DNA from: a virus
Reading direction: 5' to 3' (one strand)
Virus record (IMG/VR): IMGVR_UViG_3300005590_000001
Coordinates: 1-64,000 of that record
DNA: 64,000 nucleotides
The notes below the pieces were generated by a model. That model ran no database searches. It was given only the letters and a program-made list of their open reading frames with translations, and was not told the origin of the DNA. Positions 1 through 64,000 of this stretch are shown piece by piece (position 1 is the first letter of the stretch; the number at the start of each line of letters is the position of its first letter). Position numbers and translations under genes: made by a program.

Positions 1-120
1 TTTTGATATTCTTTCAGAAGAAAAAGATCAGGTTTCCGAAACAGAAAGAAAAGATTTTGATTTTGATATTCTTTCAGAAGAAAAAGATCAGGTTTCCGAA
101 ACAGAAAGAAAAGATTTTGA
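1..120 (+). repeat. 60-bp perfect tandem direct repeat
   Basis: Bases 1-60 and 61-120 are identical. The unit is a multiple of three and lies in an open frame, so it encodes a duplicated 20-residue acidic segment (DFDILSEEKDQVSETERK followed by DF). The array may continue upstream of the window. Confidence 0.95.
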
Positions 121-247
121 AGCAATCGTTTATCTTCGAAATCGTGCTATCCAATTAGACAATAGCGAGTTAGTTGAAAATGTTAAAGAGATACATACAA
201 AGTTTTTTAATGCTCATTGCGATAATGCTTCTCACGACGTCTTATAG
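2..247 (+). CDS. C-terminal end of an unidentified protein with a 20-aa repeat
   Basis: An open frame enters from the left edge and stops at TAG 245-247. The visible 81 residues hold two copies of a 20-residue acidic repeat, then a tail EAIVYLRNRAIQLDNSELVE. The first half is highly charged and likely helical. The end overlaps the start of the next gene by about 68 bases, a large overlap that favours either a real nested start or a later start for the downstream gene. No family is recognised. Confidence 0.6.
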   Translation, partial: FDILSEEKDQVSETERKDFDFDILSEEKDQVSETERKDFEAIVYLRNRAIQLDNSELVENVKEIHTKFFNAHCDNASHDVL

Positions 248-650
248 TCGCACACAAGATGAATTAGAATCTAATCCAATTGTAGAATACGTTGAAGAAC
301 TGGCTGTTAAAGAAGATATAAGCAATATGGACTTGGAAATCTATTATAGAATTTATCGAGGAGCATATTACTGGGGTAATGATCTAGATTATCAAGACTG
401 TAAAGATTTTGGTGAAGTTTTTGATCGTATGCGATTAGTAAAAACTGCACTAGAACCAGTTGGGACTAGAGACTTTTCCAACGGACTGAATCAAAAGATT
501 AAAGATTTTATTGATGAAGTTGATTCTAATGGGAATCCAACTGGACAAGATAAACCTTTTGAACCTATTTACAAAAATGAATATACAGACTTAATGTTTT
601 ATATTAGTGAAGGGTTAAAGGAAGCTTTGAATAATGATAGATCCGAATGA
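180..650 (+). CDS. Secreted protein, unknown function
   Basis: The 156-residue product begins with a clear Sec signal: MLKRY, a hydrophobic core FLMLIAIMLLTT, and a small-residue cleavage zone near SYS. The ATG at 180 is chosen; an in-frame TTG at 174 adds two residues. The mature part is acidic and mostly helical, with no cysteine, so it is not a lipoprotein. It overlaps the following peptidase gene by 17 bases, which suggests co-translation. No domain recognised; a periplasmic or envelope location is inferred from the signal peptide only. Confidence 0.75.
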   Translation: MLKRYIQSFLMLIAIMLLTTSYSRTQDELESNPIVEYVEELAVKEDISNMDLEIYYRIYRGAYYWGNDLDYQDCKDFGEVFDRMRLVKTALEPVGTRDFSNGLNQKIKDFIDEVDSNGNPTGQDKPFEPIYKNEYTDLMFYISEGLKEALNNDRSE

Positions 651-2586
651 TAGTGGTTGGATAGATCATAAAGAGGGTGTTGCAGAAATTGAGGCTTTGA
701 AACCTCAGATTATTTACGGCGGTACTCCAGATATGCGACAATCTGGTGCCGGAAAAGTGCAACTCTTATACTCTGTCTATGATTCTTTTCCTGTTATTCA
801 CCAAGGTTCTGCTCCCTCTTGTGTTGCTTGTGCAACTGCTGGCGCTCTTGATTGTCTTCGAAAAACTGAAATTGCAGATGGTGATCGAGAAGATTTTGTA
901 AATTTCTCAGTCGAAGAATTCATCTATTTTGTCAGTAGAGTTATTATCGGCAAAAATAGACTGCGTGGTAGTGGTGGATCTTTAGTTTCTTGGGCTGTTG
1001 CTGGCTTAGAACAAATAGGATTTATTGTTAAAGATAAGTATGGAAACTTAGATCTTACTTCTTATAGTGCAAAAAGAGCAGTTGATTGGGGTGACGGACG
1101 TAATATTCCGGGTTCAGAATTAGTACAAATTGCTGCTGGACAAAAAATACTTGATTTTGTGCGGATTAAGTCTTACGAAGAGGCTCGTGATGCAATCTAT
1201 AATAAATATCCAGTGATAGTTGGAAGTCAGTATGGATACTCACGACAAAGAGATGCTGAAGGATTTGCTCTACAAAATACTAGATGGGCGCATTGTTATT
1301 TACCAAACTCTTTTATTTGGGGGGATGAGTTTAAAAAAATACAAGATTTGTCTGTTGGTGACGGAATTTATTCTCATGATGGTGAACTTACAGAAGTAAC
1401 AGAAATTAAAAAACAAAAATATTGTGGAGATATTTACAATATTCGTGTTTCTAATGGATTTCATAAAGTTACTAGCGACCATCCATTTTTAGTAAAATAT
1501 CAGTATTTACGCAACAGAGAATGTATTCCTTATGATGGATCAGTTTTAGATAATGTAACTTCTAATGTTGTGACAAAATCTAAAACCAAATTAGCATGGA
1601 TCAAGGCAAAAGATTTGTGTCAAGATGATTATCTAATAATGCCAAAACCTAAATTACCATCGCAATCTTTCATACCAGATAATAAAGAATTAAAGATTAC
1701 TCCTAATAGTGATTTAGCTTGGTTTTTTGGTATGTATTTGGGTGATGGTTACTCTACTAAAAATCATAAAATTATTTTTACGCAAAATATTAATGAAACC
1801 AATAATATTAATCGGCTTTTAAGAGTAGCTAAAAAATATTTTAATCTTCTTGGAACTGTAAAAAATAGGAAAATAAAAGAAAATTGCAATGCAGTAAATA
1901 TTATTTTCTACAGCGCAAAACTTTCTAACTTTATGCATAAGTGGTTTAAAACTAAAAATCTAAAAGAAATACCCCAATGGTTATTATCAAAAGAATGGGA
2001 CTTAAGATCTTTATTAATGGGTTTTAATGATTCTGACGGATGTTATTTAGATAACAAATGGTATAGGTTTTGTATCACAAACAGCTCTTATAAGTTGATA
2101 CAGCAATTTAACTTTATTATCAATTATTTAGGTTTTAAGTGTTGGTATAGAGAAATTGCCGGCGGTATGACCATCTTTAATAATAAAAAATATCAAAGAA
2201 AAAGGCAATATGCTTTGAATGTAAATCTTAAAAAGTTTAATAATTCTGATTTTTGTTACAATAATATTAAAAAAATAGAAAAGGAATTTTATTCTGATGA
2301 AATCATCACTCTTGAGACGGCAAATCATACTTATGTGGTAAACGGATCTTTATCCCATAACTGTATGTGGTGGTCTGGAGTAGACGATTCTGGTCGTAGA
2401 CCGGGAATTTGTAATCAGAATAGCTGGGGACGATCTTATCATTACGGTCCTAAACGACATAATCAGCCAGATGGATCTTTTTGGATTGATGCAGATAATG
2501 CCGATAAAATGTGCAGAAATGGAGATGCATGGGCTATTTCAAACTTTAAAGGATTTCCACTTAGAGCTGACTGGAGAATAATATGA
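634..2586 (+). CDS. Papain-like (C1) cysteine peptidase interrupted by an intein
   Basis: The 650-residue precursor is a 294-residue C1-type peptidase with a 356-residue intein (residues 221-576). The nucleophile region HQGSAPSCVACATAG puts Cys63 in the position of the papain QGxCGSCWAF motif. The catalytic His is His220 (TRWAH), and the Asn lies in NQNSWG (Asn596), the classic NSWG element. The intein sits directly after the catalytic His, so the protease cannot be active before splicing. Neighbours are a secreted protein and a membrane-anchored thioredoxin fusion. No signal peptide is seen. A role in virion maturation or host-protein cleavage is possible but unproven. Confidence 0.88.
   Translation: MIDPNDSGWIDHKEGVAEIEALKPQIIYGGTPDMRQSGAGKVQLLYSVYDSFPVIHQGSAPSCVACATAGALDCLRKTEIADGDREDFVNFSVEEFIYFVSRVIIGKNRLRGSGGSLVSWAVAGLEQIGFIVKDKYGNLDLTSYSAKRAVDWGDGRNIPGSELVQIAAGQKILDFVRIKSYEEARDAIYNKYPVIVGSQYGYSRQRDAEGFALQNTRWAHCYLPNSFIWGDEFKKIQDLSVGDGIYSHDGELTEVTEIKKQKYCGDIYNIRVSNGFHKVTSDHPFLVKYQYLRNRECIPYDGSVLDNVTSNVVTKSKTKLAWIKAKDLCQDDYLIMPKPKLPSQSFIPDNKELKITPNSDLAWFFGMYLGDGYSTKNHKIIFTQNINETNNINRLLRVAKKYFNLLGTVKNRKIKENCNAVNIIFYSAKLSNFMHKWFKTKNLKEIPQWLLSKEWDLRSLLMGFNDSDGCYLDNKWYRFCITNSSYKLIQQFNFIINYLGFKCWYREIAGGMTIFNNKKYQRKRQYALNVNLKKFNNSDFCYNNIKKIEKEFYSDEIITLETANHTYVVNGSLSHNCMWWSGVDDSGRRPGICNQNSWGRSYHYGPKRHNQPDGSFWIDADNADKMCRNGDAWAISNFKGFPLRADWRII
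1294..2361 (+). mobile_element. Intein with LAGLIDADG endonuclease in the C1 peptidase
   Basis: The intein begins at Cys221 (CYLPNSFIW) and ends at Asn576 (SLSHN), followed by Cys577 as the +1 nucleophile. The splicing N-block (HKVTSDHPFLV) and the C-terminal block ending His-Asn are visible. Two degenerate LAGLIDADG helices, FFGMYLGDGYS and LLMGFNDSDGCY, mark the embedded homing endonuclease. Insertion lies between the catalytic His and the next extein residue. All splicing residues look intact, so splicing is expected. Confidence 0.9.
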
Positions 2587-3791
2587 ATAGGACTCAACTT
2601 ATTGTACTAATTTTAGGAGTACTTTTGCTGTTATGGCCTGAAGATTCTGTAAAAATTGAAAAACACTTTGACGAATTAGAAGCTAAAGCTATAAGTTCTC
2701 TTTTTGTTTATGTTCACACAGCAGATGAGGATGAAGAGGCTCCACCCGTTCCTAAACCAAACCCCGGAGAATTAGGAGGGGAACCTACATTTGTAGAAGA
2801 ACTTCCAGAAGTTGTGCGGGATGAACCACATAAAGTAGAACAAAATGTTCAACTTAATACATTGCCCGCTGATGTAAATGTCTATGTTTGGTCAGCAAAA
2901 TGGTGTCCGGCCTGTCAAACTTATGTTCCGCAAGTTGCTCGTTATTTCAATACGAAAGATGAAACTAGAGTTTATAAAGTAGATTATGATAAGTCTACGG
3001 CTGTAGCTGCTCAATATAACATTACAAAACTTCCAACTGTTCAAATAGTTAGTAGTGAATTAGATGAGAAGGGTCAGCCAGTAAAAGTATGGACTACTCT
3101 AAATAATCATCTATTGCCGAATAAAGAAACAATTGTTGCTTTGGCAAATCAATCTAGATATGCGGCTAATAATTTCTTAGAGAATAAGACAGTTGATGTT
3201 CCACGATATGTTTATAAAATGGAATGGGGCGGATGGATTGATCTGGACAATTATAGTAAAAATTGTAATTGTAATATGTGTCAAAACATTAGATATTTAC
3301 AAGAACGACGAAGTTTTCAAACTTATAATGATTCAGATTTACCCGATCATCAAGAACCTTCAACTGATAAGGTTATGATTTCTGGAATTCACGCCCTATA
3401 TTTGAATTCTGATGACATCTTGGGGTCTTTGGGATGTGGTGATGCTCGCGAATTGATTTTCGCCGTACAAGAATATGATTGTAAGGCAGTTGGAATCGAA
3501 ATTGATCCAATCAGATATCAAGAAGCTAAACGGCAAGTTGCTTTAGCTGGATTGTCTGACAAAATTACAATTTATCAGGGCGATGTTAGAGATTTTGATT
3601 TAAGTGCGTATGGCATAACCGCCGTATACGCATATCTCTACGAAAATTTACTGGAAGAATTATCAGAGGAAATCGGCAGTGTTAATAAGGCCGTTACTCC
3701 TTATCATAGAATTAAATCTTTACCGGCAACTCCAAAGGGTCAATTATGGCTTTATGGAAGCCTAGCAAAAAGAGAAGTGGTACAATTATAA
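2583..3791 (+). CDS. Membrane-anchored thioredoxin-fold and methyltransferase-like fusion protein
   Basis: The 402 residues start with a hydrophobic anchor (LIVLILGVLLLLW, residues 6-18) and an acidic Pro-rich linker. A thioredoxin-like domain follows (about 95-190), with the WCPAC redox site at 107-111 and a cis-Pro segment KLPTVQIV. A Cys-rich patch NCNCNMC comes next, then a Rossmann-like region (about 265-360) with LGSLGCGDAR and VGIEIDPIR, typical of SAM-dependent methyltransferase motif I and the acidic ribose-binding loop. It overlaps the peptidase gene by 4 bases (ATGA). The fold calls are fairly safe; activity and substrate are unknown. The fusion is unusual. Confidence 0.75.
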   Translation: MNRTQLIVLILGVLLLLWPEDSVKIEKHFDELEAKAISSLFVYVHTADEDEEAPPVPKPNPGELGGEPTFVEELPEVVRDEPHKVEQNVQLNTLPADVNVYVWSAKWCPACQTYVPQVARYFNTKDETRVYKVDYDKSTAVAAQYNITKLPTVQIVSSELDEKGQPVKVWTTLNNHLLPNKETIVALANQSRYAANNFLENKTVDVPRYVYKMEWGGWIDLDNYSKNCNCNMCQNIRYLQERRSFQTYNDSDLPDHQEPSTDKVMISGIHALYLNSDDILGSLGCGDARELIFAVQEYDCKAVGIEIDPIRYQEAKRQVALAGLSDKITIYQGDVRDFDLSAYGITAVYAYLYENLLEELSEEIGSVNKAVTPYHRIKSLPATPKGQLWLYGSLAKREVVQL

Positions 3792-4090
3792 TGATTAAAT
3801 TATTAGAAACTTTATTAAAAGACAAACGAGTTCAAATTAAAGATGGCACCTTTCTTGAATGTGCCGAACAGATAAATTTGAAACTTTATCACAAAAGTGG
3901 ATATTCCGTTGTTGAATTTGGTTCTCCGGGGGTATACCTAAAAATAGAAAATATAGGTCTTAAACTCCTTTCTGTAAATCGTCCAAGAGTAAATCGTTTG
4001 ATCTTAGGACCACAAACTGTGAAGTTGGTGTTAGATAAGTTTATGGATTTTGAGTTCAAAAGATCTGAACTAGAGGCGATGATGAAATGA
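3791..4090 (+). CDS. Small protein of unknown function
   Basis: The 99-residue product begins MIKLLETLLKDKRVQIKDG. The ATG at 3791 is chosen because it overlaps the preceding stop (TAATG); an upstream in-frame ATG at 3746 would lie deep inside the previous gene. Composition is ordinary for a small beta-rich protein (SGYSVVEFGSPGVYLKIENIG). It overlaps the next gene by 4 bases. Not recognised. Confidence 0.7.
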   Translation: MIKLLETLLKDKRVQIKDGTFLECAEQINLKLYHKSGYSVVEFGSPGVYLKIENIGLKLLSVNRPRVNRLILGPQTVKLVLDKFMDFEFKRSELEAMMK

Positions 4091-4446
4091 AAACTGGACT
4101 AGATTTTCAACAAGAGTATTTAGGTCTTGCGTTCGGCGATGCTCCGGGTGAAGAGAAATATAGTGGAGCACATGTTAAGCCGGGCCGCAGACGCTCTGTA
4201 AGGCGTTCTAGAGAGAAAAACGCTGTCAGGGTCGGACAAATTTCCGATAAGGCTATTAAGCGTCTAGGGCGCTCAGGATGGCAATTTGGTAGCGAAGAAG
4301 AAATGCACAAGTTCATTGCTTATGATATGTACAATAACCGTAGAGCTTACGGCATTGGATTCATTGAGGCGTTTCTGATTAAACACGTACTGCTTTGGAT
4401 AGTAACCAAGCTAGTAGAATACTTCTTTAGTGAGTACAAAGCTTAA
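4087..4446 (+). CDS. Basic small protein with a C-terminal membrane helix
   Basis: The 119 residues have a strongly basic middle (KPGRRRSVRRSREK, about 32-45) and a C-terminal hydrophobic stretch FIEAFLIKHVLLWIVTKLVEYFF that could be a membrane helix. It is the last gene of the left plus-strand operon and is followed by a terminator. No family recognised. Confidence 0.7.
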   Translation: MKTGLDFQQEYLGLAFGDAPGEEKYSGAHVKPGRRRSVRRSREKNAVRVGQISDKAIKRLGRSGWQFGSEEEMHKFIAYDMYNNRRAYGIGFIEAFLIKHVLLWIVTKLVEYFFSEYKA

Positions 4447-4457
4447 TATCTATTCAA

Positions 4458-4478
4458 ACGTGTAACTTAATATAACAT
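4458..4478 (+). repeat. 21-bp element shared with 58085-58105
   Basis: The sequence ACGTGTAACTTAATATAACA plus T matches 58085-58105 at 19 of 21 positions. Here it lies between the stop of the plus-strand operon and a hairpin terminator. It contains a TTAATATA core that could be a promoter -10 on either strand. The function is unknown. Confidence 0.55.
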
Positions 4479-4479
4479 C

Positions 4480-4517
4480 AAACCGCAAGAATCGTGAAGA
4501 TTTTTGCGGTTTTTTTA
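4480..4517 (+). terminator. Rho-independent terminator closing the left plus-strand operon
   Basis: The stem AAACCGCAA pairs with TTGCGGTTT across a loop of about 15-18 bases and runs into a T tract (4510-4516). It lies in the 80-base gap between convergent genes ending at 4446 and 4527. On the other strand the downstream sequence is only weakly T-rich, so it may work mainly in the plus direction. Confidence 0.8.
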
Positions 4518-4526
4518 GTTGGTTTC

Positions 4527-4976
4527 TCAATAATGAGAACCGAGCACCGACAAGACACCGGCGACGGCCTCTGGCGTAAGTTTTGTATGTTTGTATAAAG
4601 TCTTTTCTGAAATTTCTTCGCATGCAAATTTAATGATATAATCTAAATCTTTACTAGAAATTTTTCTCATTAATATATTATAATCAGAATAAAAAGAACT
4701 ATTTTTAATCATTCTTGTAAAATTAAAATTAGTTCTATGCTGAATACGAAATTTAATCTCTTTGTCACAAACACGTAACATATGATAATAAATTCTATAA
4801 TAAATAAATTTTAATTTATTGTTAGATTTTTTTGGATTAAATCTATCCCAAATCTTGTGACAAATAATAAACATTTCTGAGATAATTTCTTCTTTTTCAA
4901 AAGTATTTTTCATATATCTCGGTAAATGTAAATACATATCATCAGCAATATCTAAAAATTCCTTTTCAGAAATCAT
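4527..4976 (-). CDS. Sigma-70-like (region 2 type) transcription factor candidate
   Basis: The 149 residues resemble a short sigma factor. FEKEEIISEMFIICHKIWDRFNPKKSN followed by IYYRIYYHMLRVCDKE has the helix pattern of sigma region 2 (acidic recruitment helix, conserved aromatic-rich promoter-melting helix, basic end). The C-terminus (EEISEKTLYKHTKLTPEAVAG) could be a helix-turn-helix of region-4 type. Length is close to small ECF-like sigmas. It ends the minus-strand block and overlaps the upstream gene by 4 bases. Similarity is judged by eye only; it could be another helical DNA-binding protein. Confidence 0.45.
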   Translation of the reverse strand: MISEKEFLDIADDMYLHLPRYMKNTFEKEEIISEMFIICHKIWDRFNPKKSNNKLKFIYYRIYYHMLRVCDKEIKFRIQHRTNFNFTRMIKNSSFYSDYNILMRKISSKDLDYIIKFACEEISEKTLYKHTKLTPEAVAGVLSVLGSHY

Positions 4977-5593
4977 ACTTCCTGTCCATTTCTAATAATA
5001 ATTAAATCTTTAATCTTTTTCTTTAATTCTTGTAGTTCAAGATAGCTTTCTTCTACATTATCAAATATAGTTTCCGTATTGCCATTTGGGAAAATAGAAA
5101 TAACATGATCACGTTCTTCCGATTTACTATAATTTAATAATTCGCTGACCATATCACTCTGATTAATTTGTGATTCACCTAGAATAGAAATTTCTAAATT
5201 TCTTCTCACTTCACTTGGATCATAACCACGCGCAAATGCAAAGATTAACATATGTGGATCTTGTTGTCTCCAAACAGCCACACCCTTAGTAGAATCTAAT
5301 TTTGTAGCTAGAAGATTATCATCGTGAACATTAAACCCACAAAGGTTAGCAACCCAAATATTGTCGTATAAATTATATGGAGATAAAGGATCTTTTTTTA
5401 GAAAATTTCCAAATGGAGTAAAATCAAATTTATTTGATAAATCCAACATTTTTTCTTGAGTTGCGAATTCAGAATCAAAAAACCCCTTTTCATCTTCATC
5501 TAATAAATCATCAATATCATCAATTTCATTGTCTGGGATCAGATTGGTCTGAAAATGTTCCCATTTTATGTGTTTTTTCGGCATAAATCTCAC
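4973..5593 (-). CDS. Hypothetical acidic protein
   Basis: The 206-residue product has a very acidic N-terminal stretch (DNEIDDIDDLLDEDEKGF) and a mixed alpha/beta body, with a charged helical C-terminus (YLELQELKKKIKDLI). The start may be the first ATG or the one four codons later (MPKKH). It overlaps both neighbours, indicating an operon with the sigma-like gene downstream. Not recognised. Confidence 0.7.
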   Translation of the reverse strand: MRFMPKKHIKWEHFQTNLIPDNEIDDIDDLLDEDEKGFFDSEFATQEKMLDLSNKFDFTPFGNFLKKDPLSPYNLYDNIWVANLCGFNVHDDNLLATKLDSTKGVAVWRQQDPHMLIFAFARGYDPSEVRRNLEISILGESQINQSDMVSELLNYSKSEERDHVISIFPNGNTETIFDNVEESYLELQELKKKIKDLIIIRNGQEV

Positions 5594-5885
5594 TCGCTTT
5601 TCTAAATCTATTATTTCTACTCGGTTCTACGCTCATCATTTTGTGGATCTCGGTATTTAGCTCTTCAGCTCCATATACTCGTTCCATTAAAATCATGGGT
5701 ATAGAACCGTCAAATATTAATTTCGCAAATTCTACTTCAGTTTCTTTAGAATCGGCAGATATTTTTAACTTTTTATCAAGACCGTTATCAAATATGATGT
5801 AATGATAACGCTTCTCTAATTTGCATTTGGTCTTGAGTAGAAAATTTATTAAAATCGTAATAAATTTTACTAAGAGTTTCTTCAT
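5526..5885 (-). CDS. Hypothetical protein, uncertain start
   Basis: The convincing part is the C-terminal 80 or so residues (LKISADSKETEVEFAKLIFDG to the end), soluble and charged. The ATG at 5885 gives a hydrophobic N-terminus (MKKLLVKFITILINFLL) that overlaps the upstream gene by about 98 bases in another frame. A shorter product from a non-ATG start near 5790 is equally possible. No family recognised. Confidence 0.5.
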   Translation of the reverse strand: MKKLLVKFITILINFLLKTKCKLEKRYHYIIFDNGLDKKLKISADSKETEVEFAKLIFDGSIPMILMERVYGAEELNTEIHKMMSVEPSRNNRFRKASEIYAEKTHKMGTFSDQSDPRQ

Positions 5886-6144
5886 TGAGAAAGTCCTTTG
5901 GGACAAAAGATGTGTAGTTTACGAAGATTGTATTATCTTCTTTTGTAGTTTGCATTTGTGTCAATGACAACCAGCCAATTGGAATGTCGTAACGATTTAA
6001 AATATCCTTAATGTTATCAATAAAAGGAGTTTTATCTTTTATTTGTATTACGGGTAATAAAGCATTTTTTTTGTTATCAGAAATAATTCCAATTTGGTTT
6101 TGATTAATTACCTTAAGTGTCAACTTAATAAAACATTCAATCAT
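5788..6144 (-). CDS. Hypothetical protein
   Basis: The 118 residues begin MIECFIKLTLKVINQNQIGI and look like a compact alpha/beta protein. Its start overlaps the stop of the upstream gene by 4 bases (ATGA-type coupling), which supports the start. The 3' end overlaps the next gene substantially. Not recognised. Confidence 0.65.
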   Translation of the reverse strand: MIECFIKLTLKVINQNQIGIISDNKKNALLPVIQIKDKTPFIDNIKDILNRYDIPIGWLSLTQMQTTKEDNTIFVNYTSFVPKDFLNEETLSKIYYDFNKFSTQDQMQIREALSLHHI

Positions 6145-6377
6145 GGTGCAATGCCTCTATCCCAATGATATGTATTGGGGCCGTCTTCTCCATCGCAGAA
6201 TTTAGCAATAAATTCATTATAATCTTCACCAGTTAATAAAGTTTCTAAAATTTGATTTAGAAGCCATTGTTTATGGTGCGACCCATCAATTCCGCCGTAT
6301 TGAAAAATTAAATCTAAAATATTATCTATTTTTTCTTTTGAAGACACGATAATAAATCCTTTGCTGTATTTTCCCAC
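6141..6377 (-). CDS. Conserved small phage protein (GGIDG-HHKQW type)
   Basis: The 78-residue product carries YGGIDGSHHKQWLLNQIL near its centre and ends DGEDGPNTYHWDRGIAP. I recognise this pattern (GGIDGxHHKxW, then GEDGPxTYxWDxGIAP) as a widespread short protein of phages and bacteria with no assigned function. It overlaps the glycosyltransferase gene upstream by 52 bases in another frame. Confidence 0.8.
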   Translation of the reverse strand: MGKYSKGFIIVSSKEKIDNILDLIFQYGGIDGSHHKQWLLNQILETLLTGEDYNEFIAKFCDGEDGPNTYHWDRGIAP

Positions 6378-7375
6378 GTAAATCTTTTAACATCTTTTGC
6401 TGTCCCACTTATTACACCGTTTGACCATTTGTTATACATGGAACGCATTGCGTTAACTAAATCATCTAGGTTGTATGTAGCCCATTCTCCACAATTTTGA
6501 AATTTATTTCTGTTAAACCACATACCATCATTTGCTATTTGAGTTCCGGTAATTTGTATTTTGCAACAATTATCTGTAATAAATTCAGTATGACCAGAAT
6601 AATCAGTTGCAATCACTTCTTTATTACAAGCCATACTTTCTAAGAGGGGCATATTAAACCCTTCCGCAAGAGAAGGCGCAACATAACAATATGCTTGTTG
6701 CATTATTCTAGCAATTTGCTCATGTTCTGATACACGATCTAATATCACTAAGTTGGAACCTAATAAATCTTTATATTGTCTAGCTTTATTAGCATTGAAT
6801 TCTTTACCAATAAATTTATTTTCAAAAGACATCCATAGTGATACATCTTGTTTATTGCCAAATGCTTTATGAAAAGCTTCTACAATTTGATCTTGCTGTT
6901 TTCTTACTTCCCACTTTCCAATACTTAGAAAGATGCATTTTTGTGGAAAATAATCTACAGGTTTAAATATTTCAGGATCATATCCGGGCGGTACTACTTC
7001 AATATCTTTTTGATAACCAGATTTACGGCAAACTTCCGCAGCCCAGTTTGTTGGTAACACTAATTGATCTAAACAATTTAGACACGCCATTTCCCATTGT
7101 GTTAATCTATTCATTTCAAAAAATGTATAACCAACTTGAGGACCGCACGTTGCGGATTCATTCATCGCAAATTGATGCCAAATTTTTAAAGTTGGAAAAT
7201 CTAAGCTTTGAAGTTCCATTGTTTTCTGCATTTCAACAGATTGTAAAAAATCCGATGAATGCATTTTGCCGATAGGGAATACGGCAACGTCTGTTAAGTT
7301 CCTTAGTTGCGTAAGAATGTTATGAGAAACTATCCCATAACTAGTATCATTAAGTGGGCCATTAAAAAATATCAT
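6326..7375 (-). CDS. Glycosyltransferase, GT-B fold (GT4-like)
   Basis: The 349 residues have the layout of a GT-B retaining glycosyltransferase. The N-terminal domain carries NGPLNDTSYGIVSHNIL. A linker follows with VVPPGYDPEIFKP, then a C-terminal nucleotide-sugar domain with PSLAEGFNMPLLESMACN, the EGFxxxxxE signature. Donor and acceptor are unknown. It heads a run of sugar-modifying genes, which suggests glycan assembly on host surface, virion or DNA. Overlaps with neighbours point to one operon. Confidence 0.88.
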   Translation of the reverse strand: MIFFNGPLNDTSYGIVSHNILTQLRNLTDVAVFPIGKMHSSDFLQSVEMQKTMELQSLDFPTLKIWHQFAMNESATCGPQVGYTFFEMNRLTQWEMACLNCLDQLVLPTNWAAEVCRKSGYQKDIEVVPPGYDPEIFKPVDYFPQKCIFLSIGKWEVRKQQDQIVEAFHKAFGNKQDVSLWMSFENKFIGKEFNANKARQYKDLLGSNLVILDRVSEHEQIARIMQQAYCYVAPSLAEGFNMPLLESMACNKEVIATDYSGHTEFITDNCCKIQITGTQIANDGMWFNRNKFQNCGEWATYNLDDLVNAMRSMYNKWSNGVISGTAKDVKRFTWENTAKDLLSCLQKKK

Positions 7376-7748
7376 CTATAAATACTTTAAGGTCTTTAGT
7401 AATAATTGCTGCGTCAGCATATTCAACTTTAATACGTTTGTTGTTTTTTATTGCTGTAAAATAATCATAATTATATGGAAAAAAATTAACTTCTATCAAA
7501 TTACGATTTTTTGTATATTGATTAACATCTTTGCCATAAAACATTCTCAAGGAAGAAATTAAAAATGCACAAGGAGTTTTCTTTTTGTTTTTGCGTAAAG
7601 TTTTTAACGCTCCTTGCCAAACACGAAATTCTACATCTGTTAAAAGTAAACCACCTCTACAATGGAAAATCTTACCCGATGATCCAATCTTTGAAGACCA
7701 AATTTTTCGGGTAAGGTTTTTATATGTCCACATTCTCTTAGAAATCAT
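7362..7748 (-). CDS. Hypothetical protein
   Basis: The 128-residue product has basic stretches (LRKNKKKTPC) and a C-terminal segment VEYADAAIITKDLKVFIDDIF that could be an alpha/beta edge. It overlaps the glycosyltransferase downstream by 14 bases and the gene upstream by 11. No known domain; a partner in the glycan block is only suggested by position. Confidence 0.65.
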   Translation of the reverse strand: MISKRMWTYKNLTRKIWSSKIGSSGKIFHCRGGLLLTDVEFRVWQGALKTLRKNKKKTPCAFLISSLRMFYGKDVNQYTKNRNLIEVNFFPYNYDYFTAIKNNKRIKVEYADAAIITKDLKVFIDDIF

Positions 7749-8133
7749 ATTCTTCTAATGCCTCTGCCGTCTTTTTCTTAGAAATTCTAGACGAACGCGG
7801 TAATAATGCCTTAACTTCTTCAGCCTTCTGCTTTTCCTCATCAGAGGCTTCTCTCTTAAAAATCTTTTCTGCTTGTTCTTCACTCATTCCAAATTTTTTC
7901 TGTGCAATATGCACACGCAATGGATTTACAAATTGTGATCGAAAAACACCCTGTAACTTCAAACGCTTATCTTCTTCGTCATCCCAATATCCAGTTGCTT
8001 TTTGTACTGTTGCCATAGTGACTTCAGCATTATCCTTCTTTGCAATAGACATCAACTTGATGACCGCTCGTTCCTTTCCGATTTCCTCGATAAGCTCTGT
8101 AAATTTTTCAGTTAGCTCTTTTTCTGTAAACAT
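7738..8133 (-). CDS. Hypothetical helical protein
   Basis: The 131 residues are rich in Lys and Glu and largely helical (FGMSEEQAEKIFKREASDEE), with a basic tail SSRISKKKTAEALEEYDF. It overlaps the glycosyltransferase upstream by 22 bases. No conserved motif recognised. Confidence 0.7.
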   Translation of the reverse strand: MFTEKELTEKFTELIEEIGKERAVIKLMSIAKKDNAEVTMATVQKATGYWDDEEDKRLKLQGVFRSQFVNPLRVHIAQKKFGMSEEQAEKIFKREASDEEKQKAEEVKALLPRSSRISKKKTAEALEEYDF

Positions 8134-8843
8134 CGAACCACCTTTTCTTTAAATAAACCTTCGTCAAAATAACGAATAAATTTTGGTAGAACCGACATTG
8201 GATCTACGCGTTTTGCTTCTGGAGTTGTAATACTAATATTTTTGCCGTGCCAATGATATTTATTGACTGCTACATTACCAATATATCCAATTTTACCACC
8301 GGCTTTAGCAAGCTTAGTATAAAAGTAATAATCATCGGCATTAATAGCAAATATAGGATCTATATGATCCCACACACTTTTCATATAGAGTATTTGCCCA
8401 GTATCTATACCGGGCTGCATAATATTTTGGAGCATAGCAGCTGAACTAACTTGTTTTTCTACTCCATTTTTAACTTCTATTCTATCGCCGAACACCATAT
8501 CACATTGACTATTTAATAAGTTGGTGACACCGACAGTAAGTTTTGCTTGTATCATTTCGTGATCATCATCCATTGGGATGATAACGTCACCTTTGGCATA
8601 TGACAAAGCAATATTTCTTGGAATGCATACGGTGCCGGAATTAAATTCCGTTGGAATGAATCGTATAAAAAGACCTTTATCTCTAAAAGATTCAATTATT
8701 TTCCAATATTCATCTGCTAGATTCATACCATCTAACACTATAATAGTTTCAATTGGATATATATGACCAATATCTACAATAGATTGTAAAGCTCGTTGTA
8801 GCATTTCTGGTCTATTATGCGTTGGAATAATAATGCTAATCAT
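8112..8843 (-). CDS. Glycosyltransferase family 2 (GT-A fold)
   Basis: The 243-residue product begins MISIIIPTHNRPEMLQRALQ, the hallmark N-terminus of GT2 enzymes. The metal-binding acidic cluster is PMDDDHEM near residue 92. A later stretch INADDYYFYTKLAKAGGKIGY fits the acceptor-side region. It likely transfers a sugar from a nucleotide donor in the surface-decoration block. The specific sugar cannot be read from sequence. Confidence 0.9.
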   Translation of the reverse strand: MISIIIPTHNRPEMLQRALQSIVDIGHIYPIETIIVLDGMNLADEYWKIIESFRDKGLFIRFIPTEFNSGTVCIPRNIALSYAKGDVIIPMDDDHEMIQAKLTVGVTNLLNSQCDMVFGDRIEVKNGVEKQVSSAAMLQNIMQPGIDTGQILYMKSVWDHIDPIFAINADDYYFYTKLAKAGGKIGYIGNVAVNKYHWHGKNISITTPEAKRVDPMSVLPKFIRYFDEGLFKEKVVRCLQKKS

Positions 8844-9136
8844 AAGCAGAATTTACTTTCTTGAAAAGTAATTATATTTTTTGATTTTTGTGAAGTTTTA
8901 GTTTTCTGTATAAAAAGAATTTGATCTGCTTTGTCTTTAAGACATTCATCACAAACATAAATTTCCAATCTATGTCCTTCAAATTCGCCTCCATCATATA
9001 CAGAACTACCATAATTACCAACAGACGAAAAATATATTCCATCCATTGGTGGATTTTTTATGTCTTCTTCATTATCTACTCTATGTAATATTTTGTTACA
9101 TATGATACATTTACAAATCAATGACTTCCCTCCCAT
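8840..9136 (-). CDS. Zinc-ribbon-like small protein
   Basis: The 98 residues contain CKCIICNK near the N-terminus and VCDECLKDK further on, two CxxC pairs spaced about 46 residues apart that probably bind one zinc. The start may be the MGGKS methionine or a later codon. It overlaps both neighbours by a few bases. Function unknown. Confidence 0.7.
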   Translation of the reverse strand: MGGKSLICKCIICNKILHRVDNEEDIKNPPMDGIYFSSVGNYGSSVYDGGEFEGHRLEIYVCDECLKDKADQILFIQKTKTSQKSKNIITFQESKFCL

Positions 9137-9557
9137 AAGTTAACCATGTAATTTCATCTGTTTCTGGATTAAATTCATACCATTTATCATTCCAAGGCCC
9201 ACGAAATGTTAAAGCCCACGACGTTTCAGATGGACAAATTCGATGGCAAGATTCTTTTGGAGTCTGTTTTGGTATCAATGATGGTTTATAAACTTGTGAA
9301 AAGTATGTTCTTTCATATTTCCCATTCATAGCTAGAAAACCAAATTTGACAATTTCTTCTACAACTTGACCCTTAAGCCACCACGTAATAGCATTAAATG
9401 CATGACTGTGATAATTTCGGCGTGTTGTATTTTGGCCGAATCTAAGTAATGCAATACTAAAAATTGCTTTCCACTCAATGAGAAAAAAGGCCGTTACTCC
9501 TGAATTTTCCCCACCATCTGGTCTTTTAACGAAAAATTTTGGGATCCATTTACTCAT
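9111..9557 (-). CDS. Cupin-like hypothetical protein
   Basis: The 148-residue product has an N-terminal metal-ligand-like stretch RRNYHSHAFNAITWWLKGQ and a C-terminal FRGPWNDKWYEF followed by TWLTYGREV. This arrangement (HSHxFxxxxWxLKG, then FRGPW and TLTHGR-like) is one I associate with a small cupin-fold family seen in phages. The fold assignment is tentative and no activity can be given. Confidence 0.6.
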   Translation of the reverse strand: MSKWIPKFFVKRPDGGENSGVTAFFLIEWKAIFSIALLRFGQNTTRRNYHSHAFNAITWWLKGQVVEEIVKFGFLAMNGKYERTYFSQVYKPSLIPKQTPKESCHRICPSETSWALTFRGPWNDKWYEFNPETDEITWLTYGREVIDL

Positions 9558-9808
9558 TGTATTCTACACCACTTTTTACCAGCAATCACTTTATTGATAT
9601 CAAAGTCTAACTCCGCATTTGGATCTATTTTTGTAAATAGTTTTTCTAATGCTTGAATCCGTTCTTCAGCATCTTGTTTTTTACTAAAAATTTGTATGTT
9701 ATCATAATCCATATAAATACCACTATTGGTATTGAGATCGTCCCACTCATCATTTAGTAATAAAATTTGGTTAGTCACATTATCATAAATACAATATTGA
9801 TAATTCAT
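9554..9808 (-). CDS. Hypothetical protein
   Basis: The 84 residues are acidic and start MNYQYCIYDNVTNQILLL. Spacing is tight (4-base overlaps on both sides), so it belongs to the operon. No motif recognised. Confidence 0.65.
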   Translation of the reverse strand: MNYQYCIYDNVTNQILLLNDEWDDLNTNSGIYMDYDNIQIFSKKQDAEERIQALEKLFTKIDPNAELDFDINKVIAGKKWCRIQ

Positions 9809-10440
9809 ATTTGATCCACCTTAATAAACTCAAAAGGATGTTTTCGGAACGTCTCTGCCATTTTAGGTAGACTTTCAGGTACGCCGTTATTACATACATT
9901 ATGACTGTGCGTGTGTGCTACTACAATTTCGTCGGGTAGGAATTCTGGATAAGGATCGGCCAAGTTCCAATTGTAGTAGACTATCTTAATTTTATCAGCA
10001 AACTGATCATTAAGTTCCTTGTAGTCGGTGTGTGAATATACGTGTGTGTATCCTCGGTCAATAAGAACTTCAAATGTGTCGCCGTTAATCCCCCAATGCG
10101 GACCACGAAATACTTTTACGAAATCCAGTTCCGCCTCTTCAAAGTATTGTTCTGCCGCCGATAATCTTAAATCCACTTCTGCCTTATCAATTTTCTTAAA
10201 CTCTTCTGGCGAATGATATAAGCCATGAACAGCTAATGTTACTTTCCCTTTGTAAATTAGGTCACGAATCACGCTTGTCCAACGTATAGCGCTTCGTTCA
10301 CTAATTCTATAACCATTTAAGGCAGCAGGAACGAAGAAATTCATGTGAAAGTCTGGAAATACTTGCCAAAATTTTTCTAAATGTGATAAGCAAGACAGAG
10401 TTGGGTGTTCATCGTCGCATTCAAATATTATTTTTTTCAT
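9805..10440 (-). CDS. Polysaccharide deacetylase-like (NodB homology) protein
   Basis: The 211 residues show the NodB order. An N-terminal acidic motif FECDDEHPT stands in place of TFDDG. HGLYHSPEEF supplies the HxxxH metal ligands, FRGPHWGIN matches the RxPxG-type motif, and a late AHTHSHN provides the catalytic His region. The likely reaction is removal of N- or O-acetyl groups from a polysaccharide. Set among glycosyltransferases, it may trim a glycan during entry or virion decoration; it is not exported by any visible signal. Family call good, substrate unknown. Confidence 0.75.
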   Translation of the reverse strand: MKKIIFECDDEHPTLSCLSHLEKFWQVFPDFHMNFFVPAALNGYRISERSAIRWTSVIRDLIYKGKVTLAVHGLYHSPEEFKKIDKAEVDLRLSAAEQYFEEAELDFVKVFRGPHWGINGDTFEVLIDRGYTHVYSHTDYKELNDQFADKIKIVYYNWNLADPYPEFLPDEIVVAHTHSHNVCNNGVPESLPKMAETFRKHPFEFIKVDQI

Positions 10441-10646
10441 AAATGTTCTCGATCTACAAGTCTTACAAAAGCATGTTCTATTACATTCTGTTCTTTTTTA
10501 GTACAACAATGTTTCTTAAGTTGCTCTTTCCAATAGAAAGCTTCTAAATATTTTTTTTCATTTAGAATCTTATATTCTTCTTGTACACATTTTAAACACC
10601 ATCCATCTCCACTGTGTGGACAATTCATTAAGTGGGGCATGGTCAT
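10437..10646 (-). CDS. Small Cys/His protein, paralogue of 15653-15868
   Basis: The 69 residues start with a putative zinc site NCPHSGDGWCLKCV and end with a helix HCCTKKEQNVIEHAFVRL. The latter aligns with HCCTKEEQKIVSDCFIRM in the gene at 15653-15868. The CPHSGDGWCLxCV pattern recurs in phage hypotheticals. It overlaps the gene upstream by 4 bases. Function unknown. Confidence 0.7.
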   Translation of the reverse strand: MTMPHLMNCPHSGDGWCLKCVQEEYKILNEKKYLEAFYWKEQLKKHCCTKKEQNVIEHAFVRLVDREHL

Positions 10647-11029
10647 TTGATTAACTCTTCAGTTGTAACAATAAAATTATAGTAGGCAATATCATGATAT
10701 TCATCTACCAAGGCTAAACGATAACAATATGCATGTTTAATATTGGGATTACATTTTTTAAACCGTGCAATAGTTTGCATTCTACACTTTTCAGATTCTT
10801 CTTTAAAATTTTTCGCCGTACATTTAATAACAGGAATATCATCTCTATCTTTTAATACAAATTGAACCTGTTCTTTTTCAGGTCTACTACAATCAAAACT
10901 TAAACTTAAACTGAATTTAGTGATGATGCGGTCTTCAATAATACAACCATCGCTACCCTCAATACAGAAAAAGCCTTTTGGGGCTAAAACTGCCAAAGTT
11001 GATGATGATATAAAATCGCGTCTATTCAT
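10643..11029 (-). CDS. Exported protein with twin-arginine-like signal
   Basis: The 128 residues begin MNRRDFISSSTLAVLAPKG, which matches the RRxF core of a Tat signal followed by a short, mildly hydrophobic stretch. The body (FSLSLSFDCSRPEKEQVQFV) is beta-rich with five or six cysteines. Export through Tat is inferred; it could be a chance match because the hydrophobic part is short. No domain recognised. Confidence 0.6.
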   Translation of the reverse strand: MNRRDFISSSTLAVLAPKGFFCIEGSDGCIIEDRIITKFSLSLSFDCSRPEKEQVQFVLKDRDDIPVIKCTAKNFKEESEKCRMQTIARFKKCNPNIKHAYCYRLALVDEYHDIAYYNFIVTTEELIK

Positions 11030-11041
11030 AATTTTTACTTT

Positions 11042-11875
11042 CTATAAGTATTCTTTCATTAATCTTTCAGCTTCTTTGACAATTTTTTCAATATCACAAT
11101 TATATAGTCCAGCGGATGTAAATGATCCAGTTTCAATAATATAATTCTGTTTTGGATCTTCTCCGCGTCCTACATCCAATGTCCACAAAGGTGCAGGATG
11201 ATACTTTACTCTTTGAATGATAGAATTAACATAATCATATGTTTCTACAGGAACATTTTTTGATATTAATAATTCGCCATCCTCTTTGTATTGACTAGCA
11301 GTTACAATAGTATTCTTACATTCTATATCTGAACTAATTACAAATCTGTATTCATAAGGGATTTTTGCTGGAGGAGCAACAAAAATTAAATCTTCCGGGA
11401 AGATATGGAATTGTTCTTGTAAATTGTCAAGTTCTTTCCAATCATAATCAGATTTTTTTAAATCCCAAAAATCAATGATATGACCACTGAATAGTTTGTA
11501 TCCGGTGTTTGGTCTAATAAAAGCGCACTTATTATACATATCGCTCAAGTGTCTTTTTAGTATACCAAATGGTACTAAAGCTCCGTCTGAATTTAAACAA
11601 CTATTACCAAAGTATCCCATCCAATGATTTACATCAAAAACTTTATCATATAGCCAAACTTGCCAGAAAAAACCTTTTTTAATAAGTCTACGCCCCATAT
11701 TGATAGATCCATAAAACATCACATCGTGACGATGTTTATGTGGAAACTCTCCGCTAATTACCTCATATGGATTTGTATTGTCAAATGGACGATATTTAAT
11801 TTTAACTACATCTGCAAATTCTTCAAACTTGTAATCAGTTTCTTTAAATGGACCATCCTCAATAACCCAAATCAT
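11042..11875 (-). CDS. ATP-grasp enzyme (R2K-like family)
   Basis: The 277-residue protein has the C-terminal hallmarks of ATP-grasp folds: EYRFVISSDIECKNTIVTAS, a central basic/charged strand pair, and LWTLDVGRGEDPKQNYIIE with acidic metal ligands, then SFTSAGLYNCDIE. The N-terminal half has no strong motif. Such enzymes (ATPgrasp_R2K type) form an amide or ester bond using ATP, often tailoring a small molecule or peptide. Here it sits in the decoration block, so sugar or lipid tailoring is a reasonable guess. Confidence 0.7.
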   Translation of the reverse strand: MIWVIEDGPFKETDYKFEEFADVVKIKYRPFDNTNPYEVISGEFPHKHRHDVMFYGSINMGRRLIKKGFFWQVWLYDKVFDVNHWMGYFGNSCLNSDGALVPFGILKRHLSDMYNKCAFIRPNTGYKLFSGHIIDFWDLKKSDYDWKELDNLQEQFHIFPEDLIFVAPPAKIPYEYRFVISSDIECKNTIVTASQYKEDGELLISKNVPVETYDYVNSIIQRVKYHPAPLWTLDVGRGEDPKQNYIIETGSFTSAGLYNCDIEKIVKEAERLMKEYL

Positions 11876-11925
11876 AAGCTCTGTCCTAGATCATCACCGC
11901 ATAATGAATAAGTAATTTTTTTCAT
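11872..11925 (-). CDS. Possible 17-aa coupling peptide
   Basis: A short frame MKKITYSLCGDDLGQSL starts in ATGA overlap with the stop of the glycosyltransferase upstream and ends in ATGA overlap with the start of the ATP-grasp gene. It may serve only to couple translation across the 47-base gap. Coding is unproven. Confidence 0.3.
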   Translation of the reverse strand: MKKITYSLCGDDLGQSL

Positions 11926-12683
11926 ATTCGGAATCTTTTTCTGAAAATTCTTATTTTCGCCTGAACAATATCTTTGTCATATTGCATTACAGCACAATCT
12001 TCTAAACAACTACCTCTATCACGCTCACATGTAAATGAACATGAGGTATGCATGGAAATTGTTTCAGTGTTAAAGAAATGTGAGAACTTATGTTCTGGCA
12101 TATAACCACAGCAAAGCAAACTCGGGACTCGCAGACAACTTGCCAAATGGTAGCAAAAACTTACTGGTCCAACGAAAAACGAGCACCTTAAAAGTTTTTC
12201 TATCATTTTAGGAATATCTTGACAAGATTCCCATTGACTTCTTCCAATATGTTCGATTCGGTGCTCGGGGAAATTTTCTTTCACTAACTGTAGAACATCT
12301 CTAGGTACATATCTACGTTTATGTTCGGCGGATAGATCATTAATAAGAATAGTATCTTCATCTCTTTGATGAATTTTTTGTTTGCCATATGCATCATATA
12401 TTTTTAAGACTTCTGTTGGGTCAGGATAAATTCCAATTTGATGCCCAAATCTATGCATTGTGTGCATACTGTAAACATCTTTGTTGCGCATTTGAGATAC
12501 CCAACCAAATTGGAATACAGGGTTTAAATTTTCCTGCGTTGCATGAATTGTGGGATGGTGTGCAAAAATAGGATTTAATAACTCATTCGTTTGAAATTTA
12601 AGTGGTGCATTAAGTTTTTGCAATGTTGCAGCTACAACTAAACAATCTCCTAAACCACCCATTAGTTTAAATCGTTTATACAT
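11922..12683 (-). CDS. Glycosyltransferase family 9-like protein (GT-B)
   Basis: The 253 residues start KLMGGLGDCLVVAATLQKL, like the GxGDxL N-terminus of heptosyltransferase-type (GT9) enzymes. The C-terminal half holds FFVGPVSFCYHLASCLRVPSL, equivalent to the nucleotide-sugar site of that family. At 253 residues it is shorter than typical GT9 members (about 330), so one subdomain may be reduced. The Cys-rich tail CSFTCERDRGSCLEDC is unusual and may bind metal. Confidence 0.7.
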   Translation of the reverse strand: MYKRFKLMGGLGDCLVVAATLQKLNAPLKFQTNELLNPIFAHHPTIHATQENLNPVFQFGWVSQMRNKDVYSMHTMHRFGHQIGIYPDPTEVLKIYDAYGKQKIHQRDEDTILINDLSAEHKRRYVPRDVLQLVKENFPEHRIEHIGRSQWESCQDIPKMIEKLLRCSFFVGPVSFCYHLASCLRVPSLLCCGYMPEHKFSHFFNTETISMHTSCSFTCERDRGSCLEDCAVMQYDKDIVQAKIRIFRKRFRI

Positions 12684-12876
12684 CAGTGTTTTCTGATCTC
12701 CCTAATCTTAAACCGAGATCAAAAGATATTGCCATATTTTTTTGAATCATTTCAACAATGATTTCTACAGCTTCTTCTGGCTCAATTTCATATGCATAAT
12801 CACCTCTGTGATAAACGAAATCTCTTATTTCAAGAATATTTGTAGTAGTAAATCGAATTGGATATTTATTAATCAT
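12676..12876 (-). CDS. Hypothetical acidic protein
   Basis: The 66-residue product starts MINKYPIRFTTTNILEIRDF. The ATG at 12876 is chosen because it overlaps the preceding stop (TAATG). The centre EIEPEEAVEIIVEMIQKN is an acidic helix. No motif recognised. Confidence 0.65.
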   Translation of the reverse strand: MINKYPIRFTTTNILEIRDFVYHRGDYAYEIEPEEAVEIIVEMIQKNMAISFDLGLRLGRSENTDV

Positions 12877-13502
12877 TAAATTTCTTCTAAAATAGAAAAG
12901 CCAACCCAAGAATTTTCAAACTTGTAACACTTATATGGAAGTGCTTTTAATACATTAACAACGCCGGGATTTGTTTTATATTCTTGGCAATTTTCAGGAT
13001 ACACATCGTGCCAAACTACTATTCCGGCATTCTTTTCCACTAATTTACAAGCTGAGATACTATCCTTCATTACTTGAGCTTCGGAATGATCTCCGTCAAT
13101 GAATACGCCACCAAATCCTGTACTGTTAGCGGCGAAAAAATCATCTGACTCAATCTTGAACTGTTGTACATTCGGCGCCGTAATAAAACTTCCGCTATCT
13201 TCATTAGATAAAATTTCATGTGTTTGAAACGGCAGCGTTTGTACTATGTCTTTTGTTACATCTATTGTTACTACACTCGCGTTGGGTATAGCCGTAGCTA
13301 TGTTTTGGGTCGTATGTCCGAGATACGTTCCTACCTCTAAAATAGATCGTTCTTGTGCCAATAAAGTAACGATAAGTGCGGTGTCTCGGTTTGTTGTCCA
13401 TTTCAATTGGTACTTTCTACCCATAAATTCTTTGTAATCATGTTCGCTGATATAATCATTATCTATTGCCCACTTATCTGAAACTTCAATTAACACGGCC
13501 AA
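12876..13502 (-). CDS. Class I SAM-dependent methyltransferase (Methyltransf_24-like)
   Basis: The 208 residues show motif I SILEVGTYLGHTTQNIA (residues about 56-72), the acidic loop VVTIDVTKD, and VFIDGDHSEAQVMKD, where the aspartates bind metal as in cephalosporin-hydroxylase-like or caffeoyl-CoA O-methyltransferase-like enzymes. VVWHDVYPE supports that family. The substrate is probably a sugar or small metabolite, since it lies between glycosyltransferases. Confidence 0.85.
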   Translation of the reverse strand: MAVLIEVSDKWAIDNDYISEHDYKEFMGRKYQLKWTTNRDTALIVTLLAQERSILEVGTYLGHTTQNIATAIPNASVVTIDVTKDIVQTLPFQTHEILSNEDSGSFITAPNVQQFKIESDDFFAANSTGFGGVFIDGDHSEAQVMKDSISACKLVEKNAGIVVWHDVYPENCQEYKTNPGVVNVLKALPYKCYKFENSWVGFSILEEI

Positions 13503-14356
13503 TCCTTTTCAATGTATTCTTCATTTGGTCCAAAATATGAATATTTAACAGGTTTCTTTTCTTGTAAATGTTTATACATGTTAACAATGCCATATTCAAT
13601 TCCACGTCCTGTCTTATTTAATTCATTAGTTGTAACGACTTCTGGTAACTCTCCCCACATCTTATGACTATGAAAAGCGTAAACTGGTATTTGAATCTCA
13701 GCATTCTTAAGATTAAGTTCTTTGAGCCGTCTATTCATAAAAGCTTCACATCCACCCGTGTTTCCTGACAAAGGGAAAAACTTTTTATATGTTGAAAACA
13801 ACATTATATGGTGGGCGTTTCCGAGCGCATCATAAATCCTATGCGGACAAATGCTATTTGCATAACCTCTAGGCCCCCACGCACCACGGAAACCCGGGTC
13901 GGTTTGTTCCCAAGGAAGACCACTTCTCAAGGTTACAACACCGATATGTTGATTCTGCTTTAAAAACTCGTAACATACACTTAACCAATCTATACCTTCA
14001 GGGTTGAAATAGACATGATCGTCTTCAAAGTGACAAATCATATCTATATCCTCGTCTAATTTCAACATATAATTGTTGATGGCAGACGAGCTACCATTGT
14101 GTGAAAAAGAATGCACATTCTTTTCACTATTTAACCATTTTACAGCGTCACATAAATTACTCCCATCGTTAATAATATTAACAGGATATGGATTGCAAAA
14201 CTCTTTTAAAGATTGAAAAGATAGTTTTGCAATTTCCAATTTTTCTTCAGGTTTCCAAGCCGTAATATTAAAGCCTTCAATTCCGGGATTAGATCGCGGC
14301 CTACATTTTACATCATCTCTGATGCAAGTTGTCATGTGGATATCTACTTTTATCAT
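13490..14356 (-). CDS. Glycosyltransferase-like protein (GT-A)
   Basis: The 288-residue product has an acidic metal-binding cluster CHFEDDHVYF (about 108-117) preceded by PVNIINDGS, and a later GNTGGCEAFMNRRL that could bind acceptor. The pattern fits a GT-A glycosyltransferase, though motifs are divergent from GT2. It overlaps the methyltransferase gene downstream by 13 bases and the HNH gene upstream by 4. Confidence 0.7.
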   Translation of the reverse strand: MIKVDIHMTTCIRDDVKCRPRSNPGIEGFNITAWKPEEKLEIAKLSFQSLKEFCNPYPVNIINDGSNLCDAVKWLNSEKNVHSFSHNGSSSAINNYMLKLDEDIDMICHFEDDHVYFNPEGIDWLSVCYEFLKQNQHIGVVTLRSGLPWEQTDPGFRGAWGPRGYANSICPHRIYDALGNAHHIMLFSTYKKFFPLSGNTGGCEAFMNRRLKELNLKNAEIQIPVYAFHSHKMWGELPEVVTTNELNKTGRGIEYGIVNMYKHLQEKKPVKYSYFGPNEEYIEKDWPC

Positions 14357-14925
14357 ACTGGTTTAGATAATTCTTTTATAGTTCTTTTGCCTCGATGATA
14401 TCTAGAAGAAACGGTTTTATATTTTATACCATTTTGTTCTGCAATATCTCTTAGAGTTCTACCTTCTACTTTGATAGTATCTCTTTTGTTGTTACTTTGT
14501 TGTTTAAAAGACGCCCACCTACAATTAGTTGGACTGTAATCTCCATTATTATCTATACGATCTAAGGTATGATTATGAGGCTTAACACCCATATCTGTAA
14601 TAAAATTTTTAAATTCTAACCATCTTTTACAAACCTTAATACCTCTAGCACCATATAAATTATAATTTGCATTTGTTTTTCTATAACACCTAGCTAACAT
14701 GTTTTCCCATGTTAAATATAATGGATGTTTAGTTTTGATAAATTTAAGTGTACAATTTCTACCACACGACTGAACATGTTTATTTTGTAAATTATTTAAT
14801 GTTACTCTTTTAGTGTTACCACATTCACATTTACATAACCACGCTGTGTGTGAACCAATTTTACCATCATGTTTGATTGCAGTTAATAATCCAAATTTTT
14901 TATTAGTTAAATCTTTAATTTTCAC
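14353..14925 (-). CDS. HNH homing endonuclease with DNA-binding tail
   Basis: The 190-residue protein carries a Cys-rich N-terminal module (CKCECGNTKRV, then CGRNC). The HNH core is NHTLDRIDNNGDYSPTNCRWA, and the C-terminal helix-turn-helix is TLRDIAEQNGIKYKTVSSRY, like NUMOD modules. This layout is typical of free-standing HNH homing enzymes of phages. Unlike the other free-standing endonucleases in the window it is co-oriented with the operon and overlaps both neighbours. Confidence 0.9.
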   Translation of the reverse strand: MKIKDLTNKKFGLLTAIKHDGKIGSHTAWLCKCECGNTKRVTLNNLQNKHVQSCGRNCTLKFIKTKHPLYLTWENMLARCYRKTNANYNLYGARGIKVCKRWLEFKNFITDMGVKPHNHTLDRIDNNGDYSPTNCRWASFKQQSNNKRDTIKVEGRTLRDIAEQNGIKYKTVSSRYHRGKRTIKELSKPV

Positions 14926-15133
14926 TTAAGAATCCACCAATTAAACTATCTATTATAAAAGTTGGTCCAATTGACTGTTTTATCATTCGTTCTATTTTTT
15001 TATATGTTTGATTACTGCATCTAGTACATACAACTAATTTACCAAAACTTCTATCCATTGTAGAAAATTTAGCAAATGCTCCACATTTTTTACATCTAGG
15101 TTGTGAGTTTATTTTCACCAAAAGGTTGTCCAT
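14915..15133 (-). CDS. Zinc-ribbon small protein
   Basis: The 72 residues contain CKKCGAFAKFS and VCTRCSNQ, a CxxC-(about 18)-CxxC zinc ribbon, followed by a helix KKIERMIKQS. Overlaps the endonuclease gene downstream by 11 bases. Function unknown. Confidence 0.7.
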   Translation of the reverse strand: MDNLLVKINSQPRCKKCGAFAKFSTMDRSFGKLVVCTRCSNQTYKKIERMIKQSIGPTFIIDSLIGGFLSEN

Positions 15134-15693
15134 ATTTCCTTACCCAGTCTATCTTTAGTAAGATGTTGAGCATATTTAGTATTAACTTTATTAAAAAGGT
15201 TAAACCACTCTTCTTTACTCGCAAAATTATGCGTATGAGGAGATTCACCAAACGGTGGTTGTTTGGACGGATCGATAGGAACTATGATCAGTCCAGCCTT
15301 AGACACACGTTGTACTTCCTGAATTACAAGAGAAGGATCCAGAGTGTGTTCTACGGCATGACTGAAAAAACAGTAATCAAAGAAGTCATCGGCAAATTCC
15401 AATAACATCTCATGCATATCACCCTGTAATACCTGCGGCAATCCTGCATTGTTAGCGGCGGCAACTTTTTCTGGAGAAAGGTCTATACCGTATAAAAGTT
15501 CCGGTAAAAAATCTCTTTCTAGCAACGCCTTGAGGCCGCGACCTTCACCGCAACCCAAATCCAAAACACGACTATCTTTAGGTTTATCACTAAGATATTC
15601 TAGGATAGCGGCCTCCATCTGATCTCCCCAACGAGAATTGTAGGACCAGTCGCTACCTTCTATTTGTAGTTTTTGATATTCTTCTTTGTTCAC
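15115..15693 (-). CDS. Class I SAM-dependent methyltransferase (Methyltransf_11-like)
   Basis: The 192 residues show motif I VLDLGCGEGRGLKALL (about 43-58), the acidic loop LLYGIDLSPEKVA, then QGDMHEML and FFDYCFFSHAVEHT, the classic order of small-molecule methyltransferases. Likely part of the sugar-tailoring block. It overlaps the upstream gene by about 41 bases in another frame. Confidence 0.88.
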   Translation of the reverse strand: MNKEEYQKLQIEGSDWSYNSRWGDQMEAAILEYLSDKPKDSRVLDLGCGEGRGLKALLERDFLPELLYGIDLSPEKVAAANNAGLPQVLQGDMHEMLLEFADDFFDYCFFSHAVEHTLDPSLVIQEVQRVSKAGLIIVPIDPSKQPPFGESPHTHNFASKEEWFNLFNKVNTKYAQHLTKDRLGKEIWTTFW

Positions 15694-15868
15694 TCAAATC
15701 TTCCTCATATAGAGATATTATATTTTGATAACGATCTTTCATTCTAATAAAACAGTCCGATACAATTTTTTGTTCTTCTTTGGTACAACAATGAGATTTA
15801 ATTATTTCCTCCCATTTATTGCAGTCTTGATAAAATTTTACAATATTTTCCCAATCATTCATCTTCAA
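15653..15868 (-). CDS. Small protein, paralogue of 10437-10646
   Basis: The 71 residues carry SHCCTKEEQKIVSDCFIRM, nearly matching the helix of the gene at 10437-10646. It lacks that gene's N-terminal Cys cluster. Duplication inside the window is the simplest reading. Function unknown. Confidence 0.6.
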   Translation of the reverse strand: MKMNDWENIVKFYQDCNKWEEIIKSHCCTKEEQKIVSDCFIRMKDRYQNIISLYEEDLSEQRRISKTTNRR

Positions 15869-16292
15869 AAATATTTCCTATAATTTTATTATAGGCGATA
15901 CCGCCTATTAAATTATGATCTTGGAAAAGTCCAACCTGTGGCTCTTCTTTATTTTTTGTTTCTAGGTAAAATCCCATACTGCTGTGTTGTGGAGACTCGC
16001 TTGTGTAAGAAAGGCAGCAGTCTCCAAATTTAACTTGTCCATTATAACTTGTTTCAATTCGTCCATCACGTTCATATGTCACCTTGACAATGTCACCTTC
16101 ATAAATCTCTTGATTATTACGGTCTTTGAGTCCTGTATACTGTTGAACAATAATATCATCCATATTTAATTCGGGTCTATTGAAAGTTTCTGTAGAATAC
16201 CAATCTACTTTCCCAGTATGATCTATAAACACTTCATCAGAAATCCAACAAGCTTTTCTTTTGTGCCAAACTCTAAATTTAATTTCTCTCAT
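15855..16292 (-). CDS. YopX-family phage protein
   Basis: The 145 residues start MREIKFRVWHKRKACWI and contain VQQYTGLKDRNNQEIYEGDIVK, the signature of the YopX family (beta-rich phage proteins of unknown role). A second member lies at 25833-26207. It ends in IIGNIFED, also typical. Confidence 0.88.
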   Translation of the reverse strand: MREIKFRVWHKRKACWISDEVFIDHTGKVDWYSTETFNRPELNMDDIIVQQYTGLKDRNNQEIYEGDIVKVTYERDGRIETSYNGQVKFGDCCLSYTSESPQHSSMGFYLETKNKEEPQVGLFQDHNLIGGIAYNKIIGNIFEDE

Positions 16293-16471
16293 CTATATAA
16301 TTTTTCTCGCCAAAGATTTTTTCTTTTATCTTTCATATACCAATAATAACTTCTTACACAGTTGGTTACGGCATGAAAAACTATAGCGGCAGATAAAACA
16401 TATATTGCTGTTGTCATTAAAATGGGTCCGTATAATCCATGTAAACTTCTCCCGAAGACCGGGGAGGCCAT
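16289..16471 (-). CDS. Small membrane protein
   Basis: About 60 residues from MASPVFGRSLHGLYGP, with one hydrophobic helix ILMTTAIYVLSAAIVFHAV and a basic tail WYMKDKRKNLWREK. The ATG at 16471 is preferred over an upstream in-frame ATG at 16576, which would lie inside the next gene. Inner-membrane location inferred. Confidence 0.55.
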   Translation of the reverse strand: MASPVFGRSLHGLYGPILMTTAIYVLSAAIVFHAVTNCVRSYYWYMKDKRKNLWREKLYR

Positions 16472-16629
16472 CGCAAACGTATCTTGCCAAAATTCTTGAA
16501 AGAAAGAAGGATTATTGCAAGTAAAGCATATATGTATGATTCTGGTGTATTGAATGTTATGGCCAATATAACACAAATGAGATATAAAATATAATTCTTA
16601 CTGATCCACGGTGTATATTTTATATTCAT
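16417..16629 (-). CDS. Small membrane protein
   Basis: The 70 residues include hydrophobic stretches YILYLICVILAITF and YIYALLAIILLSF that could form one or two membrane helices. It shares 55 bases with the gene downstream in another frame. Function unknown. Confidence 0.55.
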   Translation of the reverse strand: MNIKYTPWISKNYILYLICVILAITFNTPESYIYALLAIILLSFKNFGKIRLRWPPRSSGEVYMDYTDPF

Positions 16630-16889
16630 TAGAATGTCCTCGCTTCTGTCAAACTATCTCCAGCACCCAACCTCGCAAAGAGGTTGTTGATCTCTGCCTT
16701 AAGAGCTGCTCTACATTCGTTTGCTGCTCGCGATGCCTTATCCATTTTTGCAATTTTCTCTGCATCAGGATTTTTTTTCTTATGTTCCGCCGCTTTCTCT
16801 TTTTCAAGATGAGCAACTTTCTCCACTTCGATTACCAGCCGATCAAATAGATCAGCTGGACAACTTAAATTTGGAATACCTTCTCTCAT
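16629..16889 (-). CDS. Small helical coiled-coil protein
   Basis: The 86 residues start with LSCPADLFDRLVIEVEKVAHLEKEKA and are helical and charged throughout. The pattern (DRLxIE.xK, long Lys/Glu helix) recurs among short phage proteins of unknown function. The stop abuts the start of the gene downstream. Confidence 0.7.
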   Translation of the reverse strand: MREGIPNLSCPADLFDRLVIEVEKVAHLEKEKAAEHKKKNPDAEKIAKMDKASRAANECRAALKAEINNLFARLGAGDSLTEARTF

Positions 16890-17155
16890 TTATCTTCTTT
16901 CAGTAAATCTATAAGCACATCGCCGTGACACGCATTCGGTGCACACCAACACGCGAGTACTTTATCTTTTAATTCGTGTAAATCTTTTAATAAATCTGGT
17001 TGTTGTAGAATCCATTCCCTATATTTTTCTACAACTTCTTCTCTTGTACCATCCTTACCAATTACAAATGGATTGCCCCATTTAGAAGGACGGCCAATAT
17101 AAACATCAAACGGTTCACGTTTGCAATGTACTACTTTACTCACGATGTTATCCAT
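16886..17155 (-). CDS. DUF4326 family protein
   Basis: About 89 residues from MDNIVSKVVHCKREPFDVYIG, with IGRPSKWGNPFVIGKDGTRE and the C-terminal LACWCAPNACHGDVL, the diagnostic CxCxP..CHGDVL end of DUF4326. The ATG at 17155 has a GGGGAAG Shine-Dalgarno. The frame stays open to 17248 and would add a hydrophobic N-terminus (LWNLAIFGFGIIHSILAIWL), so a membrane-anchored version cannot be excluded. Function unknown; a nucleotide-related role has been suggested for the family. Confidence 0.82.
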   Translation of the reverse strand: MDNIVSKVVHCKREPFDVYIGRPSKWGNPFVIGKDGTREEVVEKYREWILQQPDLLKDLHELKDKVLACWCAPNACHGDVLIDLLKEDK

Positions 17156-17240
17156 AAAGTTAACTTCCCCACTTTTAACTAGCCATATAGCAAGTATACT
17201 ATGGATTATACCAAATCCAAATATTGCTAAATTCCACAAA

Positions 17241-19724
17241 CTAAACATAAAGTTCCTTAATAGTATTTAAATTATTTTTAGCCCAATCTAAAATCTGATC
17301 AATACCAGTAGTAATATCTACTTTCGGCGACCACTCAAAAATACGCTGAACTTTATCTAGATCCGATATGTATATACGTTGATCAGCACGACGTTGTTCG
17401 CCGTTTTTATCCACAGATACAAACTTTTCGCCGGTTTTCTCTTCTACCATATTGATTAGTTCAAGTACTGACAATGTATTATTTTTACCACCGCCGACAT
17501 TAACTACAGTTGAAGGTCCGCCGTTATGTAAATACTGAATCTGCTTCAAAACTAAATCTTGAATATCATCCATAAATAGGCAGTCACGCACCTGTTTACC
17601 ACCCCAGCCGTAAATTGTTACTGGTAACTTAAGTAGATTAGCAATGACGAACCACGCGACCCATCCCTGCTCGGATTTTCCCCACTGATAAGGTCCAGCC
17701 AAACAATTGTGTACATGAAAATTATTTGCAATAAAATTATGACTATTTTCTACAGTCATATCATATACGTCATGAATTCCTATAGATTTTTTGTCTACAA
17801 TTTGATCCCAAACCATTCCTTCACCGCTGGTATCTTTGGTGTGAAGCTGTAACCAATCCTTAAATTTTGAGATTGCTAAATCTTCTTTCAAAAATTCTGA
17901 CAAATACATTAAATTATTTTGCCGATGATCATTATAGCTATATCCAATCTTATTAAATTTAGCATATGTATCTTTAGCAGATCCCAATCGTAGTTCAACA
18001 CCAATGGAAGTAGATCCGTCACTATTTTCATATTTAAGTGTTTGATGTAGTGAACTACCAATTCCGAACTCTAATAGCAGATCTCTTAATTCATACATAA
18101 ATGCATACAAATTATCTTGATAATCTTCAAGTTTACACTGAGTCATATTAAGATTTTGTAATTCTAATTTTTCTTGTCCCTTTCTGTTTCTATTTACCAC
18201 ATTGGGACAAGATCCTTCAGCGCCAAACAAACCACCCAAGAATTCTGCTTTGATATCTGTATCGGCAGATTTGATCCAATCCGGAACCAAATATTGATTG
18301 GTTACTTTTCTGTTGGTTGGCAACCCAAGTAAATACATATAGAATGAGAATGAAATACTACTAACACATATCTTTTTTGACTCTCCATCAATAATTTTAC
18401 CATTAGTTAATTCAGATTTAGAATTACTTTTAAAGATATCAGAACAATGAAATCCTAATTCCTTAATTTCATCTCTAATTTTTAATAAAGTTGCATCATG
18501 TTCATCATAAATTTGCATATTAATGGCAAAGTAATCTTTACCATTATCACTCCTTTGGCGTTTTTTAAATGACAAATGTCCGTCGCCGAAACACCACCCT
18601 AACAAACGAGCAATTTTATAAATGTTAGAATTGTTACATTTGAGCGGTAATAAACCTTTATTTTCTAAATCCGCAATAGACTTATCAATAAATTTTTGTG
18701 AGAATAACAAATCTGGATTAGAGATTGCCTCTCTATATTGATTTGAAGATAAAATTACTTTGTCTGATAATGCAGAAATATGTTTGCGTGTTCTTAAATC
18801 TGGATTAATTTCCACAAAAGAACCATGAGATATGTTTTCTAATTTTTGATATCCAGCAGGTGTGTAATACTGATGACAGTCTGTCGATTGAAGTTTAAAA
18901 CCCCTGCGAGTTGTCACTTCAAACAATTCTTTTTGACCGTTATGAAAGACACCGGTAGGTGTAGAATTATACCCTTGGTTGTCTTTAACGTCAATATCTT
19001 TGTCAATATTGATTAATTGTAGATCGCCGGATTTTGTCTTAATAAGAGTATCAGCAGCTAAACAACTAAACCGATTGATAACTGCCGGAATACTATAGGC
19101 GTCAGACCATTCCTGAATAAGTAAGTCGGCCATTGCTTTAGAAACGCCGTAAATACTACGGTCTCCGCCGTTGAGATTAAATCTCGTTGTTATTCCTCTT
19201 TCTGTAAATCCGTCACGTTCGTGTAATGCGACCATTACCGCTTGTTCTGGAGTAAGTTGAGGCTTAATAATATTATTTTTCTGCCGTGGAATAATATCTA
19301 CCCATTCATAACGAGTAGGTTTTTCTACATATGCAAAGTGATTGCAAGGTTCTCCCGGATATACCTTATTGGTAGACCAAAATACAATTGGAATTTTCGT
19401 TTTTCTAGAATACTCTAGAGTATTAAGCACACCAATTGTATTATTCTGAATATCGAATGCGGGATTCTTATAATTCACGGCTGATGGCTGAGCTGCCGTC
19501 AAAAGAATCGCATGATAATCGTCTCCAAGATTCTTGAAATCCTCCGGATTTCTAATGTCGCCGTGAATAAAATTTACTCCATGTTCTTTCAAACGCGGTA
19601 GATTAAATTCACTACCTCGGCGGACTAGGTTGTCTACCACATCCACCATCCATCCGTCTTTGGCAAAGTTACATGCTAAGTTTGCACCGATGAATCCGGC
19701 GCCGCCCAAAATTAAAAGTTTCAT
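17241..19724 (-). CDS. NAD-dependent sugar epimerase/dehydratase (SDR) interrupted by an intein
   Basis: The 827-residue precursor holds a 374-residue extended SDR enzyme and a 453-residue intein. ILGGAGFIGANLA is the GxxGxxG NAD site at the N-terminus. STNKVY and YGVSKAMADLL give the Ser/Tyr/Lys catalytic group. After the intein the frame continues CLAGPYQWGKSEQGWV, then IYGWGGKQVRDCLFMDD, typical of CDP-paratose 2-epimerase or UDP-hexose epimerase relatives. It probably supplies an activated sugar to the glycosyltransferases around it. The substrate is not determined. Confidence 0.88.
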   Translation of the reverse strand: MKLLILGGAGFIGANLACNFAKDGWMVDVVDNLVRRGSEFNLPRLKEHGVNFIHGDIRNPEDFKNLGDDYHAILLTAAQPSAVNYKNPAFDIQNNTIGVLNTLEYSRKTKIPIVFWSTNKVYPGEPCNHFAYVEKPTRYEWVDIIPRQKNNIIKPQLTPEQAVMVALHERDGFTERGITTRFNLNGGDRSIYGVSKAMADLLIQEWSDAYSIPAVINRFSCLAADTLIKTKSGDLQLINIDKDIDVKDNQGYNSTPTGVFHNGQKELFEVTTRRGFKLQSTDCHQYYTPAGYQKLENISHGSFVEINPDLRTRKHISALSDKVILSSNQYREAISNPDLLFSQKFIDKSIADLENKGLLPLKCNNSNIYKIARLLGWCFGDGHLSFKKRQRSDNGKDYFAINMQIYDEHDATLLKIRDEIKELGFHCSDIFKSNSKSELTNGKIIDGESKKICVSSISFSFYMYLLGLPTNRKVTNQYLVPDWIKSADTDIKAEFLGGLFGAEGSCPNVVNRNRKGQEKLELQNLNMTQCKLEDYQDNLYAFMYELRDLLLEFGIGSSLHQTLKYENSDGSTSIGVELRLGSAKDTYAKFNKIGYSYNDHRQNNLMYLSEFLKEDLAISKFKDWLQLHTKDTSGEGMVWDQIVDKKSIGIHDVYDMTVENSHNFIANNFHVHNCLAGPYQWGKSEQGWVAWFVIANLLKLPVTIYGWGGKQVRDCLFMDDIQDLVLKQIQYLHNGGPSTVVNVGGGKNNTLSVLELINMVEEKTGEKFVSVDKNGEQRRADQRIYISDLDKVQRIFEWSPKVDITTGIDQILDWAKNNLNTIKELYV
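17706..19064 (-). mobile_element. Intein with LAGLIDADG endonuclease in the SDR epimerase
   Basis: Starts at Cys221 (CLAADTLIKTKSGD) and ends at Asn673 (NNFHVHN), with Cys as +1 residue. Endonuclease motifs are LLGWCFGDGHL and FLGGLFGAEGS. The terminal His-Asn and the intein block VYDMTVENSHNFIA are intact. The host site NRFS/CLAGPYQWG is the conserved substrate-side loop of the SDR fold, so the enzyme needs splicing to function. Confidence 0.9.
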
Positions 19725-20227
19725 TTCTCAAATTCTTTCTTTAGTTCTTCATATTTCTGTTTACGGGCTTTCTTTTCGAACGCCTTTCGCTCTTCCGCTT
19801 CTCTTTTTTTCTTCTCTTCTAATTTATGTTTTTCAATTTTAGCAAATTCTGCCATACGCTCTTTTCCCAACTTATCATACAGTTCAGCAACATCGTCTGG
19901 GTAAGAATTAGATTCTAAATAGTGGGAAATATAATGTTCGGAATCGTTAATATCATCCCACTCATCATCATCTTCATTAATAAAACTGTTTGTAGTAAGA
20001 ACATGGTGGTATGAAGGGTCTGTATTAACATTATCAGAGTTGCCACGATAAGGAGCATACTCAGCTGTTTCCATATCGAAATCAACCATTGCTTCTACAA
20101 GCGACTCGATTGTTTCATGTCTAGACCATCTATCTCTACCTTGAGTAGTGCTCTGTAAACAATTACAACCTCGACCGCAATAATGATCTTCGTATGGTGT
20201 GTATGACAACAAAATATACTTATACAT
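19721..20227 (-). CDS. Hypothetical protein with C-terminal coiled coil
   Basis: The 168 residues have an N-terminal Cys-containing part (HYCGRGCNCLQ), an acidic middle (NEDDDEWDDINDSEHY) and a long Lys/Glu coiled coil from about residue 125 to the end. Overlaps neighbours by 4 and 1 bases. Not recognised. Confidence 0.65.
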   Translation of the reverse strand: MYKYILLSYTPYEDHYCGRGCNCLQSTTQGRDRWSRHETIESLVEAMVDFDMETAEYAPYRGNSDNVNTDPSYHHVLTTNSFINEDDDEWDDINDSEHYISHYLESNSYPDDVAELYDKLGKERMAEFAKIEKHKLEEKKKREAEERKAFEKKARKQKYEELKKEFEK

Positions 20228-20931
20228 TAAAATCTCCCATTTTTAAAGTATGCAGGATATCTTTTATGTTGTCCAAGCGTACTTTCTTGATGTTCAACAA
20301 TAAATTCATTTTCACAATAAAACATAGGTAATCCAACACGCTGGGCATGTTGACTTACCTGAGAATCCTCTGTACCAGAACTCCCACGGATAAGATCATT
20401 TTTCCAAGGTACTGATTTTAAAAATTCTGTAGGAGTAAATCTACAAAAACCACCGACATGCTTTACAGGACGTCTCGTAATAAATCTATTAAATCCAACT
20501 CCCCATTTGATTTCTTGTACATCATGGTCTGCACATTTGGGTACACCCCCCGGATTGTTAATAAGACCTACGGGATATGGCGACCACACCGCATGTGGAT
20601 TTGCTTCAAGCATAGCCAATACTTTTCTTGCCCGCGAATCAATTAGCTTAGCATCGTCATCTAACTTAAGAGTAAATTGTGTATCTTCAATTTCATTTAA
20701 GATTTTTTGTATACCTAAAGCAATGCCGATATTTTCAGACCATTTGTGAATTGTAATACCGTGTCTATCAACAGCACATTCAACTCCCTCATCAACATTA
20801 CATCCTTGACAAATAATGTGGTGGTTTGCTAATTCATACCATTCGAAATCATTATATATCGCTTTAATAGAATCATATAAATAATCATCACGACCACCGA
20901 TTGTGAATTGAATAATATTAAGTTTTTTCAT
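20227..20931 (-). CDS. Glycosyltransferase-like protein (GT-A)
   Basis: About 234 residues from MKKLNIIQFTIGGRDDYLYD. TIHKWSENIGIALGIQKIL and FTLKLDDDAKLID reproduce the GT2 layout, with the DxD-type metal site at LDDD. An alternative start at 20958 adds nine residues. It overlaps the dCMP deaminase gene. Donor and acceptor unknown. Confidence 0.78.
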   Translation of the reverse strand: MKKLNIIQFTIGGRDDYLYDSIKAIYNDFEWYELANHHIICQGCNVDEGVECAVDRHGITIHKWSENIGIALGIQKILNEIEDTQFTLKLDDDAKLIDSRARKVLAMLEANPHAVWSPYPVGLINNPGGVPKCADHDVQEIKWGVGFNRFITRRPVKHVGGFCRFTPTEFLKSVPWKNDLIRGSSGTEDSQVSQHAQRVGLPMFYCENEFIVEHQESTLGQHKRYPAYFKNGRF

Positions 20932-21409
20932 ATTCGACACATTCAATTCCAACTTCATCCATTAATTCACGAGACTGTCGCAAATTCTCTTCCCACCTTG
21001 ATGGTGCCGATTTAAATGGATAAGTTACTATTCTATTAAGATTAGTTTGCATAATATGGACCAAACATCGTACACACGGCGCACCACCCCAAACTTGACC
21101 TGTTGAATCTCTAGCAACCATATACATTGTTGCATCTGATAAATCTTCACCTTTAGTATCAAGAATAGCATTTACTTCTGCATGAATTACCAATTGATAT
21201 TTGAGTTCTCGATTCATTAAGCGTTCAATTGTATCTTCTAATCGTTTTGGTAAACCGTTATATCCTATACCAATAATTTTTTTATCTCTTATGATTACGG
21301 CACCAACTTGTGTACTAGGATCTTTAGACCAATTTGCTACTTCTTCAGTAAATTTTAAAAATCTTTTATCCCATTTTTCATAATTTACGTAAGTCATACT
21401 TTTGCCCAA
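20918..21409 (-). CDS. Deoxycytidylate (dCMP) deaminase
   Basis: The 163-residue enzyme has the zinc motif VIHAEVNAIL (HAE with the catalytic Glu) and APCVRC (PCxxC), plus DPSTQVGAVIIRDKKIIG and GYNGLP, which are specific to dCMP deaminases of the T4 cd type. It converts dCMP to dUMP, the substrate for thymidylate synthesis by the ThyX encoded at 26575. An ATG at 21397 is an alternative start. Confidence 0.93.
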   Translation of the reverse strand: MGKSMTYVNYEKWDKRFLKFTEEVANWSKDPSTQVGAVIIRDKKIIGIGYNGLPKRLEDTIERLMNRELKYQLVIHAEVNAILDTKGEDLSDATMYMVARDSTGQVWGGAPCVRCLVHIMQTNLNRIVTYPFKSAPSRWEENLRQSRELMDEVGIECVEYEKT

Positions 21410-22107
21410 TCTATAAGCGGTGACATAAACGGTTCATGACAGTGTGTACTATAGCCCGGTATTGGAGTATACAATCTATATCCACACTCATAAAGGTCTC
21501 GAAACAAAGCTCTATCATTAAGATTATATTTTAATGCTTTGCCGAAAATAAGCCCTCTATCAATTTTCGCCGGATTAAGCATCCATGTACAAGTAGTACT
21601 TTCTGCACTTCTCCAATGTGTACTCTCCGTTAAAGTAATTTCTTCAGCTTTATAGCTCCAATCATCATCACGGGTATAACGATCTTTATGATCGTAAAGG
21701 GTCATTAAACCAAATTTTTCCAACCCTTCAAGAATGACCAAGTCTGCATCTTCACGATGCAAATAGTCATCTTCTAAGAAGTAAATTGGAGATTCCAGTT
21801 CTTTTAATTCGCCAACTGATATAGCATATAACAAAGATGATTTATTATTCGCCCAACCATAATCAAAAATTGATACTTCATTGAAATATGCAGCACTTAA
21901 TTGTTTGTTCATATAATCCAATAAGACTCTGGAATTGTTTTTCCCAGTATCAAAAACAATACTTAGAAAGCATTCGCCACGTAATGGAAGCAATACATGT
22001 TTGACGAAGTTATCAAAGCATGCTTTTTTACAAAAATATGCCGGACGTTGTGGTTTTTTTGGTGTAACCACTTCATTGTCACACGCACGATAAATAATTT
22101 CAATCAT
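21394..22107 (-). CDS. Glycosyltransferase-like protein
   Basis: The 237 residues contain IYFLEDDYLHREDADLVILE, an acidic DxD-like site typical of GT-A enzymes, and STTCTWMLNPAKIDRG and YSTHCHEPFMSPLIDW downstream. The fold call rests on these motifs. It overlaps the dCMP deaminase start by 16 bases. Confidence 0.65.
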   Translation of the reverse strand: MIEIIYRACDNEVVTPKKPQRPAYFCKKACFDNFVKHVLLPLRGECFLSIVFDTGKNNSRVLLDYMNKQLSAAYFNEVSIFDYGWANNKSSLLYAISVGELKELESPIYFLEDDYLHREDADLVILEGLEKFGLMTLYDHKDRYTRDDDWSYKAEEITLTESTHWRSAESTTCTWMLNPAKIDRGLIFGKALKYNLNDRALFRDLYECGYRLYTPIPGYSTHCHEPFMSPLIDWAKV

Positions 22108-22647
22108 CTAAATCCTCTCTTCCTTCCAAACGCTCATATAATAATTTATTTCTGATTTTTTATTGTCCTGTAAAAAATTATCTATTAATATTTTGATTCT
22201 TTTTTTATGTTTGGGAGTGCAATTATTGATATCAATCAATATAACTTGATTGTAATAATCTAAAAAATTATCTCGATAATAAGTATTATATCTTAATAAT
22301 CTAGAATCACAATAACTATATATTTCAGTTCTAAGTTTTTTTAGATGATGACTATCTTCATATTCTAAAGCAATACTTAACATTCCAGTTTTAGAAGATT
22401 TTTCTGGAATAAAATATGAATACGATAATCTTGCTCTTTTATCTTTTTTTAAATCTTGAATCTTATTCTTTAATATTAATCCACGAGTATCTCCACGAAT
22501 CAAATAATATTGATAAAATGAAGGTATTGTGTTTAAAGTATATATTTTAAACTGTTCACTATAAACAAAACAATTCTTGAAAAATCTATAATTATATAGA
22601 TAATTTAAATTATATTTTAAAATAACACGGTCAAGTTTATCAACCAT
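22108..22647 (-). CDS. Hypothetical protein
   Basis: About 179 residues from MVDKLDRVILKYNLNYLY. The start at 22647 overlaps the preceding stop by 8 bases. It is unusually rich in Tyr, Asn, Lys and Ile and is more AT-rich than its neighbours. No motif recognised. Confidence 0.6.
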   Translation of the reverse strand: MVDKLDRVILKYNLNYLYNYRFFKNCFVYSEQFKIYTLNTIPSFYQYYLIRGDTRGLILKNKIQDLKKDKRARLSYSYFIPEKSSKTGMLSIALEYEDSHHLKKLRTEIYSYCDSRLLRYNTYYRDNFLDYYNQVILIDINNCTPKHKKRIKILIDNFLQDNKKSEINYYMSVWKEERI

Positions 22648-23290
22648 ACAACAATTCCATAGCAGCAGTATTATTTTTTCCATGAAATCCAAATGACTTG
22701 TAAGACTCTAAATCATGAGGATTGTGTCTATATTCCGTAACATTTTCAACAGAAAATCTCCGCGCTAATTCCATCGGGGCAAATTTAATTTTCTCAATCG
22801 ATGTCATAAAATGATATTCTTTGACACAAGCGGTCCAATCTTCTCCATGTTTTTCCGCTATCACAGAGAAACAATTATGCATTGCTTTTAGAAATTTTTG
22901 ACTACGTAATGAGAAACCACCATTGCCCACCCTATTACATTGGCCGACATTCGGCCATAATGCTCCAATATAATCATACTGTAAAAATGTGTCTGTCCAT
23001 TGTGTTGGATCAATAATGTATCCATCATACTGGATGGTTAGGCAGAATTCTGTGTCAATATACTTGTATAAATTTGATAGTATCCACGGCGAAAATTCTT
23101 TCCACGTAATACTTGTGGGTACATATTCAATCGAATATTCTGATAAGGTGTCGAGTATATTCAGATCTGGTCCAATTAATTTACATAAGAAAGGAATATG
23201 CGGCGGCATTGATCGCCGACAATGTTCTAAGGCTTTAACCGTACGGCCTATAAAATCCTCTGATGTTATCAATGCAACAATAGTAATCAT
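22640..23290 (-). CDS. DUF5672 family (glycosyltransferase-like) protein
   Basis: The 216 residues contain FCLTIQYDGYIIDPTQWTD, YDYIGALWP and VGNGGFSLRSQKFLKAM, the three signature blocks of DUF5672, a GT-A-like family found near polysaccharide genes. The acidic QYDGY corresponds to the usual metal-binding site. Confidence 0.85.
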   Translation of the reverse strand: MITIVALITSEDFIGRTVKALEHCRRSMPPHIPFLCKLIGPDLNILDTLSEYSIEYVPTSITWKEFSPWILSNLYKYIDTEFCLTIQYDGYIIDPTQWTDTFLQYDYIGALWPNVGQCNRVGNGGFSLRSQKFLKAMHNCFSVIAEKHGEDWTACVKEYHFMTSIEKIKFAPMELARRFSVENVTEYRHNPHDLESYKSFGFHGKNNTAAMELLYG

Positions 23291-23922
23291 ATTTCTCTAC
23301 ACTCCAATTCGGAAAGACCAATGTAACGTACGCCGTGTACAACTTGATCAAAACTCTTATGATGATGGCCGAACACACAAATTTTTGGTTTTCGTTTACG
23401 CACCATTTCCTCTAGTAATATACTTGTATTATCACAAAATAGTGCCGAAAATCCAAAAGATTCTAAGATTTTTTGATCTTTATGTAATCGCGGTATTACA
23501 GAACGTGGCGGACAATGAGCAATAAGAATTTCGGCCGATGACCAAGTCCACCTATCTTCACAATCCTTCATTTCTCCATATGTAAGTTCTTCTTCAGGCC
23601 ACCACGTTCTAATGTGAGTTTGTATACGTTGAGCTTCTCGATATACTCGATCTATGGATAATCCACCTCTTACAAAAAAGAATTCTTTGTCAAGAGTAAA
23701 CGTACCATAATCACCCAAACAATAAGAACTGTCCAAACATATATCATAATCATCATGATTTCCCGGAATTACCCAGTGTTCGCCTTTGCCAAGACCGGAA
23801 TATTCTAACTTATTCCATGCAGAAGCAAAGCCAAAGTCTCCGACCTGAACTGTGTTTTTCTTATTTTCCACGATCTGAAAGTATTCGTTCACTTTGCCGT
23901 GAACATCGCCAATTACGTACAT
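23287..23922 (-). CDS. Calcineurin-like metallophosphoesterase
   Basis: About 211 residues from MYVIGDVHGKVNEY. The two-metal site reads GDVHG, VGDFGF, PGNHDD, AHCPPRS and FGHHHKS in order, complete for an active phosphoesterase. The ATG at 23922 is preferred to 23955 because it places the first strand at the N-terminus. Substrate unknown: small nucleotides, RNA ends or phosphoproteins are all possible. Confidence 0.88.
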   Translation of the reverse strand: MYVIGDVHGKVNEYFQIVENKKNTVQVGDFGFASAWNKLEYSGLGKGEHWVIPGNHDDYDICLDSSYCLGDYGTFTLDKEFFFVRGGLSIDRVYREAQRIQTHIRTWWPEEELTYGEMKDCEDRWTWSSAEILIAHCPPRSVIPRLHKDQKILESFGFSALFCDNTSILLEEMVRKRKPKICVFGHHHKSFDQVVHGVRYIGLSELECREI

Positions 23923-23934
23923 CTTATCCTCAAA

Positions 23935-24007
23935 TAGACCCGGAAGGATTCGCACCTTCGACCTGCGGTTTAGAAGACCGCCGCTCTATCTCCTGAGCTA
24001 CGAGTCC
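23935..24007 (-). tRNA. tRNA-Arg (anticodon TCT)
   Basis: The acceptor GGACTCG pairs with CGGGTCT (two G-U pairs). The D-arm is GCTC with GAGC, the anticodon arm is GCGGT-CTTCTAA-ACCGC with anticodon TCT, and the T-arm is GAAGG-TGCGAAT-CCTTC. The discriminator is A and no CCA is encoded. The stop codon of the upstream gene at 23998 lies inside the tRNA 5' end. Confidence 0.93.
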
Positions 24008-24195
24008 CACTTATATATAAAAATAGTAGTATGACATCCCGGAAAAGGACACTGAAAAGACCACGCTGGTCCATCTCTTTGGGAACTTCTATCTACACAT
24101 TCACGTTGTTCGACTTCAGTAATAGTATTGCAATTAGAACATTTAGCTTGGGTTGTACGTGATTCTGGTAGATATCCTTGTTTAATTATCTTCAT
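23998..24195 (-). CDS. Zinc-ribbon small protein
   Basis: About 65 residues from MKIIKQGYLPESRTTQ, with CSNCNTITE and CPFPGCHTTIFIY, two Cys pairs of a zinc ribbon. The TAG stop is bases 8-10 of the downstream tRNA-Arg. An in-frame ATG four codons earlier is possible. Function unknown. Confidence 0.7.
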   Translation of the reverse strand: MKIIKQGYLPESRTTQAKCSNCNTITEVEQRECVDRSSQRDGPAWSFQCPFPGCHTTIFIYKWDS

Positions 24196-24520
24196 GTTCT
24201 TCCTCACTAAGAAAATTCAAAATTTTTGTTCGTAATTTCCTTTTGATTGTTCCAATGTGATTCTTGATAGGATTAATAAAGAAAAATGGTACAAGCATAA
24301 TTATCCACAGATTTGCGATAAGCAGAAGTATTGTGCAAAACAAACCAACCGTAATATTTGTAATAAATAAAAAACAATGACGAGGCTCGTCATATAACAG
24401 TTCATTATCATACCATACTTGGTAAGTGGCAATTGGAGAAAACCAATGTAATCTGACCAATATGTTGCAGATTGCTAACACTAAAAGCACAAAGGCTGAA
24501 ATAAATTCTAACACTATCAC
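24182..24520 (-). CDS. Membrane protein
   Basis: The 112 residues have hydrophobic segments FISAFVLLVLAICNILV, FLFITNITVGLFCTILLL and NLWIIMLVPFFFI, giving about three membrane helices, and a charged C-terminus LSEEEHEDN. Overlaps both neighbours. Unknown role. Confidence 0.65.
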   Translation of the reverse strand: MIVLEFISAFVLLVLAICNILVRLHWFSPIATYQVWYDNELLYDEPRHCFLFITNITVGLFCTILLLIANLWIIMLVPFFFINPIKNHIGTIKRKLRTKILNFLSEEEHEDN

Positions 24521-24708
24521 ATCTTTCTCTTACAAAGTTTATAGAGATATATTACCAATTTACATAATCCATATATAGGCCAAAAAATAATGTTAATAAA
24601 CAGATGAGGCCACAGGATTGGCATCATTATAGATGCTATAATCATCACTAGTATTATAAAAACTGTGCATAAAATTGTAGTGAAATTTACTTTATCTTCA
24701 TCTTTCAT
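24517..24708 (-). CDS. Small membrane protein
   Basis: The 63 residues contain TILCTVFIILVMIIASIMMPI and INIIFWPIYGLCKLVIYLY, two probable membrane helices, and a basic tail. It overlaps the upstream secreted protein by 11 bases. Unknown. Confidence 0.6.
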   Translation of the reverse strand: MKDEDKVNFTTILCTVFIILVMIIASIMMPILWPHLFINIIFWPIYGLCKLVIYLYKLCKRKM

Positions 24709-25318
24709 TGAAATACTTAAATACTTTAGTCATAGGAATAATAGTTCCGTAATTTTTCTTATTTCTATAAAAATTGTTACATATTACACCATACAATTTG
24801 TCTTTATGATAAACAGGGCATCCATACCAACTTTTAGAAATTGCACCGCGTATTACCGTATACTTCCAACCATCTTCTGAGTATGTTTCACTATATACTG
24901 AGAGACTTGAAATATGATCCAATCCACTATAAGACCATCTTTTTACTTTTAAAGATTGTTGGTATTCTATACCTTCTTTTATTTGATCTATCTGTATATC
25001 AAACCAATCAAGATTAGGAAAACGATAGAAGAATATGGGTGCTGTTGGAATTGAAGCGACGTGTTCAACTTGAATAATAGCTTGAAAGACAATATTGTCA
25101 GGATGGGAGAGCTTGATTCCTTTTCTGCCGCCACTAAAATCAACTTCTTCAGTAGTTACTGCGTAGTAGTAGTCTTTCGTCTTATGAAAAACGGTAGATT
25201 CATATTCTACGAATTTAGTGCTAAGACCGTCGCGAATACTAACTATAGGGGCGTACGGTAAAAAATCTTCTGCCGAACAAATAGGTATGGTTACTAGTAA
25301 TATGAGTAGTATTCTCAT
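24698..25318 (-). CDS. Secreted protein, possible degenerate trypsin-like fold
   Basis: About 206 residues from MRILLILLVTIPICSAEDF, a clean Sec signal. The C-terminal part ISKSWYGCPVYHKDKLYGVICN recalls the active-site strand of trypsin-like proteases (GDSGGPV...GVV), but the serine position appears to be Tyr, so it would be inactive. This likeness is weak. The ATG at 25318 is chosen because it begins the signal peptide. Confidence 0.55.
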   Translation of the reverse strand: MRILLILLVTIPICSAEDFLPYAPIVSIRDGLSTKFVEYESTVFHKTKDYYYAVTTEEVDFSGGRKGIKLSHPDNIVFQAIIQVEHVASIPTAPIFFYRFPNLDWFDIQIDQIKEGIEYQQSLKVKRWSYSGLDHISSLSVYSETYSEDGWKYTVIRGAISKSWYGCPVYHKDKLYGVICNNFYRNKKNYGTIIPMTKVFKYFNER

Positions 25319-25322
25319 AATA

Positions 25323-25793
25323 TTAAACCTCGAAAAGCAGATCTGCCGTATTTTCGAAAATTTTAACAAGCTGCGGTGACATATTAAAACGTTTCGCATT
25401 TACTTCAATGCTCTTGCGAATGTTTCCATCGTTATGCCTTTCGCTTGCAGCTTTCCAATCGCACAACATTTCTACCAAGTCCATCAGGTTCATATCGTCA
25501 ACACCATTCTTGTGATGTTCAGGATGATGCCTATTATGTGCGTAATGATGTTCTAGAGCGACACCTAACTCTTTCCTAAAACCTTCATATTCAGGGCTAC
25601 CATATGTTGCCCCTGCCAATTTAGGAGTGTACTCTGTGAATAATTCAACCTCTGGAGACCCCAATTTTGTTTGGTCGTGTTCTTCTCCACGTTTCAAGAG
25701 ATTGGCTATGCACCTGTTTAGAAGATTACGCACCCTTTCAATATGTCGAAATGTATGATAATTACACGCTTCTTGTGATTTTGTTAAACTCAT
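25323..25793 (-). CDS. DUF5662 family protein
   Basis: The 156 residues show EEHDQTKLGSPEV, YGSPEYEGFRKELG, HHYAHNRHHPEHHKNG and MNLMDLVEMLCDWKAA, the full DUF5662 pattern. The conserved His and Asp residues resemble an HD-type metal site, so a phosphohydrolase is possible, though no activity is known to me. Confidence 0.88.
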   Translation of the reverse strand: MSLTKSQEACNYHTFRHIERVRNLLNRCIANLLKRGEEHDQTKLGSPEVELFTEYTPKLAGATYGSPEYEGFRKELGVALEHHYAHNRHHPEHHKNGVDDMNLMDLVEMLCDWKAASERHNDGNIRKSIEVNAKRFNMSPQLVKIFENTADLLFEV

Positions 25794-25864
25794 TATTCTT
25801 CCTCATTAATTTGCAATAATTCCATTACGATTTCACCCACAGTAACTGCTGCTATTAGTCTCAT
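25793..25864 (-). CDS. Possible 23-aa peptide
   Basis: MRLIAAVTVGEIVMELLQIN plus EEE. Its stop overlaps the next start (TAATG) and its start lies in the end of the YopX-like gene. Likely only translational coupling; coding is unproven. Confidence 0.3.
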   Translation of the reverse strand: MRLIAAVTVGEIVMELLQINEEE

Positions 25865-26207
25865 AAATATTCCTCTTAACCTCTAACTTACTAGCGAGTT
25901 CTGCATCAATTCTGGCACCGCCCCAAGTGTGGTTTAAACACTCTAGACAAAATGCACCTTCGTAAAAAACAACTTGCATTTCAAATAGGTTGTCATCTTT
26001 AGAACCGTAACCCGGCCCAAGAACAATGTCGCCCTCATAAATTTCTGTTCCGTTACGGTCTTTTAAATTGGTATACTGCTGTGCAATAAAATTGGCCCGC
26101 CATATACTTACGAACATATTATTAATATCTACATCAGATCGAAAACCCCACTGTGGGTCGAATTTCTTTTCTTCGTTGTTCCAGAATCTAAACTTAATTT
26201 CTCTCAT
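25833..26207 (-). CDS. YopX-family phage protein (second copy)
   Basis: The 124 residues begin MREIKFRFWNNEEKKF and contain AQQYTNLKDRNGTEIYEGDIVL, paralogous to the gene at 15855-16292. The C-terminus YETNSSSYCG is shorter than usual and lacks the typical GN(I/V)xxNP end. Confidence 0.85.
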   Translation of the reverse strand: MREIKFRFWNNEEKKFDPQWGFRSDVDINNMFVSIWRANFIAQQYTNLKDRNGTEIYEGDIVLGPGYGSKDDNLFEMQVVFYEGAFCLECLNHTWGGARIDAELASKLEVKRNIYETNSSSYCG

Positions 26208-26575
26208 TATTTATCCTCAACAACAGTGTACTCATATCGCTCAGGATAATACGCAAAACCACGCCATTCAACTACAGTTTCTCTTTTTACAGTGGCAGGC
26301 TCCTCGAAATTTCTAGACATTTCCTTGTTTAGATTAACAGGCTCATCAAAAATTCCTACAGCTACATTTTCATGGGTGTAAACATCAGAAAATTGTGTGT
26401 CTATAATCTCTTTTCTGTCCTCGGCGAACATGAAGAATGCGGCGACAAGTATTGGTGGTATCAGGCACGTCGTACCGAGAAGTTTCTTGCCGTCTTCAGT
26501 GGAATAAAAGATAAAACCGCATATTGAAAATATACAAATGAAAAAACTTAATATTGAAAAAAGTTCTATTGACAT
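26207..26575 (-). CDS. Membrane protein
   Basis: The 122 residues have two hydrophobic helices (FSILSFFICIFSICGFIFY and GTTCLIPPILVAAFFMF) and a soluble charged C-terminal half. Starts one base past the ThyX stop. Unknown. Confidence 0.65.
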   Translation of the reverse strand: MSIELFSILSFFICIFSICGFIFYSTEDGKKLLGTTCLIPPILVAAFFMFAEDRKEIIDTQFSDVYTHENVAVGIFDEPVNLNKEMSRNFEEPATVKRETVVEWRGFAYYPERYEYTVVEDK

Positions 26576-27321
26576 TATGGTCCGACCCTTCCGTTTTCAC
26601 AAAAAGCTTTATAAGTCAACGGCCATCCTTTGGCAAAAAATTCTTCTGCTGCTCTAGCGGCGAATTCAATTTCTTTTAGTGGATAGCTAACAAATTGAGC
26701 ACGATCTGGCTCATATGTTCTTAATGATAAGAACGCCATCAAGGAACGGGGATTACAAGTAACCCAACACCTTGAATAGATTCCAACAGGTAAACAAGAA
26801 CGTGCAACTCCGGGATCAATTCCAAGATCTAAATTAGCCTCATACATTTGATAGGATAATTCGTATGATTTCTTAAGGTTTTCTACCACCTGTAGATTTA
26901 CATCAGTAGGAGTTTCTGCAAATTTTGGTCGTCCAGCACGCCACTTTTCAACTTTAGACATTGCTCTTTCTAAGGATGGAATATAAAAAGTAGGTTCCAG
27001 CTTAGTATATCTCCCACTTTCCTCATTATATCCAAAGCCAATCCTATGACGATGCCACTCTCGCCAAACAAAAATTGGTGCCCTAACATAGAATGTCATA
27101 GCGGCATGTTCAAATGGCGTGCCGTGTCTATGCTTCATCAAGTAATTAATTAGTCCAAAATTTTCATCATTACATTCTGGTTCTACATATTTAAGGCATT
27201 CATCACCGCTAGTTGAGACACGAGCAGCAGCTACAACCATATGATCGCCACCCATTTTTTGTACTAATTCTAAATCTATATCACTCTTGTAATTCAAAAC
27301 GATGCTCCTTCTTGTTTGCAT
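26575..27321 (-). CDS. thyX: Flavin-dependent thymidylate synthase
   Basis: About 248 residues from MQTRRSIVLNYKSD. The ThyX motif region is WREWHRHRIGFGYNEESGRY, matching RHRxxSxNExSxRY with Gly in place of the first Ser. FEHAAMTFYVRAPIFV and DPGVARSCLPVG supply the FAD and dUMP regions. It makes dTMP from dUMP using folate and FAD, and pairs with the dCMP deaminase at 20918. A GTG at 27333 is an alternative start. Confidence 0.95.
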   Translation of the reverse strand: MQTRRSIVLNYKSDIDLELVQKMGGDHMVVAAARVSTSGDECLKYVEPECNDENFGLINYLMKHRHGTPFEHAAMTFYVRAPIFVWREWHRHRIGFGYNEESGRYTKLEPTFYIPSLERAMSKVEKWRAGRPKFAETPTDVNLQVVENLKKSYELSYQMYEANLDLGIDPGVARSCLPVGIYSRCWVTCNPRSLMAFLSLRTYEPDRAQFVSYPLKEIEFAARAAEEFFAKGWPLTYKAFCENGRVGP

Positions 27322-27354
27322 CTCACCGAACACTTAATTTCTTCGAAGGTCATA

Positions 27355-27558
27355 CTAATTTTCCTTTGTAATTTTTGATAAGCATAGTATATTTTTAAAA
27401 CCAATATAATTTAACAGAGTTGGATTAATATCTTCTTCACAATAAATAATCCACATTGTGAATTTATAACGAAAATCAATTTTTGAACTGATTGATTTCA
27501 ATATATTGATGACTGTATCAGTGTTATGATTAGGAGTGTCAAATCTTATAATTTTCAT
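27355..27558 (-). CDS. Hypothetical protein
   Basis: About 67 residues starting MKIIRFDTPNHNTDTVINIL, a small alpha/beta protein (YKFTMWIIYCEEDINPTLL). The start overlaps the stop of the gene upstream. No motif. Confidence 0.6.
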   Translation of the reverse strand: MKIIRFDTPNHNTDTVINILKSISSKIDFRYKFTMWIIYCEEDINPTLLNYIGFKNILCLSKITKEN

Positions 27559-27911
27559 CAATCATTACTCTTATTACTTAAAGTAGCATTTTCATTTTCT
27601 AAAAATTCAACATATTTTTTCAATGTCTCCAATTCTTTATTTTGTGCGTCCATTGCAGATTGATTCATTTCAATTTGATTTTTAGCAATACAAAAACACG
27701 CTATAAATCCAGCTGTGTATTGTATTTGTAAATTTGTGGCATGTTTGGGTAATGTACCAAGTTTAATTTCTGCACTGAGCCAATCTATTTGATTCATTAA
27801 GAAATCTTTAATATATTGCTCATCGCATATATTGGACAAAATATCATCCATTGAAATTGATTTATTTTTTCTTTGCTCTAAGAATAAATCAATCGCTTCT
27901 TGACTAAACAT
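27558..27911 (-). CDS. Hypothetical protein with C-terminal coiled coil
   Basis: About 117 residues from MFSQEAIDLFLEQRKNKSIS. The ATG at 27911 follows the thioesterase-like stop by two bases. The C-terminus (QNKELETLKKYVEFLENENA) is a coiled coil. Unknown. Confidence 0.65.
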   Translation of the reverse strand: MFSQEAIDLFLEQRKNKSISMDDILSNICDEQYIKDFLMNQIDWLSAEIKLGTLPKHATNLQIQYTAGFIACFCIAKNQIEMNQSAMDAQNKELETLKKYVEFLENENATLSNKSND

Positions 27912-27913
27912 TA

Positions 27914-28351
27914 TTACTCCAATCTTAATCCGTGTGAATGACTTTGACCTGTTGCGGAAGACATGGCGCAAAAATGAAATAGGCCGCTTGCCATCAAGCG
28001 AGACCCATTTTCCCTAATGCGTAGGACATTAACCATAATACTGATTCGTCTATTACCCAATCTATCTACTACCGCATTTAATCTTAGGAGATCACCTTGA
28101 GATGCCCCAAAATTAAATCTTATATTTTCGATTCCTACAGTCACGGCATAATCAGCTCTATATTTCAATTGTTTTTGACCGACTGGCATATAAACAGAAC
28201 TAAATAATGCAAGTCGTGCCAAATCTGCCGCACAACGATCCATTTGCATAGTCAAATAACCGCCATGAATCATTGGTTTATTTTCTTCTGTGTGGAAGTG
28301 ATTACACATTTCTGGATATACAGTGAAATGTGTCACGTGTTCAGTGATCAT
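27914..28351 (-). CDS. Hotdog-fold (acyl thioesterase-like) protein
   Basis: The 145 residues read VYPEMCNHFHTEENKPMIHGGYLTMQMDRCAADLARLALF, which matches the hotdog pattern of an N-terminal strand, the loop before the long central helix with GG, and an acidic residue (Asp) in the helix. The C-terminal strand RRISIMVNVLRI fits too. It would hydrolyse or bind acyl thioesters. Neighbouring genes do not define the substrate. Confidence 0.65.
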   Translation of the reverse strand: MITEHVTHFTVYPEMCNHFHTEENKPMIHGGYLTMQMDRCAADLARLALFSSVYMPVGQKQLKYRADYAVTVGIENIRFNFGASQGDLLRLNAVVDRLGNRRISIMVNVLRIRENGSRLMASGLFHFCAMSSATGQSHSHGLRLE

Positions 28352-29316
28352 TACATTTCTTTCCCATTTATAAAAACTTTACCACTAATATTTATTCCGC
28401 CGTCTTTTAAAGGTTCAATTTTAGCTTTAGGCCAAACCATCTTCCCAGTATTATAAATAATACATTTGTGACCAGATTCACCCTTAAAGCCTAAATAAAC
28501 AGCGGGAGATTCTTTATCATATGATTTATGTTCGATCCAAGAGTTAGACAGTTGGTTAATGTGAAATTTGTCTGCCCAGTTTCCAAACTCTTCTTGTGAG
28601 GGGAAATTTTGTCCTGCGACTAAATAAAAGTCACCAGTTGCACCAACTCCGGGTCCCACAATTTTCAGTTTACTATTTAAGGCAGTGCCAAGAATTTTAG
28701 TACTAGTGCTTTGATTTAAAAGCACATCCCCTTTGGTATTATCTTCTGCATAACCACCTGTTAAAGTGGTGTCTTTACATTGTACAATGTAAAATCCTTT
28801 GTTATTTGCTTCTGATTCACAACCAATTAATGTATTGCCGACACCATTTAATAGAGTAAAACCCATCTGGCAAAATCTAGCTGTACAATTTATAAAAGTA
28901 TTACTATTAAATCTACGCGGTGTCTCATTGTGTGATGCTAAATGGAAACCAGTAGAAAATCCATTTTTATTTTGACCGACATGAATATTTTCAAATTTAT
29001 TAAAATAAACTCCGTATCCACGTACTGCTATAATATTAACTGCAGCATTAGTAGATTGTTCAGATGTTTCTATTCTAATATTTGAAAAATGTGATTTGCG
29101 TAAACCTAATGCAACTATACCAGAAGAATCTTTGGGTTGTATGATTAAATCACGTATGGTAATATTTTCACCCTGATCAATATCAGTAATAATGATAGAA
29201 CCTTTTAACGTAGCTCCATTACCATTTAAGGTTTGGTTATTCCTTAAATAAATATCACCTTCATATTCTTGATTCTGAAGATTAATTACTGGTTGATCTA
29301 TATTAACATTTTTCAT
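28351..29316 (-). CDS. Right-handed beta-helix protein (tail-spike or glycan-binding type)
   Basis: The 321 residues show regular short turns (GNGATLKGSIIITDI, NITIRDLIIQPKDSSGI, NSNTFINCTARFCQMGF, NTLIGCESEANNKGFYI) typical of pectate-lyase-like parallel beta helices (about 30-215). A C-terminal region (KCIIYNTGKMVWPKAKI) may form the trimer tip. It could be a receptor-binding or glycan-degrading virion protein; no catalytic residues are identified. Confidence 0.75.
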   Translation of the reverse strand: MKNVNIDQPVINLQNQEYEGDIYLRNNQTLNGNGATLKGSIIITDIDQGENITIRDLIIQPKDSSGIVALGLRKSHFSNIRIETSEQSTNAAVNIIAVRGYGVYFNKFENIHVGQNKNGFSTGFHLASHNETPRRFNSNTFINCTARFCQMGFTLLNGVGNTLIGCESEANNKGFYIVQCKDTTLTGGYAEDNTKGDVLLNQSTSTKILGTALNSKLKIVGPGVGATGDFYLVAGQNFPSQEEFGNWADKFHINQLSNSWIEHKSYDKESPAVYLGFKGESGHKCIIYNTGKMVWPKAKIEPLKDGGINISGKVFINGKEM

Positions 29317-29534
29317 TGACGGTCAACCTGTCTATTAGGATCTGCTAAGCCGTTATCAAGTCTATCTTTAGTTGTAATATAAATATGAGTATCATCTCTA
29401 CAACAAACTTCATTTTCGGCAAGTTTATAAATATCCGGTGCAGGAATTATCATACTTTTATGAGACCCATACGCCGAAGGTGTGGTGATGGTCGTAAAAT
29501 TCTCACGTTTAATTTTTACTTGTTTCTTTGCCAT
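29313..29534 (-). CDS. Hypothetical protein
   Basis: The 73 residues begin MAKKQVKIKRENFTTITTPS and are beta-rich with a YITTKDRLDNG segment. It abuts the beta-helix gene, so it may be an accessory to that protein. Not recognised. Confidence 0.6.
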   Translation of the reverse strand: MAKKQVKIKRENFTTITTPSAYGSHKSMIIPAPDIYKLAENEVCCRDDTHIYITTKDRLDNGLADPNRQVDRQ

Positions 29535-29902
29535 GATTTACTTTCTAAATGTCGTTCTATATTATTAAAAAACTTTTTTCTAAATCCATGATCGTCAGAC
29601 TGTAGGTTTGATAACTTAGCTTTAGTACTTGCTAATTTTGCTAATTTGGTACCAATACCACGTCGGCGATATGATCTCATAACATAAACACCAATATTAA
29701 ATATATCATATATTGACAATTTTGGACATATACACGCACCTATTGGATAATGATTATCAAATGCTATTGATAAACTAATTATTTCTTCAGGATCCTCCCA
29801 CCAAAATTTCATTAATCCATTTGCGTGTAATTTTCTAATATTCTTATCATCACAAAATTCTTTTATTCTATATGAATCTGCAGTATAAACATAATGTATC
29901 AT
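29516..29902 (-). CDS. GNAT N-acetyltransferase
   Basis: The 128 residues carry NIGVYVMRSYRRRGIGTKLAKL, the acetyl-CoA pyrophosphate loop (RRxGIG) preceded by the V-x-V strand. The N-terminal half is divergent. It transfers acetyl from acetyl-CoA to an unknown amine; amino-sugar or protein acetylation are both possible. Confidence 0.85.
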   Translation of the reverse strand: MIHYVYTADSYRIKEFCDDKNIRKLHANGLMKFWWEDPEEIISLSIAFDNHYPIGACICPKLSIYDIFNIGVYVMRSYRRRGIGTKLAKLASTKAKLSNLQSDDHGFRKKFFNNIERHLESKSWQRNK

Positions 29903-30183
29903 AATGTTAAATCTTTAATAGATTTTGTTGATGGACAAATTTCTAAATAATAACTATTTGTTATAGAGCAGGTTGGAGTTAATCTTCCTTCTTGGTGTTC
30001 TTGTTTGAAGATGTTTACTCGGTACCGATCGTCTTTTAAATATCTTATGGAGATTTTGTGGGGCTTGAATGAGACTTTTGTTTTCACCCATTCTCTTATA
30101 ACCATCTCTGATTGAGTGTGATTGTCGGATTTCTTTGCGGACATCTGTTGTTTGTGTGCCTGTTTTACGGTTGACATAACCAT
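29899..30183 (-). CDS. Small beta-rich protein nested in the sulfotransferase 3' end
   Basis: The 94 residues have a well-behaved C-terminal part (KISIRYLKDDRYRVNIFKQE). An AGAGAGG Shine-Dalgarno precedes the ATGGTTATG start. It overlaps the end of the sulfotransferase gene by about 230 bases in another frame. Its composition looks more protein-like than the sulfotransferase tail in the same stretch. Unknown function. Confidence 0.6.
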   Translation of the reverse strand: MVMSTVKQAHKQQMSAKKSDNHTQSEMVIREWVKTKVSFKPHKISIRYLKDDRYRVNIFKQEHQEGRLTPTCSITNSYYLEICPSTKSIKDLTL

Positions 30184-30808
30184 CTACCTCTCTGAGTTTT
30201 AGATTTAGAACTTTATTAATTTTATTACAATGATGTTCTAAACCAAGAAACTTTAAAACCGATAAGCATTGATCATACGATGTTTTTTCGTAAGGAACAA
30301 CTAAACATCTATCTCCTAATAATTGAACGGCTTCATCTCGGTTAATACACATTTGATAATATTGAAAAAACTTTTCTTTGGAAACATAATCATATATTTG
30401 TTTGTATGACTGATACGAAATTTCAGGATCTCTAGTGCAAAATATATATTTTGTATCAGTAAATAAATGATTCCATGCAGACACTGCTTGATATGTAGGA
30501 CTTAAAATTTTAAATCCATCATATTCTCCAAATCCAATATAGGATTGGATCATAGTTTTAAATAATTCAAAAGTTTTTTGTGGACTAGGGCTTAAATTAG
30601 CCGAGAATGTATTGCGATCCTTCTTAAACGCTTCCCATTGTTCTATAGATCTTTGAACATTTTGTGGATGTAGAGTTTGTAAAAAACTTCTAGCGGATTC
30701 CATAAGTCCATTCTGTTCGCCGTATACGATTCCTTCATTGCAAACATTAATTAATCTTTGAATAAATGTACTGCCGGTACGATAAGTTTGTCCTATTATA
30801 ACAATCAT
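29954..30808 (-). CDS. Sulfotransferase-like protein
   Basis: The 284 residues start with a P-loop-like PAPS site MIVIIGQTYRTGSTFIQRL, then FCTRDPEISYQSYKQIYDYV (the 3'-phosphate-binding RxxxxSxxS region) and LVVPYEKTSYDQC, in the order of the sulfotransferase superfamily. It would move sulfate from PAPS to a glycan or lipid. The last 70 or so residues are highly charged and overlap another gene, suggesting either an extended tail or a lost stop. Confidence 0.75.
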   Translation of the reverse strand: MIVIIGQTYRTGSTFIQRLINVCNEGIVYGEQNGLMESARSFLQTLHPQNVQRSIEQWEAFKKDRNTFSANLSPSPQKTFELFKTMIQSYIGFGEYDGFKILSPTYQAVSAWNHLFTDTKYIFCTRDPEISYQSYKQIYDYVSKEKFFQYYQMCINRDEAVQLLGDRCLVVPYEKTSYDQCLSVLKFLGLEHHCNKINKVLNLKLREVDGYVNRKTGTQTTDVRKEIRQSHSIRDGYKRMGENKSLIQAPQNLHKIFKRRSVPSKHLQTRTPRRKINSNLLYNK

Positions 30809-31011
30809 CTATCATTTTCCCATAATGAAATCATCTTAAAACAATCTATACAATATTCTGCATAACCACCACATTCAAGTATTAAAATTCTAGTACTGTT
30901 GTGTATACACAGACTGTCTCTTATTCTTTGTTTAATCTGAGCATTCTTTCTTGCAGTATTGGGCTCTCTATCTCTCACGTTTGGGTTTAATAACTCCACT
31001 TTTCTTTTCAT
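30805..31011 (-). CDS. Small Cys-containing protein
   Basis: About 68 residues from MKRKVELLNPNVRDREPNTA, with ILECGGYAEYCIDCFKMISL, a possible CxxC zinc half-site. The start at 31011 lies in the end of the metallophosphoesterase gene (44-base overlap). Unknown. Confidence 0.55.
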   Translation of the reverse strand: MKRKVELLNPNVRDREPNTARKNAQIKQRIRDSLCIHNSTRILILECGGYAEYCIDCFKMISLWENDR

Positions 31012-32512
31012 AAAACTCCACATCATCATGACCCTTGCGTTTACTGAGAAGATCAAAAATTTCTATTTCAGATACTGGCCGAATTTCTTTCCAGATTCTA
31101 TAAATAGTTTCCGGAGATACTTCTGTTGAACGACGCTCAGGCCAAATCGCATCTAAGGTTTCTTCGCGTTGATCGTGGCAATTGCCAGTGAGTACAACCT
31201 TACCATTTCTACGCATCAAAAAGTTTCCATTATTACACTTAATGCACCAAAATTTTTGGTTATCTACACGTCGAGAATTAAATCTATTTTTTAGATTTGT
31301 AATATCTACTCTGGTTTTATCTTTGGAAACAGATAATTGATATTGAATATTTTTTGTAAATCCAGTACCTTCTCTGCTATATTTAGTTGCTCCGCAACCA
31401 TTAGTTACCGCTGCATGTTGCAGAATATCAATCTCTTCTTCTTTAGCTGAATAAATTATAACACCACCCGAGTCGGTAAAACAACCGTCTGAGTGCCCAT
31501 ATGCTTCTAATATCGCTTCAAATTGAGATCTTTTTACAAAAGCTAATTTAGGATCTAAACCTTTGATTTTATATTGCAAGATGTTTTCCGGAATATAAAA
31601 GTTAAAACTTGTATAATTCTTTTTGTTTTTAGTTTTAAAAATTATTCCATTATTTTTAAGTACATATTCAATATAATCTTTTTTATACTGCTTCGAAACT
31701 CTAATACGACATAGGTTTGTTTCTGTTTTAATAGAACCATCTGCTGCAATTAAAATCAGTAACTTTAATTCGGCGTCAGTTAAATCTACAGAAGATGTCC
31801 AATCGTGACCACAACGCGCCACAGTGGGTCTAGACTGTTGAAAAAAGTCTTTAGCTTCTGTAAACACCATCCGATCATCATTATTAAATGAAACACATCG
31901 ATGTTTATCAGTAAAGCACATACTCATGGATGGAGAATCAAATTGATATACATCTCCAGAGTATAAAATTTCTATAATATCATTAACAGTATCATCTACA
32001 AGATTACCATGTTCATCCATAGAGTAAATTTCTTCACCGATGAATAGTTCATATCTCGTTTTCCATCCGCGTTTCGTAAGAATTTCAGTTTGCATATCCA
32101 TGCAATGACCGTATAAATGGTAAGATTCACGATGAGAAGCTGGCCAATAAGCATGTGGATAATGACTTAAGAAACAACGAGCATCACATATCTGAATATC
32201 CATTGTATCCTTAACCATGCCCTGTCCCCATACTTCTTCGCAAGCTTTCCAACTTGGATCATGATTACCTTTGATCAGGAAGTATTGTACACCAGACTTA
32301 AGTTGACTTCTAAACTTGCCAGCGTGTCTGAAAGAGAAATCGCCGAGCAAATATAGAATATCACCTCTATTAATAGTAGAATTAATTTGACCAATTATAA
32401 AAGTTTGCCAAGCATTAATATCTTTAAAGAAGGGATGATCCCCCATAACACCACGTCGTACAGGTAGAAGCACATCGTGGTCAATATGAACATCACTTAA
32501 GAACCATTTCAT
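30968..32512 (-). CDS. Metallophosphoesterase interrupted by an intein
   Basis: The 514-residue precursor contains a 206-residue calcineurin-like phosphoesterase and a 308-residue intein (137-444). The metal motifs are MKWFLSDVHID, YLLGDFSFR, LIKGNHD, CFLSHYPHAY and, after splicing, YGHCHD. The intein lies between the two histidines of the last GHxH motif, so the unspliced protein cannot assemble its metal site. Downstream genes include a polynucleotide kinase, so the substrate may be an RNA or DNA end. Confidence 0.9.
   Translation of the reverse strand: MKWFLSDVHIDHDVLLPVRRGVMGDHPFFKDINAWQTFIIGQINSTINRGDILYLLGDFSFRHAGKFRSQLKSGVQYFLIKGNHDPSWKACEEVWGQGMVKDTMDIQICDARCFLSHYPHAYWPASHRESYHLYGHCMDMQTEILTKRGWKTRYELFIGEEIYSMDEHGNLVDDTVNDIIEILYSGDVYQFDSPSMSMCFTDKHRCVSFNNDDRMVFTEAKDFFQQSRPTVARCGHDWTSSVDLTDAELKLLILIAADGSIKTETNLCRIRVSKQYKKDYIEYVLKNNGIIFKTKNKKNYTSFNFYIPENILQYKIKGLDPKLAFVKRSQFEAILEAYGHSDGCFTDSGGVIIYSAKEEEIDILQHAAVTNGCGATKYSREGTGFTKNIQYQLSVSKDKTRVDITNLKNRFNSRRVDNQKFWCIKCNNGNFLMRRNGKVVLTGNCHDQREETLDAIWPERRSTEVSPETIYRIWKEIRPVSEIEIFDLLSKRKGHDDVEFYEKKSGVIKPKRER
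31181..32104 (-). mobile_element. Intein with LAGLIDADG endonuclease in the metallophosphoesterase
   Basis: Begins at Cys137 (CMDMQTEILTKRGWKT) and ends at Asn444 (GKVVLTGN) before Cys445. Degenerate endonuclease helices are LILIAADGSI and LEAYGHSDGCF. The penultimate residue is Gly rather than His (TGN), a known but less common intein end, so splicing chemistry may be slower. Confidence 0.87.
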
Positions 32513-32514
32513 TA

Positions 32515-33402
32515 TTAAAATTCCACATAAGGATTAGCAACGGAAATTATATTCGGCATTTTTAGATCATGCCAACAACGAATCATTTGCGGCCGATCAT
32601 CAACCACTGCACACACATTGTACTTAGGACTTACAGAAGAAAAGAGCAATTCGGTTTTTATAATCGAGTCTCGGCGATTATCTCCGGCAGCTCTCATGAA
32701 TAGATCGCTATACTCAATGTAATTATCTTTTAACCACCGTTCTGTCTCTGATCTTGCGGCCGAATCTCTACCGCTGAGTAATACCACCTGATAATTTCTA
32801 GTTATGGCTAATGATGCAACCATATCAATAATAGTATCTCGTGGCTTATCATTGTAAACCTTATCCCACTCAAACGGCTTTCTATTATGCATCTCCGCAA
32901 TAGTGCCGTCAATATCACAGATAATACATGATGGCAAATCTTTGTTAGGTTTGTAAAATTTATATCGGCCATCTTCAGACAGATATTTAAGCCACTGTCC
33001 CCATTGCCTATACAAAACTTGAGGACCAACGCCATTTGTCCGCGCCGTATCCCTTTTCTGTGCTTCCTCTAATTTAATGGGAAATTCTTTAATGGATACT
33101 TCGTATCCAAGAGATTGTAGTTTTGAAATCAACGATTTGCGGGAACCACTATGTAAATTAGTATCTGATATGACAATATCTTTTTGTATAACAGAACAAT
33201 GCTCAACTATCTTAAGATTAACGGCTGTAACAAAATTTTCCACAGAAGATTTAAATTTGTAAGTTGACCAATCTTTATGGCCAAACAAAGTAAATCTCAT
33301 ATTATCACGATTAATATTTATCGCACCTGTCTTACGACAATGCTCATCAGCCCATGTGCTTTTTCCAGAAGCACTAATTCCTACTGTCAGTATTGCTTTC
33401 AT
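32515..33402 (-). CDS. pseT: Polynucleotide 5'-kinase/3'-phosphatase
   Basis: The 295 residues join a P-loop kinase (VGISASGKSTWADEH, residues about 7-21, with NINRDNMR) to a HAD phosphatase (ICDIDGTIAEMHNRKPF, about 161-177, then VLLSGRDSAARSETERWL). This is the domain order and length of T4 Pnkp. It heals broken RNA or DNA ends by phosphorylating 5'-OH and removing 3'-phosphates, feeding an RNA ligase. The fractured ligase at 46114-48651 is a natural partner. Confidence 0.92.
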   Translation of the reverse strand: MKAILTVGISASGKSTWADEHCRKTGAININRDNMRFTLFGHKDWSTYKFKSSVENFVTAVNLKIVEHCSVIQKDIVISDTNLHSGSRKSLISKLQSLGYEVSIKEFPIKLEEAQKRDTARTNGVGPQVLYRQWGQWLKYLSEDGRYKFYKPNKDLPSCIICDIDGTIAEMHNRKPFEWDKVYNDKPRDTIIDMVASLAITRNYQVVLLSGRDSAARSETERWLKDNYIEYSDLFMRAAGDNRRDSIIKTELLFSSVSPKYNVCAVVDDRPQMIRCWHDLKMPNIISVANPYVEF

Positions 33403-33814
33403 TTCGTTTACGTTCTTCCATCTTTCTTTTTACACATGTACGAATATCGGCGTTAACCGCTCGTAAATTATTATTTGCTAATTGCATTTTAATAAACGTC
33501 ATATTCTGACGCATATCTCCATACATTTTTTCTGTGGGTACTAACTTCATTAGATTATCAAGAGTTAGCCGTGGAGTAACAAATTCTTGAATCAAGTTAG
33601 ATTGACGCCTTTTCTTGTTATCATTGCCACGTTCAGCATCAATCATTAATTTCTGTGAAAGAATTTTAGCTTGAGTTCTAATATTAACTGTAGTAATCTG
33701 TGATAATGTATTAATATTATCTAAAAGAGATTGATATGCTTGCATAGCTTCAATATTACGAGTGTGTTTTGCTTTATTTAAATTTGAAAATATTTCTTGA
33801 ATTAAAACATTCAT
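33374..33814 (-). CDS. Helical protein, YqeY-like in part
   Basis: The 146 residues are helical and contain RRQSNLIQEFVTPRLTLDNLMKLV, which resembles the middle of YqeY/GatB-like helical domains (EFxPxxLTxDxL). The gene at 50178-50567 is a clearer member. Overlaps the upstream and downstream genes. Assignment is tentative. Confidence 0.55.
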   Translation of the reverse strand: MNVLIQEIFSNLNKAKHTRNIEAMQAYQSLLDNINTLSQITTVNIRTQAKILSQKLMIDAERGNDNKKRRQSNLIQEFVTPRLTLDNLMKLVPTEKMYGDMRQNMTFIKMQLANNNLRAVNADIRTCVKRKMEERKRNESNTDSRN

Positions 33815-34353
33815 TTTATATAACCCTTATTTTTTCGACATCGATCACAGTATGTAAATCTTCGTGCTTTAAGAATATCATCACAATCTTTGCATCTTTT
33901 AATCATTAAATGCATTGTTACACCAGTTGCATCATACATATCACAATTAACCATAAATTGGTGTAACGCATCAGATATCATAGTCGGCGGAATTTCATTC
34001 GCTTCAAATCTATTATTAATAATACCTTTATATTGACCCCAACAGACAATATCAAAACGATCGCTGCCAGCCCTAAATTCAATATGAGGATGATAATATT
34101 TAGACGTGGGTAAAGTTTTAATCTTTCCTAAAAAGATATGCTTACCCCTATAAGTTTGTGACGGAACAATAAATAGATTTACAGTTGTAGGAAAAGTTCT
34201 ACCCTGTATTTCAAATTTGAATGTTTTTCTTTTTGAGAGATTGAAAGAATTTCTACCATCATTAAAAGACCAGCCCTCGTTTAAGAGGGCCTCTATGTCT
34301 TTTTCCCATTTTTTAATTAATTCTTTATGTTCTTTTCGCATTTTTCTTTCCAC
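33811..34353 (-). CDS. E2-like protein with C-terminal zinc module (copy 1)
   Basis: The 180 residues have a basic helical N-terminus, a beta-rich centre, and YYHPHIEFRAGSDRFDIVCW (about 86-105). In this stretch HPH and a later Cys104 fall where E2 enzymes have HPN and the catalytic Cys. It ends in a zinc site CKDCDDILKARRFTYCDRC (Cys154, 157, 169, 172). It shares this HPx...CxG plus zinc layout with the genes at 36395 and 38018. Assigned as an E2-like candidate from motifs and from the adjacent E1, JAMM and beta-grasp genes. Confidence 0.55.
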   Translation of the reverse strand: MERKMRKEHKELIKKWEKDIEALLNEGWSFNDGRNSFNLSKRKTFKFEIQGRTFPTTVNLFIVPSQTYRGKHIFLGKIKTLPTSKYYHPHIEFRAGSDRFDIVCWGQYKGIINNRFEANEIPPTMISDALHQFMVNCDMYDATGVTMHLMIKRCKDCDDILKARRFTYCDRCRKNKGYIK

Positions 34354-34603
34354 GAAATCTACGTTGGTAATAGGGTCTATCTACCATTACAGAAAATCCT
34401 GCAAAGTTTTGCAACTCAGGCTTCCCATCCCATTTTTCTTTATAAACAGGAGGCCAGTGTAGATTAAAAACTACTTGTAAAGTTCGAACATCATCCAGAT
34501 TTGCTTTCCCCATTTCTAAATGGTTAAGAAAATCAACAAGCCAATCATCATAATCGGCAATAATAGTTGAGTTCTTATCAAATCTAATCTTAATTTTCTT
34601 CAT
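34325..34603 (-). CDS. Hypothetical protein in the ubiquitin-like cassette
   Basis: The 92 residues begin MKKIKIRFDKNSTIIADYDD and end with a basic tail YQRRFRGKKNAKRT. The middle (VVFNLHWPPVYKEKWDG) is Trp- and Pro-rich. It directly follows the E1 gene (1-base overlap). No family recognised, but its position suggests a role in the pathway. Confidence 0.65.
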   Translation of the reverse strand: MKKIKIRFDKNSTIIADYDDWLVDFLNHLEMGKANLDDVRTLQVVFNLHWPPVYKEKWDGKPELQNFAGFSVMVDRPYYQRRFRGKKNAKRT

Positions 34604-35286
34604 TACTTCTTACCTTTGTTATCGTCTTCAAATTTAAGTTCTTCAAACAAACCAATCGGCAGATGAATTAGGAAATTCTTAAGAACATAACGGCCCATTA
34701 CGGCAGAAGTAAATTGTGAAACAAGCATAGATGCGGCAATATTTGCTCCATGTTTGATCATGGGGTTATGACAACCACCAGTATTTTGTACAGCTTTATC
34801 ACTATAGAAAGTATTGGCGTAACCTTCTTTTGATTCGTCGTCTACCAAAGCGAAAGTACGAATCTGTTCGCCAGCTACACGACTATCAAAGATAAATTTA
34901 GCCTTGTCTTTATAGAACTTGTAAAGCTTTTCTCTCATACTGAAAGTATCAACACACATGAAGAGAACATCATAAGAATCTTTATGGGGTCGCCACCTAT
35001 CATTGATATGTTTAATTTCAATATTTGGATTAATAGAATGCATTTCTTCCGCAGTACATTCAACTTTAGGTCTACCAATATCGGCAGTTTTATAACCCTG
35101 CGAAGTACAGTTGTGTTCCTCAACTGTATCAAAGTCATAAATTGTAATACTACCAACACCGTTGGCGGCAATTGTGCGTGCGATTTCTCGACCAACAGCC
35201 CCGACACCAACAATTAAAGCTTTAGTTTTGCTAACAATATCTTGATCAATAATTTCAGATTGACGAGAGTAACGATCATCAGACAT
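34603..35286 (-). CDS. E1/ThiF-like adenylating enzyme
   Basis: The 227 residues show RYSRQSEI at the N-terminus, the ATP loop ALIVGVGAVGREIA (GxGxxG, residues 27-32), IYDFDTVEEHNCTSQGY with the conserved Asp and Asn, and DVLFMCVDTF. GGCHNP (Cys172) is the best candidate for the thioester cysteine. It would adenylate the C-terminus of the beta-grasp protein at 37356. Length fits minimal bacterial E1 enzymes. Next to a JAMM protease and E2-like genes, it is not a MoeB or ThiF for cofactors. Confidence 0.9.
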   Translation of the reverse strand: MSDDRYSRQSEIIDQDIVSKTKALIVGVGAVGREIARTIAANGVGSITIYDFDTVEEHNCTSQGYKTADIGRPKVECTAEEMHSINPNIEIKHINDRWRPHKDSYDVLFMCVDTFSMREKLYKFYKDKAKFIFDSRVAGEQIRTFALVDDESKEGYANTFYSDKAVQNTGGCHNPMIKHGANIAASMLVSQFTSAVMGRYVLKNFLIHLPIGLFEELKFEDDNKGKK

Positions 35287-36392
35287 TATACAACTCCTTC
35301 ATAACCAAGTTCTTGAACTTCTTTAATATATTGCTCAAGAGCTTTTTGTAAAAAGTTAGGACGAACTTTATATTTACCACAGATATATGACTGCTTTAAC
35401 GGTGTTAATTCGTTAAAGACACATTTCAAACCACGGTAAACCTCTGGATGATCATCCATAATTATAGAACAATCATGATCATCAAACTTAGATTCAATGT
35501 TTGTCATATTTCTAAACATTCTGACCACTTCATTTTTTGGATGACTATAAAGTGTATCAAAATATTTATAATCAGCTTTATTTAATTGACACTTCTTTTC
35601 GGTAAGAAGACGTAAAGCAATTCGCCGACTGATAATTTCTTTTTTATCCTCAGCTTCTGGAATTGTTGCCCCGTTACTTATTGGGTAATAACCAGCATTA
35701 TGACTGTTAGGTTGATAATGTCCTACAACCCTACCAGTACCAATATTGTGATTGTATTGCTTTTTTCTGACACACTCTTTTAACTCTTTTAACCAATTGT
35801 CATGAAAAGCTTTATATTGTGAGAGAAATGACTCTTCAATATAAGAAATATTATATTGTTGAGCAGCTTCTTCAAGATCAAAAATGTATGAAGTTGGAAC
35901 AATCCAATTACCAACTATTACTTTTGCAGATTCAAGAGTTTGCTTTTGTCCAAGACGAGAGTCATACATAGTACGACAATAGTCTTTATTCTTTTTTGCC
36001 ACAATATACATGCAAGCGAAATCAGCATCCTCTTTAATTTTCTTAAAGTTATCCTCATCTACATTTGAAGGATTGGGAGATTCTCCGGGATGAGTATGAA
36101 TCCAAATACGTGAGAATGTAATAGGGTCCATTTTGTCATCGAACATACGAGCTTCTCGCCAATCAGTATATTCTTTCTCAAGAAATTCTGTATTGCCGCC
36201 GGTACATTCTTGGGGTACACACAAAACATCTACAACTCGGTGTATATCATCCTCACTATTTTTAGAAATTCCCATAAGAGATACTTCTAAAAATGATTCT
36301 GATTTTTCTCCACCACCCTGAACATTTTTTTCAATACAATTATCACGAAAGAATAAAACTTTCGCGAAAGCTTTTTCATCAAAAATAATCAC
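35286..36392 (-). CDS. JAB/JAMM metalloprotease (deubiquitinase-like)
   Basis: The 368 residues carry a complete JAMM motif: IWIHTHPGESPNPSNVD, i.e. His99-x-His101-x7-Ser109-x2-Asp112, with Glu36 as the upstream acid. A long C-terminal part (about 160-368), with no recognised domain, may bind partners. The likely role is to process the beta-grasp precursor or remove it from targets. It abuts the E1 gene (1-base overlap) and lies three bases below the E2-like gene. Confidence 0.9.
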   Translation of the reverse strand: MIIFDEKAFAKVLFFRDNCIEKNVQGGGEKSESFLEVSLMGISKNSEDDIHRVVDVLCVPQECTGGNTEFLEKEYTDWREARMFDDKMDPITFSRIWIHTHPGESPNPSNVDEDNFKKIKEDADFACMYIVAKKNKDYCRTMYDSRLGQKQTLESAKVIVGNWIVPTSYIFDLEEAAQQYNISYIEESFLSQYKAFHDNWLKELKECVRKKQYNHNIGTGRVVGHYQPNSHNAGYYPISNGATIPEAEDKKEIISRRIALRLLTEKKCQLNKADYKYFDTLYSHPKNEVVRMFRNMTNIESKFDDHDCSIIMDDHPEVYRGLKCVFNELTPLKQSYICGKYKVRPNFLQKALEQYIKEVQELGYEGVV

Positions 36393-36394
36393 TA

Positions 36395-37288
36395 TTAGTT
36401 ACCTTTTCGACAACTAGTACAGATGCTTTTCTCCGCACCTTTAGGAGTACGCACACCAACTGTACGTTTTTCACAAGTCTCACACACACTTAAGAAATGA
36501 GACAGATGAGGATATCCTGTGTGCTCATCTATATTCATTCCACTATTCACACATTTTTCACACAACCTAACATTAGATGTTGCACATGCAACAAATTCAT
36601 CTACTGGCCTAAGATCACCACATTCTTGACACTCATAACCAACCCATTTTGCAATTGGAGAATGAGCACCTTCTCGCCGACCAAGATTTTCATCCCCGCC
36701 GTATTTAGTAAGAACTTTTAATACTATATCAAAAGCATCTCCTAAGCGACAATTGGATGCAAATTTTTCGTACATTTTTCTGAAATCACCAAGACATAAA
36801 TTGTATGCTCCATTTACATAGGGATGAAACATACCATCCTTTTCAGTATTGTTTTCAGCTGGAACAACCTTGACGTGATTTTCACCTAAAGTACTGTAAC
36901 CAAAAATCATACTAATATCAAACTTACCGAAGTCAAAACTTTCTCCGGATACTACATCTTCCATAATGATATGTTTAGAACGTACTTTGAACAAGTTAGT
37001 ACGCACGCTTCTAATTCTTGTACAGTTTTCTCTAATGTAATTTAACTGATTTTCAATTTCATCATCAGTTAAAAACATTGATCGGCTTAATACATTTTGG
37101 AGATGATACATAGCATCTCTATTCGGAAGAGATTCTGCTAATATAGATAATGCCCCAATAAGCTCATCCATATTATTAACATCTGGTTTACGAATAGTTG
37201 CGAGTCTATCAAAATCAATTGTTTTAAAATGACGAAATTCGTTTCTATATACAGCTATGTGATCTTTTAAAATATCTTCTACTGCCAT
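36395..37288 (-). CDS. E2-like protein with two zinc modules (copy 2)
   Basis: The 297 residues have a helical N-terminus, a beta-rich centre and GMFHPYVNGAYNLCLGDF (residues 152-169), where HP and Cys165 match the HPN...Cys pattern of E2 conjugating enzymes. Two CxxC pairs follow (Cys220/223 with 243/246, Cys269/272 with 290/293), making two zinc ribbons or a treble-clef pair. It is the best E2 candidate of the three. Zinc modules might substitute for an E3. Confidence 0.62.
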   Translation of the reverse strand: MAVEDILKDHIAVYRNEFRHFKTIDFDRLATIRKPDVNNMDELIGALSILAESLPNRDAMYHLQNVLSRSMFLTDDEIENQLNYIRENCTRIRSVRTNLFKVRSKHIIMEDVVSGESFDFGKFDISMIFGYSTLGENHVKVVPAENNTEKDGMFHPYVNGAYNLCLGDFRKMYEKFASNCRLGDAFDIVLKVLTKYGGDENLGRREGAHSPIAKWVGYECQECGDLRPVDEFVACATSNVRLCEKCVNSGMNIDEHTGYPHLSHFLSVCETCEKRTVGVRTPKGAEKSICTSCRKGN

Positions 37289-37295
37289 TAGTGAA

Positions 37296-37338
37296 TCCTA
37301 AAAAGAAAACAAAGACGGGTATTTGCATACCCGTCTTT
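37296..37338 (-). terminator. Strong hairpin terminator after the beta-grasp gene
   Basis: A perfect 12-bp stem (AAAGACGGGTAT with its complement, 37311-37322 and 37327-37338) has a 4-base loop. On the minus strand it is followed by GTTTTCTTTTTAG. It lies between the beta-grasp gene and the E2-like gene, so it would lower expression of the downstream enzymes relative to the modifier. Confidence 0.88.
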
Positions 37339-37355
37339 GAGATACGACAGAAAGA

Positions 37356-37970
37356 CTACTCTGCAGAAGTCTTCCACACATCAGATTTTGCGTCAGGAAC
37401 GCTACAGCCCATTCGAGCACAATAGTGTGATGCATCGCCCTTGAGACCAAGATAAGCGATTGCAGAAAACACATTGTAAACGTCAGGCTTAAGAAGCTGA
37501 GACAGAGCATAATTAGCCTCTGCACGCTGCTTATTCAGATCAGCAAGACGCTTCTCGGTAGCTTCAATCTCTCGGTTGAGAGAGCCAGAATCAGCCCGCA
37601 TCATACCAAGAACCTCAGCAACAACAGTCTTCTGAGCCTTACAAGCGGTTTCAAACTCTTCTTTCAAAACCTCACCGATAACACCGTCATTGATGGCAAG
37701 CTTACCTGCACCAAAATTGACAATGCTTTCGTAAGTCTTCGTTTGAAGAGCATCAACCTCATCAGCACCCTTCATATCACGCTGGGTAACAGTGATGATA
37801 TCACCATTGCCAAGAACCTGATCTTCAGCGGCATCCTGACGATTAACCCGAACAATAGAATTGCTGAAGTTAATACCCTGACCACTAACAAGCTTGCCAA
37901 CAGTCGTACCATCTTCAACATTCAGACCAACAGACGCACCAGTGGCCTTAACCAAGTTTACCCGAATCAT
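37356..37970 (-). CDS. Ubiquitin-like beta-grasp protein with helical C-terminal extension
   Basis: The 204 residues begin MIRVNLVKATGASVGLNVED and continue to LGNGDIITVTQRDMKGA (about 55-71), a compact beta-grasp fold of the ThiS/ubiquitin-like type ending near a Gly. Residues 75-204 are helical with a coiled coil (NREIEATEKRLADLNKQRAE). Cleavage after the MKG glycine by the JAMM protease is a reasonable idea. The gene is richer in G+C than its neighbours, has an ideal GGAGGT Shine-Dalgarno and its own terminator: signs of high expression. Confidence 0.8.
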   Translation of the reverse strand: MIRVNLVKATGASVGLNVEDGTTVGKLVSGQGINFSNSIVRVNRQDAAEDQVLGNGDIITVTQRDMKGADEVDALQTKTYESIVNFGAGKLAINDGVIGEVLKEEFETACKAQKTVVAEVLGMMRADSGSLNREIEATEKRLADLNKQRAEANYALSQLLKPDVYNVFSAIAYLGLKGDASHYCARMGCSVPDAKSDVWKTSAE

Positions 37971-38017
37971 TTTAAACCTCCAATTGGAAAAAGGGGAAAA
38001 CTTAGAACTTACTCAAC

Positions 38018-38626
38018 TCAAGCAAGTTCTTTGCACACATTACAGACTTTGTCTTTTAAAATTACATCGTCGCACATTTCACAACGATTAACTTTAAAAA
38101 ATCTACCAAGTCCGTCTTTGATAGTTGCTTTTTGCAACATATCAATAATAATTTCTACACATAATCCTATATCATGTTTTTTTACAAGAGCATCTCTAAC
38201 ATGATGAGCAACACTACCCAAACACAAAAGAAGTTCTTTGCGGTGTGGATTTTCATGCGACATTTTATAAATGTTATAATGAGAACATCTTTCTTTATTG
38301 TTCGCATAATTAAAATCTATATTACCACCGGTTACAAACATTCCATGACGATGTGCTTGTAAAACTTTTTCAATATCAAAAAAGATTTTAAATTCACCAA
38401 AATTTAATTGTGTTACAGAACAGGTAATATTGCCAGTGTTAAATACAAAACCATAGACATCCTTTTTATATTCATGTCTAAAATAATAATCAATACCTCG
38501 TAATTCATTAATCCGTGTTAAGTGTCTAGCAAGATCATTAATTCTATAACCCGGTATCTTATCAGTTGGAAATCTATATAAGAAATCTTTTTTTGTTACT
38601 TTAATGCTTTCTGTATTAGTTTCCAC
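38018..38626 (-). CDS. E2-like protein with C-terminal zinc module (copy 3)
   Basis: The 202 residues match the genes at 33811 and 36395 in layout: AHRHGMFVTGGNIDF, then ELLLCLGSVAHHV with Cys135, followed by a helical segment and the zinc site CEMCDDVILKDKVCNVC (Cys182, 185, 195, 198). The catalytic-type Cys falls in LCLG as in copy 2. It lies directly upstream of the beta-grasp gene. The E2 relation is inferred from pattern and context. Confidence 0.55.
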   Translation of the reverse strand: METNTESIKVTKKDFLYRFPTDKIPGYRINDLARHLTRINELRGIDYYFRHEYKKDVYGFVFNTGNITCSVTQLNFGEFKIFFDIEKVLQAHRHGMFVTGGNIDFNYANNKERCSHYNIYKMSHENPHRKELLLCLGSVAHHVRDALVKKHDIGLCVEIIIDMLQKATIKDGLGRFFKVNRCEMCDDVILKDKVCNVCKELA

Positions 38627-38826
38627 TTGCGAGGCTGACCTTTCTTTTTACCATGTTCATACATCAAACCAGAAAATTTATTACGCATAGAAATAATTGG
38701 CGAAACTCGCGTAGATCCATTATCTACAAAAGGTCTATTAGATTTAGTTTCAGCACACCTTAAATCTCTTTCATCTTTCTGAGTCTTCCACCAAGGAACT
38801 TCAAGAACTTCAATTTCATTACTCAT
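38596..38826 (-). CDS. Hypothetical basic protein
   Basis: About 76 residues from MSNEIEVLEVPWWKTQKDER. The ATG at 38826 overlaps the upstream stop by 8 bases. The C-terminus YEHGKKKGQPRKWKLIQKAL is strongly basic. Unknown. Confidence 0.65.
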   Translation of the reverse strand: MSNEIEVLEVPWWKTQKDERDLRCAETKSNRPFVDNGSTRVSPIISMRNKFSGLMYEHGKKKGQPRKWKLIQKALK

Positions 38827-39103
38827 TATCTTCACCACAATTTGCAAGGAAAAATGCACGACCAAGAGCATGTTTCACGCCCTCTTTTTTAATGAACAAT
38901 TCATTAGGTCTACAAAAAGCTTCACCAACAAACTCTTTATCTCCTTTGCGTAAAATTACAGATGTAGAACCACCCTTATTGCTAAGAATTGGTTCTGTTA
39001 AATTATGTGTCTTACCCTTTTGATCAGTAATTCTTTCAATATAATTACGATAATGCCGTACGTATACTGACCATCCAAGTGCACGAACTTCTTCGACTGT
39101 CAT
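38819..39103 (-). CDS. Hypothetical protein
   Basis: The 94 residues start MTVEEVRALGWSVYVRHYRN and contain TSVILRKGDKEFVGEAFCRPNE. Small alpha/beta protein, part of the same operon (4-base overlap upstream). No domain recognised. Confidence 0.65.
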   Translation of the reverse strand: MTVEEVRALGWSVYVRHYRNYIERITDQKGKTHNLTEPILSNKGGSTSVILRKGDKEFVGEAFCRPNELFIKKEGVKHALGRAFFLANCGEDNE

Positions 39104-39426
39104 TTTTTACACCTTTCTTTGGAAAGATTAGTAATCTCTTCTTCAAATTGACCAGATTCTTTTTCTGCAAGTTCTCTTTCTGCGGAAGTCATCTGTGTAA
39201 ATTTAACCATTTCTCTACAAGAATTCATTACATCTGTCATATCAAATAATTCGCCAGTCATAATTGCTATTTTATAGCAATCAAATGTTGGAGAAACAGC
39301 ACCAACACCGTCAATCTTTAATAGCATTCTAGCGTCATCTTCTCTAAATTTACGATTAGATATAATATAAAATGAATTAGGGGCTCTCATCCTCCGTACT
39401 TTTACTTGAAGTTTTAACATAATCAC
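39100..39426 (-). CDS. Hypothetical protein
   Basis: The 108 residues start with a basic stretch (MLKLQVKVRRMRAPNSFY) and hold DGVGAVSPTFDCYKIAIMTG. The C-terminus is acidic and helical. Overlaps the membrane protein upstream. Not recognised. Confidence 0.6.
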   Translation of the reverse strand: MIMLKLQVKVRRMRAPNSFYIISNRKFREDDARMLLKIDGVGAVSPTFDCYKIAIMTGELFDMTDVMNSCREMVKFTQMTSAERELAEKESGQFEEEITNLSKERCKK

Positions 39427-39598
39427 CTAACCTTTCACCCAACCAAAATAGAAATATAAACAGGGCGCAATATGATGCCGTGATAGATCCAGAGTTTATA
39501 CCGGCCGGTTCACCAAGTCGTATTGTTATATCACACCCTACAGGAATTAAACACATTGTAAAAAATAACAATGTTTGACATACGTTTTTTACCAACAT
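39377..39598 (-). CDS. Small membrane protein
   Basis: The 73 residues have two hydrophobic helices (VCQTLLFFTMCLIPVG and SYCALFIFLFWLGERLG) and a charged C-terminus. Overlaps the NAMPT-like gene by 10 bases. Function unknown. Confidence 0.6.
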   Translation of the reverse strand: MLVKNVCQTLLFFTMCLIPVGCDITIRLGEPAGINSGSITASYCALFIFLFWLGERLGDYVKTSSKSTEDESP

Positions 39599-41226
39599 CC
39601 TATCCTTTCTCTAATTTCGGCGAGAGTAGTTTCATTCTGAATCTCACCATTACGAAAGACAGTTTGTAATTCATTACCAAGAGCTTCTTCTTCTTGGGTT
39701 ACATCCTCCACCAAATAGTATTTACCGTTAGTATCTTTTCTGACACACAGTAAACCTTTGGCCGACTTTTTAAATCCAGAATGTCCATCGGCACGTTTAT
39801 TTTTATTAGTCTTAGGATCTTTAAAGATGGATATAACTTGATCATTGATCACACAAGATGTGGCCTTACATGCAATGCCGAATGTATCTCGCGTAACATA
39901 CTGATATGTAAAACTGCCGAAGCCAAACACTACATTAGTACTAGCGAACTTTTGTTCAACCAGTCTCGTAATAATATTCTTAGCCTTATCATAATTAATC
40001 GAATCGCCGTAGATAAGTCCAATCTTAGGATTCAATTCTTTGTAACCCTTAGAATTAACGGTACTGCCAAAAATTTCATCAAGCACAGCAACACTACCTA
40101 TTGCTTCTTCTCTTGTAATTTCGCCATTTGCCGTCAGAAATCTACCATCGTCGGTTTGGGCACATTCTATTTGCTCGGAATATGTCATCTCATTCATTTT
40201 ACCAAATTGATAATTTGAATTATGATGTACCCTCGTAATTCTGTAACCGGCAACAATATGTCTAGGATCTCCACTGTCTGGTCTGATTACTAGCTTACCA
40301 TCCCGAGCAAGAATTTCATCTTTGAGCGCAGGTAAAAGTTTAGTTAAAACTCTCCAGTAATCATAGGTATCGCTAACTACTGACAGGATGCCTTTAGGAA
40401 ACCTCTTGAAGAGTTCTTTAAACCATTTTAGTTCGGCATCGTAACGTTCTTCTTCAGAAGTCAAGTTGTTAAAACTTGCCATTCCAATCTGCATAATAGA
40501 ATGTTCAGTTGCCGGAACGCTACCACCGACGAGTTCTTTTTCAATATCGGCACTATAAAATTCTTCTAGGAATTCAATACCGGGAATCGTATCAGTACCA
40601 TAAAAACTTAGAAGATGTGCGGCACCACTAGCACCGGCAGCTTCCATACCAAACAAACCACGCATAGAAAAATCATGACCTTGCCAAGGTACAAAGTTTG
40701 GATCGCCAGTTGCTTCGGCAAATTCATTTAACATTTGTCGAATATGATTAGCAGTAGTAGCTGAAGTCATAGGACCCCAAACAACATTTTGTTCAATGGT
40801 TTCTAAGTATCCCGGCAACCACGGAAAATCTTTATGAGTACTAACCATAGTGGTGAATGGAACTTTAGTCGGACACTTAGATCCTTCTGGCAGTGCTTTA
40901 ATATGGATCGGTAGATAACCAAGTTTGTGTAATTGCCGCAAATTATCAATAGGGTAATCGATTTCTTCTACACCAAGACAATGCTTAAGGATTCTACTAA
41001 ATCTATTGACGGCGTCGTTTTCATCAAGATCGAAGAAGTATTTGTTCCAATAATCTATTAAGTAGTGTTTAATGAAATATTGTAGGCCGAAAACTACAAC
41101 CTCATCTACATTTTCAACTCGCGAATTACGTGCTGTTGTGTTATTGTATACTTTGGTAACTCCATCAGCTACCATTTTAGGATGGAGACACTTATAAAAG
41201 TCTGCCGCACTAAGAGCGCTTTTCAT
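39589..41226 (-). CDS. nadV: Nicotinamide phosphoribosyltransferase-like enzyme (NAMPT/NadV family)
   Basis: The 545 residues contain the family blocks VFGLQYFIKHYLIDYW, GHDFSMRG (about 183-190), SVPATEHS with the catalytic His, SVVSDTYDYW, LVIRPDSGDP and GLIYGDSINYD, then FGFGSFTYQYVTRDTFG. Canonical NAMPT joins nicotinamide to PRPP to make NMN. In phage NAD-reconstitution pathway NARP1, homologues instead use ADP-ribose pyrophosphate to make NAD directly. A PRPP-synthetase-like partner two genes upstream fits either route. Which donor is used cannot be told from sequence by eye. Confidence 0.95.
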   Translation of the reverse strand: MKSALSAADFYKCLHPKMVADGVTKVYNNTTARNSRVENVDEVVVFGLQYFIKHYLIDYWNKYFFDLDENDAVNRFSRILKHCLGVEEIDYPIDNLRQLHKLGYLPIHIKALPEGSKCPTKVPFTTMVSTHKDFPWLPGYLETIEQNVVWGPMTSATTANHIRQMLNEFAEATGDPNFVPWQGHDFSMRGLFGMEAAGASGAAHLLSFYGTDTIPGIEFLEEFYSADIEKELVGGSVPATEHSIMQIGMASFNNLTSEEERYDAELKWFKELFKRFPKGILSVVSDTYDYWRVLTKLLPALKDEILARDGKLVIRPDSGDPRHIVAGYRITRVHHNSNYQFGKMNEMTYSEQIECAQTDDGRFLTANGEITREEAIGSVAVLDEIFGSTVNSKGYKELNPKIGLIYGDSINYDKAKNIITRLVEQKFASTNVVFGFGSFTYQYVTRDTFGIACKATSCVINDQVISIFKDPKTNKNKRADGHSGFKKSAKGLLCVRKDTNGKYYLVEDVTQEEEALGNELQTVFRNGEIQNETTLAEIRERIGCW

Positions 41227-41485
41227 TCTTTGACCTCTCTTCTAAATCAAGTTGACCAAGAGTGTGACCTAAAGCTGTAACGGTCATAAAAATTGTAAAT
41301 AGTAAAAATAGATTTGTTAAAGATGCATAAATAACATATGACCAAAAAGTTAAATCAGAAAATGCTAATTTACATAATAGTGCAATGTTTGCAAAGACAC
41401 CAACCAAAGAAAGAATAAACGATAAAATGCCAACTAAAACCATTACTATGTTAAATGTATCACTATACTTTTTAATTTCTACCAT
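41210..41485 (-). CDS. Small membrane protein
   Basis: The 91 residues contain FNIVMVLVGILSFILSLVGV and LTNLFLLFTIFMTVTALG, three probable helices. Inserted between the NAMPT-like and kinase genes; overlaps both. Unknown. Confidence 0.65.
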   Translation of the reverse strand: MVEIKKYSDTFNIVMVLVGILSFILSLVGVFANIALLCKLAFSDLTFWSYVIYASLTNLFLLFTIFMTVTALGHTLGQLDLEERSKNEKRS

Positions 41486-42378
41486 GTTAAAAACTCACTT
41501 ATGTGGATTGCATTAACTCCAACTTGATTTAATGATGTCAAAACTTGATGATCATCATCTACTACGGTTACGTCTCGTTTGTCCAACTTCCTCGAACGAA
41601 TGATAGAAAGCGCTTCCACATATTTATAACGTTTATTACCAACGAAGAAACGATTTTCTTTAGGAATAAAAGGGGCGTGCTTATCAAGCCACTCCTCTTT
41701 TTCTCGTAAACTTTGGCTATTAGGCATGGCAGAAAGAATGTAAACGTTATCACGATTAAGAATGCGGTCCAAAACTGGTTGAACGGGTCTAGCATACTTA
41801 AAATATTCCCCATCTGTAAAATTAATGTTGCCGTTTTCATCTAACGGCATGTGTTGATATGCCGCAAGCGTACCATCCATATCAAAGAAGATATGTTTGT
41901 TGGTATAGTATGGAACGTCAACGACATCATCACAGTATTCAAGTAATCTGTGGTAGCAACGATTTTTAATAATTGCTTTCTTAATAATCGCCGATTCAGG
42001 TACTGTTCTTTCTCGCTGCTTATTTCGTTCTAAGCAAACTGCAAGTGGCGTGTCAATATTAACAAGTACAATTTGATACTCACCGATCTGATCAACTTCA
42101 CTCATCAATCTCGCATTATACTTATTATTGATACCACCACCGTCAAAGAATATTGTACTATATTTTAATGATTTAGCGGCGTTTATAAGCTGTTGTTCTG
42201 CTCTTTCTACACTTAATTGATGTAGAGCTTCGGGAAATGCTGGATTATATAAAGGGTTTTGTTTTTTGATTTCATCAGCGGATATAATAATTGGGTCGAA
42301 AAAATTATCTAACCTATTTTGTATCCAAGTTGTTTTACCGGCACCCGGCAAACCGAACATAAAGTAAACGGTTCTCAT
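41479..42378 (-). CDS. P-loop kinase / HAD phosphatase fusion (Pnkp-like)
   Basis: The 299 residues pair a kinase domain (FMFGLPGAGKTTWIQ, residues 7-21) with a HAD phosphatase (IFFDMDGTLAAYQH, about 163-176, then YILSAMPNSQSLREKEEWL). The order matches Pnkp, but the phosphatase part more resembles 5'-nucleotidase type HADs. Located between NAMPT-like and PRPP-synthetase-like genes, it may act in nucleotide or NAD salvage rather than nucleic-acid repair. Confidence 0.8.
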   Translation of the reverse strand: MRTVYFMFGLPGAGKTTWIQNRLDNFFDPIIISADEIKKQNPLYNPAFPEALHQLSVERAEQQLINAAKSLKYSTIFFDGGGINNKYNARLMSEVDQIGEYQIVLVNIDTPLAVCLERNKQRERTVPESAIIKKAIIKNRCYHRLLEYCDDVVDVPYYTNKHIFFDMDGTLAAYQHMPLDENGNINFTDGEYFKYARPVQPVLDRILNRDNVYILSAMPNSQSLREKEEWLDKHAPFIPKENRFFVGNKRYKYVEALSIIRSRKLDKRDVTVVDDDHQVLTSLNQVGVNAIHISEFLTW

Positions 42379-43151
42379 TTTGAGTACTCCAAACCTTTTC
42401 TACTATAAATATTTGTAATACCAGATTCGTATAGAGTATCTACACCCTTAGAAAGTATCAAGTGTGAGCAATATAAATCTACACATTTGGGTTTGGTATT
42501 CTTATGTATTGCTTCGGCCGCGAGCTTAAATGTCATACCGCCGTCGCAAATATCATCTACTATTAGACATCTTTGCCCTTGTAAGTCTTTAAATTTACTT
42601 CTTGCTAAGGGTTCAGACATGGTAATATAGCCAGTTTCAGGATCTCGTTGTTTAAGTAAAACAAAATCCTTGTTTGTTCGTAAAATATATCTTTTTGCGG
42701 CAGATTCGTCTGGATAAATTGTGTAATCATATTTATATTGTTTAATAATTCTACGAATAATATGATCGGGTGATTGAACAGTAATGAAACCCTCAAGTAC
42801 ATCATGCCAACAGTGTAAATCAAAGCATATAATTTTATTTACATAATTACGCATTAAACCTACAAAAGTAAATAATGCAAATGTATTATTGTTATTTATT
42901 GATTTGTCTTGTCTGGCATAAGGTAAGTATGGAGCATGTAATGTAATTACTAAATCTGGACAATATGATCTGAGCAAGTCGCAAAGCTGACAAATATGAA
43001 AGATTTCTGATTCATTTTCAAATTGCCAATCAATTTTTACATGTTTATCGGCAACAATTTGTAAACACATTTCTGCAGAAAGATGCCAAACTTGACTAGT
43101 TTTGTCGGGAAAAACGGTGGGTTGAATGACATGACTGTCAATACTAATCAT
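42375..43151 (-). CDS. prs: PRPP-synthetase-like enzyme
   Basis: About 258 residues from MISIDSHVIQPTVF. The motifs HAPYLPYARQDK (ATP site), FDLHCWHDVLEGF and LIVDDICDGGMTF (PRPP/ribose-phosphate loop) are all present. It transfers pyrophosphate from ATP to ribose-5-phosphate, or in the NARP1 pathway to ADP-ribose (then called Adps). At under 260 residues it is shorter than bacterial Prs (about 315). Adjacent to the NAMPT-like enzyme. The ATG at 43151 follows a purine-rich Shine-Dalgarno. Confidence 0.93.
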   Translation of the reverse strand: MISIDSHVIQPTVFPDKTSQVWHLSAEMCLQIVADKHVKIDWQFENESEIFHICQLCDLLRSYCPDLVITLHAPYLPYARQDKSINNNNTFALFTFVGLMRNYVNKIICFDLHCWHDVLEGFITVQSPDHIIRRIIKQYKYDYTIYPDESAAKRYILRTNKDFVLLKQRDPETGYITMSEPLARSKFKDLQGQRCLIVDDICDGGMTFKLAAEAIHKNTKPKCVDLYCSHLILSKGVDTLYESGITNIYSRKGLEYSK

Positions 43152-43365
43152 CTTTTTTATCCTGTTGAACAAGTATAGAACTTACAAAAAGCATACCAAC
43201 TAACAATGTTATATTAATCGCAATCAAAGCTGGGATAACAATATCTTTTTCCATACCCATATCTTGAATTAGATAGTGTTGACCAACAACGCTTCCAGCC
43301 ATAGCTAAAATTGATGATCCAAAACAAAACAATACGATTAAAGCTTTCATTATTTTATGCATCAT
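43144..43365 (-). CDS. Small membrane protein
   Basis: The 73 residues have two helices (ALIVLFCFGSSILAMAG and VIPALIAINITLLVGMLFV). Ends at the start of the PRPP-synthetase-like gene. Unknown. Confidence 0.6.
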   Translation of the reverse strand: MMHKIMKALIVLFCFGSSILAMAGSVVGQHYLIQDMGMEKDIVIPALIAINITLLVGMLFVSSILVQQDKKDD

Positions 43366-43609
43366 ATATCCTTTTAAGGCTAAAAATTATTAAACACAAT
43401 ATTAAAATACAATCTATTATCGGCCAAGCTAGTAAGTGTACTGAAGTAGCCATAAAACAAAACGGTCCATCATCCTCATTATTTCTATTACATTCAAGCC
43501 AATGCCACATTGGAACACATTTATATAACCGCCAGTAACCAAAAATGTAAATTAGATGTAATATAACACCGGTTAGATGTATAAAGGCGATATACTGATA
43601 ATAATTCAT
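43355..43609 (-). CDS. Small membrane protein
   Basis: The 84 residues contain YIAFIHLTGVILHLIYIFGY and LAWPIIDCILILCLIIFSL, two or three helices, with a Cys/Trp-rich soluble loop between. Unknown. Confidence 0.6.
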   Translation of the reverse strand: MNYYQYIAFIHLTGVILHLIYIFGYWRLYKCVPMWHWLECNRNNEDDGPFCFMATSVHLLAWPIIDCILILCLIIFSLKRIYDA

Positions 43610-43621
43610 TAAGTTATATCC

Positions 43622-43765
43622 TTAAATTGCATTACGACACTCTTGCATACAAAAGACACAACAATCGCATAATGATAGATGATCATCTTCTATTTCTTCG
43701 CGATAAGGACATGTATGCAATTCTAGATTTTCATTTTGACATGATTCATTGTCTTCACAAGACAT
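43622..43765 (-). CDS. Cys-rich conserved small phage protein
   Basis: The 47 residues read MSCEDNESCQNENLELHTC, then PYREEIEDDHLSLCDCCVFC and MQECRNAI. The pattern HTCPYxEEIxDD....CxCCxxCxxEC recurs in many phage genomes and probably binds zinc. The start has a GGGGGAG Shine-Dalgarno. Function unknown. Confidence 0.82.
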   Translation of the reverse strand: MSCEDNESCQNENLELHTCPYREEIEDDHLSLCDCCVFCMQECRNAI

Positions 43766-43798
43766 TTAGATTCTCCCCCTTAAATTAACTACTCATAA

Positions 43799-43829
43799 TA
43801 GCCGAGGTCGGATTCGAACCGACAAGGAT
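43799..43829 (-). pseudogene. 3' fragment of a tRNA (T-arm and acceptor strand)
   Basis: Directly after tRNA-Leu(TAG), the minus strand carries a second T-arm GTCGG-TTCGAAT-CCGAC followed by CTCGGCTA, with no matching 5' half. It looks like the end of a deleted tRNA gene. Confidence 0.75.
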
Positions 43830-43904
43830 TGACACTGGAGAGATTCGAACTCTCAACTCACTGCTTCTAAGGCAGCGTCCTCTTGCCTATTGGGATACAG
43901 TGCC
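43830..43904 (-). tRNA. tRNA-Leu (anticodon TAG, short variable arm)
   Basis: Acceptor GGCACTG/CAGTGTC; anticodon arm GCTGC-CTTAGAA-GCAGT with anticodon TAG (reads CUA); T-arm GAGAG-TTCGAAT-CTCTC; discriminator A, no CCA. The variable loop is only five bases and the D-stem begins TATCCC, a form I associate with some phage tRNAs. Leu is inferred from the anticodon. Confidence 0.85.
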
Positions 43905-43939
43905 GTTTATAAACTTTTTTTAATTAATTATGGTATACA

Positions 43940-43950
43940 TGCGTAATATA
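43940..43950 (+). promoter_or_regulatory. TGYGTAATA dyad upstream of an HNH gene
   Basis: TGCGTAATATA lies 31 bases before the HNH start, in a palindromic stretch TAATATATTA. The same element precedes the other plus-strand endonuclease genes (46959, 51418, 63405). Promoter or operator role is inferred. Confidence 0.5.
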
Positions 43951-43981
43951 TTATATACACATTTACCATAAGGAATTAATT

Positions 43982-44647
43982 ATGAAATATACAAAAGAAT
44001 TATTAGAACCAATTGTTCGAGAATGCACATCTATAAGACAAGTTTTACAGAGACTAGGACTCAAAGAAACTGGCGGAAATTATTCAAATATTGGAAAAAG
44101 AATAGATAAACATGGTATTGATCGATCTCATTTTACTGGACAGGGACATATGAAGGGTAAAAAAGCATTAAATAGAAAATCAACTAAATATTACTTAGAT
44201 AATAAAGCTCATATACACTCCAATGCATTACGTTTACGATTACTTAACGAAGGATATTTCGAACACCAATGCCAAGGATGTGGTGCAAAAGAGTGGAGGG
44301 GTGATTCTATACCTCTAGAATTACACCATATTGATTGTAACCATCACAATAATAGCTTAGATAACTTAATGATTTTATGCCCAAATTGTCACAAATATGA
44401 ACATGATCAATTAAAAAAGAAATCTAAAAACCCTAAACATAAAAAAAAATGTAAAGACTGCACTGAGCAAATAAGAAAAGAGTCGTTGAGATGTAGATCA
44501 TGTGCGTCAAAATTACGACCGACTAAAATTAATTGGCCAGATACCAAATCTTTAAAGAAAATGGTATCTGAAACCAATTATTCTGTAGTTGCAAGATCTT
44601 TAAAAGTTTCTGATAACGCAATTAGAAAACGATTGAGAAATCATTAA
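43982..44647 (+). CDS. HNH homing endonuclease (free-standing)
   Basis: The 221 residues have an N-terminal helix-turn-helix region (TSIRQVLQRLGLKETGGNYS with a later IDRSHF). The HNH/zinc core is HQCQGCGAKEW, LELHHIDCNHHNNSLDNL and ILCPNCHKYEH. A C-terminal zinc pair (CKDC, CRSC) and a final helix LKVSDNAIRKRL follow. Paralogue of the gene at 51444. It is opposite to the surrounding operon and sits next to tRNA-Leu, consistent with homing into a tRNA region. Confidence 0.9.
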   Translation: MKYTKELLEPIVRECTSIRQVLQRLGLKETGGNYSNIGKRIDKHGIDRSHFTGQGHMKGKKALNRKSTKYYLDNKAHIHSNALRLRLLNEGYFEHQCQGCGAKEWRGDSIPLELHHIDCNHHNNSLDNLMILCPNCHKYEHDQLKKKSKNPKHKKKCKDCTEQIRKESLRCRSCASKLRPTKINWPDTKSLKKMVSETNYSVVARSLKVSDNAIRKRLRNH

Positions 44648-45921
44648 TGGTAAAGACTTTGCATACTACGATATGCAATATTTGTTGAACGATGACGTGC
44701 AAATCGGATTTCTACATCCTTAATAAGCTTTTTACCTTCAAAGGTAATATGCTTACGGGATTTTTCAAAATCCTTTTTCAATTCTTCAAGTTGTGAATTG
44801 TTTTTCACAAGTTCATCTTGTTGTTCTTTATAATTATCCTTTATAGACTTGATAGGATCTTTATCTTCATTTTCAGACCACATATCTACAGATGCCGCTT
44901 TATTATAACGGCCGAAATAACAATCACAGATATATTTGTAAAATTGCGGTGTTAGGATCCATTCAACTTTCGCCGTATTCTTACTAGTATATTCCTTGAT
45001 CTTACAAATTTGAAAACCAAAGTTATCAATGATGTATGGCTCATCTAATGTATCGTCATCAGGATCGAACGCTGAATTCAGATAAACATTTTTCTTCCAT
45101 ACCAACTTCTTATCGCCATCAAGTACCCAAATATCCACACAGTTATTACCGTAGTAACTTGAATTTGTACTTGATCCACAATTAAAGTAACTAATAAAGT
45201 CACTTGCACGCTGTTCATGCATATTAACTTCGCGAATTACTTCCATGACAATATCGATTGATATATTGTAAAGCTCTACAAGACTTTCTACAAGATCATC
45301 TTTAAAATCTTTATTCTCCAAAAGATCATCAATGATTTGTTCAATAACAGCTTTGGAAAGCGAATCATATTTTTTCAAATATCTGATCCGTGTTGGTCTT
45401 TCTAAAAGATTTGGGTTTACGCTAAGTTTATTAGCGGTTAGAATAAAGAAAATTTTTGCCTTAGGATCTTGCACGCCATCCATACATGAAAGCAAAGCAC
45501 CACGCTCATCTTCTGGAAAAACTTTCTCATATTCGTCAACTAAAACCACACAATCAAAATCAATGTTTGAAATAAACTGTGCAATATTTGGAATTTGATT
45601 CTGTACAAGAATTACCGGCAAGCCCAACTGATTACATAAAAGTTTTGCCGTAAACGTTTTACCAGTTCCTTTAAGGCCGCTTAACAGAATACCAAGATTC
45701 TTTTCTTTTTGAAAATGAAATTGTTTGATACATCTTTCAATGAAGGGTTGGTCAATATCATAAACCTTATCAGGCATTTCAAACTTCTCAAAAGTATGAG
45801 ATAGGTACGGCCCAACCAAAGGATTAAAATTTAACGTATAGACATGATTTTTAATTTCGGCACGGCGATATTCAGGAACATTTTTAATACCAACATCAGT
45901 TTCAATCCAAACTCTACTCAT
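44644..45921 (-). CDS. AAA+ ATPase
   Basis: The 425 residues contain Walker A LLSGLKGTGKTFTAK (about 80-92), Walker B CVVLVDEYEKVF and sensor-like IFFILTANKL, with RPTRIRYLK as an arginine-finger region. The C-terminal part is specific to this protein and ends in a coiled coil (KEQQDELVKNNSQLEELKKD). Likely remodels a protein or nucleic-acid complex; no partner is identified. Confidence 0.88.
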   Translation of the reverse strand: MSRVWIETDVGIKNVPEYRRAEIKNHVYTLNFNPLVGPYLSHTFEKFEMPDKVYDIDQPFIERCIKQFHFQKEKNLGILLSGLKGTGKTFTAKLLCNQLGLPVILVQNQIPNIAQFISNIDFDCVVLVDEYEKVFPEDERGALLSCMDGVQDPKAKIFFILTANKLSVNPNLLERPTRIRYLKKYDSLSKAVIEQIIDDLLENKDFKDDLVESLVELYNISIDIVMEVIREVNMHEQRASDFISYFNCGSSTNSSYYGNNCVDIWVLDGDKKLVWKKNVYLNSAFDPDDDTLDEPYIIDNFGFQICKIKEYTSKNTAKVEWILTPQFYKYICDCYFGRYNKAASVDMWSENEDKDPIKSIKDNYKEQQDELVKNNSQLEELKKDFEKSRKHITFEGKKLIKDVEIRFARHRSTNIAYRSMQSLYH

Positions 45922-46117
45922 TTTTATTAACCTTTAAAGATTTTGTAACAGAAAACAAACGGGCTGACCAAAAATCAGGTGACTGATTATACTCTTGACA
46001 ATATGAAGCAACTACTTTCTTTTCTATCTGCTCTTTAGTAAATTGCTCAGGTAAACCTCCATTAATAGTTATACATTCAACGGGTTTTTGTTTATAAGAC
46101 AAAACTACAATATTCAT
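45914..46117 (-). CDS. Hypothetical protein
   Basis: The 67 residues begin MNIVVLSYKQKPVECITING and contain SYCQEYNQSPDFWSARLFSV. It lies between the ligase C-half and the ATPase gene, overlapping both by a few bases. Unknown. Confidence 0.6.
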   Translation of the reverse strand: MNIVVLSYKQKPVECITINGGLPEQFTKEQIEKKVVASYCQEYNQSPDFWSARLFSVTKSLKVNKNE

Positions 46118-46950
46118 GATTCTTCTTCCATATCCATATAATTGTCATCATCTTTAACAATTTGTTCAAGAACTTTAAAGTCCCAGCTTTTATGTTTGAA
46201 AGTATGCCAGCCGGGTTTGTTAATACGAACACATACTCCCTCTTTTGGGTGACGTGAATCTATTGGGTCTTCACCTTCTGTGAGTTTATCAATATAATCG
46301 ATTGCCATATCACGAACAGTTCTTATATCATCACCTTCAGGATGTAATCGTGTAAGTTCTGGAACATGTTTGATATTATGATGATTACACCATGATACAA
46401 CTTCGTCCCATGTCCAATCTACAGTTTTACCGTCAGCTAATACCCAAACAATTCTATATACATAGACATCGAATTCACCATCAGCACAACCATAAGTGTA
46501 GGTTATAGTATCACCATACTTTTTACGTAATTGTTTATTATTGCTACGTTTAGTTGGTTGACGTGGCATAATTGGCTGATTTGGACCTTCGAATCCAACC
46601 ACTTCATAGTAGACGATCATATGGTCTTCTAGAAATGGAATTATTTTCGCCGCCGCTTTAGCTCTCATATCTGGGCAATGATATCCCTCTTTCCCTTTGT
46701 CATTTAAGACAACTCTACGAGTACCATTCAGTACTTTTACCTCATTCTCAGATATGGGAATACCCAAACGACGAAGAAATCTCTCAAACCAATTAAGTTC
46801 TCGATTTGCGAGTACTCGACCAGTTCTTTGAGAAGTGTTATGTATTAAAATGTTGTTTGCATAAAAATTATTTGTTGCTGACACCGTTAGATCGTATCGA
46901 TCATTTTTCTTTCTTAGTTTGGTAATCTTGGTGATTTTCTTGTATTTCAT
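46114..46950 (-). CDS. RNA ligase, C-terminal half preceded by a split-intein C-part
   Basis: The product starts with a 38-residue intein C-fragment (MKYKKITKITKLRKKNDRYD, ending NNILIHN) and continues TSQRTGRVLANREL, the segment right after the ligase active-site KVHG. Downstream MIVYYEVVGFEGPNQ and GVCVRINKPGWHTFKHKS match ligase motifs III-IV and V. Joined by trans-splicing to the product at 47797 it would give a complete ligase. The start at 46950 gives a normal-length intein C-part; 46983 is also open. Confidence 0.88.
   Translation of the reverse strand: MKYKKITKITKLRKKNDRYDLTVSATNNFYANNILIHNTSQRTGRVLANRELNWFERFLRRLGIPISENEVKVLNGTRRVVLNDKGKEGYHCPDMRAKAAAKIIPFLEDHMIVYYEVVGFEGPNQPIMPRQPTKRSNNKQLRKKYGDTITYTYGCADGEFDVYVYRIVWVLADGKTVDWTWDEVVSWCNHHNIKHVPELTRLHPEGDDIRTVRDMAIDYIDKLTEGEDPIDSRHPKEGVCVRINKPGWHTFKHKSWDFKVLEQIVKDDDNYMDMEEES
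46837..46950 (-). mobile_element. Split intein, C-terminal fragment
   Basis: Residues 1-38 of the C-half, ending ILIHN with Asn as last residue and Thr as +1. Contains the DRYDLTVSATNNFYANN block typical of intein F/G regions. Length (38 aa) matches known split-intein C parts. Confidence 0.87.
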
Positions 46951-46958
46951 TGGTTTTC

Positions 46959-46969
46959 TGTGTAATAAA
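46959..46969 (+). promoter_or_regulatory. TGYGTAATA dyad upstream of the Vsr-like endonuclease
   Basis: TGTGTAATAAA lies 30 bases before the start codon and is half of an inverted repeat GTGTAAT-AA-ATTACAC. It matches the elements at 43940, 51418 and 63405. Confidence 0.5.
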
Positions 46970-46999
46970 TTACACGACTCCATGTACTTGAGGTGTAAG

Positions 47000-47851
47000 A
47001 TGAATTGTGAAAAATGTAACTTTAAAGCTCAAAAAAGAGGTCAATTAGGTATCCATAAGAAGACGTGTAAAAAATGGAAAAAGTTTTGTAGGAAAATGAC
47101 ATTACAAAAATTTGATTTTTTATATAATCACTTAAAAATGTCTGCGATAGATATTCAAAAAGCATACAAACTCAACTCATACGCAATTGTGTACACATTA
47201 ATGAAGAAGGTTGGATTCAAATGTAGGACTTTGTCTGAATCTGCGAAAATTTGTAGAAAGAAAGTCAAACATCACAACTTTAGTAAAAATCACCCGTCTA
47301 GAAAGAGATGGGAGAAGAGGCTGTTAAAAGAAGAAGGTATCACTAATGTTTTCCAACGTGAATCAGTTAAAAGAAAATCTGTTCAAACTCTACTAAAAAA
47401 ATATGGTGTAGAATCACCATACAAAATTACAACTTCACGAGGGAAAAATATATATTCATCAATTCATAGAAAAGTTGTAACTATATGTCAAGAACTTGAC
47501 ATTGAGATTGCTATTGAGTTTAAGCTTCCTAAAAAATCTGGTCGATATTTTGCTTATGATATATTTATATCTAACACTAAAAAGATTATAGAAGTTTATG
47601 GAGATTATTGGCATGGAAATCCATTAATCTACAAACCGAATGATTTAATCCTTAAGGGGTCAAGCGGTGAAAAAATAGTGAAAGAAAAATGGGAATTTGA
47701 TGAACTTAAAAATCGACATGCTGTTTTAGCAGGTTATCAGGTGTTGATTATATGGGAATCAGATTTAGTTAAAGATATCAATAAATTGATATTAGACTAC
47801 TCATCTGATAAGCATAGATCTCCGATACTTAATTCATCAACTCTTCTATAA
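47000..47851 (+). CDS. Vsr-like (EDxHD-type) free-standing homing endonuclease
   Basis: About 283 residues from MNCEKCNFKAQKRGQLGIHK, with a zinc-finger-like N-terminus. The C-terminal domain reads KKIIEVYGDYWHGNPLIY, then KEKWEFDELKNRHAVLAGYQ and VLIIWESDLV, the Vsr/PD-(D/E)XK pattern of the endonucleases found in fractured genes with split inteins. The ATG at 47000 has a GAGGTG Shine-Dalgarno. It is antisense to the two ligase halves and overlaps the end of the N-half by 55 bases. Confidence 0.88.
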   Translation: MNCEKCNFKAQKRGQLGIHKKTCKKWKKFCRKMTLQKFDFLYNHLKMSAIDIQKAYKLNSYAIVYTLMKKVGFKCRTLSESAKICRKKVKHHNFSKNHPSRKRWEKRLLKEEGITNVFQRESVKRKSVQTLLKKYGVESPYKITTSRGKNIYSSIHRKVVTICQELDIEIAIEFKLPKKSGRYFAYDIFISNTKKIIEVYGDYWHGNPLIYKPNDLILKGSSGEKIVKEKWEFDELKNRHAVLAGYQVLIIWESDLVKDINKLILDYSSDKHRSPILNSSTLL

Positions 47852-48651
47852 ACTGAAAATTCTGGAAGCCAGACAGGATTATTTCCTGTAATGGTCAATT
47901 TAGAGCCATCATCGAACTCCAACTCGAACCATTCACCATCATTGGGAACATAATAAAATTCATCAATTGGGACATAGATATCCTGATGTGTGTTTAAATC
48001 ACGTGCTTTAATATGCACAGTAAGTTTAAGATCAACAATATCTCCGATTTTTTGTGTGCCCAATTCTAATGTTTGAACTTTGGTATTACGCTCTACACAA
48101 CCATGAACTTTATTTGTAATGATTAACTCATCACCAATATTTATCTTTTCAATATTATACCTAAGCTGTTCTGTATCACGATGCTCAGGAAAACATAGTT
48201 CTTTTTTCTTAGTTGGTTTTTGTGAAGAGTTTCGATGAGGGTTTCTGCGTGAAATATATTTGCAACAGATTGGTATTCCTGCAAACTCATCTATTTGATC
48301 GCCCTCTTTTAATGCAGACGTATCTCCGAAGTGATTTAGATAAGAAAGAGGACACCAGAATCCATGAGATCGGACGCCTCGAAATTTTTGTACGCGGACG
48401 CGGCGATTTGGATCGAACATACCGCCTTCATTTGCACCAGTTTCTGGATTCTTACGGCGGATCAAATCGTTCTTCGCCGCAAACTCTGCGGACAACTGCA
48501 ACTCACACGGGAAGTATAAACCCAATGCTTGGTCCGGAGTATCTTTGCCGACAATAATAGTTTCACCCATTACTGTGCCAACGGCTAAACTATGTACTTC
48601 TGGATCTGGGTGTGGAGTAACTGTAACTTTACACACTATTGCTTTGTGCAT
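47797..48651 (-). CDS. RNA ligase, N-terminal half followed by a split-intein N-part
   Basis: The first 184 residues form an N-terminal ligase region ending DELIITNKVHG. Lys181-x-x-Gly184 is the adenylated lysine motif I (KxxG). From Cys185 (CVERNTKVQTLELGTQKIGD) a 100-residue intein N-fragment follows, with the block LEFDDGSKLTITGNNPVW. The long domain before KxxG resembles ligases with an N-terminal OB-like module. It would seal RNA nicks or breaks after healing by the kinase-phosphatase at 32515. Confidence 0.88.
   Translation of the reverse strand: MHKAIVCKVTVTPHPDPEVHSLAVGTVMGETIIVGKDTPDQALGLYFPCELQLSAEFAAKNDLIRRKNPETGANEGGMFDPNRRVRVQKFRGVRSHGFWCPLSYLNHFGDTSALKEGDQIDEFAGIPICCKYISRRNPHRNSSQKPTKKKELCFPEHRDTEQLRYNIEKINIGDELIITNKVHGCVERNTKVQTLELGTQKIGDIVDLKLTVHIKARDLNTHQDIYVPIDEFYYVPNDGEWFELEFDDGSKLTITGNNPVWLPEFSVYRRVDELSIGDLCLSDE
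47800..48099 (-). mobile_element. Split intein, N-terminal fragment
   Basis: Residues 185-284 of the N-half, starting with Cys185 after KVHG and ending at the stop codon. About 100 residues with the A and B splicing blocks. It has no endonuclease; that function is encoded by the separate gene between the halves. Confidence 0.87.
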
Positions 48652-48938
48652 TTTAAATCCTCAAAATATTGTTGACGTTCATTATCCAACTTTTCAAACT
48701 CTTTCATAATTTTTTTAGAATTTTTTACCCAATCGTTATACATAATATGATTAGGTCTTTCTTCAATCATTAATTGATAATCATAATGTATTTCCAACAT
48801 ATCTACCATTTTTTTTTCTAAGTTACGCAAATGAATATTTGTTTGTGAAAACTTAGGTTTTGAGAAACTAAAATGAAAATATACATCAACCCAAACAAAA
48901 ATCATTATAATGATAAGTATTGTTTTGAGCAATTTCAT
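48636..48938 (-). CDS. Membrane-anchored small protein
   Basis: The 100 residues start MKLLKTILIIIMIFVWVDVY, one N-terminal membrane helix, then a charged helical domain (NLEKKMVDMLEIHYDYQLMI). Overlaps the ligase N-half start by 16 bases. Unknown. Confidence 0.65.
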   Translation of the reverse strand: MKLLKTILIIIMIFVWVDVYFHFSFSKPKFSQTNIHLRNLEKKMVDMLEIHYDYQLMIEERPNHIMYNDWVKNSKKIMKEFEKLDNERQQYFEDLKCTKQ

Positions 48939-48941
48939 TTA

Positions 48942-49937
48942 TCACTTCCCATACTTTCTAAAGATAGAAGAAATTTCATCAACAATAATAGAATCTAAAT
49001 CTTTATGCGCCCGCTCTATGTTGCCGTAATGAGATTCTAAACAATTCATTAGTAATGCCCGAATAAAATTTTCATTCGGTCGATCTGGTAATTTAGAAGT
49101 TTCTTTTAATCTTTCAAGTCTATGTTCAGCCTCTTGAAACCATCGAATTATTTCTTTTTCCGGCACCTCAGCATTACGGATAGCTTTCATCTTTGCTACT
49201 CGACCAGATTCTTGAAGATCTAAATCGCCGTGAGTAAGCATATATTCAGCTTGAGATACTAGACGATATACATGATATGCAAACTTAAGATCAAATCCAT
49301 GAATCTTTTGTGATTCAAATCTCTTACTTTTATTTACACCATCGACGTAAATCTCTAAGTATTTAGAATTACCAAGAGTTTGAGCTTCTGCAAATGTAGT
49401 ACTGTGTGGTATTCCAGCACTTTCTTCAAAGCTCCATATTAAAGCACAGCTTTTCTTTGCTTTCTTTAAATCAGTAAGTTGACCGTAAGCATATCCCTTA
49501 AACGTATTGAATAAACCTTTATGTAAAAAGCCGCGTCTATTTTCTCTAATGATTTCAAATGCTTGAGTGATATGTTTGATACATTCACGAGGAACAAATA
49601 GAGAGTCAATAATATTTGGATTATTTTTTCTTAGAAGCTGAAAATATTTAGCTATATTAAAGATTTGAAAGTCATAATGTTTCTTAGAAGATTTATCTTG
49701 CACATCATGTTGAAGCCAGTTATTAAAAACCTTAGTGTCAATATCAAAACCGTGTATTACATTTGGTTTGAAAAGATATTCTTTCGGCGGAATTGCAACG
49801 CCGTACATATCAAGGTCAGACCATTCCGTAGCAACACCATACGCTTGACTACCCATCACAGTTAGATAATGAGTATTACTTGGTAACCAAGTAGGTGGTT
49901 CAATTAGTTTCTTTTCTACTAAGTCTTGAAGTAACAT
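48942..49937 (-). CDS. RlaP-like nucleotidyltransferase
   Basis: The 331 residues carry LTVMGSQAYGVATEWSDLDMYGV (about 26-48), the GS...D-x-D active site of polymerase-beta-type nucleotidyltransferases, in the form seen in the RlaP family associated with RNA repair. IHGFDIDTKVFNN and FQIFNIAKYFQLLRKNNPNI continue the family pattern. Close to the fractured RNA ligase, it may add nucleotides to damaged RNA ends. Confidence 0.82.
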   Translation of the reverse strand: MLLQDLVEKKLIEPPTWLPSNTHYLTVMGSQAYGVATEWSDLDMYGVAIPPKEYLFKPNVIHGFDIDTKVFNNWLQHDVQDKSSKKHYDFQIFNIAKYFQLLRKNNPNIIDSLFVPRECIKHITQAFEIIRENRRGFLHKGLFNTFKGYAYGQLTDLKKAKKSCALIWSFEESAGIPHSTTFAEAQTLGNSKYLEIYVDGVNKSKRFESQKIHGFDLKFAYHVYRLVSQAEYMLTHGDLDLQESGRVAKMKAIRNAEVPEKEIIRWFQEAEHRLERLKETSKLPDRPNENFIRALLMNCLESHYGNIERAHKDLDSIIVDEISSIFRKYGK

Positions 49938-50185
49938 TAATGACCATTCTTTTTTCTATAACTTTGCAACCGCATAAATGGAATAGCAATTATAAAACCA
50001 GCACATATTAATATAAGCATTAAAAGTGTTAAGTACCAGAATACCAAAAATGGTATTGGACAATCCCAATCCTCTGATGGAACTTTTGCATATTTTGATG
50101 GATATAATATAAAAAAACAAAGTCGGAATGTCCAAAACAATAAGAGTGGTCCCATCAGTATAAAAAATACTAATGTATCAGACAT
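49937..50185 (-). CDS. Small membrane protein
   Basis: The 82 residues have helices VFFILMGPLLLFWTFRLCF and FLVFWYLTLLMLILICAGF. Starts in overlap with the YqeY-like stop. Unknown. Confidence 0.62.
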   Translation of the reverse strand: MSDTLVFFILMGPLLLFWTFRLCFFILYPSKYAKVPSEDWDCPIPFLVFWYLTLLMLILICAGFIIAIPFMRLQSYRKKNGH

Positions 50186-50567
50186 TATTTAGGAATTCCT
50201 TAACCAAATTAATATCCGGCACATAACCGGCCGACTTCAAAGCATTACAAACAACACCGATTTTCTTACCGTCATTCTTAGGTAAAGCTTTCCCATCCAT
50301 CACTTTTTCAATATCGCCGATAGTCAATTTAGGAATAAATTCCTTCAGTAGTTCATTTTCCCTTTGTAATTTATTGTCAGGTTTGTGTGCAAGAGATTCT
50401 TCATTAGACTTAATGAGTTTATTGATTCGACTAAGTACAAACGAGTCAGTTGTATCATTTGCAGAATCGCACTCATAAAGGATTACACAATAGACATCAA
50501 TCGCTAATTGATTCTTAAGTTTACGTGCTTGTAATCTGTTTGCTTTAATAGTATCATATAGTGACAT
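50178..50567 (-). CDS. YqeY/GatB-like helical protein
   Basis: The 129 residues follow the YqeY layout: SLYDTIKANRLQARKLKNQLAIDVYCVIL, KSNEESLAHKPDNKLQREN, LLKEFIPKLTIGDIEKVM, then a C-terminal helical hairpin. YqeY domains relate to the tail of the GatB amidotransferase that contacts tRNA. A tRNA-linked role would fit the setting, but is inference. Confidence 0.72.
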   Translation of the reverse strand: MSLYDTIKANRLQARKLKNQLAIDVYCVILYECDSANDTTDSFVLSRINKLIKSNEESLAHKPDNKLQRENELLKEFIPKLTIGDIEKVMDGKALPKNDGKKIGVVCNALKSAGYVPDINLVKEFLNNV

Positions 50568-51204
50568 TGTTTAACCTTTTAACTTCCTTACTATTGGCTT
50601 GCTCTTTGTGGGATAGAGTAATGTATTTGCCGTACTTACCATGATAAAAGAAACCACAACAATCATTATAAGATCCAGTAAATGGATAAAATACATCACA
50701 TGCGGTCGGTCTGAATATTTGATAGTGATATGTTAATTTGCTACTTGGAGAAGATTTTTTGCTTATCTGTTTTAGAGGTGAAGCTTTTACTCTATACCAA
50801 ATATTGTTATATTTATAAAATAATTGGTTATCAAGCTCAATCAAATTATACTGTTTCTTTTCACGGCGATATGGTTTGCGTTTAAATTTTTGTAAAGTTT
50901 GAGTCCTAGGGCAAACATAAAAACATAATCTCATGTAAGATTTTAGAAGTTCATCCTTAGAATCATACAACTTACCATCTTTAATGATAGTATCTTGATC
51001 TACGTACAACTCTATACAATAATCAGCACGTGATCTTTTCCAGCCTTTGTATTTAGTACAAATTTTAGAATAAACATTATCCCATTTTTGACCAATACTA
51101 CCTTTGAGAAGCTTTAGTACTTCATCAAATACAGTGTCACGTTTACCTTTATCTGGATAATAGTGAGGCTTACGCCATTGTTTACGCATGCTTTCTTTGG
51201 TCAT
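50554..51204 (-). CDS. Basic hypothetical protein
   Basis: About 216 residues from MTKESMRKQWRKPHYYPDKG. The ATG at 51204 overlaps the preceding stop (ATGA). Strongly basic and Tyr-rich (KFKRKPYRREKKQYN), possibly nucleic-acid-binding. No motif recognised. Confidence 0.65.
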   Translation of the reverse strand: MTKESMRKQWRKPHYYPDKGKRDTVFDEVLKLLKGSIGQKWDNVYSKICTKYKGWKRSRADYCIELYVDQDTIIKDGKLYDSKDELLKSYMRLCFYVCPRTQTLQKFKRKPYRREKKQYNLIELDNQLFYKYNNIWYRVKASPLKQISKKSSPSSKLTYHYQIFRPTACDVFYPFTGSYNDCCGFFYHGKYGKYITLSHKEQANSKEVKRLNNVTI

Positions 51205-51353
51205 GATAGTAAAATTAAAAATGCAAAGAATAAAAGCCAGCCAGAAATTGATTCCTGACCTAAGAATGAAGATATAACAGCAAGTACAGACAGACTGATA
51301 CAAAGTAAAGCTTTGGCCCATAGTCTATATAATGTAAATTTATTTTCGTCCAT
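51201..51353 (-). CDS. Small membrane protein (50 aa)
   Basis: Reads MDENKFTLYRLWAKALLCIS, then LSVLAVISSFLGQESISGWL and LFFAFLILLS, two short hydrophobic helices. Good AAAGGAAA Shine-Dalgarno. Its stop overlaps the next start. Unknown. Confidence 0.65.
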   Translation of the reverse strand: MDENKFTLYRLWAKALLCISLSVLAVISSFLGQESISGWLLFFAFLILLS

Positions 51354-51369
51354 TGTATTTTCCTTTAAA

Positions 51370-51391
51370 TAACCCCGGGTGGACTTGAACC
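51370..51391 (-). pseudogene. 3' tRNA fragment next to an HNH gene
   Basis: The minus strand carries GGTTCAAGTCCACC and CGGGGTTA, a T-loop, 3' T-stem and acceptor strand with no 5' half. The sequence before it has been replaced by a hairpin (GAACCTTT with AAAGGTTC, 51387-51407). Confidence 0.65.
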
Positions 51392-51417
51392 TTTATTTTA
51401 AAGGTTCGACTGTAAAT

Positions 51418-51428
51418 TGCGTAATATA
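51418..51428 (+). promoter_or_regulatory. TGYGTAATA dyad upstream of an HNH gene
   Basis: TGCGTAATATA, 15 bases before the start codon, with inverted repeat GCGTA-ATA-TACGC. It is followed by an AGGAGG Shine-Dalgarno. Same element as at 43940, 46959 and 63405. Confidence 0.5.
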
Positions 51429-51443
51429 CGCTAGGAGGTTATA

Positions 51444-52073
51444 ATGACATATAAAGTATCTGATGATGATTTTAAATCATCAATTGAAAAATCAAACAAT
51501 ATAGGTGAAGCACTTAAAAATATGGGGTACACAACAGCATCACAAAATTATAGGATGTTCAATAAAAGAGTAAAACAATTAAATATTGATATTAGTCATT
51601 TTAATGCAAAACGCTGGGAGCGTAATAAGTTTATAAAAAAACCTATTGAAGAATTTCTTCAAAAGAATCGGTGTGTGAATAGTAGTAATCTAAAGAAAAG
51701 GTTGATTAATGAAGGCTTCTTAGAAAACAAATGTTATGAATGTAACATAACAGACTGGCAAAATAAAAAACTTGTAATGCATTTAGAACACAAAGATGGT
51801 GATCCTCTTAATAATGAATTAAGCAATTTAACTTTATTATGTCCTAATTGTCATTCACAAACAAGTACATATTGTCGTGGACAAAAAAGAAAAAAACACA
51901 CAAAAAACAAAAGAAATAAACCTAGATTTCATTTAAGAAAAGTTGAGCGTCCACCTCTTGAAGTTTTAGAACAAGATGTGAAAATTTTAGGTTATTTAGG
52001 TACTGGAAGAAAATATAAAGTTAGTGATAACGCTATTAGAAAATGGATCAAATATTATAAAAATAGCCCTTGA
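51444..52073 (+). CDS. HNH homing endonuclease (free-standing)
   Basis: The 209 residues parallel the gene at 43982. NNIGEALKNMGYTTASQNYR and IDISHFNAKRW form the DNA-binding N-terminus. CYECNITDW, MHLEHKDGDPLNNELSNL and LLCPNCHSQT form the HNH/zinc core, and YKVSDNAIRKWI the C-terminal helix. Its stop codon lies inside tRNA-Gln on the other strand and its 5' side abuts a tRNA fragment. Confidence 0.9.
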   Translation: MTYKVSDDDFKSSIEKSNNIGEALKNMGYTTASQNYRMFNKRVKQLNIDISHFNAKRWERNKFIKKPIEEFLQKNRCVNSSNLKKRLINEGFLENKCYECNITDWQNKKLVMHLEHKDGDPLNNELSNLTLLCPNCHSQTSTYCRGQKRKKHTKNKRNKPRFHLRKVERPPLEVLEQDVKILGYLGTGRKYKVSDNAIRKWIKYYKNSP

Positions 52074-52134
52074 CGGGATCGAACCGCCGTATGCAACTCC
52101 AAAAGTTGCCGTCTTACCATTAGACGAAAGGGCA
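52064..52134 (-). tRNA. tRNA-Gln (anticodon TTG)
   Basis: Anticodon arm GCAAC-TTTTGGA-GTTGC with anticodon TTG; D-arm GTCT/AGAC; T-arm GGCGG-TTCGATC-CCGTC. Acceptor TGCCCTT/AAGGGCT has a terminal U-U mismatch. The 3' end overlaps the HNH stop on the opposite strand. No CCA. Confidence 0.9.
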
Positions 52135-52142
52135 TCATTTTA

Positions 52143-52502
52143 TTAAATCGGCGGAATTGCAACTGCCAAACAACCAGCTTGGATAATATCATTCATGAGT
52201 TGCTGCCGTGCATCAAACAAACTATTCAGTAGAGTTTGAATGTCGTCCAATGCTTGTTGATCATCTTCAGACAATCCACCCTCATCCAGCCATTTTTGAA
52301 GAAGATCGTTTTGTTGCTGAATAAGAAGCAACATAAAATCGTTTAAGGCAATGAGTTGATCCAACTTATTCCAACAATACAAATAAGTACCCATTGGTGG
52401 ATCAATATTTGTTTCAATATACGGATCTGGAACTGGAGTAAGTTCTGCTTGTGGTTGAGAGAAAGCACAAAGTAGAGAAAGGAGAATAGCCGGTGTGTTC
52501 AT
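52143..52502 (-). CDS. Secreted helical protein
   Basis: The 119 residues start with a signal peptide (MNTPAILLSLLCAFSQPQA) followed by a Pro-rich segment and a long amphipathic helix (LLIQQQNDLLQKWLDEGG). It could be an envelope or lysis-related protein, but no spanin motif is visible. Starts in ATGA overlap with the 30-aa gene. Confidence 0.65.
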   Translation of the reverse strand: MNTPAILLSLLCAFSQPQAELTPVPDPYIETNIDPPMGTYLYCWNKLDQLIALNDFMLLLIQQQNDLLQKWLDEGGLSEDDQQALDDIQTLLNSLFDARQQLMNDIIQAGCLAVAIPPI

Positions 52503-52591
52503 TTAGTTTTTCCTGCATCAATAAAAGTAACAGTTAAGTATACGCCGACAACTAACATAGTACCGGCAACTAAAATTTGAGATAAGTTCAT
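52499..52591 (-). CDS. 30-aa membrane peptide
   Basis: MNLSQILVAGTMLVVGVYLT, then VTFIDAGKTK: a single hydrophobic helix with a short soluble tail. It starts with a GGAG Shine-Dalgarno and overlaps the next start (ATGA). Small but well positioned for translation. Confidence 0.5.
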   Translation of the reverse strand: MNLSQILVAGTMLVVGVYLTVTFIDAGKTK

Positions 52592-52605
52592 ACTGAACTC
52601 CACAA

Positions 52606-52678
52606 TACTACCGGAAGGATTCGAACCCTCGACCATTTGGGTAGAAACCAAACGCTCTATCCACTGAGCTACGGTAGC
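52606..52678 (-). tRNA. tRNA-Arg (anticodon TCT), second copy
   Basis: Acceptor GCTACCG/CGGTAGT; D-arm GCTC/GAGC; anticodon arm TTTGG-TTTCTAC-CCAAA with anticodon TCT; T-arm GAGGG-TTCGAAT-CCTTC. Same anticodon as the tRNA at 23935 but clearly different in sequence. No CCA. The upstream gene ends inside it. Confidence 0.9.
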
Positions 52679-52875
52679 TTATTTTTAAAAAGTTTTCTAT
52701 CCACCCTTCTCTCCAAAGCCTCATACTTTTTTTCTATTTGAAATATAATGCTGAGAATTTGTGCCAACATCAGAAAGATTATACCCGGCCACATATGGTA
52801 TGGATATTTATCTGTGGATATTATTAGACTAATTCCACCAATAATTAGTAGAAGGATCCAAATATTTTTCATCAT
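52669..52875 (-). CDS. Membrane protein
   Basis: About 68 residues from MMKNIWILLLIIGGISLIIS, with a second helix GIIFLMLAQILSIIFQI. The TAG stop is supplied by bases of the tRNA-Arg 5' end. Unknown. Confidence 0.6.
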   Translation of the reverse strand: MMKNIWILLLIIGGISLIISTDKYPYHMWPGIIFLMLAQILSIIFQIEKKYEALERRVDRKLFKNKLP

Positions 52876-52963
52876 TGATATACAATCCACGCCATATACG
52901 GCGGACTTGCCAAATTACATAGAGGATGAAGATAGATACAAAGATATAAGTATCAATTTCCAT
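52829..52963 (-). CDS. Small membrane protein (44 aa)
   Basis: MEIDTYIFVSIFILYVIWQV, then a basic/aromatic segment and a Trp-rich end NYWWN. The start overlaps the gene upstream by 11 bases. Overlaps the next gene by 47 bases, so one of the two starts may differ. Confidence 0.5.
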   Translation of the reverse strand: MEIDTYIFVSIFILYVIWQVRRIWRGLYINDEKYLDPSTNYWWN

Positions 52964-53138
52964 CCTCGTGAAATTTGTGAACATTAAGAATTTCATACTG
53001 TTGCTGTTTCAAAGATTGAATGATGGCCTGTACTTGCGGCCCTCTGCAAATTTTAGCTCCGTAAGAATAATCTTCGAAGTCTTCATAGTAAATGTGTTCT
53101 CGATATGAGATTACGTAGAGAATCTTTTCATCGTCCAT
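52953..53138 (-). CDS. Hypothetical protein
   Basis: The 61 residues MDDEKILYVISYREHIYYED onward form a small alpha/beta protein. Overlaps the upstream gene by 11 bases. Unknown. Confidence 0.55.
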   Translation of the reverse strand: MDDEKILYVISYREHIYYEDFEDYSYGAKICRGPQVQAIIQSLKQQQYEILNVHKFHEDGN

Positions 53139-53337
53139 TTTCTTCAGACTCAGTTATTGTTTCTTCATCAAGTTGGATCCATTCAAAATGACTGGTAGTG
53201 GGATTATATCGGCCGACTCCAGCTTCTACAGCGTCTATTTCCCAAAGATCATTATTGATCGATAATGAAATATTACATACTATAAACCAGAATAAACTAG
53301 ATAAAAGTACTCCAAGTTCGAAATCTTGATCACGCAT
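53128..53337 (-). CDS. Small protein with one membrane helix
   Basis: About 69 residues from MRDQDFELGVLLSSLFWFIV, one N-terminal hydrophobic helix and an acidic C-terminus (DEETITESEENG). The ATG at 53337 overlaps the preceding stop. Unknown. Confidence 0.55.
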   Translation of the reverse strand: MRDQDFELGVLLSSLFWFIVCNISLSINNDLWEIDAVEAGVGRYNPTTSHFEWIQLDEETITESEENGR

Positions 53338-53494
53338 CTTCAGAATCTTCCTCAAAAAGAAAGTAACGAATCTTGTAAGCACCGAGATGAATATTTTCGG
53401 CTAAATATTTATCGGCGACTTCTTCGCAGTTAAAGGTTAGGAATTCATTTTTGTGTTCCAGAGGAATAACGACGGCGAATTGCTCTTCGTTCAT
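53330..53494 (-). CDS. Small acidic protein
   Basis: About 54 residues from MNEEQFAVVIPLEHKNEFLT. The ATG at 53494 follows an AAAGGA Shine-Dalgarno. Acidic end EEDSEDA. Unknown. Confidence 0.55.
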   Translation of the reverse strand: MNEEQFAVVIPLEHKNEFLTFNCEEVADKYLAENIHLGAYKIRYFLFEEDSEDA

Positions 53495-53550
53495 AATAGA
53501 ATCCTTTTGGTTTGATAATATACGCATACTAGTCTACCACATTATAGTTT

Positions 53551-53811
53551 TCAAACATAAATATTATTCCAATTGCATCTATGAGAATATCCTAACATTC
53601 TCAAGTACCAAGGAATTTCAGGTAAATCTTCTGGTGTCAATCCCGGTTCCCAAAAATGGCAGTTATAAACACCCGGTATTCTAGTACCTCTATAATCACG
53701 GGCCTCTTCATTAAGACACCAAAGTGTTACTGCACCACGCAAAAAGAAACAGTCTGAACATGACTTCTTTTCAGCATCTGGTTTTTTAGATTCATGAATA
53801 AATCTTTGCAT
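53551..53811 (-). CDS. Cys-containing small protein
   Basis: The 86 residues hold KKSCSDCFFLRGAVTLWC and a later YNCHFWEPG, a possible CxxC...C...C zinc site common in short phage proteins. Unknown. Confidence 0.65.
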   Translation of the reverse strand: MQRFIHESKKPDAEKKSCSDCFFLRGAVTLWCLNEEARDYRGTRIPGVYNCHFWEPGLTPEDLPEIPWYLRMLGYSHRCNWNNIYV

Positions 53812-53825
53812 TGTTTACTCCAAAG

Positions 53826-54291
53826 TAGCACCGGTGGGAGTCGAACCCACATGGGGTATTCACCCCCTCAGATTTTAAGTCTGCATACCACTACAGTTTT
53901 CACTGCCTAAGTTTTTTACCCCTTTAATTCCTGCTGAACTTATCCGAGTTTCTATGAACTGAATCATATTCAGGGGTACAGGGTTTAGTTTGTGGTCTGG
54001 ACTATCCCTTTAGCTTTGCCTAAGCTTTAGCTAGGTGATTATAGTCTCTGCACCTTCTGTGTTGTCTGGCTTTATTTATCCCACTTGAATAAGTACCAGC
54101 TTAGGGTGTATCTAGAATTCCAACACAGCTTGGCTCAGGGTTCCCATACGAGTTAGCATAAAGCTAAGTCATCCTATTTGCTCACGCTCAAGGTTTTCTT
54201 CACGCTTAGGGTTCTCTGAATTTACACCATTTAGACATGGCTTTCACCATGAATGCACCTTATGATGCGTATGCCGTTCCGCCACGATGCC
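53826..54291 (-). tRNA. tRNA-Leu (anticodon TAA) interrupted by a group I intron
   Basis: The 5' exon (54265-54291, 27 bases) and the 3' exon (53826-53883, 58 bases) join to an 85-base class II tRNA: acceptor GGCATCG/CGGTGCT, anticodon stem TCAGA/TCTGA, loop CTTAAAA with anticodon TAA, variable arm GGGGTGAATACCCC, T-arm GTGGG-TTCGACT-CCCAC. Unspliced, the anticodon stem cannot form. No CCA. Confidence 0.9.
53884..54264 (-). mobile_element. 381-nt ORF-less group I intron in tRNA-Leu
   Basis: Conserved core elements are visible on the minus strand: GTGCAGAGACTATAATC (R/P7 5' side, 54037-54053) and GGGATAGTCC (S/P7 3' side, 53999-54008). The 5' exon ends GCAT with the last U able to pair with G in GGTGC (P1 wobble). 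The intron ends in G before the 3' exon CAGACTT. No open frame is present. Confidence 0.88.
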
Positions 54292-54296
54292 ATTAA

Positions 54297-54527
54297 TTAC
54301 TTATTTTCATTCTTTTTAATATCAACCATAGTATCTCCAAGCAATATCAATACTGCTACAGTAGTTGCACCACACAATAATCCAGATACAATACAGCCTG
54401 TTCCCGCAACTTCAGGATCTATTGCTAAGGTTTTTACTAAATATTCATGTAAGAAGGTTAAACCTAAAACAACAAATGGAAGGACCATAATAGATCCAAT
54501 CATTAACATTCGAATAAATATTTTCAT
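54297..54527 (-). CDS. Membrane protein
   Basis: The 76 residues MKIFIRMLMIGSIMVLPFVV with a second helix CIVSGLLCGATTVAVLILLG. Starts in ATGA overlap with the 57-aa gene and ends just before the tRNA. Unknown. Confidence 0.65.
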   Translation of the reverse strand: MKIFIRMLMIGSIMVLPFVVLGLTFLHEYLVKTLAIDPEVAGTGCIVSGLLCGATTVAVLILLGDTMVDIKKNENK

Positions 54528-54697
54528 ACAGACTCCCCAAAAAGTTTCTCACAATCTTCAAAAGTAACTCTGATAGGATTTTTCTTGACCAGAGAAATCT
54601 CTACAAAAGTTCGATGAATTTTCTTAATCTTGATTTTACCGTACTCACTATGCTGTGCAATGGTACCAACTTTAAGTACTGGTGTTTGTGTTTTCAT
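54524..54697 (-). CDS. Small basic beta protein (57 aa)
   Basis: MKTQTPVLKVGTIAQHSEYG, then KIKIKKIHRTFVEISLVKKN and PIRVTFEDCEKLFGESV. ATGA overlaps at both ends support coding. Resembles a short beta-barrel; no family. Confidence 0.65.
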   Translation of the reverse strand: MKTQTPVLKVGTIAQHSEYGKIKIKKIHRTFVEISLVKKNPIRVTFEDCEKLFGESV

Positions 54698-55137
54698 GAT
54701 AATGATATCAATCCCAATTCTAAAACCTCGAAACCTAAATCTGTCAACAGTTTTGATTGTTTTTCTAAATTGTCACACGGCCAATCTGGTTGATATGAAT
54801 ATACAGCTTCCATATCTTCGCTAAAATCTGGTATATCTAATCCTTCACCAGATTCATCTAAGTATCCATGTTTATCCCAAAATTCTTTTTTGGTTATACA
54901 CCAAGACAAAGTTTTCTTATCGCTTTTCATAATACCACCGCCGGGTTTCATTTCCCAGTGAGCGTCATCAATGAAAGGTAGGGCAACGAATCCTTCAAAG
55001 GGTAGCTTTTTTTCTCTTGCAGATTCAAATGCGGCTTTGACCCAACTTACAGCCTCTTTTGGAATACGTTCGGCACGAAGAGAGAATCCTTCCAACTCTT
55101 CGTACCAATCTTCAAACGTATCGTACTTATAGCTCAT
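54694..55137 (-). CDS. Hypothetical protein
   Basis: About 147 residues from MSYKYDTFEDWYEELEGFSL. The ATG at 55137 overlaps the preceding gene by 11 bases. An acidic, aromatic protein (FDIPDF-like EGLDIPDFSEDMEAVYSYQP). Not recognised. Confidence 0.65.
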   Translation of the reverse strand: MSYKYDTFEDWYEELEGFSLRAERIPKEAVSWVKAAFESAREKKLPFEGFVALPFIDDAHWEMKPGGGIMKSDKKTLSWCITKKEFWDKHGYLDESGEGLDIPDFSEDMEAVYSYQPDWPCDNLEKQSKLLTDLGFEVLELGLISLS

Positions 55138-55501
55138 TGATCTTAGCCAAAAGATCTGCTTCTGAAAGATTCTCAAGTGCAGCATCTTGCTTCCTTGAAA
55201 GAACTTCCAAATACTTATCTTTGAGTTCCTTACGAGCTTTAGCAGATCTAGCCTCTTCACTTTCCTGCTTTTTAACACTTAGTACATGAAGAACAAGATC
55301 AAATTGCAACTTGGTCAATTGATCTTCTTTAGTAGTCTCAGCAAGAAAATCTTCTTCTTCATTCTGTTTACGCTTACGGTTCAAAGCTTTGGCCATACGG
55401 TTAAGTTCAGCCATGCTGATATCCCACAAATCTTCTGTAGAAACCAAACCATGTTTGTCACTTTGAAATCGCAGCTTCAGACGTGTTGCTTTATCGAACA
55501 T
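55127..55501 (-). CDS. Conserved helical phage protein (coiled coil)
   Basis: The 124 residues MFDKATRLKLRFQSDKHGLV, then EDLWDISMAELNRMAKALN and a long helix. I have seen this form (KATRLKLRF..KG...EDLWDLSL) in other phages without a function. It ends 14 bases above the large gene below. Confidence 0.7.
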   Translation of the reverse strand: MFDKATRLKLRFQSDKHGLVSTEDLWDISMAELNRMAKALNRKRKQNEEEDFLAETTKEDQLTKLQFDLVLHVLSVKKQESEEARSAKARKELKDKYLEVLSRKQDAALENLSEADLLAKINEL

Positions 55502-55513
55502 TTTAATTACCTT

Positions 55514-57589
55514 TCAAAATTTAACTTTAAGAGTACGTTGAAACTTACCGTCAACTTTAACGATAAGATGATTCCTTTGAGTGGATGAAAATCCTACTCC
55601 ACAAAGTTGCTCATCACTGTAATCAACTTTCATATTTGAAGCAAGTGCCTCAAAAACTTTTCTATGCGGATTCAAATCCTCCTGCAAAAATTCATTAAAG
55701 AAACCACGAGGACTATCCTCGTTTTTGCATCCTTCAAGAATGAAACAGTAATGCTTATTTCCAACTTGTTTTTCATGCCAGAAATTGGGACTAAACATCA
55801 TACATTTAACACGTGTAAACTGATTAGTATCTACTCCCCAAATACTACGTGTAGATTGATTAGATTGTAGAATGGGATTGATTGTAAATCCACCTTGTTT
55901 TTTATTGAACTCTACCTTGCATACATGAATAGATTGATGACCATCTAACGGCTTATCATATTCAAATTCATGAATCTCGCCATCACACTCAATTTGAGCT
56001 TTAAATCCAGCTTTAGAACGACCACTAAAATAATTATGCACATAGAATGTATAAGATCCACCTCTCATCTTTTCAGTATTGGGCCAATAAATATTTTCTA
56101 CCGCGACTCCTCTGGGTGTGATAATATCTACATCTAAAGTACCGCCGGTTTTATGCCATTTTGGATACTTGCATGTGTGGAATGCAATTTCTGAATTGTC
56201 TGGACAAATACAGTGAGCATCAAAATCTATGACATTATCATTATTTTCATTCCACTGAATAGAGAATCTCATTATACCATTTACATTACCACCAGCATTC
56301 TTAACATTTTCTTTAATTTGGCTATCGGCGATGTTACCATTGTATGACCATGAAAAATTATTACCCCATTTAAACATACTTGGAGCATCTTTATTAACTG
56401 GTGCAACAATATTCATAAGATTCCTTTCATGCCTACCCTCAAGCATGACTTGAATCTCACGAGCTTTTGGCACTACATTTTTGATAAAGTCTTCAATAGA
56501 GATCTCCTCAACCTTATCAAACTTTTTCACATCGGCGGATTTCTTCACTGCTCCACCCATCAATTCATCAAAGACGTCACCTTCTTTCATATGTTCTCTG
56601 ACGTCACGATTTACAAAGATGATATCATTGACGGATATATCGGAAATAGTAGCATGTCTACGTTGCAATGATTTCGCGAATCCCATTTCGGCGATTTTAT
56701 TACGGGCAGCTTCAATCATCGCCTTGGTATAAATAGGTTGCGGCCGTTTATAATTCGCCGGAGCTACAACTCTTTCAAACTGTCGTACAGCCTTATCAAT
56801 ATCTACACCTTCTGATAAGTTAATCAACAACGTACCAATTGCCGTATTCCTAATACGCTGTGCAGAGTTATCGAACATATTGTTCCAACAGTAAATCAAA
56901 CGATTTTCGCCGTCTACTTTTTCAAATTGTTTCTTTGCCTTAACAAAGTCCGAAACTGATTTTTTAAATTCATCTCCGCGGTATAAAGATCCTTGATCAA
57001 TAAGTTCCAGCACTGTTTCGCCAGCATCCAAAGAAAGTTCTTCCATAGAACGTTTGAATACTTGCAATGTAGCTTCCATATTAGAAAGCTTACGGTTACG
57101 TGCAGTTTTATCTGGCAGGGCCATACTGCGAGGAACTTCGGCAAAGAAGTGATACCATGTTTTAACAGTACCATCTTCCATCATTTGTTTGTTACTTGAA
57201 CACTGACCAAGAATACGTTCTGGTGAAATGAAAACATTCTTGATTGTACATGTGTCTACATATGCTTTCATTGCGTTAATGACTTCTTGATAAGGATATT
57301 GAGAAGTTTCAAAATCCCACAATGAAACCATTTTACCATTTTCAATGTAGACAATCCCGCCGTAGTTCTTCAAAAATGCTCGGCAACAAGAACAATCATG
57401 CTCTCTTCTTTCCTTGTAAATCTCATTAGTACCTGCTGGAAAAGAATCAAGGTAAATCTGCCAAAGTTTATCAGGATCAATATCGGCAATAAAAAGTTGA
57501 GTATTCGAAGCAGTCAATGTGTTGAAATGTGCATCGAAATCTTTTCGAAACGCTTTGAATGGGTCCATATCGTGTTCCTTTGCGGACAA
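55514..57589 (-). CDS. Large phage protein with a DUF2135-like domain
   Basis: The 691 residues begin with a Cys-rich region (REHDCSCCRAFLKN), then a helical middle. The C-terminal part reads GGTLDVDIITPRGVAVENIYWPN, GGSYTFYVHNYFSGRS and GFKAQIECDGEIHEFEY, which resembles DUF2135/YfaP-like beta domains. Residues 380-560 may form a separate MoxR-associated style module. I cannot assign an activity. It is one of the longest genes here and highly conserved in style, suggesting an important role. Confidence 0.7.
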   Translation of the reverse strand: MSAKEHDMDPFKAFRKDFDAHFNTLTASNTQLFIADIDPDKLWQIYLDSFPAGTNEIYKERREHDCSCCRAFLKNYGGIVYIENGKMVSLWDFETSQYPYQEVINAMKAYVDTCTIKNVFISPERILGQCSSNKQMMEDGTVKTWYHFFAEVPRSMALPDKTARNRKLSNMEATLQVFKRSMEELSLDAGETVLELIDQGSLYRGDEFKKSVSDFVKAKKQFEKVDGENRLIYCWNNMFDNSAQRIRNTAIGTLLINLSEGVDIDKAVRQFERVVAPANYKRPQPIYTKAMIEAARNKIAEMGFAKSLQRRHATISDISVNDIIFVNRDVREHMKEGDVFDELMGGAVKKSADVKKFDKVEEISIEDFIKNVVPKAREIQVMLEGRHERNLMNIVAPVNKDAPSMFKWGNNFSWSYNGNIADSQIKENVKNAGGNVNGIMRFSIQWNENNDNVIDFDAHCICPDNSEIAFHTCKYPKWHKTGGTLDVDIITPRGVAVENIYWPNTEKMRGGSYTFYVHNYFSGRSKAGFKAQIECDGEIHEFEYDKPLDGHQSIHVCKVEFNKKQGGFTINPILQSNQSTRSIWGVDTNQFTRVKCMMFSPNFWHEKQVGNKHYCFILEGCKNEDSPRGFFNEFLQEDLNPHRKVFEALASNMKVDYSDEQLCGVGFSSTQRNHLIVKVDGKFQRTLKVKF

Positions 57590-57601
57590 ATGAAAGTTCT
57601 G

Positions 57602-58006
57602 TTATTTGTAAAGTTGTGTTTTTAGATACACACAAGTATCGTGTGGCTTTTTCTTTAGAGATTCAAAAATTTCTTTTATACAAGATTCTTGTTCTGGAGG
57701 AATTTGGTTATCGTTAATAAAATAAGAGAGTTTTGATTCAATCACGATAAATGGTTTGGGACGCATCCAAGCACCATAGTCTTCATAAAGCCTTCTCTCT
57801 ACTTTTCGCTCTATTGTTTTTTGCGCAATAGTAATTTCAGCAGCATTTTTAGAGCATCTATAAAGACCTAGAAGCGACGGGCCGGTCTCATAATCCAAGT
57901 ATGAAGCTATATCTATAGAAAGATCATAATCTATTTTATTAATAAAATTCAACAGGATATAATTCTTAGCAACTGGATCCCAAACCAGTAATAAATCATC
58001 ATTCAT
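57602..58006 (-). CDS. Hypothetical protein
   Basis: The 134 residues start MNDDLLLVWDPVAKNYILLN. A GGAGTG Shine-Dalgarno precedes the start and a terminator lies just upstream. Helical, with a charged C-terminus (FESLKKKPHDTCVYLKTQLY). Unknown. Confidence 0.65.
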   Translation of the reverse strand: MNDDLLLVWDPVAKNYILLNFINKIDYDLSIDIASYLDYETGPSLLGLYRCSKNAAEITIAQKTIERKVERRLYEDYGAWMRPKPFIVIESKLSYFINDNQIPPEQESCIKEIFESLKKKPHDTCVYLKTQLYK

Positions 58007-58017
58007 TATTACACTCC

Positions 58018-58055
58018 AAAAAAATAGACCCTCCTGCTTGTCAGCAGTCAGGTCT
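58018..58055 (-). terminator. Rho-independent terminator
   Basis: On the minus strand GACCTGACTGC pairs with GCAGGAGGGTC (two mismatches) across a 6-base loop, followed by TATTTTTTT. It ends transcription entering from 58300 or attenuates it before the gene at 57602. Confidence 0.8.
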
Positions 58056-58084
58056 AGTGATAAGTAACCTATATCTTTATTTCA

Positions 58085-58105
58085 ACGTGTACCTTAATAT
58101 AGCAT
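58085..58105 (+). repeat. 21-bp element shared with 4458-4478
   Basis: ACGTGTACCTTAATATAGCA plus T, 19 of 21 matches to the copy at 4458. Here it lies 30 bases from a minus-strand terminator. Possible promoter or regulatory site; orientation relative to the terminator differs between the two copies. Confidence 0.55.
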
Positions 58106-58149
58106 GAAATCAGAAAAGTAGGTCAAATTTTGTCGGAATATCCGGCCGT

Positions 58150-58310
58150 TCTCAAAAATAGGAATGGCGGGGTCTGGGTCGTATCAGCGAAACCAGCAGA
58201 CCCCGCCTGAGAGGCCCGGAGCGCGTCGCATAGGCGTTATGAGTGCCGGGTGGTGCGTCACCACCTTAGCACCACCCGTCGCCTTAGCGGGCTTCTACGG
58301 AGCCTTGACT
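58150..58310 (-). ncRNA. GC-rich structured RNA candidate
   Basis: This stretch is far richer in G+C than its surroundings. It has a perfect 11-bp stem (GGCGGGGTCTG, 58166-58176, with 58197-58207) and a 10-bp stem (CGGGTGGTGC, 58247-58256, with 58269-58278), plus smaller hairpins. On the minus strand the first stem is followed by ATTCCTATTTTT, terminator-like. Bases 58284-58306 also code for the end of the neighbouring gene. It could be a small RNA, an attenuator or a replication element. Confidence 0.5.
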
Positions 58311-58604
58311 TCTCTCAAGAATTTCTTTTACTTTTTGTTTACGTTCTTTATGTTCTTTTTCTTTCTTATCATAAAGCTCATATATTGGTGTAATGTCATC
58401 AAAAACTTGTTCACACTTCAAACAGACCCTAATGGAATAAAATTTACTTGAAGTAAAAAAATCTGGTCTTAGTGATTTTTGACCCCTTTTTTCAAAACAA
58501 TCACACTCTATTTCGTAGAGAGACATAGTTTTGATAAGATAAAAATCATGTTGACACTCATCTGATTTGAAGAAACTTTTTATCCATGTAAAAAACTTAT
58601 TCAT
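58284..58604 (-). CDS. Cys-containing hypothetical protein
   Basis: The 106 residues carry SDECQHDFYLI, IECDCFEKRG and IRVCLKCEQVFDD, a likely zinc-binding set, and a basic helical C-terminus. The last codons fall in the GC-rich island. Overlaps the CCA/NADAR gene by 4 bases. Unknown. Confidence 0.65.
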   Translation of the reverse strand: MNKFFTWIKSFFKSDECQHDFYLIKTMSLYEIECDCFEKRGQKSLRPDFFTSSKFYSIRVCLKCEQVFDDITPIYELYDKKEKEHKERKQKVKEILERSQGSVEAR

Positions 58605-60619
58605 GATATCTCCTGAATTTCTTTTTCAAACAGAATTCTATCTCTAACCTTCATCAGACAAAGCCCAAGCAAATTTTTACCCAACCACTTATCTGGGTCA
58701 CCTATCCTAGGATCATCGGCAGATAAACCAACACCCCAAATCTTATCATAAGGACTAGCTTCAATCAATACTGTATCATTAGTTGCTAGCAATCTTTCTT
58801 TAAGATCCTCATTCTGATTAAATTTCAACATATTAATGGAATTAACTATTTTTTTGTTAGATACACTCCACATATATTCATTGAAATTTTTTACCTGTCT
58901 TCCTAATTTTTTAACTTCATTTGGATCGTGTGTCTTTAAAATTCTTTCTTTAATTTGATGATCATCAAACAAATTTGCTTTCATAAACATCATAGCTTGT
59001 TCAGCAGATGTAAATTTACATTCCTCTCCACCAAGCATCATTTTAAAATTACATCTAAACCATTGACTTAAAAATCCATATTCTTCATTTACTCTGAAAA
59101 ATGTAATAAATTTTTTACCATTCCTCAAAGCAGATTTCATTCTTTTTTCTGTTTTCTTAAAGGTGTTATTTTTATTATACTTATCTCTTATATTTCCAAT
59201 TTCTACCTTAAGTATTTTTTCTTCCGGAGTCATTGTAAGAGATTTATAAAGACCCATACCATCTTTTATCAATATATCCTTATTGATATCATATTTGCTC
59301 AATTGAACACGATATACATGATCTAAAGCTTTACCCATTTCTGGTCCCGGCTTAGCACCAGCTTTAATCAAATCATAACCACTGACTTTTCGAGGCTCTT
59401 TGTCAAACAACACATTAAATTTAGACGCAGTCTCTTCTAAATTATGAATGAAGGCAACATGCTGATCATCTGGCAATTTATCACCGCGACCAAACATATC
59501 AGAGCGTACAAGCATCAACAATTCTGAAATATTTGTGCCAAACTCACTAAGTTTGAACGCTAATTTCTTAATATTTTTTGATGATAGTTTCATATTACTA
59601 TCAAGCATATGATACTTAGTTAAACCCTTAACTGGTCTAACATACATATTTGGAACACCAATCTGTTCAAAGAAATCATCAATAATATCATCGGCGATTC
59701 TTTCGTGATTGTGTGAAGCAATATGGCCTTTATGCAATTTGGTAGTTTTATACTTACCAATATCATGACACAATGCTGCAAAAAACATTTGAATACTATA
59801 ATCTGTATTAAAAATATTTCTTTGTGCAAGAATCGCATACATCATATCAACAACATGACATGTATGTGTGAAGACATCACCTTCTGGGTGATATTCTGAA
59901 TCTTGCGGCGTAAAAATCATTTGCTGAAGAGCAGGCGTATACGATAGCCAACCAGTATTATTCAAAAATTGCAATGCTCGACTCGGTTGAATAGAAGTTG
60001 CAATCTTTTTCCACTCTCCCCAGATTCTCTCTTTTGAGATTGTATAATAATCTCTATGCAGAATTTTAGAATATGTTATCAAATCTGCAGATGGTTCAAA
60101 TTGAAATCGTGCAAGAAATTGTGCCGCACGAAGAACACGCAATGGGTCTTCACAAAATTTTGCCGAAGTTGGATGCAAGATACCATCTTTAAGATTTTTT
60201 TGACCGCCGTAATGATCAATAATAGTGCCATCAAAACTCATCAACATAGAATTTATAGTAAAATCTCTACGAAGACAGGCTTCTTTTGTACTAGTATCTT
60301 TATCGGCGATTATTTTAAAATCTTTATGCGATGGTCCAGTGCTCTTTTCTCTTCTCGGCAAACTAAAATCAAATTCGCCGTCATCATTCGTCAACTTATG
60401 TACAAAAAAAGATTCGCCGTGAGAACTTACTTTACCATATTTTGACAAGGTCTCAACCAAATCTGCCGAATGAACATCATAGACCTCAACGTCCCAATCC
60501 TTTGGTTCATAACCAAGCAAAATATCTCTTACACAACCACCAGCCATAAACAATCTCGCCGAATAACCAGATTGTTTTAGCTCATTCTCAATTTTGAGAA
60601 GGGTCAAAGGAATATCCAT
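58601..60619 (-). CDS. cca: CCA-adding tRNA nucleotidyltransferase fused to HD and NADAR domains
   Basis: The 672 residues contain a class II nucleotidyltransferase head (FMAGGCVRDILLGYEPKDWDVEV, 24-46, with the DxD site), an RNA-binding neck, an HD phosphohydrolase domain (THTCHVVDMMYAI; FFAALCHDIGKYKTT, 251-293), and a C-terminal NADAR/YbiA-like domain (503-662: FFRVNEEYGFLSQWF, FTSAEQAMMFMKANLF, DKIWGVGLS). The front half repairs tRNA 3' CCA ends. NADAR domains cleave ADP-ribose linkages to guanine or related N-glycosidic bonds. The fusion suggests repair of ADP-ribosylated or damaged RNA. Confidence 0.9.
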   Translation of the reverse strand: MDIPLTLLKIENELKQSGYSARLFMAGGCVRDILLGYEPKDWDVEVYDVHSADLVETLSKYGKVSSHGESFFVHKLTNDDGEFDFSLPRREKSTGPSHKDFKIIADKDTSTKEACLRRDFTINSMLMSFDGTIIDHYGGQKNLKDGILHPTSAKFCEDPLRVLRAAQFLARFQFEPSADLITYSKILHRDYYTISKERIWGEWKKIATSIQPSRALQFLNNTGWLSYTPALQQMIFTPQDSEYHPEGDVFTHTCHVVDMMYAILAQRNIFNTDYSIQMFFAALCHDIGKYKTTKLHKGHIASHNHERIADDIIDDFFEQIGVPNMYVRPVKGLTKYHMLDSNMKLSSKNIKKLAFKLSEFGTNISELLMLVRSDMFGRGDKLPDDQHVAFIHNLEETASKFNVLFDKEPRKVSGYDLIKAGAKPGPEMGKALDHVYRVQLSKYDINKDILIKDGMGLYKSLTMTPEEKILKVEIGNIRDKYNKNNTFKKTEKRMKSALRNGKKFITFFRVNEEYGFLSQWFRCNFKMMLGGEECKFTSAEQAMMFMKANLFDDHQIKERILKTHDPNEVKKLGRQVKNFNEYMWSVSNKKIVNSINMLKFNQNEDLKERLLATNDTVLIEASPYDKIWGVGLSADDPRIGDPDKWLGKNLLGLCLMKVRDRILFEKEIQEIS

Positions 60620-60846
60620 TATACTTCTTCTTGTGTAAATTTGTAGTTATGCGTACGCAAAAAGGTCAACAAATTAGGCAAGGTAACCAAACGAATCAAT
60701 GTCCCGTGCCTTCTAGAACCCTTCATTCGCTTTGCATCAATCCATTTTGCAACTGTTCTGGGTGCAACACCCATTATAGCTGCAATATCAGCACTTGTAA
60801 AGACAAATTTATTTACCGGAATTACCAAGAGATCTGATGAAAGCAT
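60619..60846 (-). CDS. Small helix-turn-helix DNA-binding protein (excisionase/MerR type)
   Basis: The 75 residues contain FTSADIAAIMGVAPRTVAKW and a following basic wing AKRMKGSRRHGTL, the HTH_17-like pattern of excisionase and Xis proteins. Ends one base into the CCA/NADAR gene. May regulate the operon. Confidence 0.82.
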   Translation of the reverse strand: MLSSDLLVIPVNKFVFTSADIAAIMGVAPRTVAKWIDAKRMKGSRRHGTLIRLVTLPNLLTFLRTHNYKFTQEEV

Positions 60847-61216
60847 TATAAATCCTTTGTGCGCGACCCCGTTCTAGATTACTTGTAGCACACATAAAAG
60901 CTTCAAACCGTCTTTGTGTTTTATTGCAAACGACCTCTAGAAAACTTTCCCACGATTCAGATTCTGGGATATGAAACTTCGAATTACCCACGATAAACAA
61001 ATCTGGTAAAACATTCCACTCTTCAAGACCCGCATTCAAATCATTTAGAAATGCCATTGCTGGATCATATGATTTAAACCAAAAGGTATCTTTTACTCCT
61101 GAATTCACAATGATTTCACGTTCTTTTACCGTAAATGGTCGAAGATTAAGACGTTTATGCATATCTTCATTGAGAACCCTTGTCAGTCCACGAAAATCAT
61201 CTAATAGTAAAATCAT
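60809..61216 (-). CDS. Hypothetical protein, receiver-like N-terminus
   Basis: About 135 residues from MILLLDDFRGLTRVLNEDMH. The LLLDDF start and SYDPAMAFLNDLNAG recall receiver-like folds used in phages for cyclic-phosphate handling, but the match is weak. The ATG at 61216 overlaps the preceding stop (TAATG). Confidence 0.5.
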   Translation of the reverse strand: MILLLDDFRGLTRVLNEDMHKRLNLRPFTVKEREIIVNSGVKDTFWFKSYDPAMAFLNDLNAGLEEWNVLPDLFIVGNSKFHIPESESWESFLEVVCNKTQRRFEAFMCATSNLERGRAQRIYNAFIRSLGNSGK

Positions 61217-61356
61217 TACCAATCCTCATCTTCATCTTCGTAATAATCATCCTCATCATCATAAAAATCTTCGTCTTCTTCGTCCCAATAATTATCTTCT
61301 TCATCCCAATCTTCTTCACCCTCAACCCAATCGTCTTCTTCATCAGTCATTGGCAT
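61216..61356 (-). CDS. Extremely acidic 46-aa protein
   Basis: MPMTDEEDDWVEGEEDWDEE, then DNYWDEEDEDFYDDEDDYYE and DEDEDW. Nearly half of the residues are Asp or Glu, with regularly placed Trp and Tyr. A GGGAGAT Shine-Dalgarno and TAATG overlap with the next gene support coding. Could be a DNA mimic or an inhibitor of a nucleic-acid-binding protein. Confidence 0.7.
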   Translation of the reverse strand: MPMTDEEDDWVEGEEDWDEEDNYWDEEDEDFYDDEDDYYEDEDEDW

Positions 61357-61501
61357 TGTTCATCTCCCGAAATTTAACAGTAAACTGAGAACCCCTTGGT
61401 CCACAACGTTTAATTTTAGTCTGAAATTTATCAGACAATTCTGCAGTTTTCATTTGTGCATCAACATAATTATTCAGAGGTTTTGTTTTGTTCCACTTCA
61501 T
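61343..61501 (-). CDS. Small basic protein (52 aa)
   Basis: MKWNKTKPLNNYVDAQMKTA, then ELSDKFQTKIKRCGPRGSQF and TVKFREMNNAND. It overlaps the acidic protein by 14 bases and the upstream gene by 32. The strongly opposite charge to its neighbour is notable. Unknown. Confidence 0.6.
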   Translation of the reverse strand: MKWNKTKPLNNYVDAQMKTAELSDKFQTKIKRCGPRGSQFTVKFREMNNAND

Positions 61502-61631
61502 TTATATTAAATCCTTTGCTGAAAAAAGCATCAATGTCTTCTAAAGAAGACATATCAATTGCATTACCAAGCCGACGCAATTCATCCCAAATCAACTGTA
61601 TTTCAATTTCAAGTTCTGCTGAAGTTCTCAT
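61470..61631 (-). CDS. Small helical protein
   Basis: About 53 residues from MRTSAELEIEIQLIWDELRR, acidic and helical. The ATG at 61631 lies four bases past the tRNA-like element, which is why the longer open frame to 61703 is not used. Unknown. Confidence 0.55.
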   Translation of the reverse strand: MRTSAELEIEIQLIWDELRRLGNAIDMSSLEDIDAFFSKGFNINEVEQNKTSE

Positions 61632-61634
61632 AAT

Positions 61635-61768
61635 TGGACCTGTTCGGAATCGAACCGAAGTCTTACCCGCTACTAGAATACCCGTAGTCTTTTGCTTGAG
61701 CATTTATCTACGTTACAGTCCCACCTGTAGATATCTATTTACACGAATAATCAAAACCAGTCAGGCCC
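61635..61768 (-). ncRNA. tRNA-like or tmRNA-like element
   Basis: The 3' end has a T-arm TTCGG-TTCGATT-CCGAA and acceptor CAGGTCC plus A. A matching 5' strand GGGCCTG lies 127 bases upstream, followed by ACTGGTTTTGATT, which recalls the tmRNA start (TGGxTTCGAC). In between are a hairpin ATCTAC/GTAGAT and a short frame GCA AAA GAC TAC ending in TAA. It is too short for a normal tmRNA, so a reduced or decayed form, or a tRNA with an insertion, is possible. Confidence 0.4.
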
Positions 61769-61783
61769 CAGTTCGGACAAACG

Positions 61784-61996
61784 TTATTCGCACGTTACAT
61801 GCTTAGAAAGAAATTCGAAAAATAAACCAAGATTTTCATCCTTGTAAAAAGGATCACACTTCATATTTGTAACATCAGGCATATTCTTATACCTTGCACG
61901 GTACAGATTATACGCCCATTGTCCACGCCGTAAATGATTTGGTGGATCTTGCGTATAAATCTCTATAACAAATTGACCAAGTTGTTCAGGAGTCAT
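61784..61996 (-). CDS. Hypothetical protein
   Basis: The 70 residues MTPEQLGQFVIEIYTQDPPN, with HLRRGQWAYNLYRARYKNMP and LGLFFEFLSKHV. Resembles short helical proteins seen in phages. Starts in overlap with the 39-aa gene. Confidence 0.65.
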   Translation of the reverse strand: MTPEQLGQFVIEIYTQDPPNHLRRGQWAYNLYRARYKNMPDVTNMKCDPFYKDENLGLFFEFLSKHVTCE

Positions 61997-62105
61997 TCTG
62001 ATCCTTTATGTCTTCAAGAGTTTCTTGAGCCTTAGATGCCTTGCGTTGAAAATCTAACGCAATGATCATCAGTATAACAAACCAAAACAAAGGAGATTCA
62101 AACAT
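61986..62105 (-). CDS. Small membrane protein (39 aa)
   Basis: MFESPLFWFVILMIIALDFQ, then a charged helix (RKASKAQETLEDIKDQNDS). Single N-terminal membrane helix. Overlaps the next start by 11 bases. Confidence 0.55.
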   Translation of the reverse strand: MFESPLFWFVILMIIALDFQRKASKAQETLEDIKDQNDS

Positions 62106-62106
62106 A

Positions 62107-62802
62107 TTATCTGTATCCTAAATTTTGCAGGTGCTTAAATCTGTCGGCAAGATTATACGACGACTTACCGTTAAATGAAACAATCATAGGATGTGCCAAT
62201 CCTTTTTCTTTATAAGACAATAACAGCTGAGTCTGCTTTTTTGTCATTATATGCAAACATGTAGCAAAAGCATTTGCGTTTGGATTCTTTGCAAATGCGG
62301 CAACATAATATGGCAATATATTATATTTCTGCACATCTTTTACATTACGCGCAGCAACAAAATTAGTTAGAATAACAGCATCTTTGTCGGTAGATCTACT
62401 AAAATTTTCGATCCATTCTTGCATACATTGTGACAGATAACTACATGTATCCAAATATGCAAGATCTACCGTTGTTTGTCGTAAATGTGTTAGAGCTACA
62501 TTCAAATCAAAAGTGTTGACATCAGTTAACTTTTTGCCGAAAACAAAAACTTTTGTAAAACCCATTGATTCAAGAGTCTTACGTACTTCATCCACCTTAT
62601 TCTTATTGTATTCTACAGCAATGATCGCCGTGTCTAAATCTATCAACCCAAATTCAAGTGCTGATTTGATACAAACACATGTGGTGGATGGCAAACAAAA
62701 AAAACATTTGAAAACTCTTTGACGATATTGCGTCTTAACCGCCGCAAACAGACCCTGAGTAATTTTTTTCTTAATAGGTCTATCTTTAGTTGTGTCAAAC
62801 AT
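62107..62802 (-). CDS. Rossmann-like protein, possible methyltransferase
   Basis: About 231 residues from MFDTTKDRPIKKKITQGLFA. CFFCLPSTTCVCIKSALEFG, AIIAVEYNKNKVDEVRKTLE and DLAYLDTCSYLSQCMQEWIE resemble a class I methyltransferase layout (glycine-poor motif I, acidic strand ends), but the motifs are degenerate, and a catalytically dead or different enzyme is possible. Confidence 0.5.
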   Translation of the reverse strand: MFDTTKDRPIKKKITQGLFAAVKTQYRQRVFKCFFCLPSTTCVCIKSALEFGLIDLDTAIIAVEYNKNKVDEVRKTLESMGFTKVFVFGKKLTDVNTFDLNVALTHLRQTTVDLAYLDTCSYLSQCMQEWIENFSRSTDKDAVILTNFVAARNVKDVQKYNILPYYVAAFAKNPNANAFATCLHIMTKKQTQLLLSYKEKGLAHPMIVSFNGKSSYNLADRFKHLQNLGYR

Positions 62803-62803
62803 T

Positions 62804-63058
62804 CTACCACCTATTAACAGGAACAACCGTGCAAGTACCATCCGCCGTATTCAATTGAAGCTTAATGGTTTCACCATATTTAATGAAATTTTCAGCTACT
62901 TTCTTTACAAGTTCTTTCTCATCTTCTGTAAGATGATCAATCGCAGGATCAAGACAATTAGGTGTTTTTACTATAAACTGAATTGAGATTGGTTCTGGAC
63001 ACTCTTGACTTCCCGGTTTACCCGGTGACGGAAATTCTCCAGCTGCATTAAACATCAA
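62804..63058 (-). CDS. Hypothetical protein
   Basis: The 84 residues start MMFNAAGEFPSPGKPGSQEC and hold a helical middle (LTEDEKELVKKVAENFIKYG) and a beta end (TCTVVPVNRW). Overlaps the upstream gene by 4 bases. Unknown. Confidence 0.6.
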   Translation of the reverse strand: MMFNAAGEFPSPGKPGSQECPEPISIQFIVKTPNCLDPAIDHLTEDEKELVKKVAENFIKYGETIKLQLNTADGTCTVVPVNRW

Positions 63059-63297
63059 CAGACTTCCTTGATAATGACATAATCAGTTTCTGTTACGCCA
63101 AAATATTTCTTGTTCACCTCAAACTCAATATCATCGTAACGACCAACAAATTTGAAAGCATATTCACCAGCTTCTTGCAAAGTATCAAAGACATGATTAT
63201 GATAATCACTAAAAGCTTCATCTTCTAAAAATAAGACAGCTGGTTCTTCTGTTGATTCAGAATAATTGTCACCGGAGAAAACTGCATATTGCATCAT
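63055..63297 (-). CDS. Hypothetical protein
   Basis: About 80 residues from MMQYAVFSGDNYSESTEEPA. The ATG at 63297 has a GAGAG Shine-Dalgarno and lies just past the tRNA fragment; the frame upstream is open by chance. FDTLQEAGEYAFKFVGRY is a helical segment. Unknown. Confidence 0.65.
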   Translation of the reverse strand: MMQYAVFSGDNYSESTEEPAVLFLEDEAFSDYHNHVFDTLQEAGEYAFKFVGRYDDIEFEVNKKYFGVTETDYVIIKEVC

Positions 63298-63312
63298 TAC
63301 TCTCACACAAAA

Positions 63313-63354
63313 CTGGCCCAGCAGGATTCGAACCTGCAACCTAGCGATTTTAAT
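63313..63354 (-). pseudogene. 3' tRNA fragment next to an HNH gene
   Basis: The minus strand reads TTAAAATCGCTAGGTTGCAG, then GTTCGAATCCTGCTGGGCCA: part of an anticodon loop (TAA-AA), 3' anticodon stem, T-arm GCAGG-TTCGAAT-CCTGC and acceptor strand. The 5' half is missing and the break lies in the anticodon loop. Confidence 0.72.
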
Positions 63355-63404
63355 CCCTTTATAAATCGAAATAATGGTAAAATTTTTTATGTTATACCAA
63401 AATT

Positions 63405-63415
63405 TGTGTAATACA
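63405..63415 (+). promoter_or_regulatory. TGYGTAATA element upstream of an HNH gene
   Basis: TGTGTAATACA, 14 bases before the start codon, followed by an AGGAGGA Shine-Dalgarno. Matches the elements at 43940, 46959 and 51418. Confidence 0.5.
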
Positions 63416-63429
63416 TTTAGGAGGAATCT

Positions 63430-63768
63430 ATGAAAAAAAATATCAAAAAACAATGTAAAACACACGGATTAACTGATTTTATTTTAGAAGGACGTGGCTA
63501 TTATCGTTGTAAAAAATGTAGAAGTGCGTCTGTAACAAAATATCGCACAAAAATGAAAATTAAAGCTGTTCAATATAAAGGCGGTAAGTGTGAACGCTGT
63601 GGATATGATCGTAGCATTGCTGCATTAGAATTTCACCATAAAGATCCAACACAAAAAGATTTTGAAATTTCAACAACTGGTTGTACTAGATCATGGGAAA
63701 AAATAAAAGCGGAAGTCAATAAATGTGAATTATTGTGTGCTAACTGCCATCGCGAAATTCATAATTGA
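63430..63768 (+). CDS. Small HNH endonuclease (free-standing)
   Basis: The 112 residues have a Cys-containing N-terminus (YYRCKKCRSASVTKYR) and the HNH/zinc core GKCERCGYDRSIAALEFHHK, then CELLCANCHREIHN. Shorter than the other two plus-strand HNH genes and lacking their terminal helices. Opposite in direction to the genes around it and placed by a tRNA fragment. Confidence 0.9.
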   Translation: MKKNIKKQCKTHGLTDFILEGRGYYRCKKCRSASVTKYRTKMKIKAVQYKGGKCERCGYDRSIAALEFHHKDPTQKDFEISTTGCTRSWEKIKAEVNKCELLCANCHREIHN

Positions 63769-63785
63769 GCTACGCCATTGATGAA

Positions 63786-64000
63786 TTATAATTCATTATC
63801 AACTGTCAAGATTATTCTATAAGTAACACCATCCACTTCAAACAAAAGTTCTGGCATGCATAAAGTACCTCTACCAACCAAACCAACATTAGCCCCACTT
63901 TTTTCAAGTAAAGGCTTAATAGATGTTTTAAGCAGATTCATAGCCAGCTTATTTCTCTGCTCTCTTTGCTCAGCATGTTTTCTATCACGTTCCCGCTCTG
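63786..64000 (-). CDS. Partial gene, C-terminal 70 residues
   Basis: An open frame enters from the right edge and stops at TAA (63786-63788). Visible: ERERDRKHAEQREQRNKLAM, NLLKTSIKPLLEKSGANVGL, VGRGTLCMPELLFEVDGVTY. A charged helix precedes a beta-rich end. The start is outside the window; not recognised. Confidence 0.65.
   Translation of the reverse strand, partial: ERERDRKHAEQREQRNKLAMNLLKTSIKPLLEKSGANVGLVGRGTLCMPELLFEVDGVTYRIILTVDNEL

Follow-up and report, generated by a model that had tools for sequence, protein, structure and literature searches.

We analyzed positions 1 to 64,000 of the IMG/VR virus record IMGVR_UViG_3300005590_000001, from a virus of bacteria; this whole 64,000-nt stretch is called the window below. 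By homology, this virus carries ubiquitin machinery in compact form: a small protein tag, enzymes for loading it and for attaching it, and one more that trims or removes it. Between 33.8 and 38.6 kb, the minus strand of the window carries six ORFs, named here by their first coordinate, encoding a modifier with a helical tail (37356), a ThiF/E1-type enzyme (34603), a JAMM protease (35286) and three E2-like proteins, a central one (36395) and two accessory ones (33811 and 38018) whose identity rests on weak sequence profiles. A preliminary description, made from sequence alone, had proposed one operon with this content within 5 kb. This held, in that the ORFs were confirmed and the signal was well beyond chance. 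Its classification of the modifier, E1, JAMM protease and central E2 also held, each by homology to the matching protein class; for the two accessory proteins, support comes from independent profiles but not from structure. Because gene order is conserved, we consider the modifier, E1, JAMM protease and central E2 to form one set. A syntenic relative, L017, retains five of the six genes; a homologue of 33811 was looked for there and not found. Directly after the E1 gene lies a gene for a small conserved protein (92 aa; 34325..34603, minus strand) with a homologue at the equivalent place in L017 (E = 1e-5).

The E1-type enzyme (227 aa; 34603..35286, minus strand) matched PF00899 at 6.7e-30, and among solved structures its profile matched Uba1 (9e-21), ThiF (3e-19) and MoeB (1e-18). 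It meets the criteria for E1/ThiF proteins, having GxGxxG and DxDxVxxxN motifs, the lysine, the aspartate and a conserved cysteine. The predicted catalytic residue, Cys172 (34771..34773, minus strand), is kept by 75 of the 76 relatives aligned, the remaining one having a gap there. A point against the cascade proposed below is that this E1 family does not conserve the NLxRQ loop arginine known from MoeB/ThiF but has other residues in its place. The proposal of an E1/ThiF enzyme with GxGxxG and a candidate Cys172 was thus upheld by the PF00899 and Uba1 matches and by the conservation of the cysteine, catalysis itself being inferred. The JAMM/JAB metalloprotease (368 aa; 35286..36392, minus strand) meets the JAMM/MPN+ criterion (Glu ... 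HxH ... SxxD) with a full motif, E36 ... HTHPGESPNPSNVD (residues 99-112). Its profile matched Rpn11 among solved structures (3.2e-10), E36, H99, H101, S109 and D112 do not vary within the aligned JAMM set, and HxH...SxxD is intact in 73/74 relatives. The Rpn11 match and the invariant catalytic residues bear out the suggestion of a JAMM protease with a complete motif; its activity is inferred.

The central E2-like enzyme (297 aa; 36395..37288, minus strand) has a helical N-terminus, a UBC-like core and a C-terminal zinc module of eight cysteines (4x CxxC). The 60 best PDB sequences for its core profile were all eukaryotic E2s (best 1.2e-4). The predicted catalytic Cys165 (HPY...LCLG; 36794..36796, minus strand) aligned with the catalytic cysteine of UBE2L3, and the H, P, C and G of the motif were invariant in all 22 sequences, including His155 of the HPN-like motif (36824..36826, minus strand). 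The structure prediction that the preliminary description had called for gave a good AF2 model of the core with 22 sequences (pLDDT 84.9, pTM 0.80), whose best PDB neighbour was an E2, 1yf9, but the match was weak (E = 0.11, TM 0.37). The full-length protein, with 6 sequences, was modeled poorly (pLDDT 51) and Foldseek was uninformative. The E2/UBC criterion (UBC-like fold, HPN-type motif, catalytic Cys) is therefore met on the sequence profile, the structure match alone being weak. The central E2 has the HPN-like motif, catalytic Cys and core profile match in common with eukaryotic UBC E2s (UBE2D3, UBE2L3), but differs in its very low identity to them, fused zinc module and weak structural match.

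The accessory proteins both end in a zinc ribbon and contain two CxxC pairs each: 33811 (180 aa; 33811..34353, minus strand) carries HPHI...VCWG (Cys104), and 38018 (202 aa; 38018..38626, minus strand) carries H-[PY]-N-I-Y...C135-L. An independent E2 profile, built from 22 sequences excluding the window and its closest relative, gave its three best matches among the ORFs of the window to 36395 (2.9e-14), 33811 (1.3e-5) and 38018 (4e-5), the next scoring 0.025; the best E-values from 500 shuffles of 33811 and 38018 were 0.1 and 0.016, respectively. With the zinc ribbon removed, 33811 scored 33.4 in hhalign (best shuffle 18.8, best unrelated ORF 23.3) and 38018 scored 28.7 (best shuffle 21.7). 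When 33811 and 38018 were aligned with each other, the motif was misplaced, and this alignment was left out of the evidence. Searches of Pfam, PHROGs, NCBIfam and PADLOC gave no useful match for the E2-like proteins, the best being phrog_34476, to the zinc ribbon of 38018 only (E = 0.003). The HPx...CxG pattern with zinc sites noted earlier in three proteins was confirmed with one correction: the E2 histidine of 38018 may be H116 ('HYNIY', which is verbatim HPNIY in the L017 homologue), rather than that of the NPH closer to the Cys. The claim that a tripled E2-like architecture is new needs qualifying, as repeated E2 genes occur elsewhere; locus L130 has five in a row, including Cys-less copies.

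The modifier precursor (204 aa; 37356..37970, minus strand) comprises a beta-grasp domain (residues 1-68) and a helical tail of about 135 aa ending in a conserved YCxRMGCxVP...VWxTSA. A profile of the N-terminal 70 aa of the modifier and its relatives (the L017 protein is 35% identical) matched SAMP2 among solved structures at 1e-8 over the whole profile. This meets the sequence-profile criterion for a SAMP2/ThiS-type beta-grasp and supports the fold initially suggested; a compact relative, L074, matched Pfam ThiS above its cut-off. Compact relatives of 69-78 aa stop at the same point as the beta-grasp domain of the window, most of them at GG plus 0-3 residues, whereas the window modifier reads K-G-A there, internally. 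Since the compact proteins mostly end at this point, the JAMM protease probably cuts off the tail, with cleavage and site both inferred. The inferred trimming and conjugation site is Gly68 (codon 37767..37769, minus strand; D-M-K-G/A-D-E, the slash marking the cut), in a region aligned with the terminal KGGR, VEGGE, VEGGNN or MKGGR of compact relatives; the aligned site is LKGAA in L017 and KSG[GMA] in crAss-type modifiers. It should be noted that the single glycine (KGA rather than GG) speaks against this model, as does the existence of relatives ending in DNA or TKNA without glycine. The tail had also been described as new; in fact, tails are common among phage relatives and are encoded by a separate gene in five loci (L018, L024, L030, L032 and L033).

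Between the modifier and E2 genes lies an intrinsic terminator (37310..37339, minus strand) with a 13-bp stem and a T-rich tail, found at the same position in L017. A terminator follows the modifier in 18 of 27 relatives, compared to 7% of shuffled gaps. No other gene of the window is as GC-rich as that of the modifier, and in 27/28 relatives the modifier gene is higher in GC than those of its enzymes. As both features are common to most relatives, we infer from terminator and composition that the modifier is made in excess over its enzymes, probably a large one. The terminator after the modifier and the top GC content of its gene are new here.

Relatives were recovered with E1 alignments; scans with the JAMM protease or the central E2 alone as query found none. 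Matches to Acinetobacter MoeB were rejected as phage relatives, being bacterial genes in a mislabelled record. The same gene set recurs across dozens of phages that are not related to one another, among them crAss-like phages from the human gut, and in phages of very different hosts. A JAMM gene is present at 74 of 79 E1 loci (adjacent to E1 in 59), and the usual order is Ub-E2-JAMM-E1. Cultured carriers include crAss001 and Flavobacterium phages (Fpv3). Like the window, crAss001 (gp79-gp78-gp77-gp76) and Fpv3 encode a tailed Ub-like protein, an E2-like protein with H[SP]H...C[LTI]G, a JAMM protease and a ThiF protein in the same order, their existing annotations being hypothetical, metalloprotease or thiamine biosynthesis; unlike the window, they have one E2 each and adjoin primase and/or uracil-DNA glycosylase genes. 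The crAss001 atlas lends no support to a virion role, because gp76-gp79 are not among the virion proteins listed in its text (PMC10172136).

The preliminary description saw a resemblance to bacterial E1-E2-JAB-Ub operons. Gene order is shared with Bil and PRTRC, but the cassette fits the definition of neither. BilABCD, a bacterial ISG15-like defence, has the same four activities in the order Ub-E2-JAB-E1 (PMC11354881). However, it is host-borne rather than phage-borne, BilA has two beta-grasp domains and BilD has inactive and active adenylation domains with a Cys domain; the window modifier match spans one beta-grasp domain, followed by a helical tail, its 227-aa E1 has a single ThiF domain, and its E2s lack a family-library match. 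The plasmid PRTRC system, which we take to be group 6d of Iyer 2006, shares the order Ub-like (C), E2-like (B), JAB (A), ThiF. Its E1 is clearly related to that of the window (4e-18), but its E2, modifier and JAB showed no significant profile similarity (one PRTRC set compared), the window cassette lacks ParB and PRTRC partners, and the PRTRC_ThiF model scored the window E1 at 26.7, far below its cut-off of 144.75. Membership of CBASS type II (Cap2/Cap3) was also rejected, there being no CD-NTase match among the cassette genes searched, and E1 and E2 being separate. The lambda tail proteins I/K likewise place a phage Ub-like domain beside a JAB (JAB-NlpC) domain (PMC1779556), but these are tail assembly genes without E1 or E2.

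We propose that the cassette is a phage-encoded ubiquitin-like conjugation cascade, and consider this likely. What the analysis shows directly is homology, the residues of the active sites, the arrangement of the genes, the terminator and the base composition. Every reaction of the cascade is inferred only, as are the place where the precursor is cut, the way the proteins share the work and the formation of conjugates, for which there is no direct evidence. The modifier would be produced abundantly as a precursor and cleaved after Gly68 by the JAMM protease, freeing the helical tail and exposing a C-terminal glycine. The E1 would adenylate this glycine and then carry the modifier on Cys172, before transfer to Cys165 of the central E2. 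That enzyme would then join the modifier to target proteins, with its own zinc module as the guide. 33811 and 38018 may be additional E2s, E2 partners without catalytic activity, or adaptors for targets, and the JAMM protease may also remove the tag. The preliminary description envisaged tagging of host or phage proteins for activation, protection or removal; target and purpose remain inference. Judging from the apparent expression of the modifier far above its enzymes, and from the position of the crAss copies within groups of replication genes, the most likely targets would be abundant proteins of the host or the phage, tagged during takeover or replication.

An alternative is a sulfur-carrier system, in which the E1 thiocarboxylates the beta-grasp protein (like ThiS, MoaD or CysO), the sulfur goes to a nucleotide, tRNA or cofactor, and the JAMM protease trims the carrier. 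The modifier and E1 do resemble ThiS, MoaD, SAMP2, ThiF and MoeB, and ThiF/JAB pairs are known in sulfur pathways (PMC1779556). However, a UBC-like HP...C protein, unneeded for sulfur transfer, repeatedly accompanies the E1 across phages, and no rhodanese, thiazole or molybdopterin gene was noted adjoining the cassette, making this explanation very improbable. The cassette could instead serve counter-defence, as a decoy modifier or de-conjugating JAMM directed against host Bil or CBASS Cap2/Cap3 rather than as a tagging programme of its own. Host E1-E2-JAB systems function in anti-phage defence (PMC10097602, PMC11354881), and the phage has all the matching parts. We nevertheless find this unlikely: a full forward pathway that retains the modifier and the cysteines of both E1 and E2 exceeds what a decoy or protease needs, and the cassette occurs in phages of very different hosts.

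It is also conceivable, though again improbable, that the modifier is joined to a non-lysine target, either a lipid (as for Atg8) or, by analogy with other E1-E2 pathways of bacteria, a protein site of an unusual kind. Such systems can use unusual targets, e.g. in cGAS conjugation (PMC10097602), and the single-Gly terminus is atypical, but the cassette has no lipid-handling or nucleotidyltransferase partner. A more limited objection, which remains possible, is that only 36395 is catalytic and that 33811 and 38018 are zinc-binding look-alikes without an E2 fold. Taken alone, they give no useful family or PDB match, and their E2-profile similarity is weak, with a contribution from the shared zinc ribbon. 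Against this, the independent profile places them second and third among all window ORFs, the signal persists without the ribbon, and L130 shows that E2 arrays with Cys-less copies exist.

A bolder reading of the conjugation cascade is that many tailed-phage lineages, including crAss-like phages, run virus-specific Ub-like conjugation with eukaryotic HPN-type E2s, some as arrays of active and Cys-less copies resembling eukaryotic E2/UEV pairs, fed by an over-expressed modifier. Taken as a whole, we consider this less likely than not. If true, E2-type conjugation beyond eukaryotes and archaea would have a main reservoir, and perhaps a source, in phages. Discussion of prokaryotic ubiquitin-like tagging has centred on host metabolism, plasmid systems and anti-phage defence. 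A full pathway borne by phages of many lineages, cultured gut phages among them, reverses the question, to what phages tag, and why. The open-access literature searched yielded no account of a Ub-E2-JAB-E1 cassette in phages, prior mention elsewhere not being excluded, and a whole phage protein-tagging system seems to have been largely overlooked so far. Tractable systems exist in crAss001 in Bacteroides intestinalis and Fpv3 in Flavobacterium psychrophilum. Among proteins of known structure, eukaryotic E2s are the best match to the sequence profile of the phage E2 family.

The phage cassette encodes what is very probably a real and complete-looking ubiquitin-like pathway, whose mechanism is strongly indicated, its chemical steps being inferred and its targets unknown. 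Within a virus record of 171,987 bases, all its genes lie on the minus strand; upstream of them is a gene identified by tblastn hits as nicotinamide phosphoribosyltransferase. In transcription order they encode an accessory E2-like protein (38018-38626), the modifier (37356-37970), the central E2 (36395-37288), the JAMM protease (35286-36392), the E1 (34603-35286), a 92 aa protein of unknown role (34325-34603) and another accessory E2-like protein (33811-34353). From 36395 through 33811 neighbouring genes touch or overlap, an operon-like arrangement.

Family searches identified the E1 (PF00899, 6.7e-30) and merely hinted at JAB and ThiS, while 33811, 36395 and 38018 matched nothing useful; relatives were therefore gathered via the E1. 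This gave 79 loci, mainly viral contigs, most duplicates having been removed (a few records are perhaps still doubled). A JAMM gene is present in 74 of the 79, directly adjacent in 59. The syntenic locus L017 (IMGVR 3300044678_002996) has the gene order of the window: E2-like (192 aa), modifier, E2, JAMM, E1 (54%) and the 92 aa gene. A second group of relatives has compact modifiers, and a third, of crAss-like and other phages, long-tailed ones. One full cassette is bacterial (L074, an Ignavibacteriae MAG); among 297 genomes from its phylum, the E2 was found in none save the L074 genome itself. This E2 type is therefore likely to be mainly viral, on a sample of one phylum. A further record, CAKLQH020000004.1 (L002), is titled Acinetobacter phage MD-2021a, apparently wrongly for the stretch examined, which is ordinary bacterial chromosome (moeB, kdpA, kdpB).

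Searching family profiles against all PDB sequences upheld the beta-grasp, E1 and JAMM classes proposed in the preliminary description: the modifier matched SAMP2 best (1e-8), then ThiS/MoaD-type proteins, the E1 matched Uba1 (9e-21), ThiF (3e-19) and MoeB (1e-18), and the JAMM protein Rpn11 (3e-10). Central E2 profiles built from seven and 22 sequences found UBE2L3 (0.0026) and UBE2D3 (1.2e-4), respectively, and all 60 listed matches from both searches were ubiquitin-conjugating enzymes or E2 fusions or derivatives. In the printed profile alignment, the phage HPx...C falls on HPNI...C of UBE2L3; the H, P, C and G do not vary across the 22 sequences, which are 10-26% identical to the window protein. 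The AF2 model of the E2 core is confident (pLDDT 84.9, pTM 0.80), and its top PDB neighbours are E2s (Leishmania 1yf9 first, UFC1 at rank 8). Since these scores are weak (E 0.11, TM 0.37), the fold claim is based mainly on the sequence profiles. Among viral models, the core matched uncharacterised phage proteins, one from crAss phage cr128_1.

That the window holds three E2-like proteins, as first proposed, was supported by an independent profile of 22 cores excluding the window and L017 members. It ranked 36395 (2.9e-14), 33811 (1.3e-5) and 38018 (4e-5) ahead of the next window ORF (0.025); 500 shuffles of 33811 and 38018 gave nothing better than 0.1 and 0.016. With zinc ribbons removed, the accessory proteins scored 33.4 and 28.7 in hhalign, vs. 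at most 18.8 and 21.7 for 100 shuffles and 23.3 for 52 unrelated ORFs. The assignment of the accessory pair rests on weak sequence profiles. The supposed novelty of a tripled E2 held only in part: another locus (L130:51-5360) has five tandem E2-like genes, alternately long and short, ahead of JAMM and E1, making repeated E2s a theme rather than a peculiarity of the window. Both short genes there lack the motif Cys, reminiscent of E2/UEV pairs, and by this analogy active and inactive E2s may possibly pair.

Most compact modifiers end in KGGR, VEGGE, VEGGNN, KGGK, QGG or similar, aligning with D-M-K-G68-A in the window modifier and L-K-G-A in L017; crAss-type modifiers have KSG[GMA] at this position. 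Compact modifier and tail-like protein are separate genes in five loci (L018, L024, L030, L032, L033) and fused in four (L005, L007, L008, L019), tail likeness being assessed by eye. The simplest reading, and a likely one, is that the JAMM protease would cut at the G68 position; cleavage itself is inferred. A terminal glycine is not universal, however, since several compact modifiers of the five-locus group end in DNA, NA or the like, and TKNA/TKSAN termini occur in a few others. The chemistry of the former, at loci where JAMM is present and the E1 keeps its Cys, remains unexplained.

The expression layout of the modifier gene is a new observation. Its GC content (0.46) is the highest of 84 window ORFs (mean 0.34, z=3.0), its codon choice (AAG, CAG, CTT) differs from that of neighbouring genes, and a 13-bp terminator lies directly 3' of it. 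A terminator-like hairpin occurs in the modifier-E2 gap of 18 of 27 further loci, vs. 7% of shuffled gaps, and modifier GC exceeds that of its enzymes in 27 of 28 loci, window included. These tallies are counts rather than probabilities, because related loci are not independent. The modifier is likely to be produced in excess over its enzymes, as inferred from terminator and GC.

The cassette is of the same kind as bacterial ubiquitin-like operons (PMC1779556; Bil, PMC11354881), but by the tests made belongs to neither Bil nor PRTRC. The order of its genes is the same as in PRTRC, and the two E1s are related. We found no description of a phage Ub-E2-JAB-E1 cassette in the open-access literature searched; crAss genes of the cassette are annotated 'thiamine biosynthesis' and 'metalloprotease'.

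Elsewhere in the window, the number of inteins is high for a single phage. An RNA ligase is apparently interrupted by a split intein (46114-46983, minus; 46919-47851, plus; 47797-48651, minus): in the C-half, an RNA_ligase domain accompanies a match to intein splicing (9e-7), and the opposite-strand ORF between the halves is endonuclease-like by eye. Further intein-related ORFs lie at 634-2586 (plus), 17241-19724 (minus) and 30968-32512 (minus); two proteins, one protease-like and the other an NAD-dependent epimerase, carry inteins with LAGLIDADG-like domains, and a phosphoesterase has an insert resembling an intein by eye. Two HNH-type ORFs (43982-44647 and 51444-52073, plus; the second by eye) lie near tRNA genes and run counter to the genes around them.

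Follow-up and report, generated by a model that had tools for sequence, protein, structure and literature searches.

The paired NAMPT-like and Prs-like genes of this phage raise the question of whether they supply NMN from PRPP, as in canonical salvage, or rebuild NAD+ from ADP-ribose (ADPR). We analyzed them in the 64,000-nucleotide stretch of DNA presented here (the window; positions 1 to 64,000 of IMG/VR record IMGVR_UViG_3300005590_000001) and searched the 172-kb record. The sequence evidence gives us high confidence that the locus is a variant NARP1 (NAD+ reconstitution pathway 1) operon of a phage, very probably a two-enzyme kit for restoring NAD once a self-defending host has degraded it. 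The first-pass annotation had favored NARP1 over canonical PRPP/NMN synthesis, and the presence of the clamp residues and rejection of both canonical groupings, described below, bear it out.

Both ORFs were confirmed on the minus strand in the ORF list, and both the NAMPT-like and the Prs-like matches stood well above chance level. The two enzymes had been assigned to one operon, with a membrane gene and a kinase-HAD fusion between them; the ORFs, strand and overlaps agree with this layout (Table 1). Neighboring genes overlap by 4–17 nt, with ATGA-type junctions, so adps and namat very likely lie in a single co-translated operon. The intervening membrane ORF, which overlaps both neighbor genes, had no Pfam or PHROG match. 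Two small membrane ORFs extend the operon upstream, and it probably runs on past namat through a small hydrophobic ORF for which we found no PHROG match. The Prs-like ORF spans 42375–43172 if a TTG start is counted; the ATG at 43151, which the first-pass annotation had implied, is the natural start.

Table 1. Genes and small ORFs of the proposed NARP1 operon, in window coordinates
Feature	Position	Strand	Description
Small hydrophobic/membrane ORF	43355..43609	-	Probable first gene of transcription unit
Small hydrophobic ORF	43144..43365	-	Small membrane ORF directly upstream of adps; overlaps adps start
Adps candidate (Prs-like)	42375..43151	-	258 aa (start ATG 43151); first of the enzyme genes
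Kinase-HAD phosphatase fusion	41479..42378	-	299 aa; AAA_33 + NT5C
Small membrane protein	41210..41485	-	91 aa; inspection shows two hydrophobic helices
Namat candidate (NAMPT-like)	39589..41226	-	545 aa
Small hydrophobic ORF	39377..39598	-	Overlaps namat end; from ORF list

The NAMPT-like protein matched phrog_448 (E 1e-179) and scored 502 bits against NF006629 (cut-off 405). Using clamp residue positions from the SPbetaL1 Namat structures (PMC12774641), we found the published Namat adenine clamp complete, comprising the SCH motif GSFTYQYVTRD and R36: residues R40, F392, Y396, T398, R399 and D400 of SPbetaL1 Namat correspond to R36, F439, Y443, T445, R446 and D447 in the window. R36 thus occupies the SCL stacking position, which is defined as Arg, or as Lys/Tyr followed by a stacking residue. 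The catalytic core is also kept (SPbetaL1 F189, R192, D215, R306 and D308 are window F186, R189, D212, R315 and D317), as is the pocket for nicotinamide and ribose-phosphate. The canonical NAMPTs compared, those of LucasX and VCPH, lacked the clamp. In the Namat tree, the window protein fell in a clade separate from canonical NAMPT, and its placement with canonical NAMPT was rejected (AU p = 0.0018). Haemophilus ducreyi NadV nests within the Namat clade and has lost the clamp, with E, Q and R at the R40, F392 and Y396 positions; clade position alone therefore does not fix the donor. Unlike that protein, the window Namat retains all clamp residues.

The Prs-like protein matched phrog_619 (E 4e-44) and grouped with the Adps proteins of SPbetaL1 and P100 (support 97/90), with cellular Prs set apart (100/100); grouping with cellular Prs was rejected (AU p = 7e-5). 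Neither protein of the pair thus clusters with its canonical relatives; such clustering, together with a lack of activity on ADP-ribose, is what the first-pass annotation had named as counting against NARP1. Sequence comparison indicated that the catalytic residues of the Prs-like protein are intact and that an Adps-type loop, DDICDGGMTF, replaces DDMIDTGGTL. The short chain had been read as a mark of specialization; length alone is a weak argument, and the point is carried by clade membership and by the altered phosphate-binding loop.

Canonical salvage would have the pair make PRPP from ribose-5-phosphate and NMN from nicotinamide, with host NadD/NadM completing NAD+ (a NARP2-like route or ordinary NadV). 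The database names, ribose-phosphate pyrophosphokinase and nicotinate phosphoribosyltransferase, fit this scheme, and Namat does use PRPP in vitro, making NMN at about half the activity of human NAMPT (PMC12774641). Three loci, L007–L009, also pair an Adps-type enzyme bearing DDICDGGMTF with a clamp-less NAMPT, so the Adps loop is an imperfect predictor of the partner's donor. We nevertheless consider canonical salvage highly unlikely, given both AU tests, the complete adenine clamp and the changed ribose-phosphate loop. Moreover, a search for PF01467 nucleotidyltransferases (NMN adenylyltransferase) found none in the 172-kb record, which is possibly incomplete, and was positive in 14/14 control genomes; a NARP2-like route would thus have no phage-encoded second step. 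The NadV-NatV (NARP2-type) salvage systems of VCPH and LucasX share the NAMPT fold and phage-encoded NAD+ synthesis with the window, but they belong to another clade, lack the clamp and have an NMN adenylyltransferase partner, the opposite of the window on the latter two counts.

Under the NARP1 reading, NAD+ cleavage by NADase defenses would provide ADPR. Adps (ADP-ribose pyrophosphate synthetase) would move pyrophosphate from ATP onto C1'' of ADPR, and Namat (nicotinamide ADP-ribose transferase) would join the resulting ADPR-pyrophosphate to nicotinamide, rebuilding NAD+ in two steps without NMN, so that phage growth could persist despite NAD+ depletion of the TIR, SIR2 or SEFIR type. The presence of both genes, their operon structure, the clade membership of their products and the catalytic and clamp residues are direct observations; the substrates and anti-defense effect of the window pair would be those of its proven homologs.

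Each of the 32 viral relatives that the Adps query recovered had a NAMPT-like gene downstream within ~1.4 kb on the same strand. The 80 best viral Namat relatives all had either the clamp motif itself or a closely similar sequence, and the fetched DNA contained an Adps-like ORF for 71. Of the three clamp-less phage NAMPTs whose surroundings were fetched, two (LucasX and VCPH) had an NMN adenylyltransferase next to them. The window shows that the published clamp motif can serve as a sequence test. A megablast search of the 38–46 kb region against phage DNA records gave no match, and PADLOC matches to PsyrT and ShosT were weak phosphoribosyltransferase-motif matches that we did not regard as meaningful.

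The same chemistry might instead serve the phage's own metabolism, with ADPR from its NADAR domain, its macro-like protein or other ADP-ribose chemistry being rebuilt into NAD+, as in bacterial chromosomal operons. The phage encodes a CCA-adding/NADAR fusion (58601–60619), a macro-like ORF and an RNA-repair set. Chromosomal Adps-Namat operons occurred in ~5% of sampled Bacteroidota species, a wider spread than has been published in the literature searched, and carried macrodomain, NADAR, KptA and ADP-ribosylglycohydrolase (ARH) genes. This suggests that bacteria, too, use NARP1 chemistry to recycle ADP-ribose, which bears on the origin of the phage pathway. These operons and the bacterial NARP1 of Paenibacillus foliorum (PMC12774641) share the Adps-loop enzyme and clamp-bearing Namat with the window; the bacterial operons add an NrtR-type Nudix regulator, macro, DUF4291, ADP-ribosylglycohydrolase, KptA and NADAR, none of which adjoins the window NARP1. 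KptA was absent from the 172-kb record, with a positive control. Proven phage NARP1 counters NADase defenses (PMC12774641). We judge a purely metabolic role unlikely, although the chemistry is identical and sequence cannot settle the purpose.

Among the closest references is the NARP1 locus of Bacillus phage SPbetaL1 (Adps WIT26982, Namat WIT26983), with which the window shares both enzymes, the order adps then namat, the complete adenine clamp, the catalytic core and the Adps clade. Identity is only 44% for Namat and ~24% overall for the divergent window Adps, whose SPbetaL1 counterpart is experimentally proven. The locus places NARP1 in a divergent phage. Following its RPDSGDP motif, the window Namat carries an insertion of ~50 aa (residues ~328–375) that sets it apart from SPbetaL1 Namat. 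The SPbetaL1 genes are directly adjacent, whereas the kinase-HAD and membrane genes separate those of the window. Mycobacteriophage DyoEdafos also has an extra enzyme gene within its NARP1 operon, in that case RyDEP, an RyR-domain cADPR glycosidase that works with NARP1 (PMC13232231). Searching the record for RyR (PF02026) gave no match, and no control genome matched either. The NARP1 strategy itself is known, and the kinase-HAD-containing operon is a variant.

The kinase-HAD protein matched AAA_33 and NT5C above the Pfam cut-offs. Its N-terminal P-loop kinase and C-terminal HAD domain, with DxDGT and DD motifs, follow the T4 polynucleotide kinase-phosphatase (Pnkp) architecture. Its best PHROG was phrog_505 (polynucleotide kinase), and T4 Pnkp was the top Foldseek match of its predicted structure, a model of middling confidence (pLDDT 73, from three sequences) that supports the architecture only and not the substrate. 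It could accordingly be an ordinary second Pnkp of the RNA-repair set, in the operon by chance; RNA ligase and RlaP genes lie close by, and a true Pnkp adjoins NARP1 in Mycobacterium phage Tourach. We regard this as possible but somewhat doubtful. The phage already encodes a canonical Pnkp at 32515–33402 (PF25109 HAD_PNKP, E 7e-39; phrog_505, E 2e-89) with the SGR motif, whereas HAD_PNKP was not reported for the kinase-HAD protein, whose phosphatase half resembles 5'-nucleotidases. SAMPNS replaces SGRDS, the phosphatase SGR motif with its substrate-binding Arg, and the kinase acceptor site has Lys where Pnkps have Arg; this comparison draws on the roles of Arg38 and Arg213 in T4 Pnkp. Judged by these features, the protein is probably not an ordinary polynucleotide kinase, and it is not described in the literature searched.

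The first-pass annotation had treated the kinase-HAD gene as a neutral spacer. It seems rather to be part of the module: its only close homologs, in Lak megaphages and Leptolyngbya phage Lbo-JY46 (37–41% identity), all lie beside Namat, and this linkage is kept across three unrelated phage lineages, the window's included. We propose the protein, an as yet undescribed enzyme that accompanies the pathway, as a candidate third NARP1 component. To judge by its genomic linkage and altered active site, it would most likely feed or trim phosphorylated ADPR/NAD derivatives rather than RNA ends. NADases can also cleave NADP+, and NARP1 alone is not known to counter that cleavage; an enzyme acting on phosphorylated ADPR could let phages restore NADP besides NAD. 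More speculatively, and with less expectation than for an ordinary Pnkp, the protein could be a bifunctional small-nucleotide kinase/phosphatase, the third NARP1 enzyme, which would ready or mend phosphorylated derivatives so that the two-step pathway also rebuilds the NADP pool; its substrates may include ADPR-1''-phosphate or the ADPR-2'-phosphate that remains when NADP+ is cleaved. A NadR-type kinase was considered and set aside, there being no nucleotidyltransferase partner and nothing in its favor.

When viral contigs were scanned directly, the kinase-HAD protein alone as query found no relatives, and a four-sequence kinase-HAD alignment recovered three loci, two of them close to the Lak-phage sequences. 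The Pnkps of Streptomyces phages, at 24–26% identity to the kinase-HAD protein, look like ordinary Pnkps.

The first-pass annotation had placed a NAMPT-like and a Prs-like gene in one operon of this viral record (171,987 bases, of which the window is the initial 64 kb), with a membrane gene and a kinase-HAD fusion between them. This layout held, with all consecutive genes lying on the same strand and overlapping by a few bases. On every sequence test available, the module is NARP1, in which Adps would convert ADPR to ADPR-PP and Namat would combine ADPR-PP with nicotinamide to give NAD+, with a predicted anti-defence effect. The chemistry of NARP1 was known already; its linkage to kinase-HAD and its wide occurrence in bacteria are new. 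Just upstream of the operon, next to a tRNA-Leu gene, an HNH-type ORF of 221 aa is probably a free-standing homing endonuclease.

Features of the NARP1 operon (in transcription order) and its surroundings
Feature	Coordinates	Strand	Remarks
Small hydrophobic ORF	43609-43355	minus	probably first in operon
Small hydrophobic ORF	43365-43144	minus	second in operon
Prs-like gene (Adps candidate)	ATG 43151 to 42375	minus	phrog_619, E 4e-44
Kinase-HAD fusion	42378-41479	minus	Pfam NT5C in phosphatase half
Small membrane gene	41485-41210	minus	between kinase-HAD and NAMPT-like genes
NAMPT-like gene (Namat candidate)	41226-39589	minus	phrog_448, E 1e-179
Small hydrophobic ORF	39598-39377	minus	last listed in operon
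HNH-type ORF	43982-44647	plus	
RNA ligase	46114-46983 + 47797-48651	minus	gene in two pieces (46114-48651)
Nuclease-like ORF	46919-47851	plus	DUF7487
RlaP	48942-49937		RNA-repair set
Canonical Pnkp	32515-33402		RNA-repair set; HAD_PNKP match
CCA-adding/poly(A) polymerase enzyme with C-terminal NADAR	58601-60619	minus	PF08719, E 1e-49

Structural work published in 2026 (PMC12774641) set out what distinguishes Namat, whose donor is ADPR-PP, from NAMPT, whose donor is PRPP. One feature is a selectivity-clamp helix (motif GSX-phi-X-phi-X-phi-TRD) in which aromatic residues stack against adenine; the other is a residue in a loop (Arg40 in Bacillus phage SPbetaL1). The window NAMPT-like protein carries GSFTYQYVTRD, its Arg36 aligns with Arg40, and all nicotinamide and ribose-phosphate pocket residues are kept. 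Its best solved-structure matches, 9w5x and 9w5w, were identical to SPbetaL1 Namat letter for letter over the overlapping alignment. Canonical NAMPT controls (Xanthomonas phage LucasX, Vibrio phage VCPH, Citrobacter phage Miller, Cupriavidus and Rhizobium) had GGGLLQ-type sequences at the clamp site, and an NMN adenylyltransferase gene adjoined the NAMPT gene in LucasX and VCPH. Phylogeny placed the window protein in the clamp-bearing clade, beside the environmental podovirus protein ctKR88 (100/98); constraining it with canonical NAMPTs was 50 log units worse and rejected (AU p 0.0018). Haemophilus ducreyi NadV also nests in this clade, yet Glu, Gln and Arg occupy three of its clamp positions; clamp residues therefore outweigh clade position. 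This NadV, from plasmid pNAD1 (L049 3668-5155), is without an Adps partner and is possibly a reversion from ADPR-PP to PRPP use.

For the Prs-like protein, we built a tree from SPbetaL1 Adps, its phage homologs and cellular Prs; the Adps function of the SPbetaL1 protein was proven in earlier work, according to the passage of PMC12774641 that cites it. The canonical Prs (six cellular proteins plus one of a Microcystis phage, seven in all) were set apart by a branch with 100/100 support. The window protein joined the Adps of SPbetaL1 and of Listeria P100 (97/90), and placing it with canonical Prs was rejected (AU p 7e-5). Archaeal ribose-phosphate diphosphokinases also matched it, weakly. Its ribose-phosphate loop reads DDICDGGMTF, versus DDMIDTGGTL in Escherichia coli Prs; almost all viral Adps have a loop close to the window's, and SPbetaL1 has DDLSSFGGTF. 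In the Prs family the loop Thr holds the 5-phosphate of the substrate, and its loss in the window would fit a larger, diphosphate-linked substrate. The protein retains its ATP flag (ARQDK) together with the His, Lys/Arg and DD residues, and the enzyme should therefore be active. The loop by itself is no proof of the partner's donor, because in one set of loci (L007-L009) an Adps-type enzyme (DDICDGGMTF) is accompanied by a macro gene or domain and by a NAMPT that lacks the clamp.

Adps-Namat pairing is the rule among phages, the window being a divergent member. A NAMPT-like gene lay just downstream in 32 of 32 viral loci recovered with the Adps query; among the 80 best viral loci from the Namat query, every one had the clamp motif or a variant close to it, and an Adps-like ORF was present in 71. 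One genome scan with the window Namat yielded 80 loci, nearly all from Bacteroidota (L146-L225), every one with the clamp motif and 62 with an Adps-like ORF upstream. Fuller bacterial operons also contained, between or beside these genes, an NrtR-type Nudix regulator, Adps, macro, DUF4291, ADP-ribosylglycohydrolase, KptA, NADAR, microbial PARG and phosphoesterase. These operons are likely chromosomal ADP-ribose recycling units. An exact motif search across the phylum hit 20 of 395 genomes (the chosen centre counted among the 20), thus about 5% as a lower bound. In a quick, phage-rich tree, the bacterial sequences formed one or two clades nested inside it. On a Curtobacterium plasmid (L050 2020-5637), one operon encoded an Adps-type enzyme, TerD, a Namat-like protein and NADAR.

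An AlphaFold2 model of kinase-HAD (pLDDT 73) showed T4-Pnkp architecture, with T4 Pnkp as best solved match, and the phosphatase half matched a 5'-nucleotidase family, not HAD_PNKP. The window phage has a separate canonical Pnkp with SGRDS and NRDNMR motifs. Because SAMPNS and SADEIKK replace these, kinase-HAD is without both arginines that in T4 Pnkp make contact with RNA; it is probably not a polynucleotide kinase. Among 50,697 phage records, only 16 had a homolog with at least 36% identity, one being Leptolyngbya phage Lbo-JY46 and the other 15 Lak megaphages; it lay beside Namat in every record inspected. The homolog lay 1 kb from a Namat with a partly degenerate clamp (GSFTYNVRSRD) in Lak-B, adjoined a Namat interrupted by an unrelated ORF in Lak-A (L228 3004-5961), and directly followed Namat in locus L229. 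In Lbo-JY46, Namat with a perfect clamp (GSFTYQYNTRD) was 1.4 kb away and Adps further on. Chance is an unlikely source of this linkage in three unrelated lineages with genomes of 125-550 kb. An accessory enzyme within a NARP1 operon has a precedent in RyDEP of mycobacteriophage DyoEdafos (PMC13232231). Kinase-HAD might act on phosphorylated ADPR or NADP derivatives.

The RNA-repair set (RNA ligase, RlaP, canonical Pnkp and the CCA-adding/NADAR fusion) surrounds NARP1; tRNA genes are also present, and a macro-like ORF lies elsewhere in the record. The CCA-adding/NADAR fusion brings ADP-ribose chemistry and the repair of RNA ends together in a single protein. Phage NADAR and macro domains might supply ADP-ribose to NARP1, since such domains release or process it. 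The sections of earlier surveys (PMC9503650, PMC7824862) dealing with phage NAD/ADPR and RNA-repair networks present these as connected and treat NadV as a PRPP-using enzyme; Adps is absent from what those sections say of NAD/ADPR networks.

The RNA ligase locus is a 'fractured gene' with a split intein: an N-intein closes the N-half immediately behind the catalytic KVHG motif, a C-intein (PF14890) opens the C-half, and the nuclease-like ORF lies between the halves on the opposite strand. A second split intein occurred in the ribonucleotide reductase large subunit (G000:C1 163443-166744; L065 9443-12744), its halves being separated by a small ORF that has a YIG-like start. A further intein-like stretch lay near 133285-135285 in a DNA polymerase III-like ORF, and the insert that adds about 300 aa in frame to the Namat gene of L004/L005 (7058-9460) is possibly an intein.
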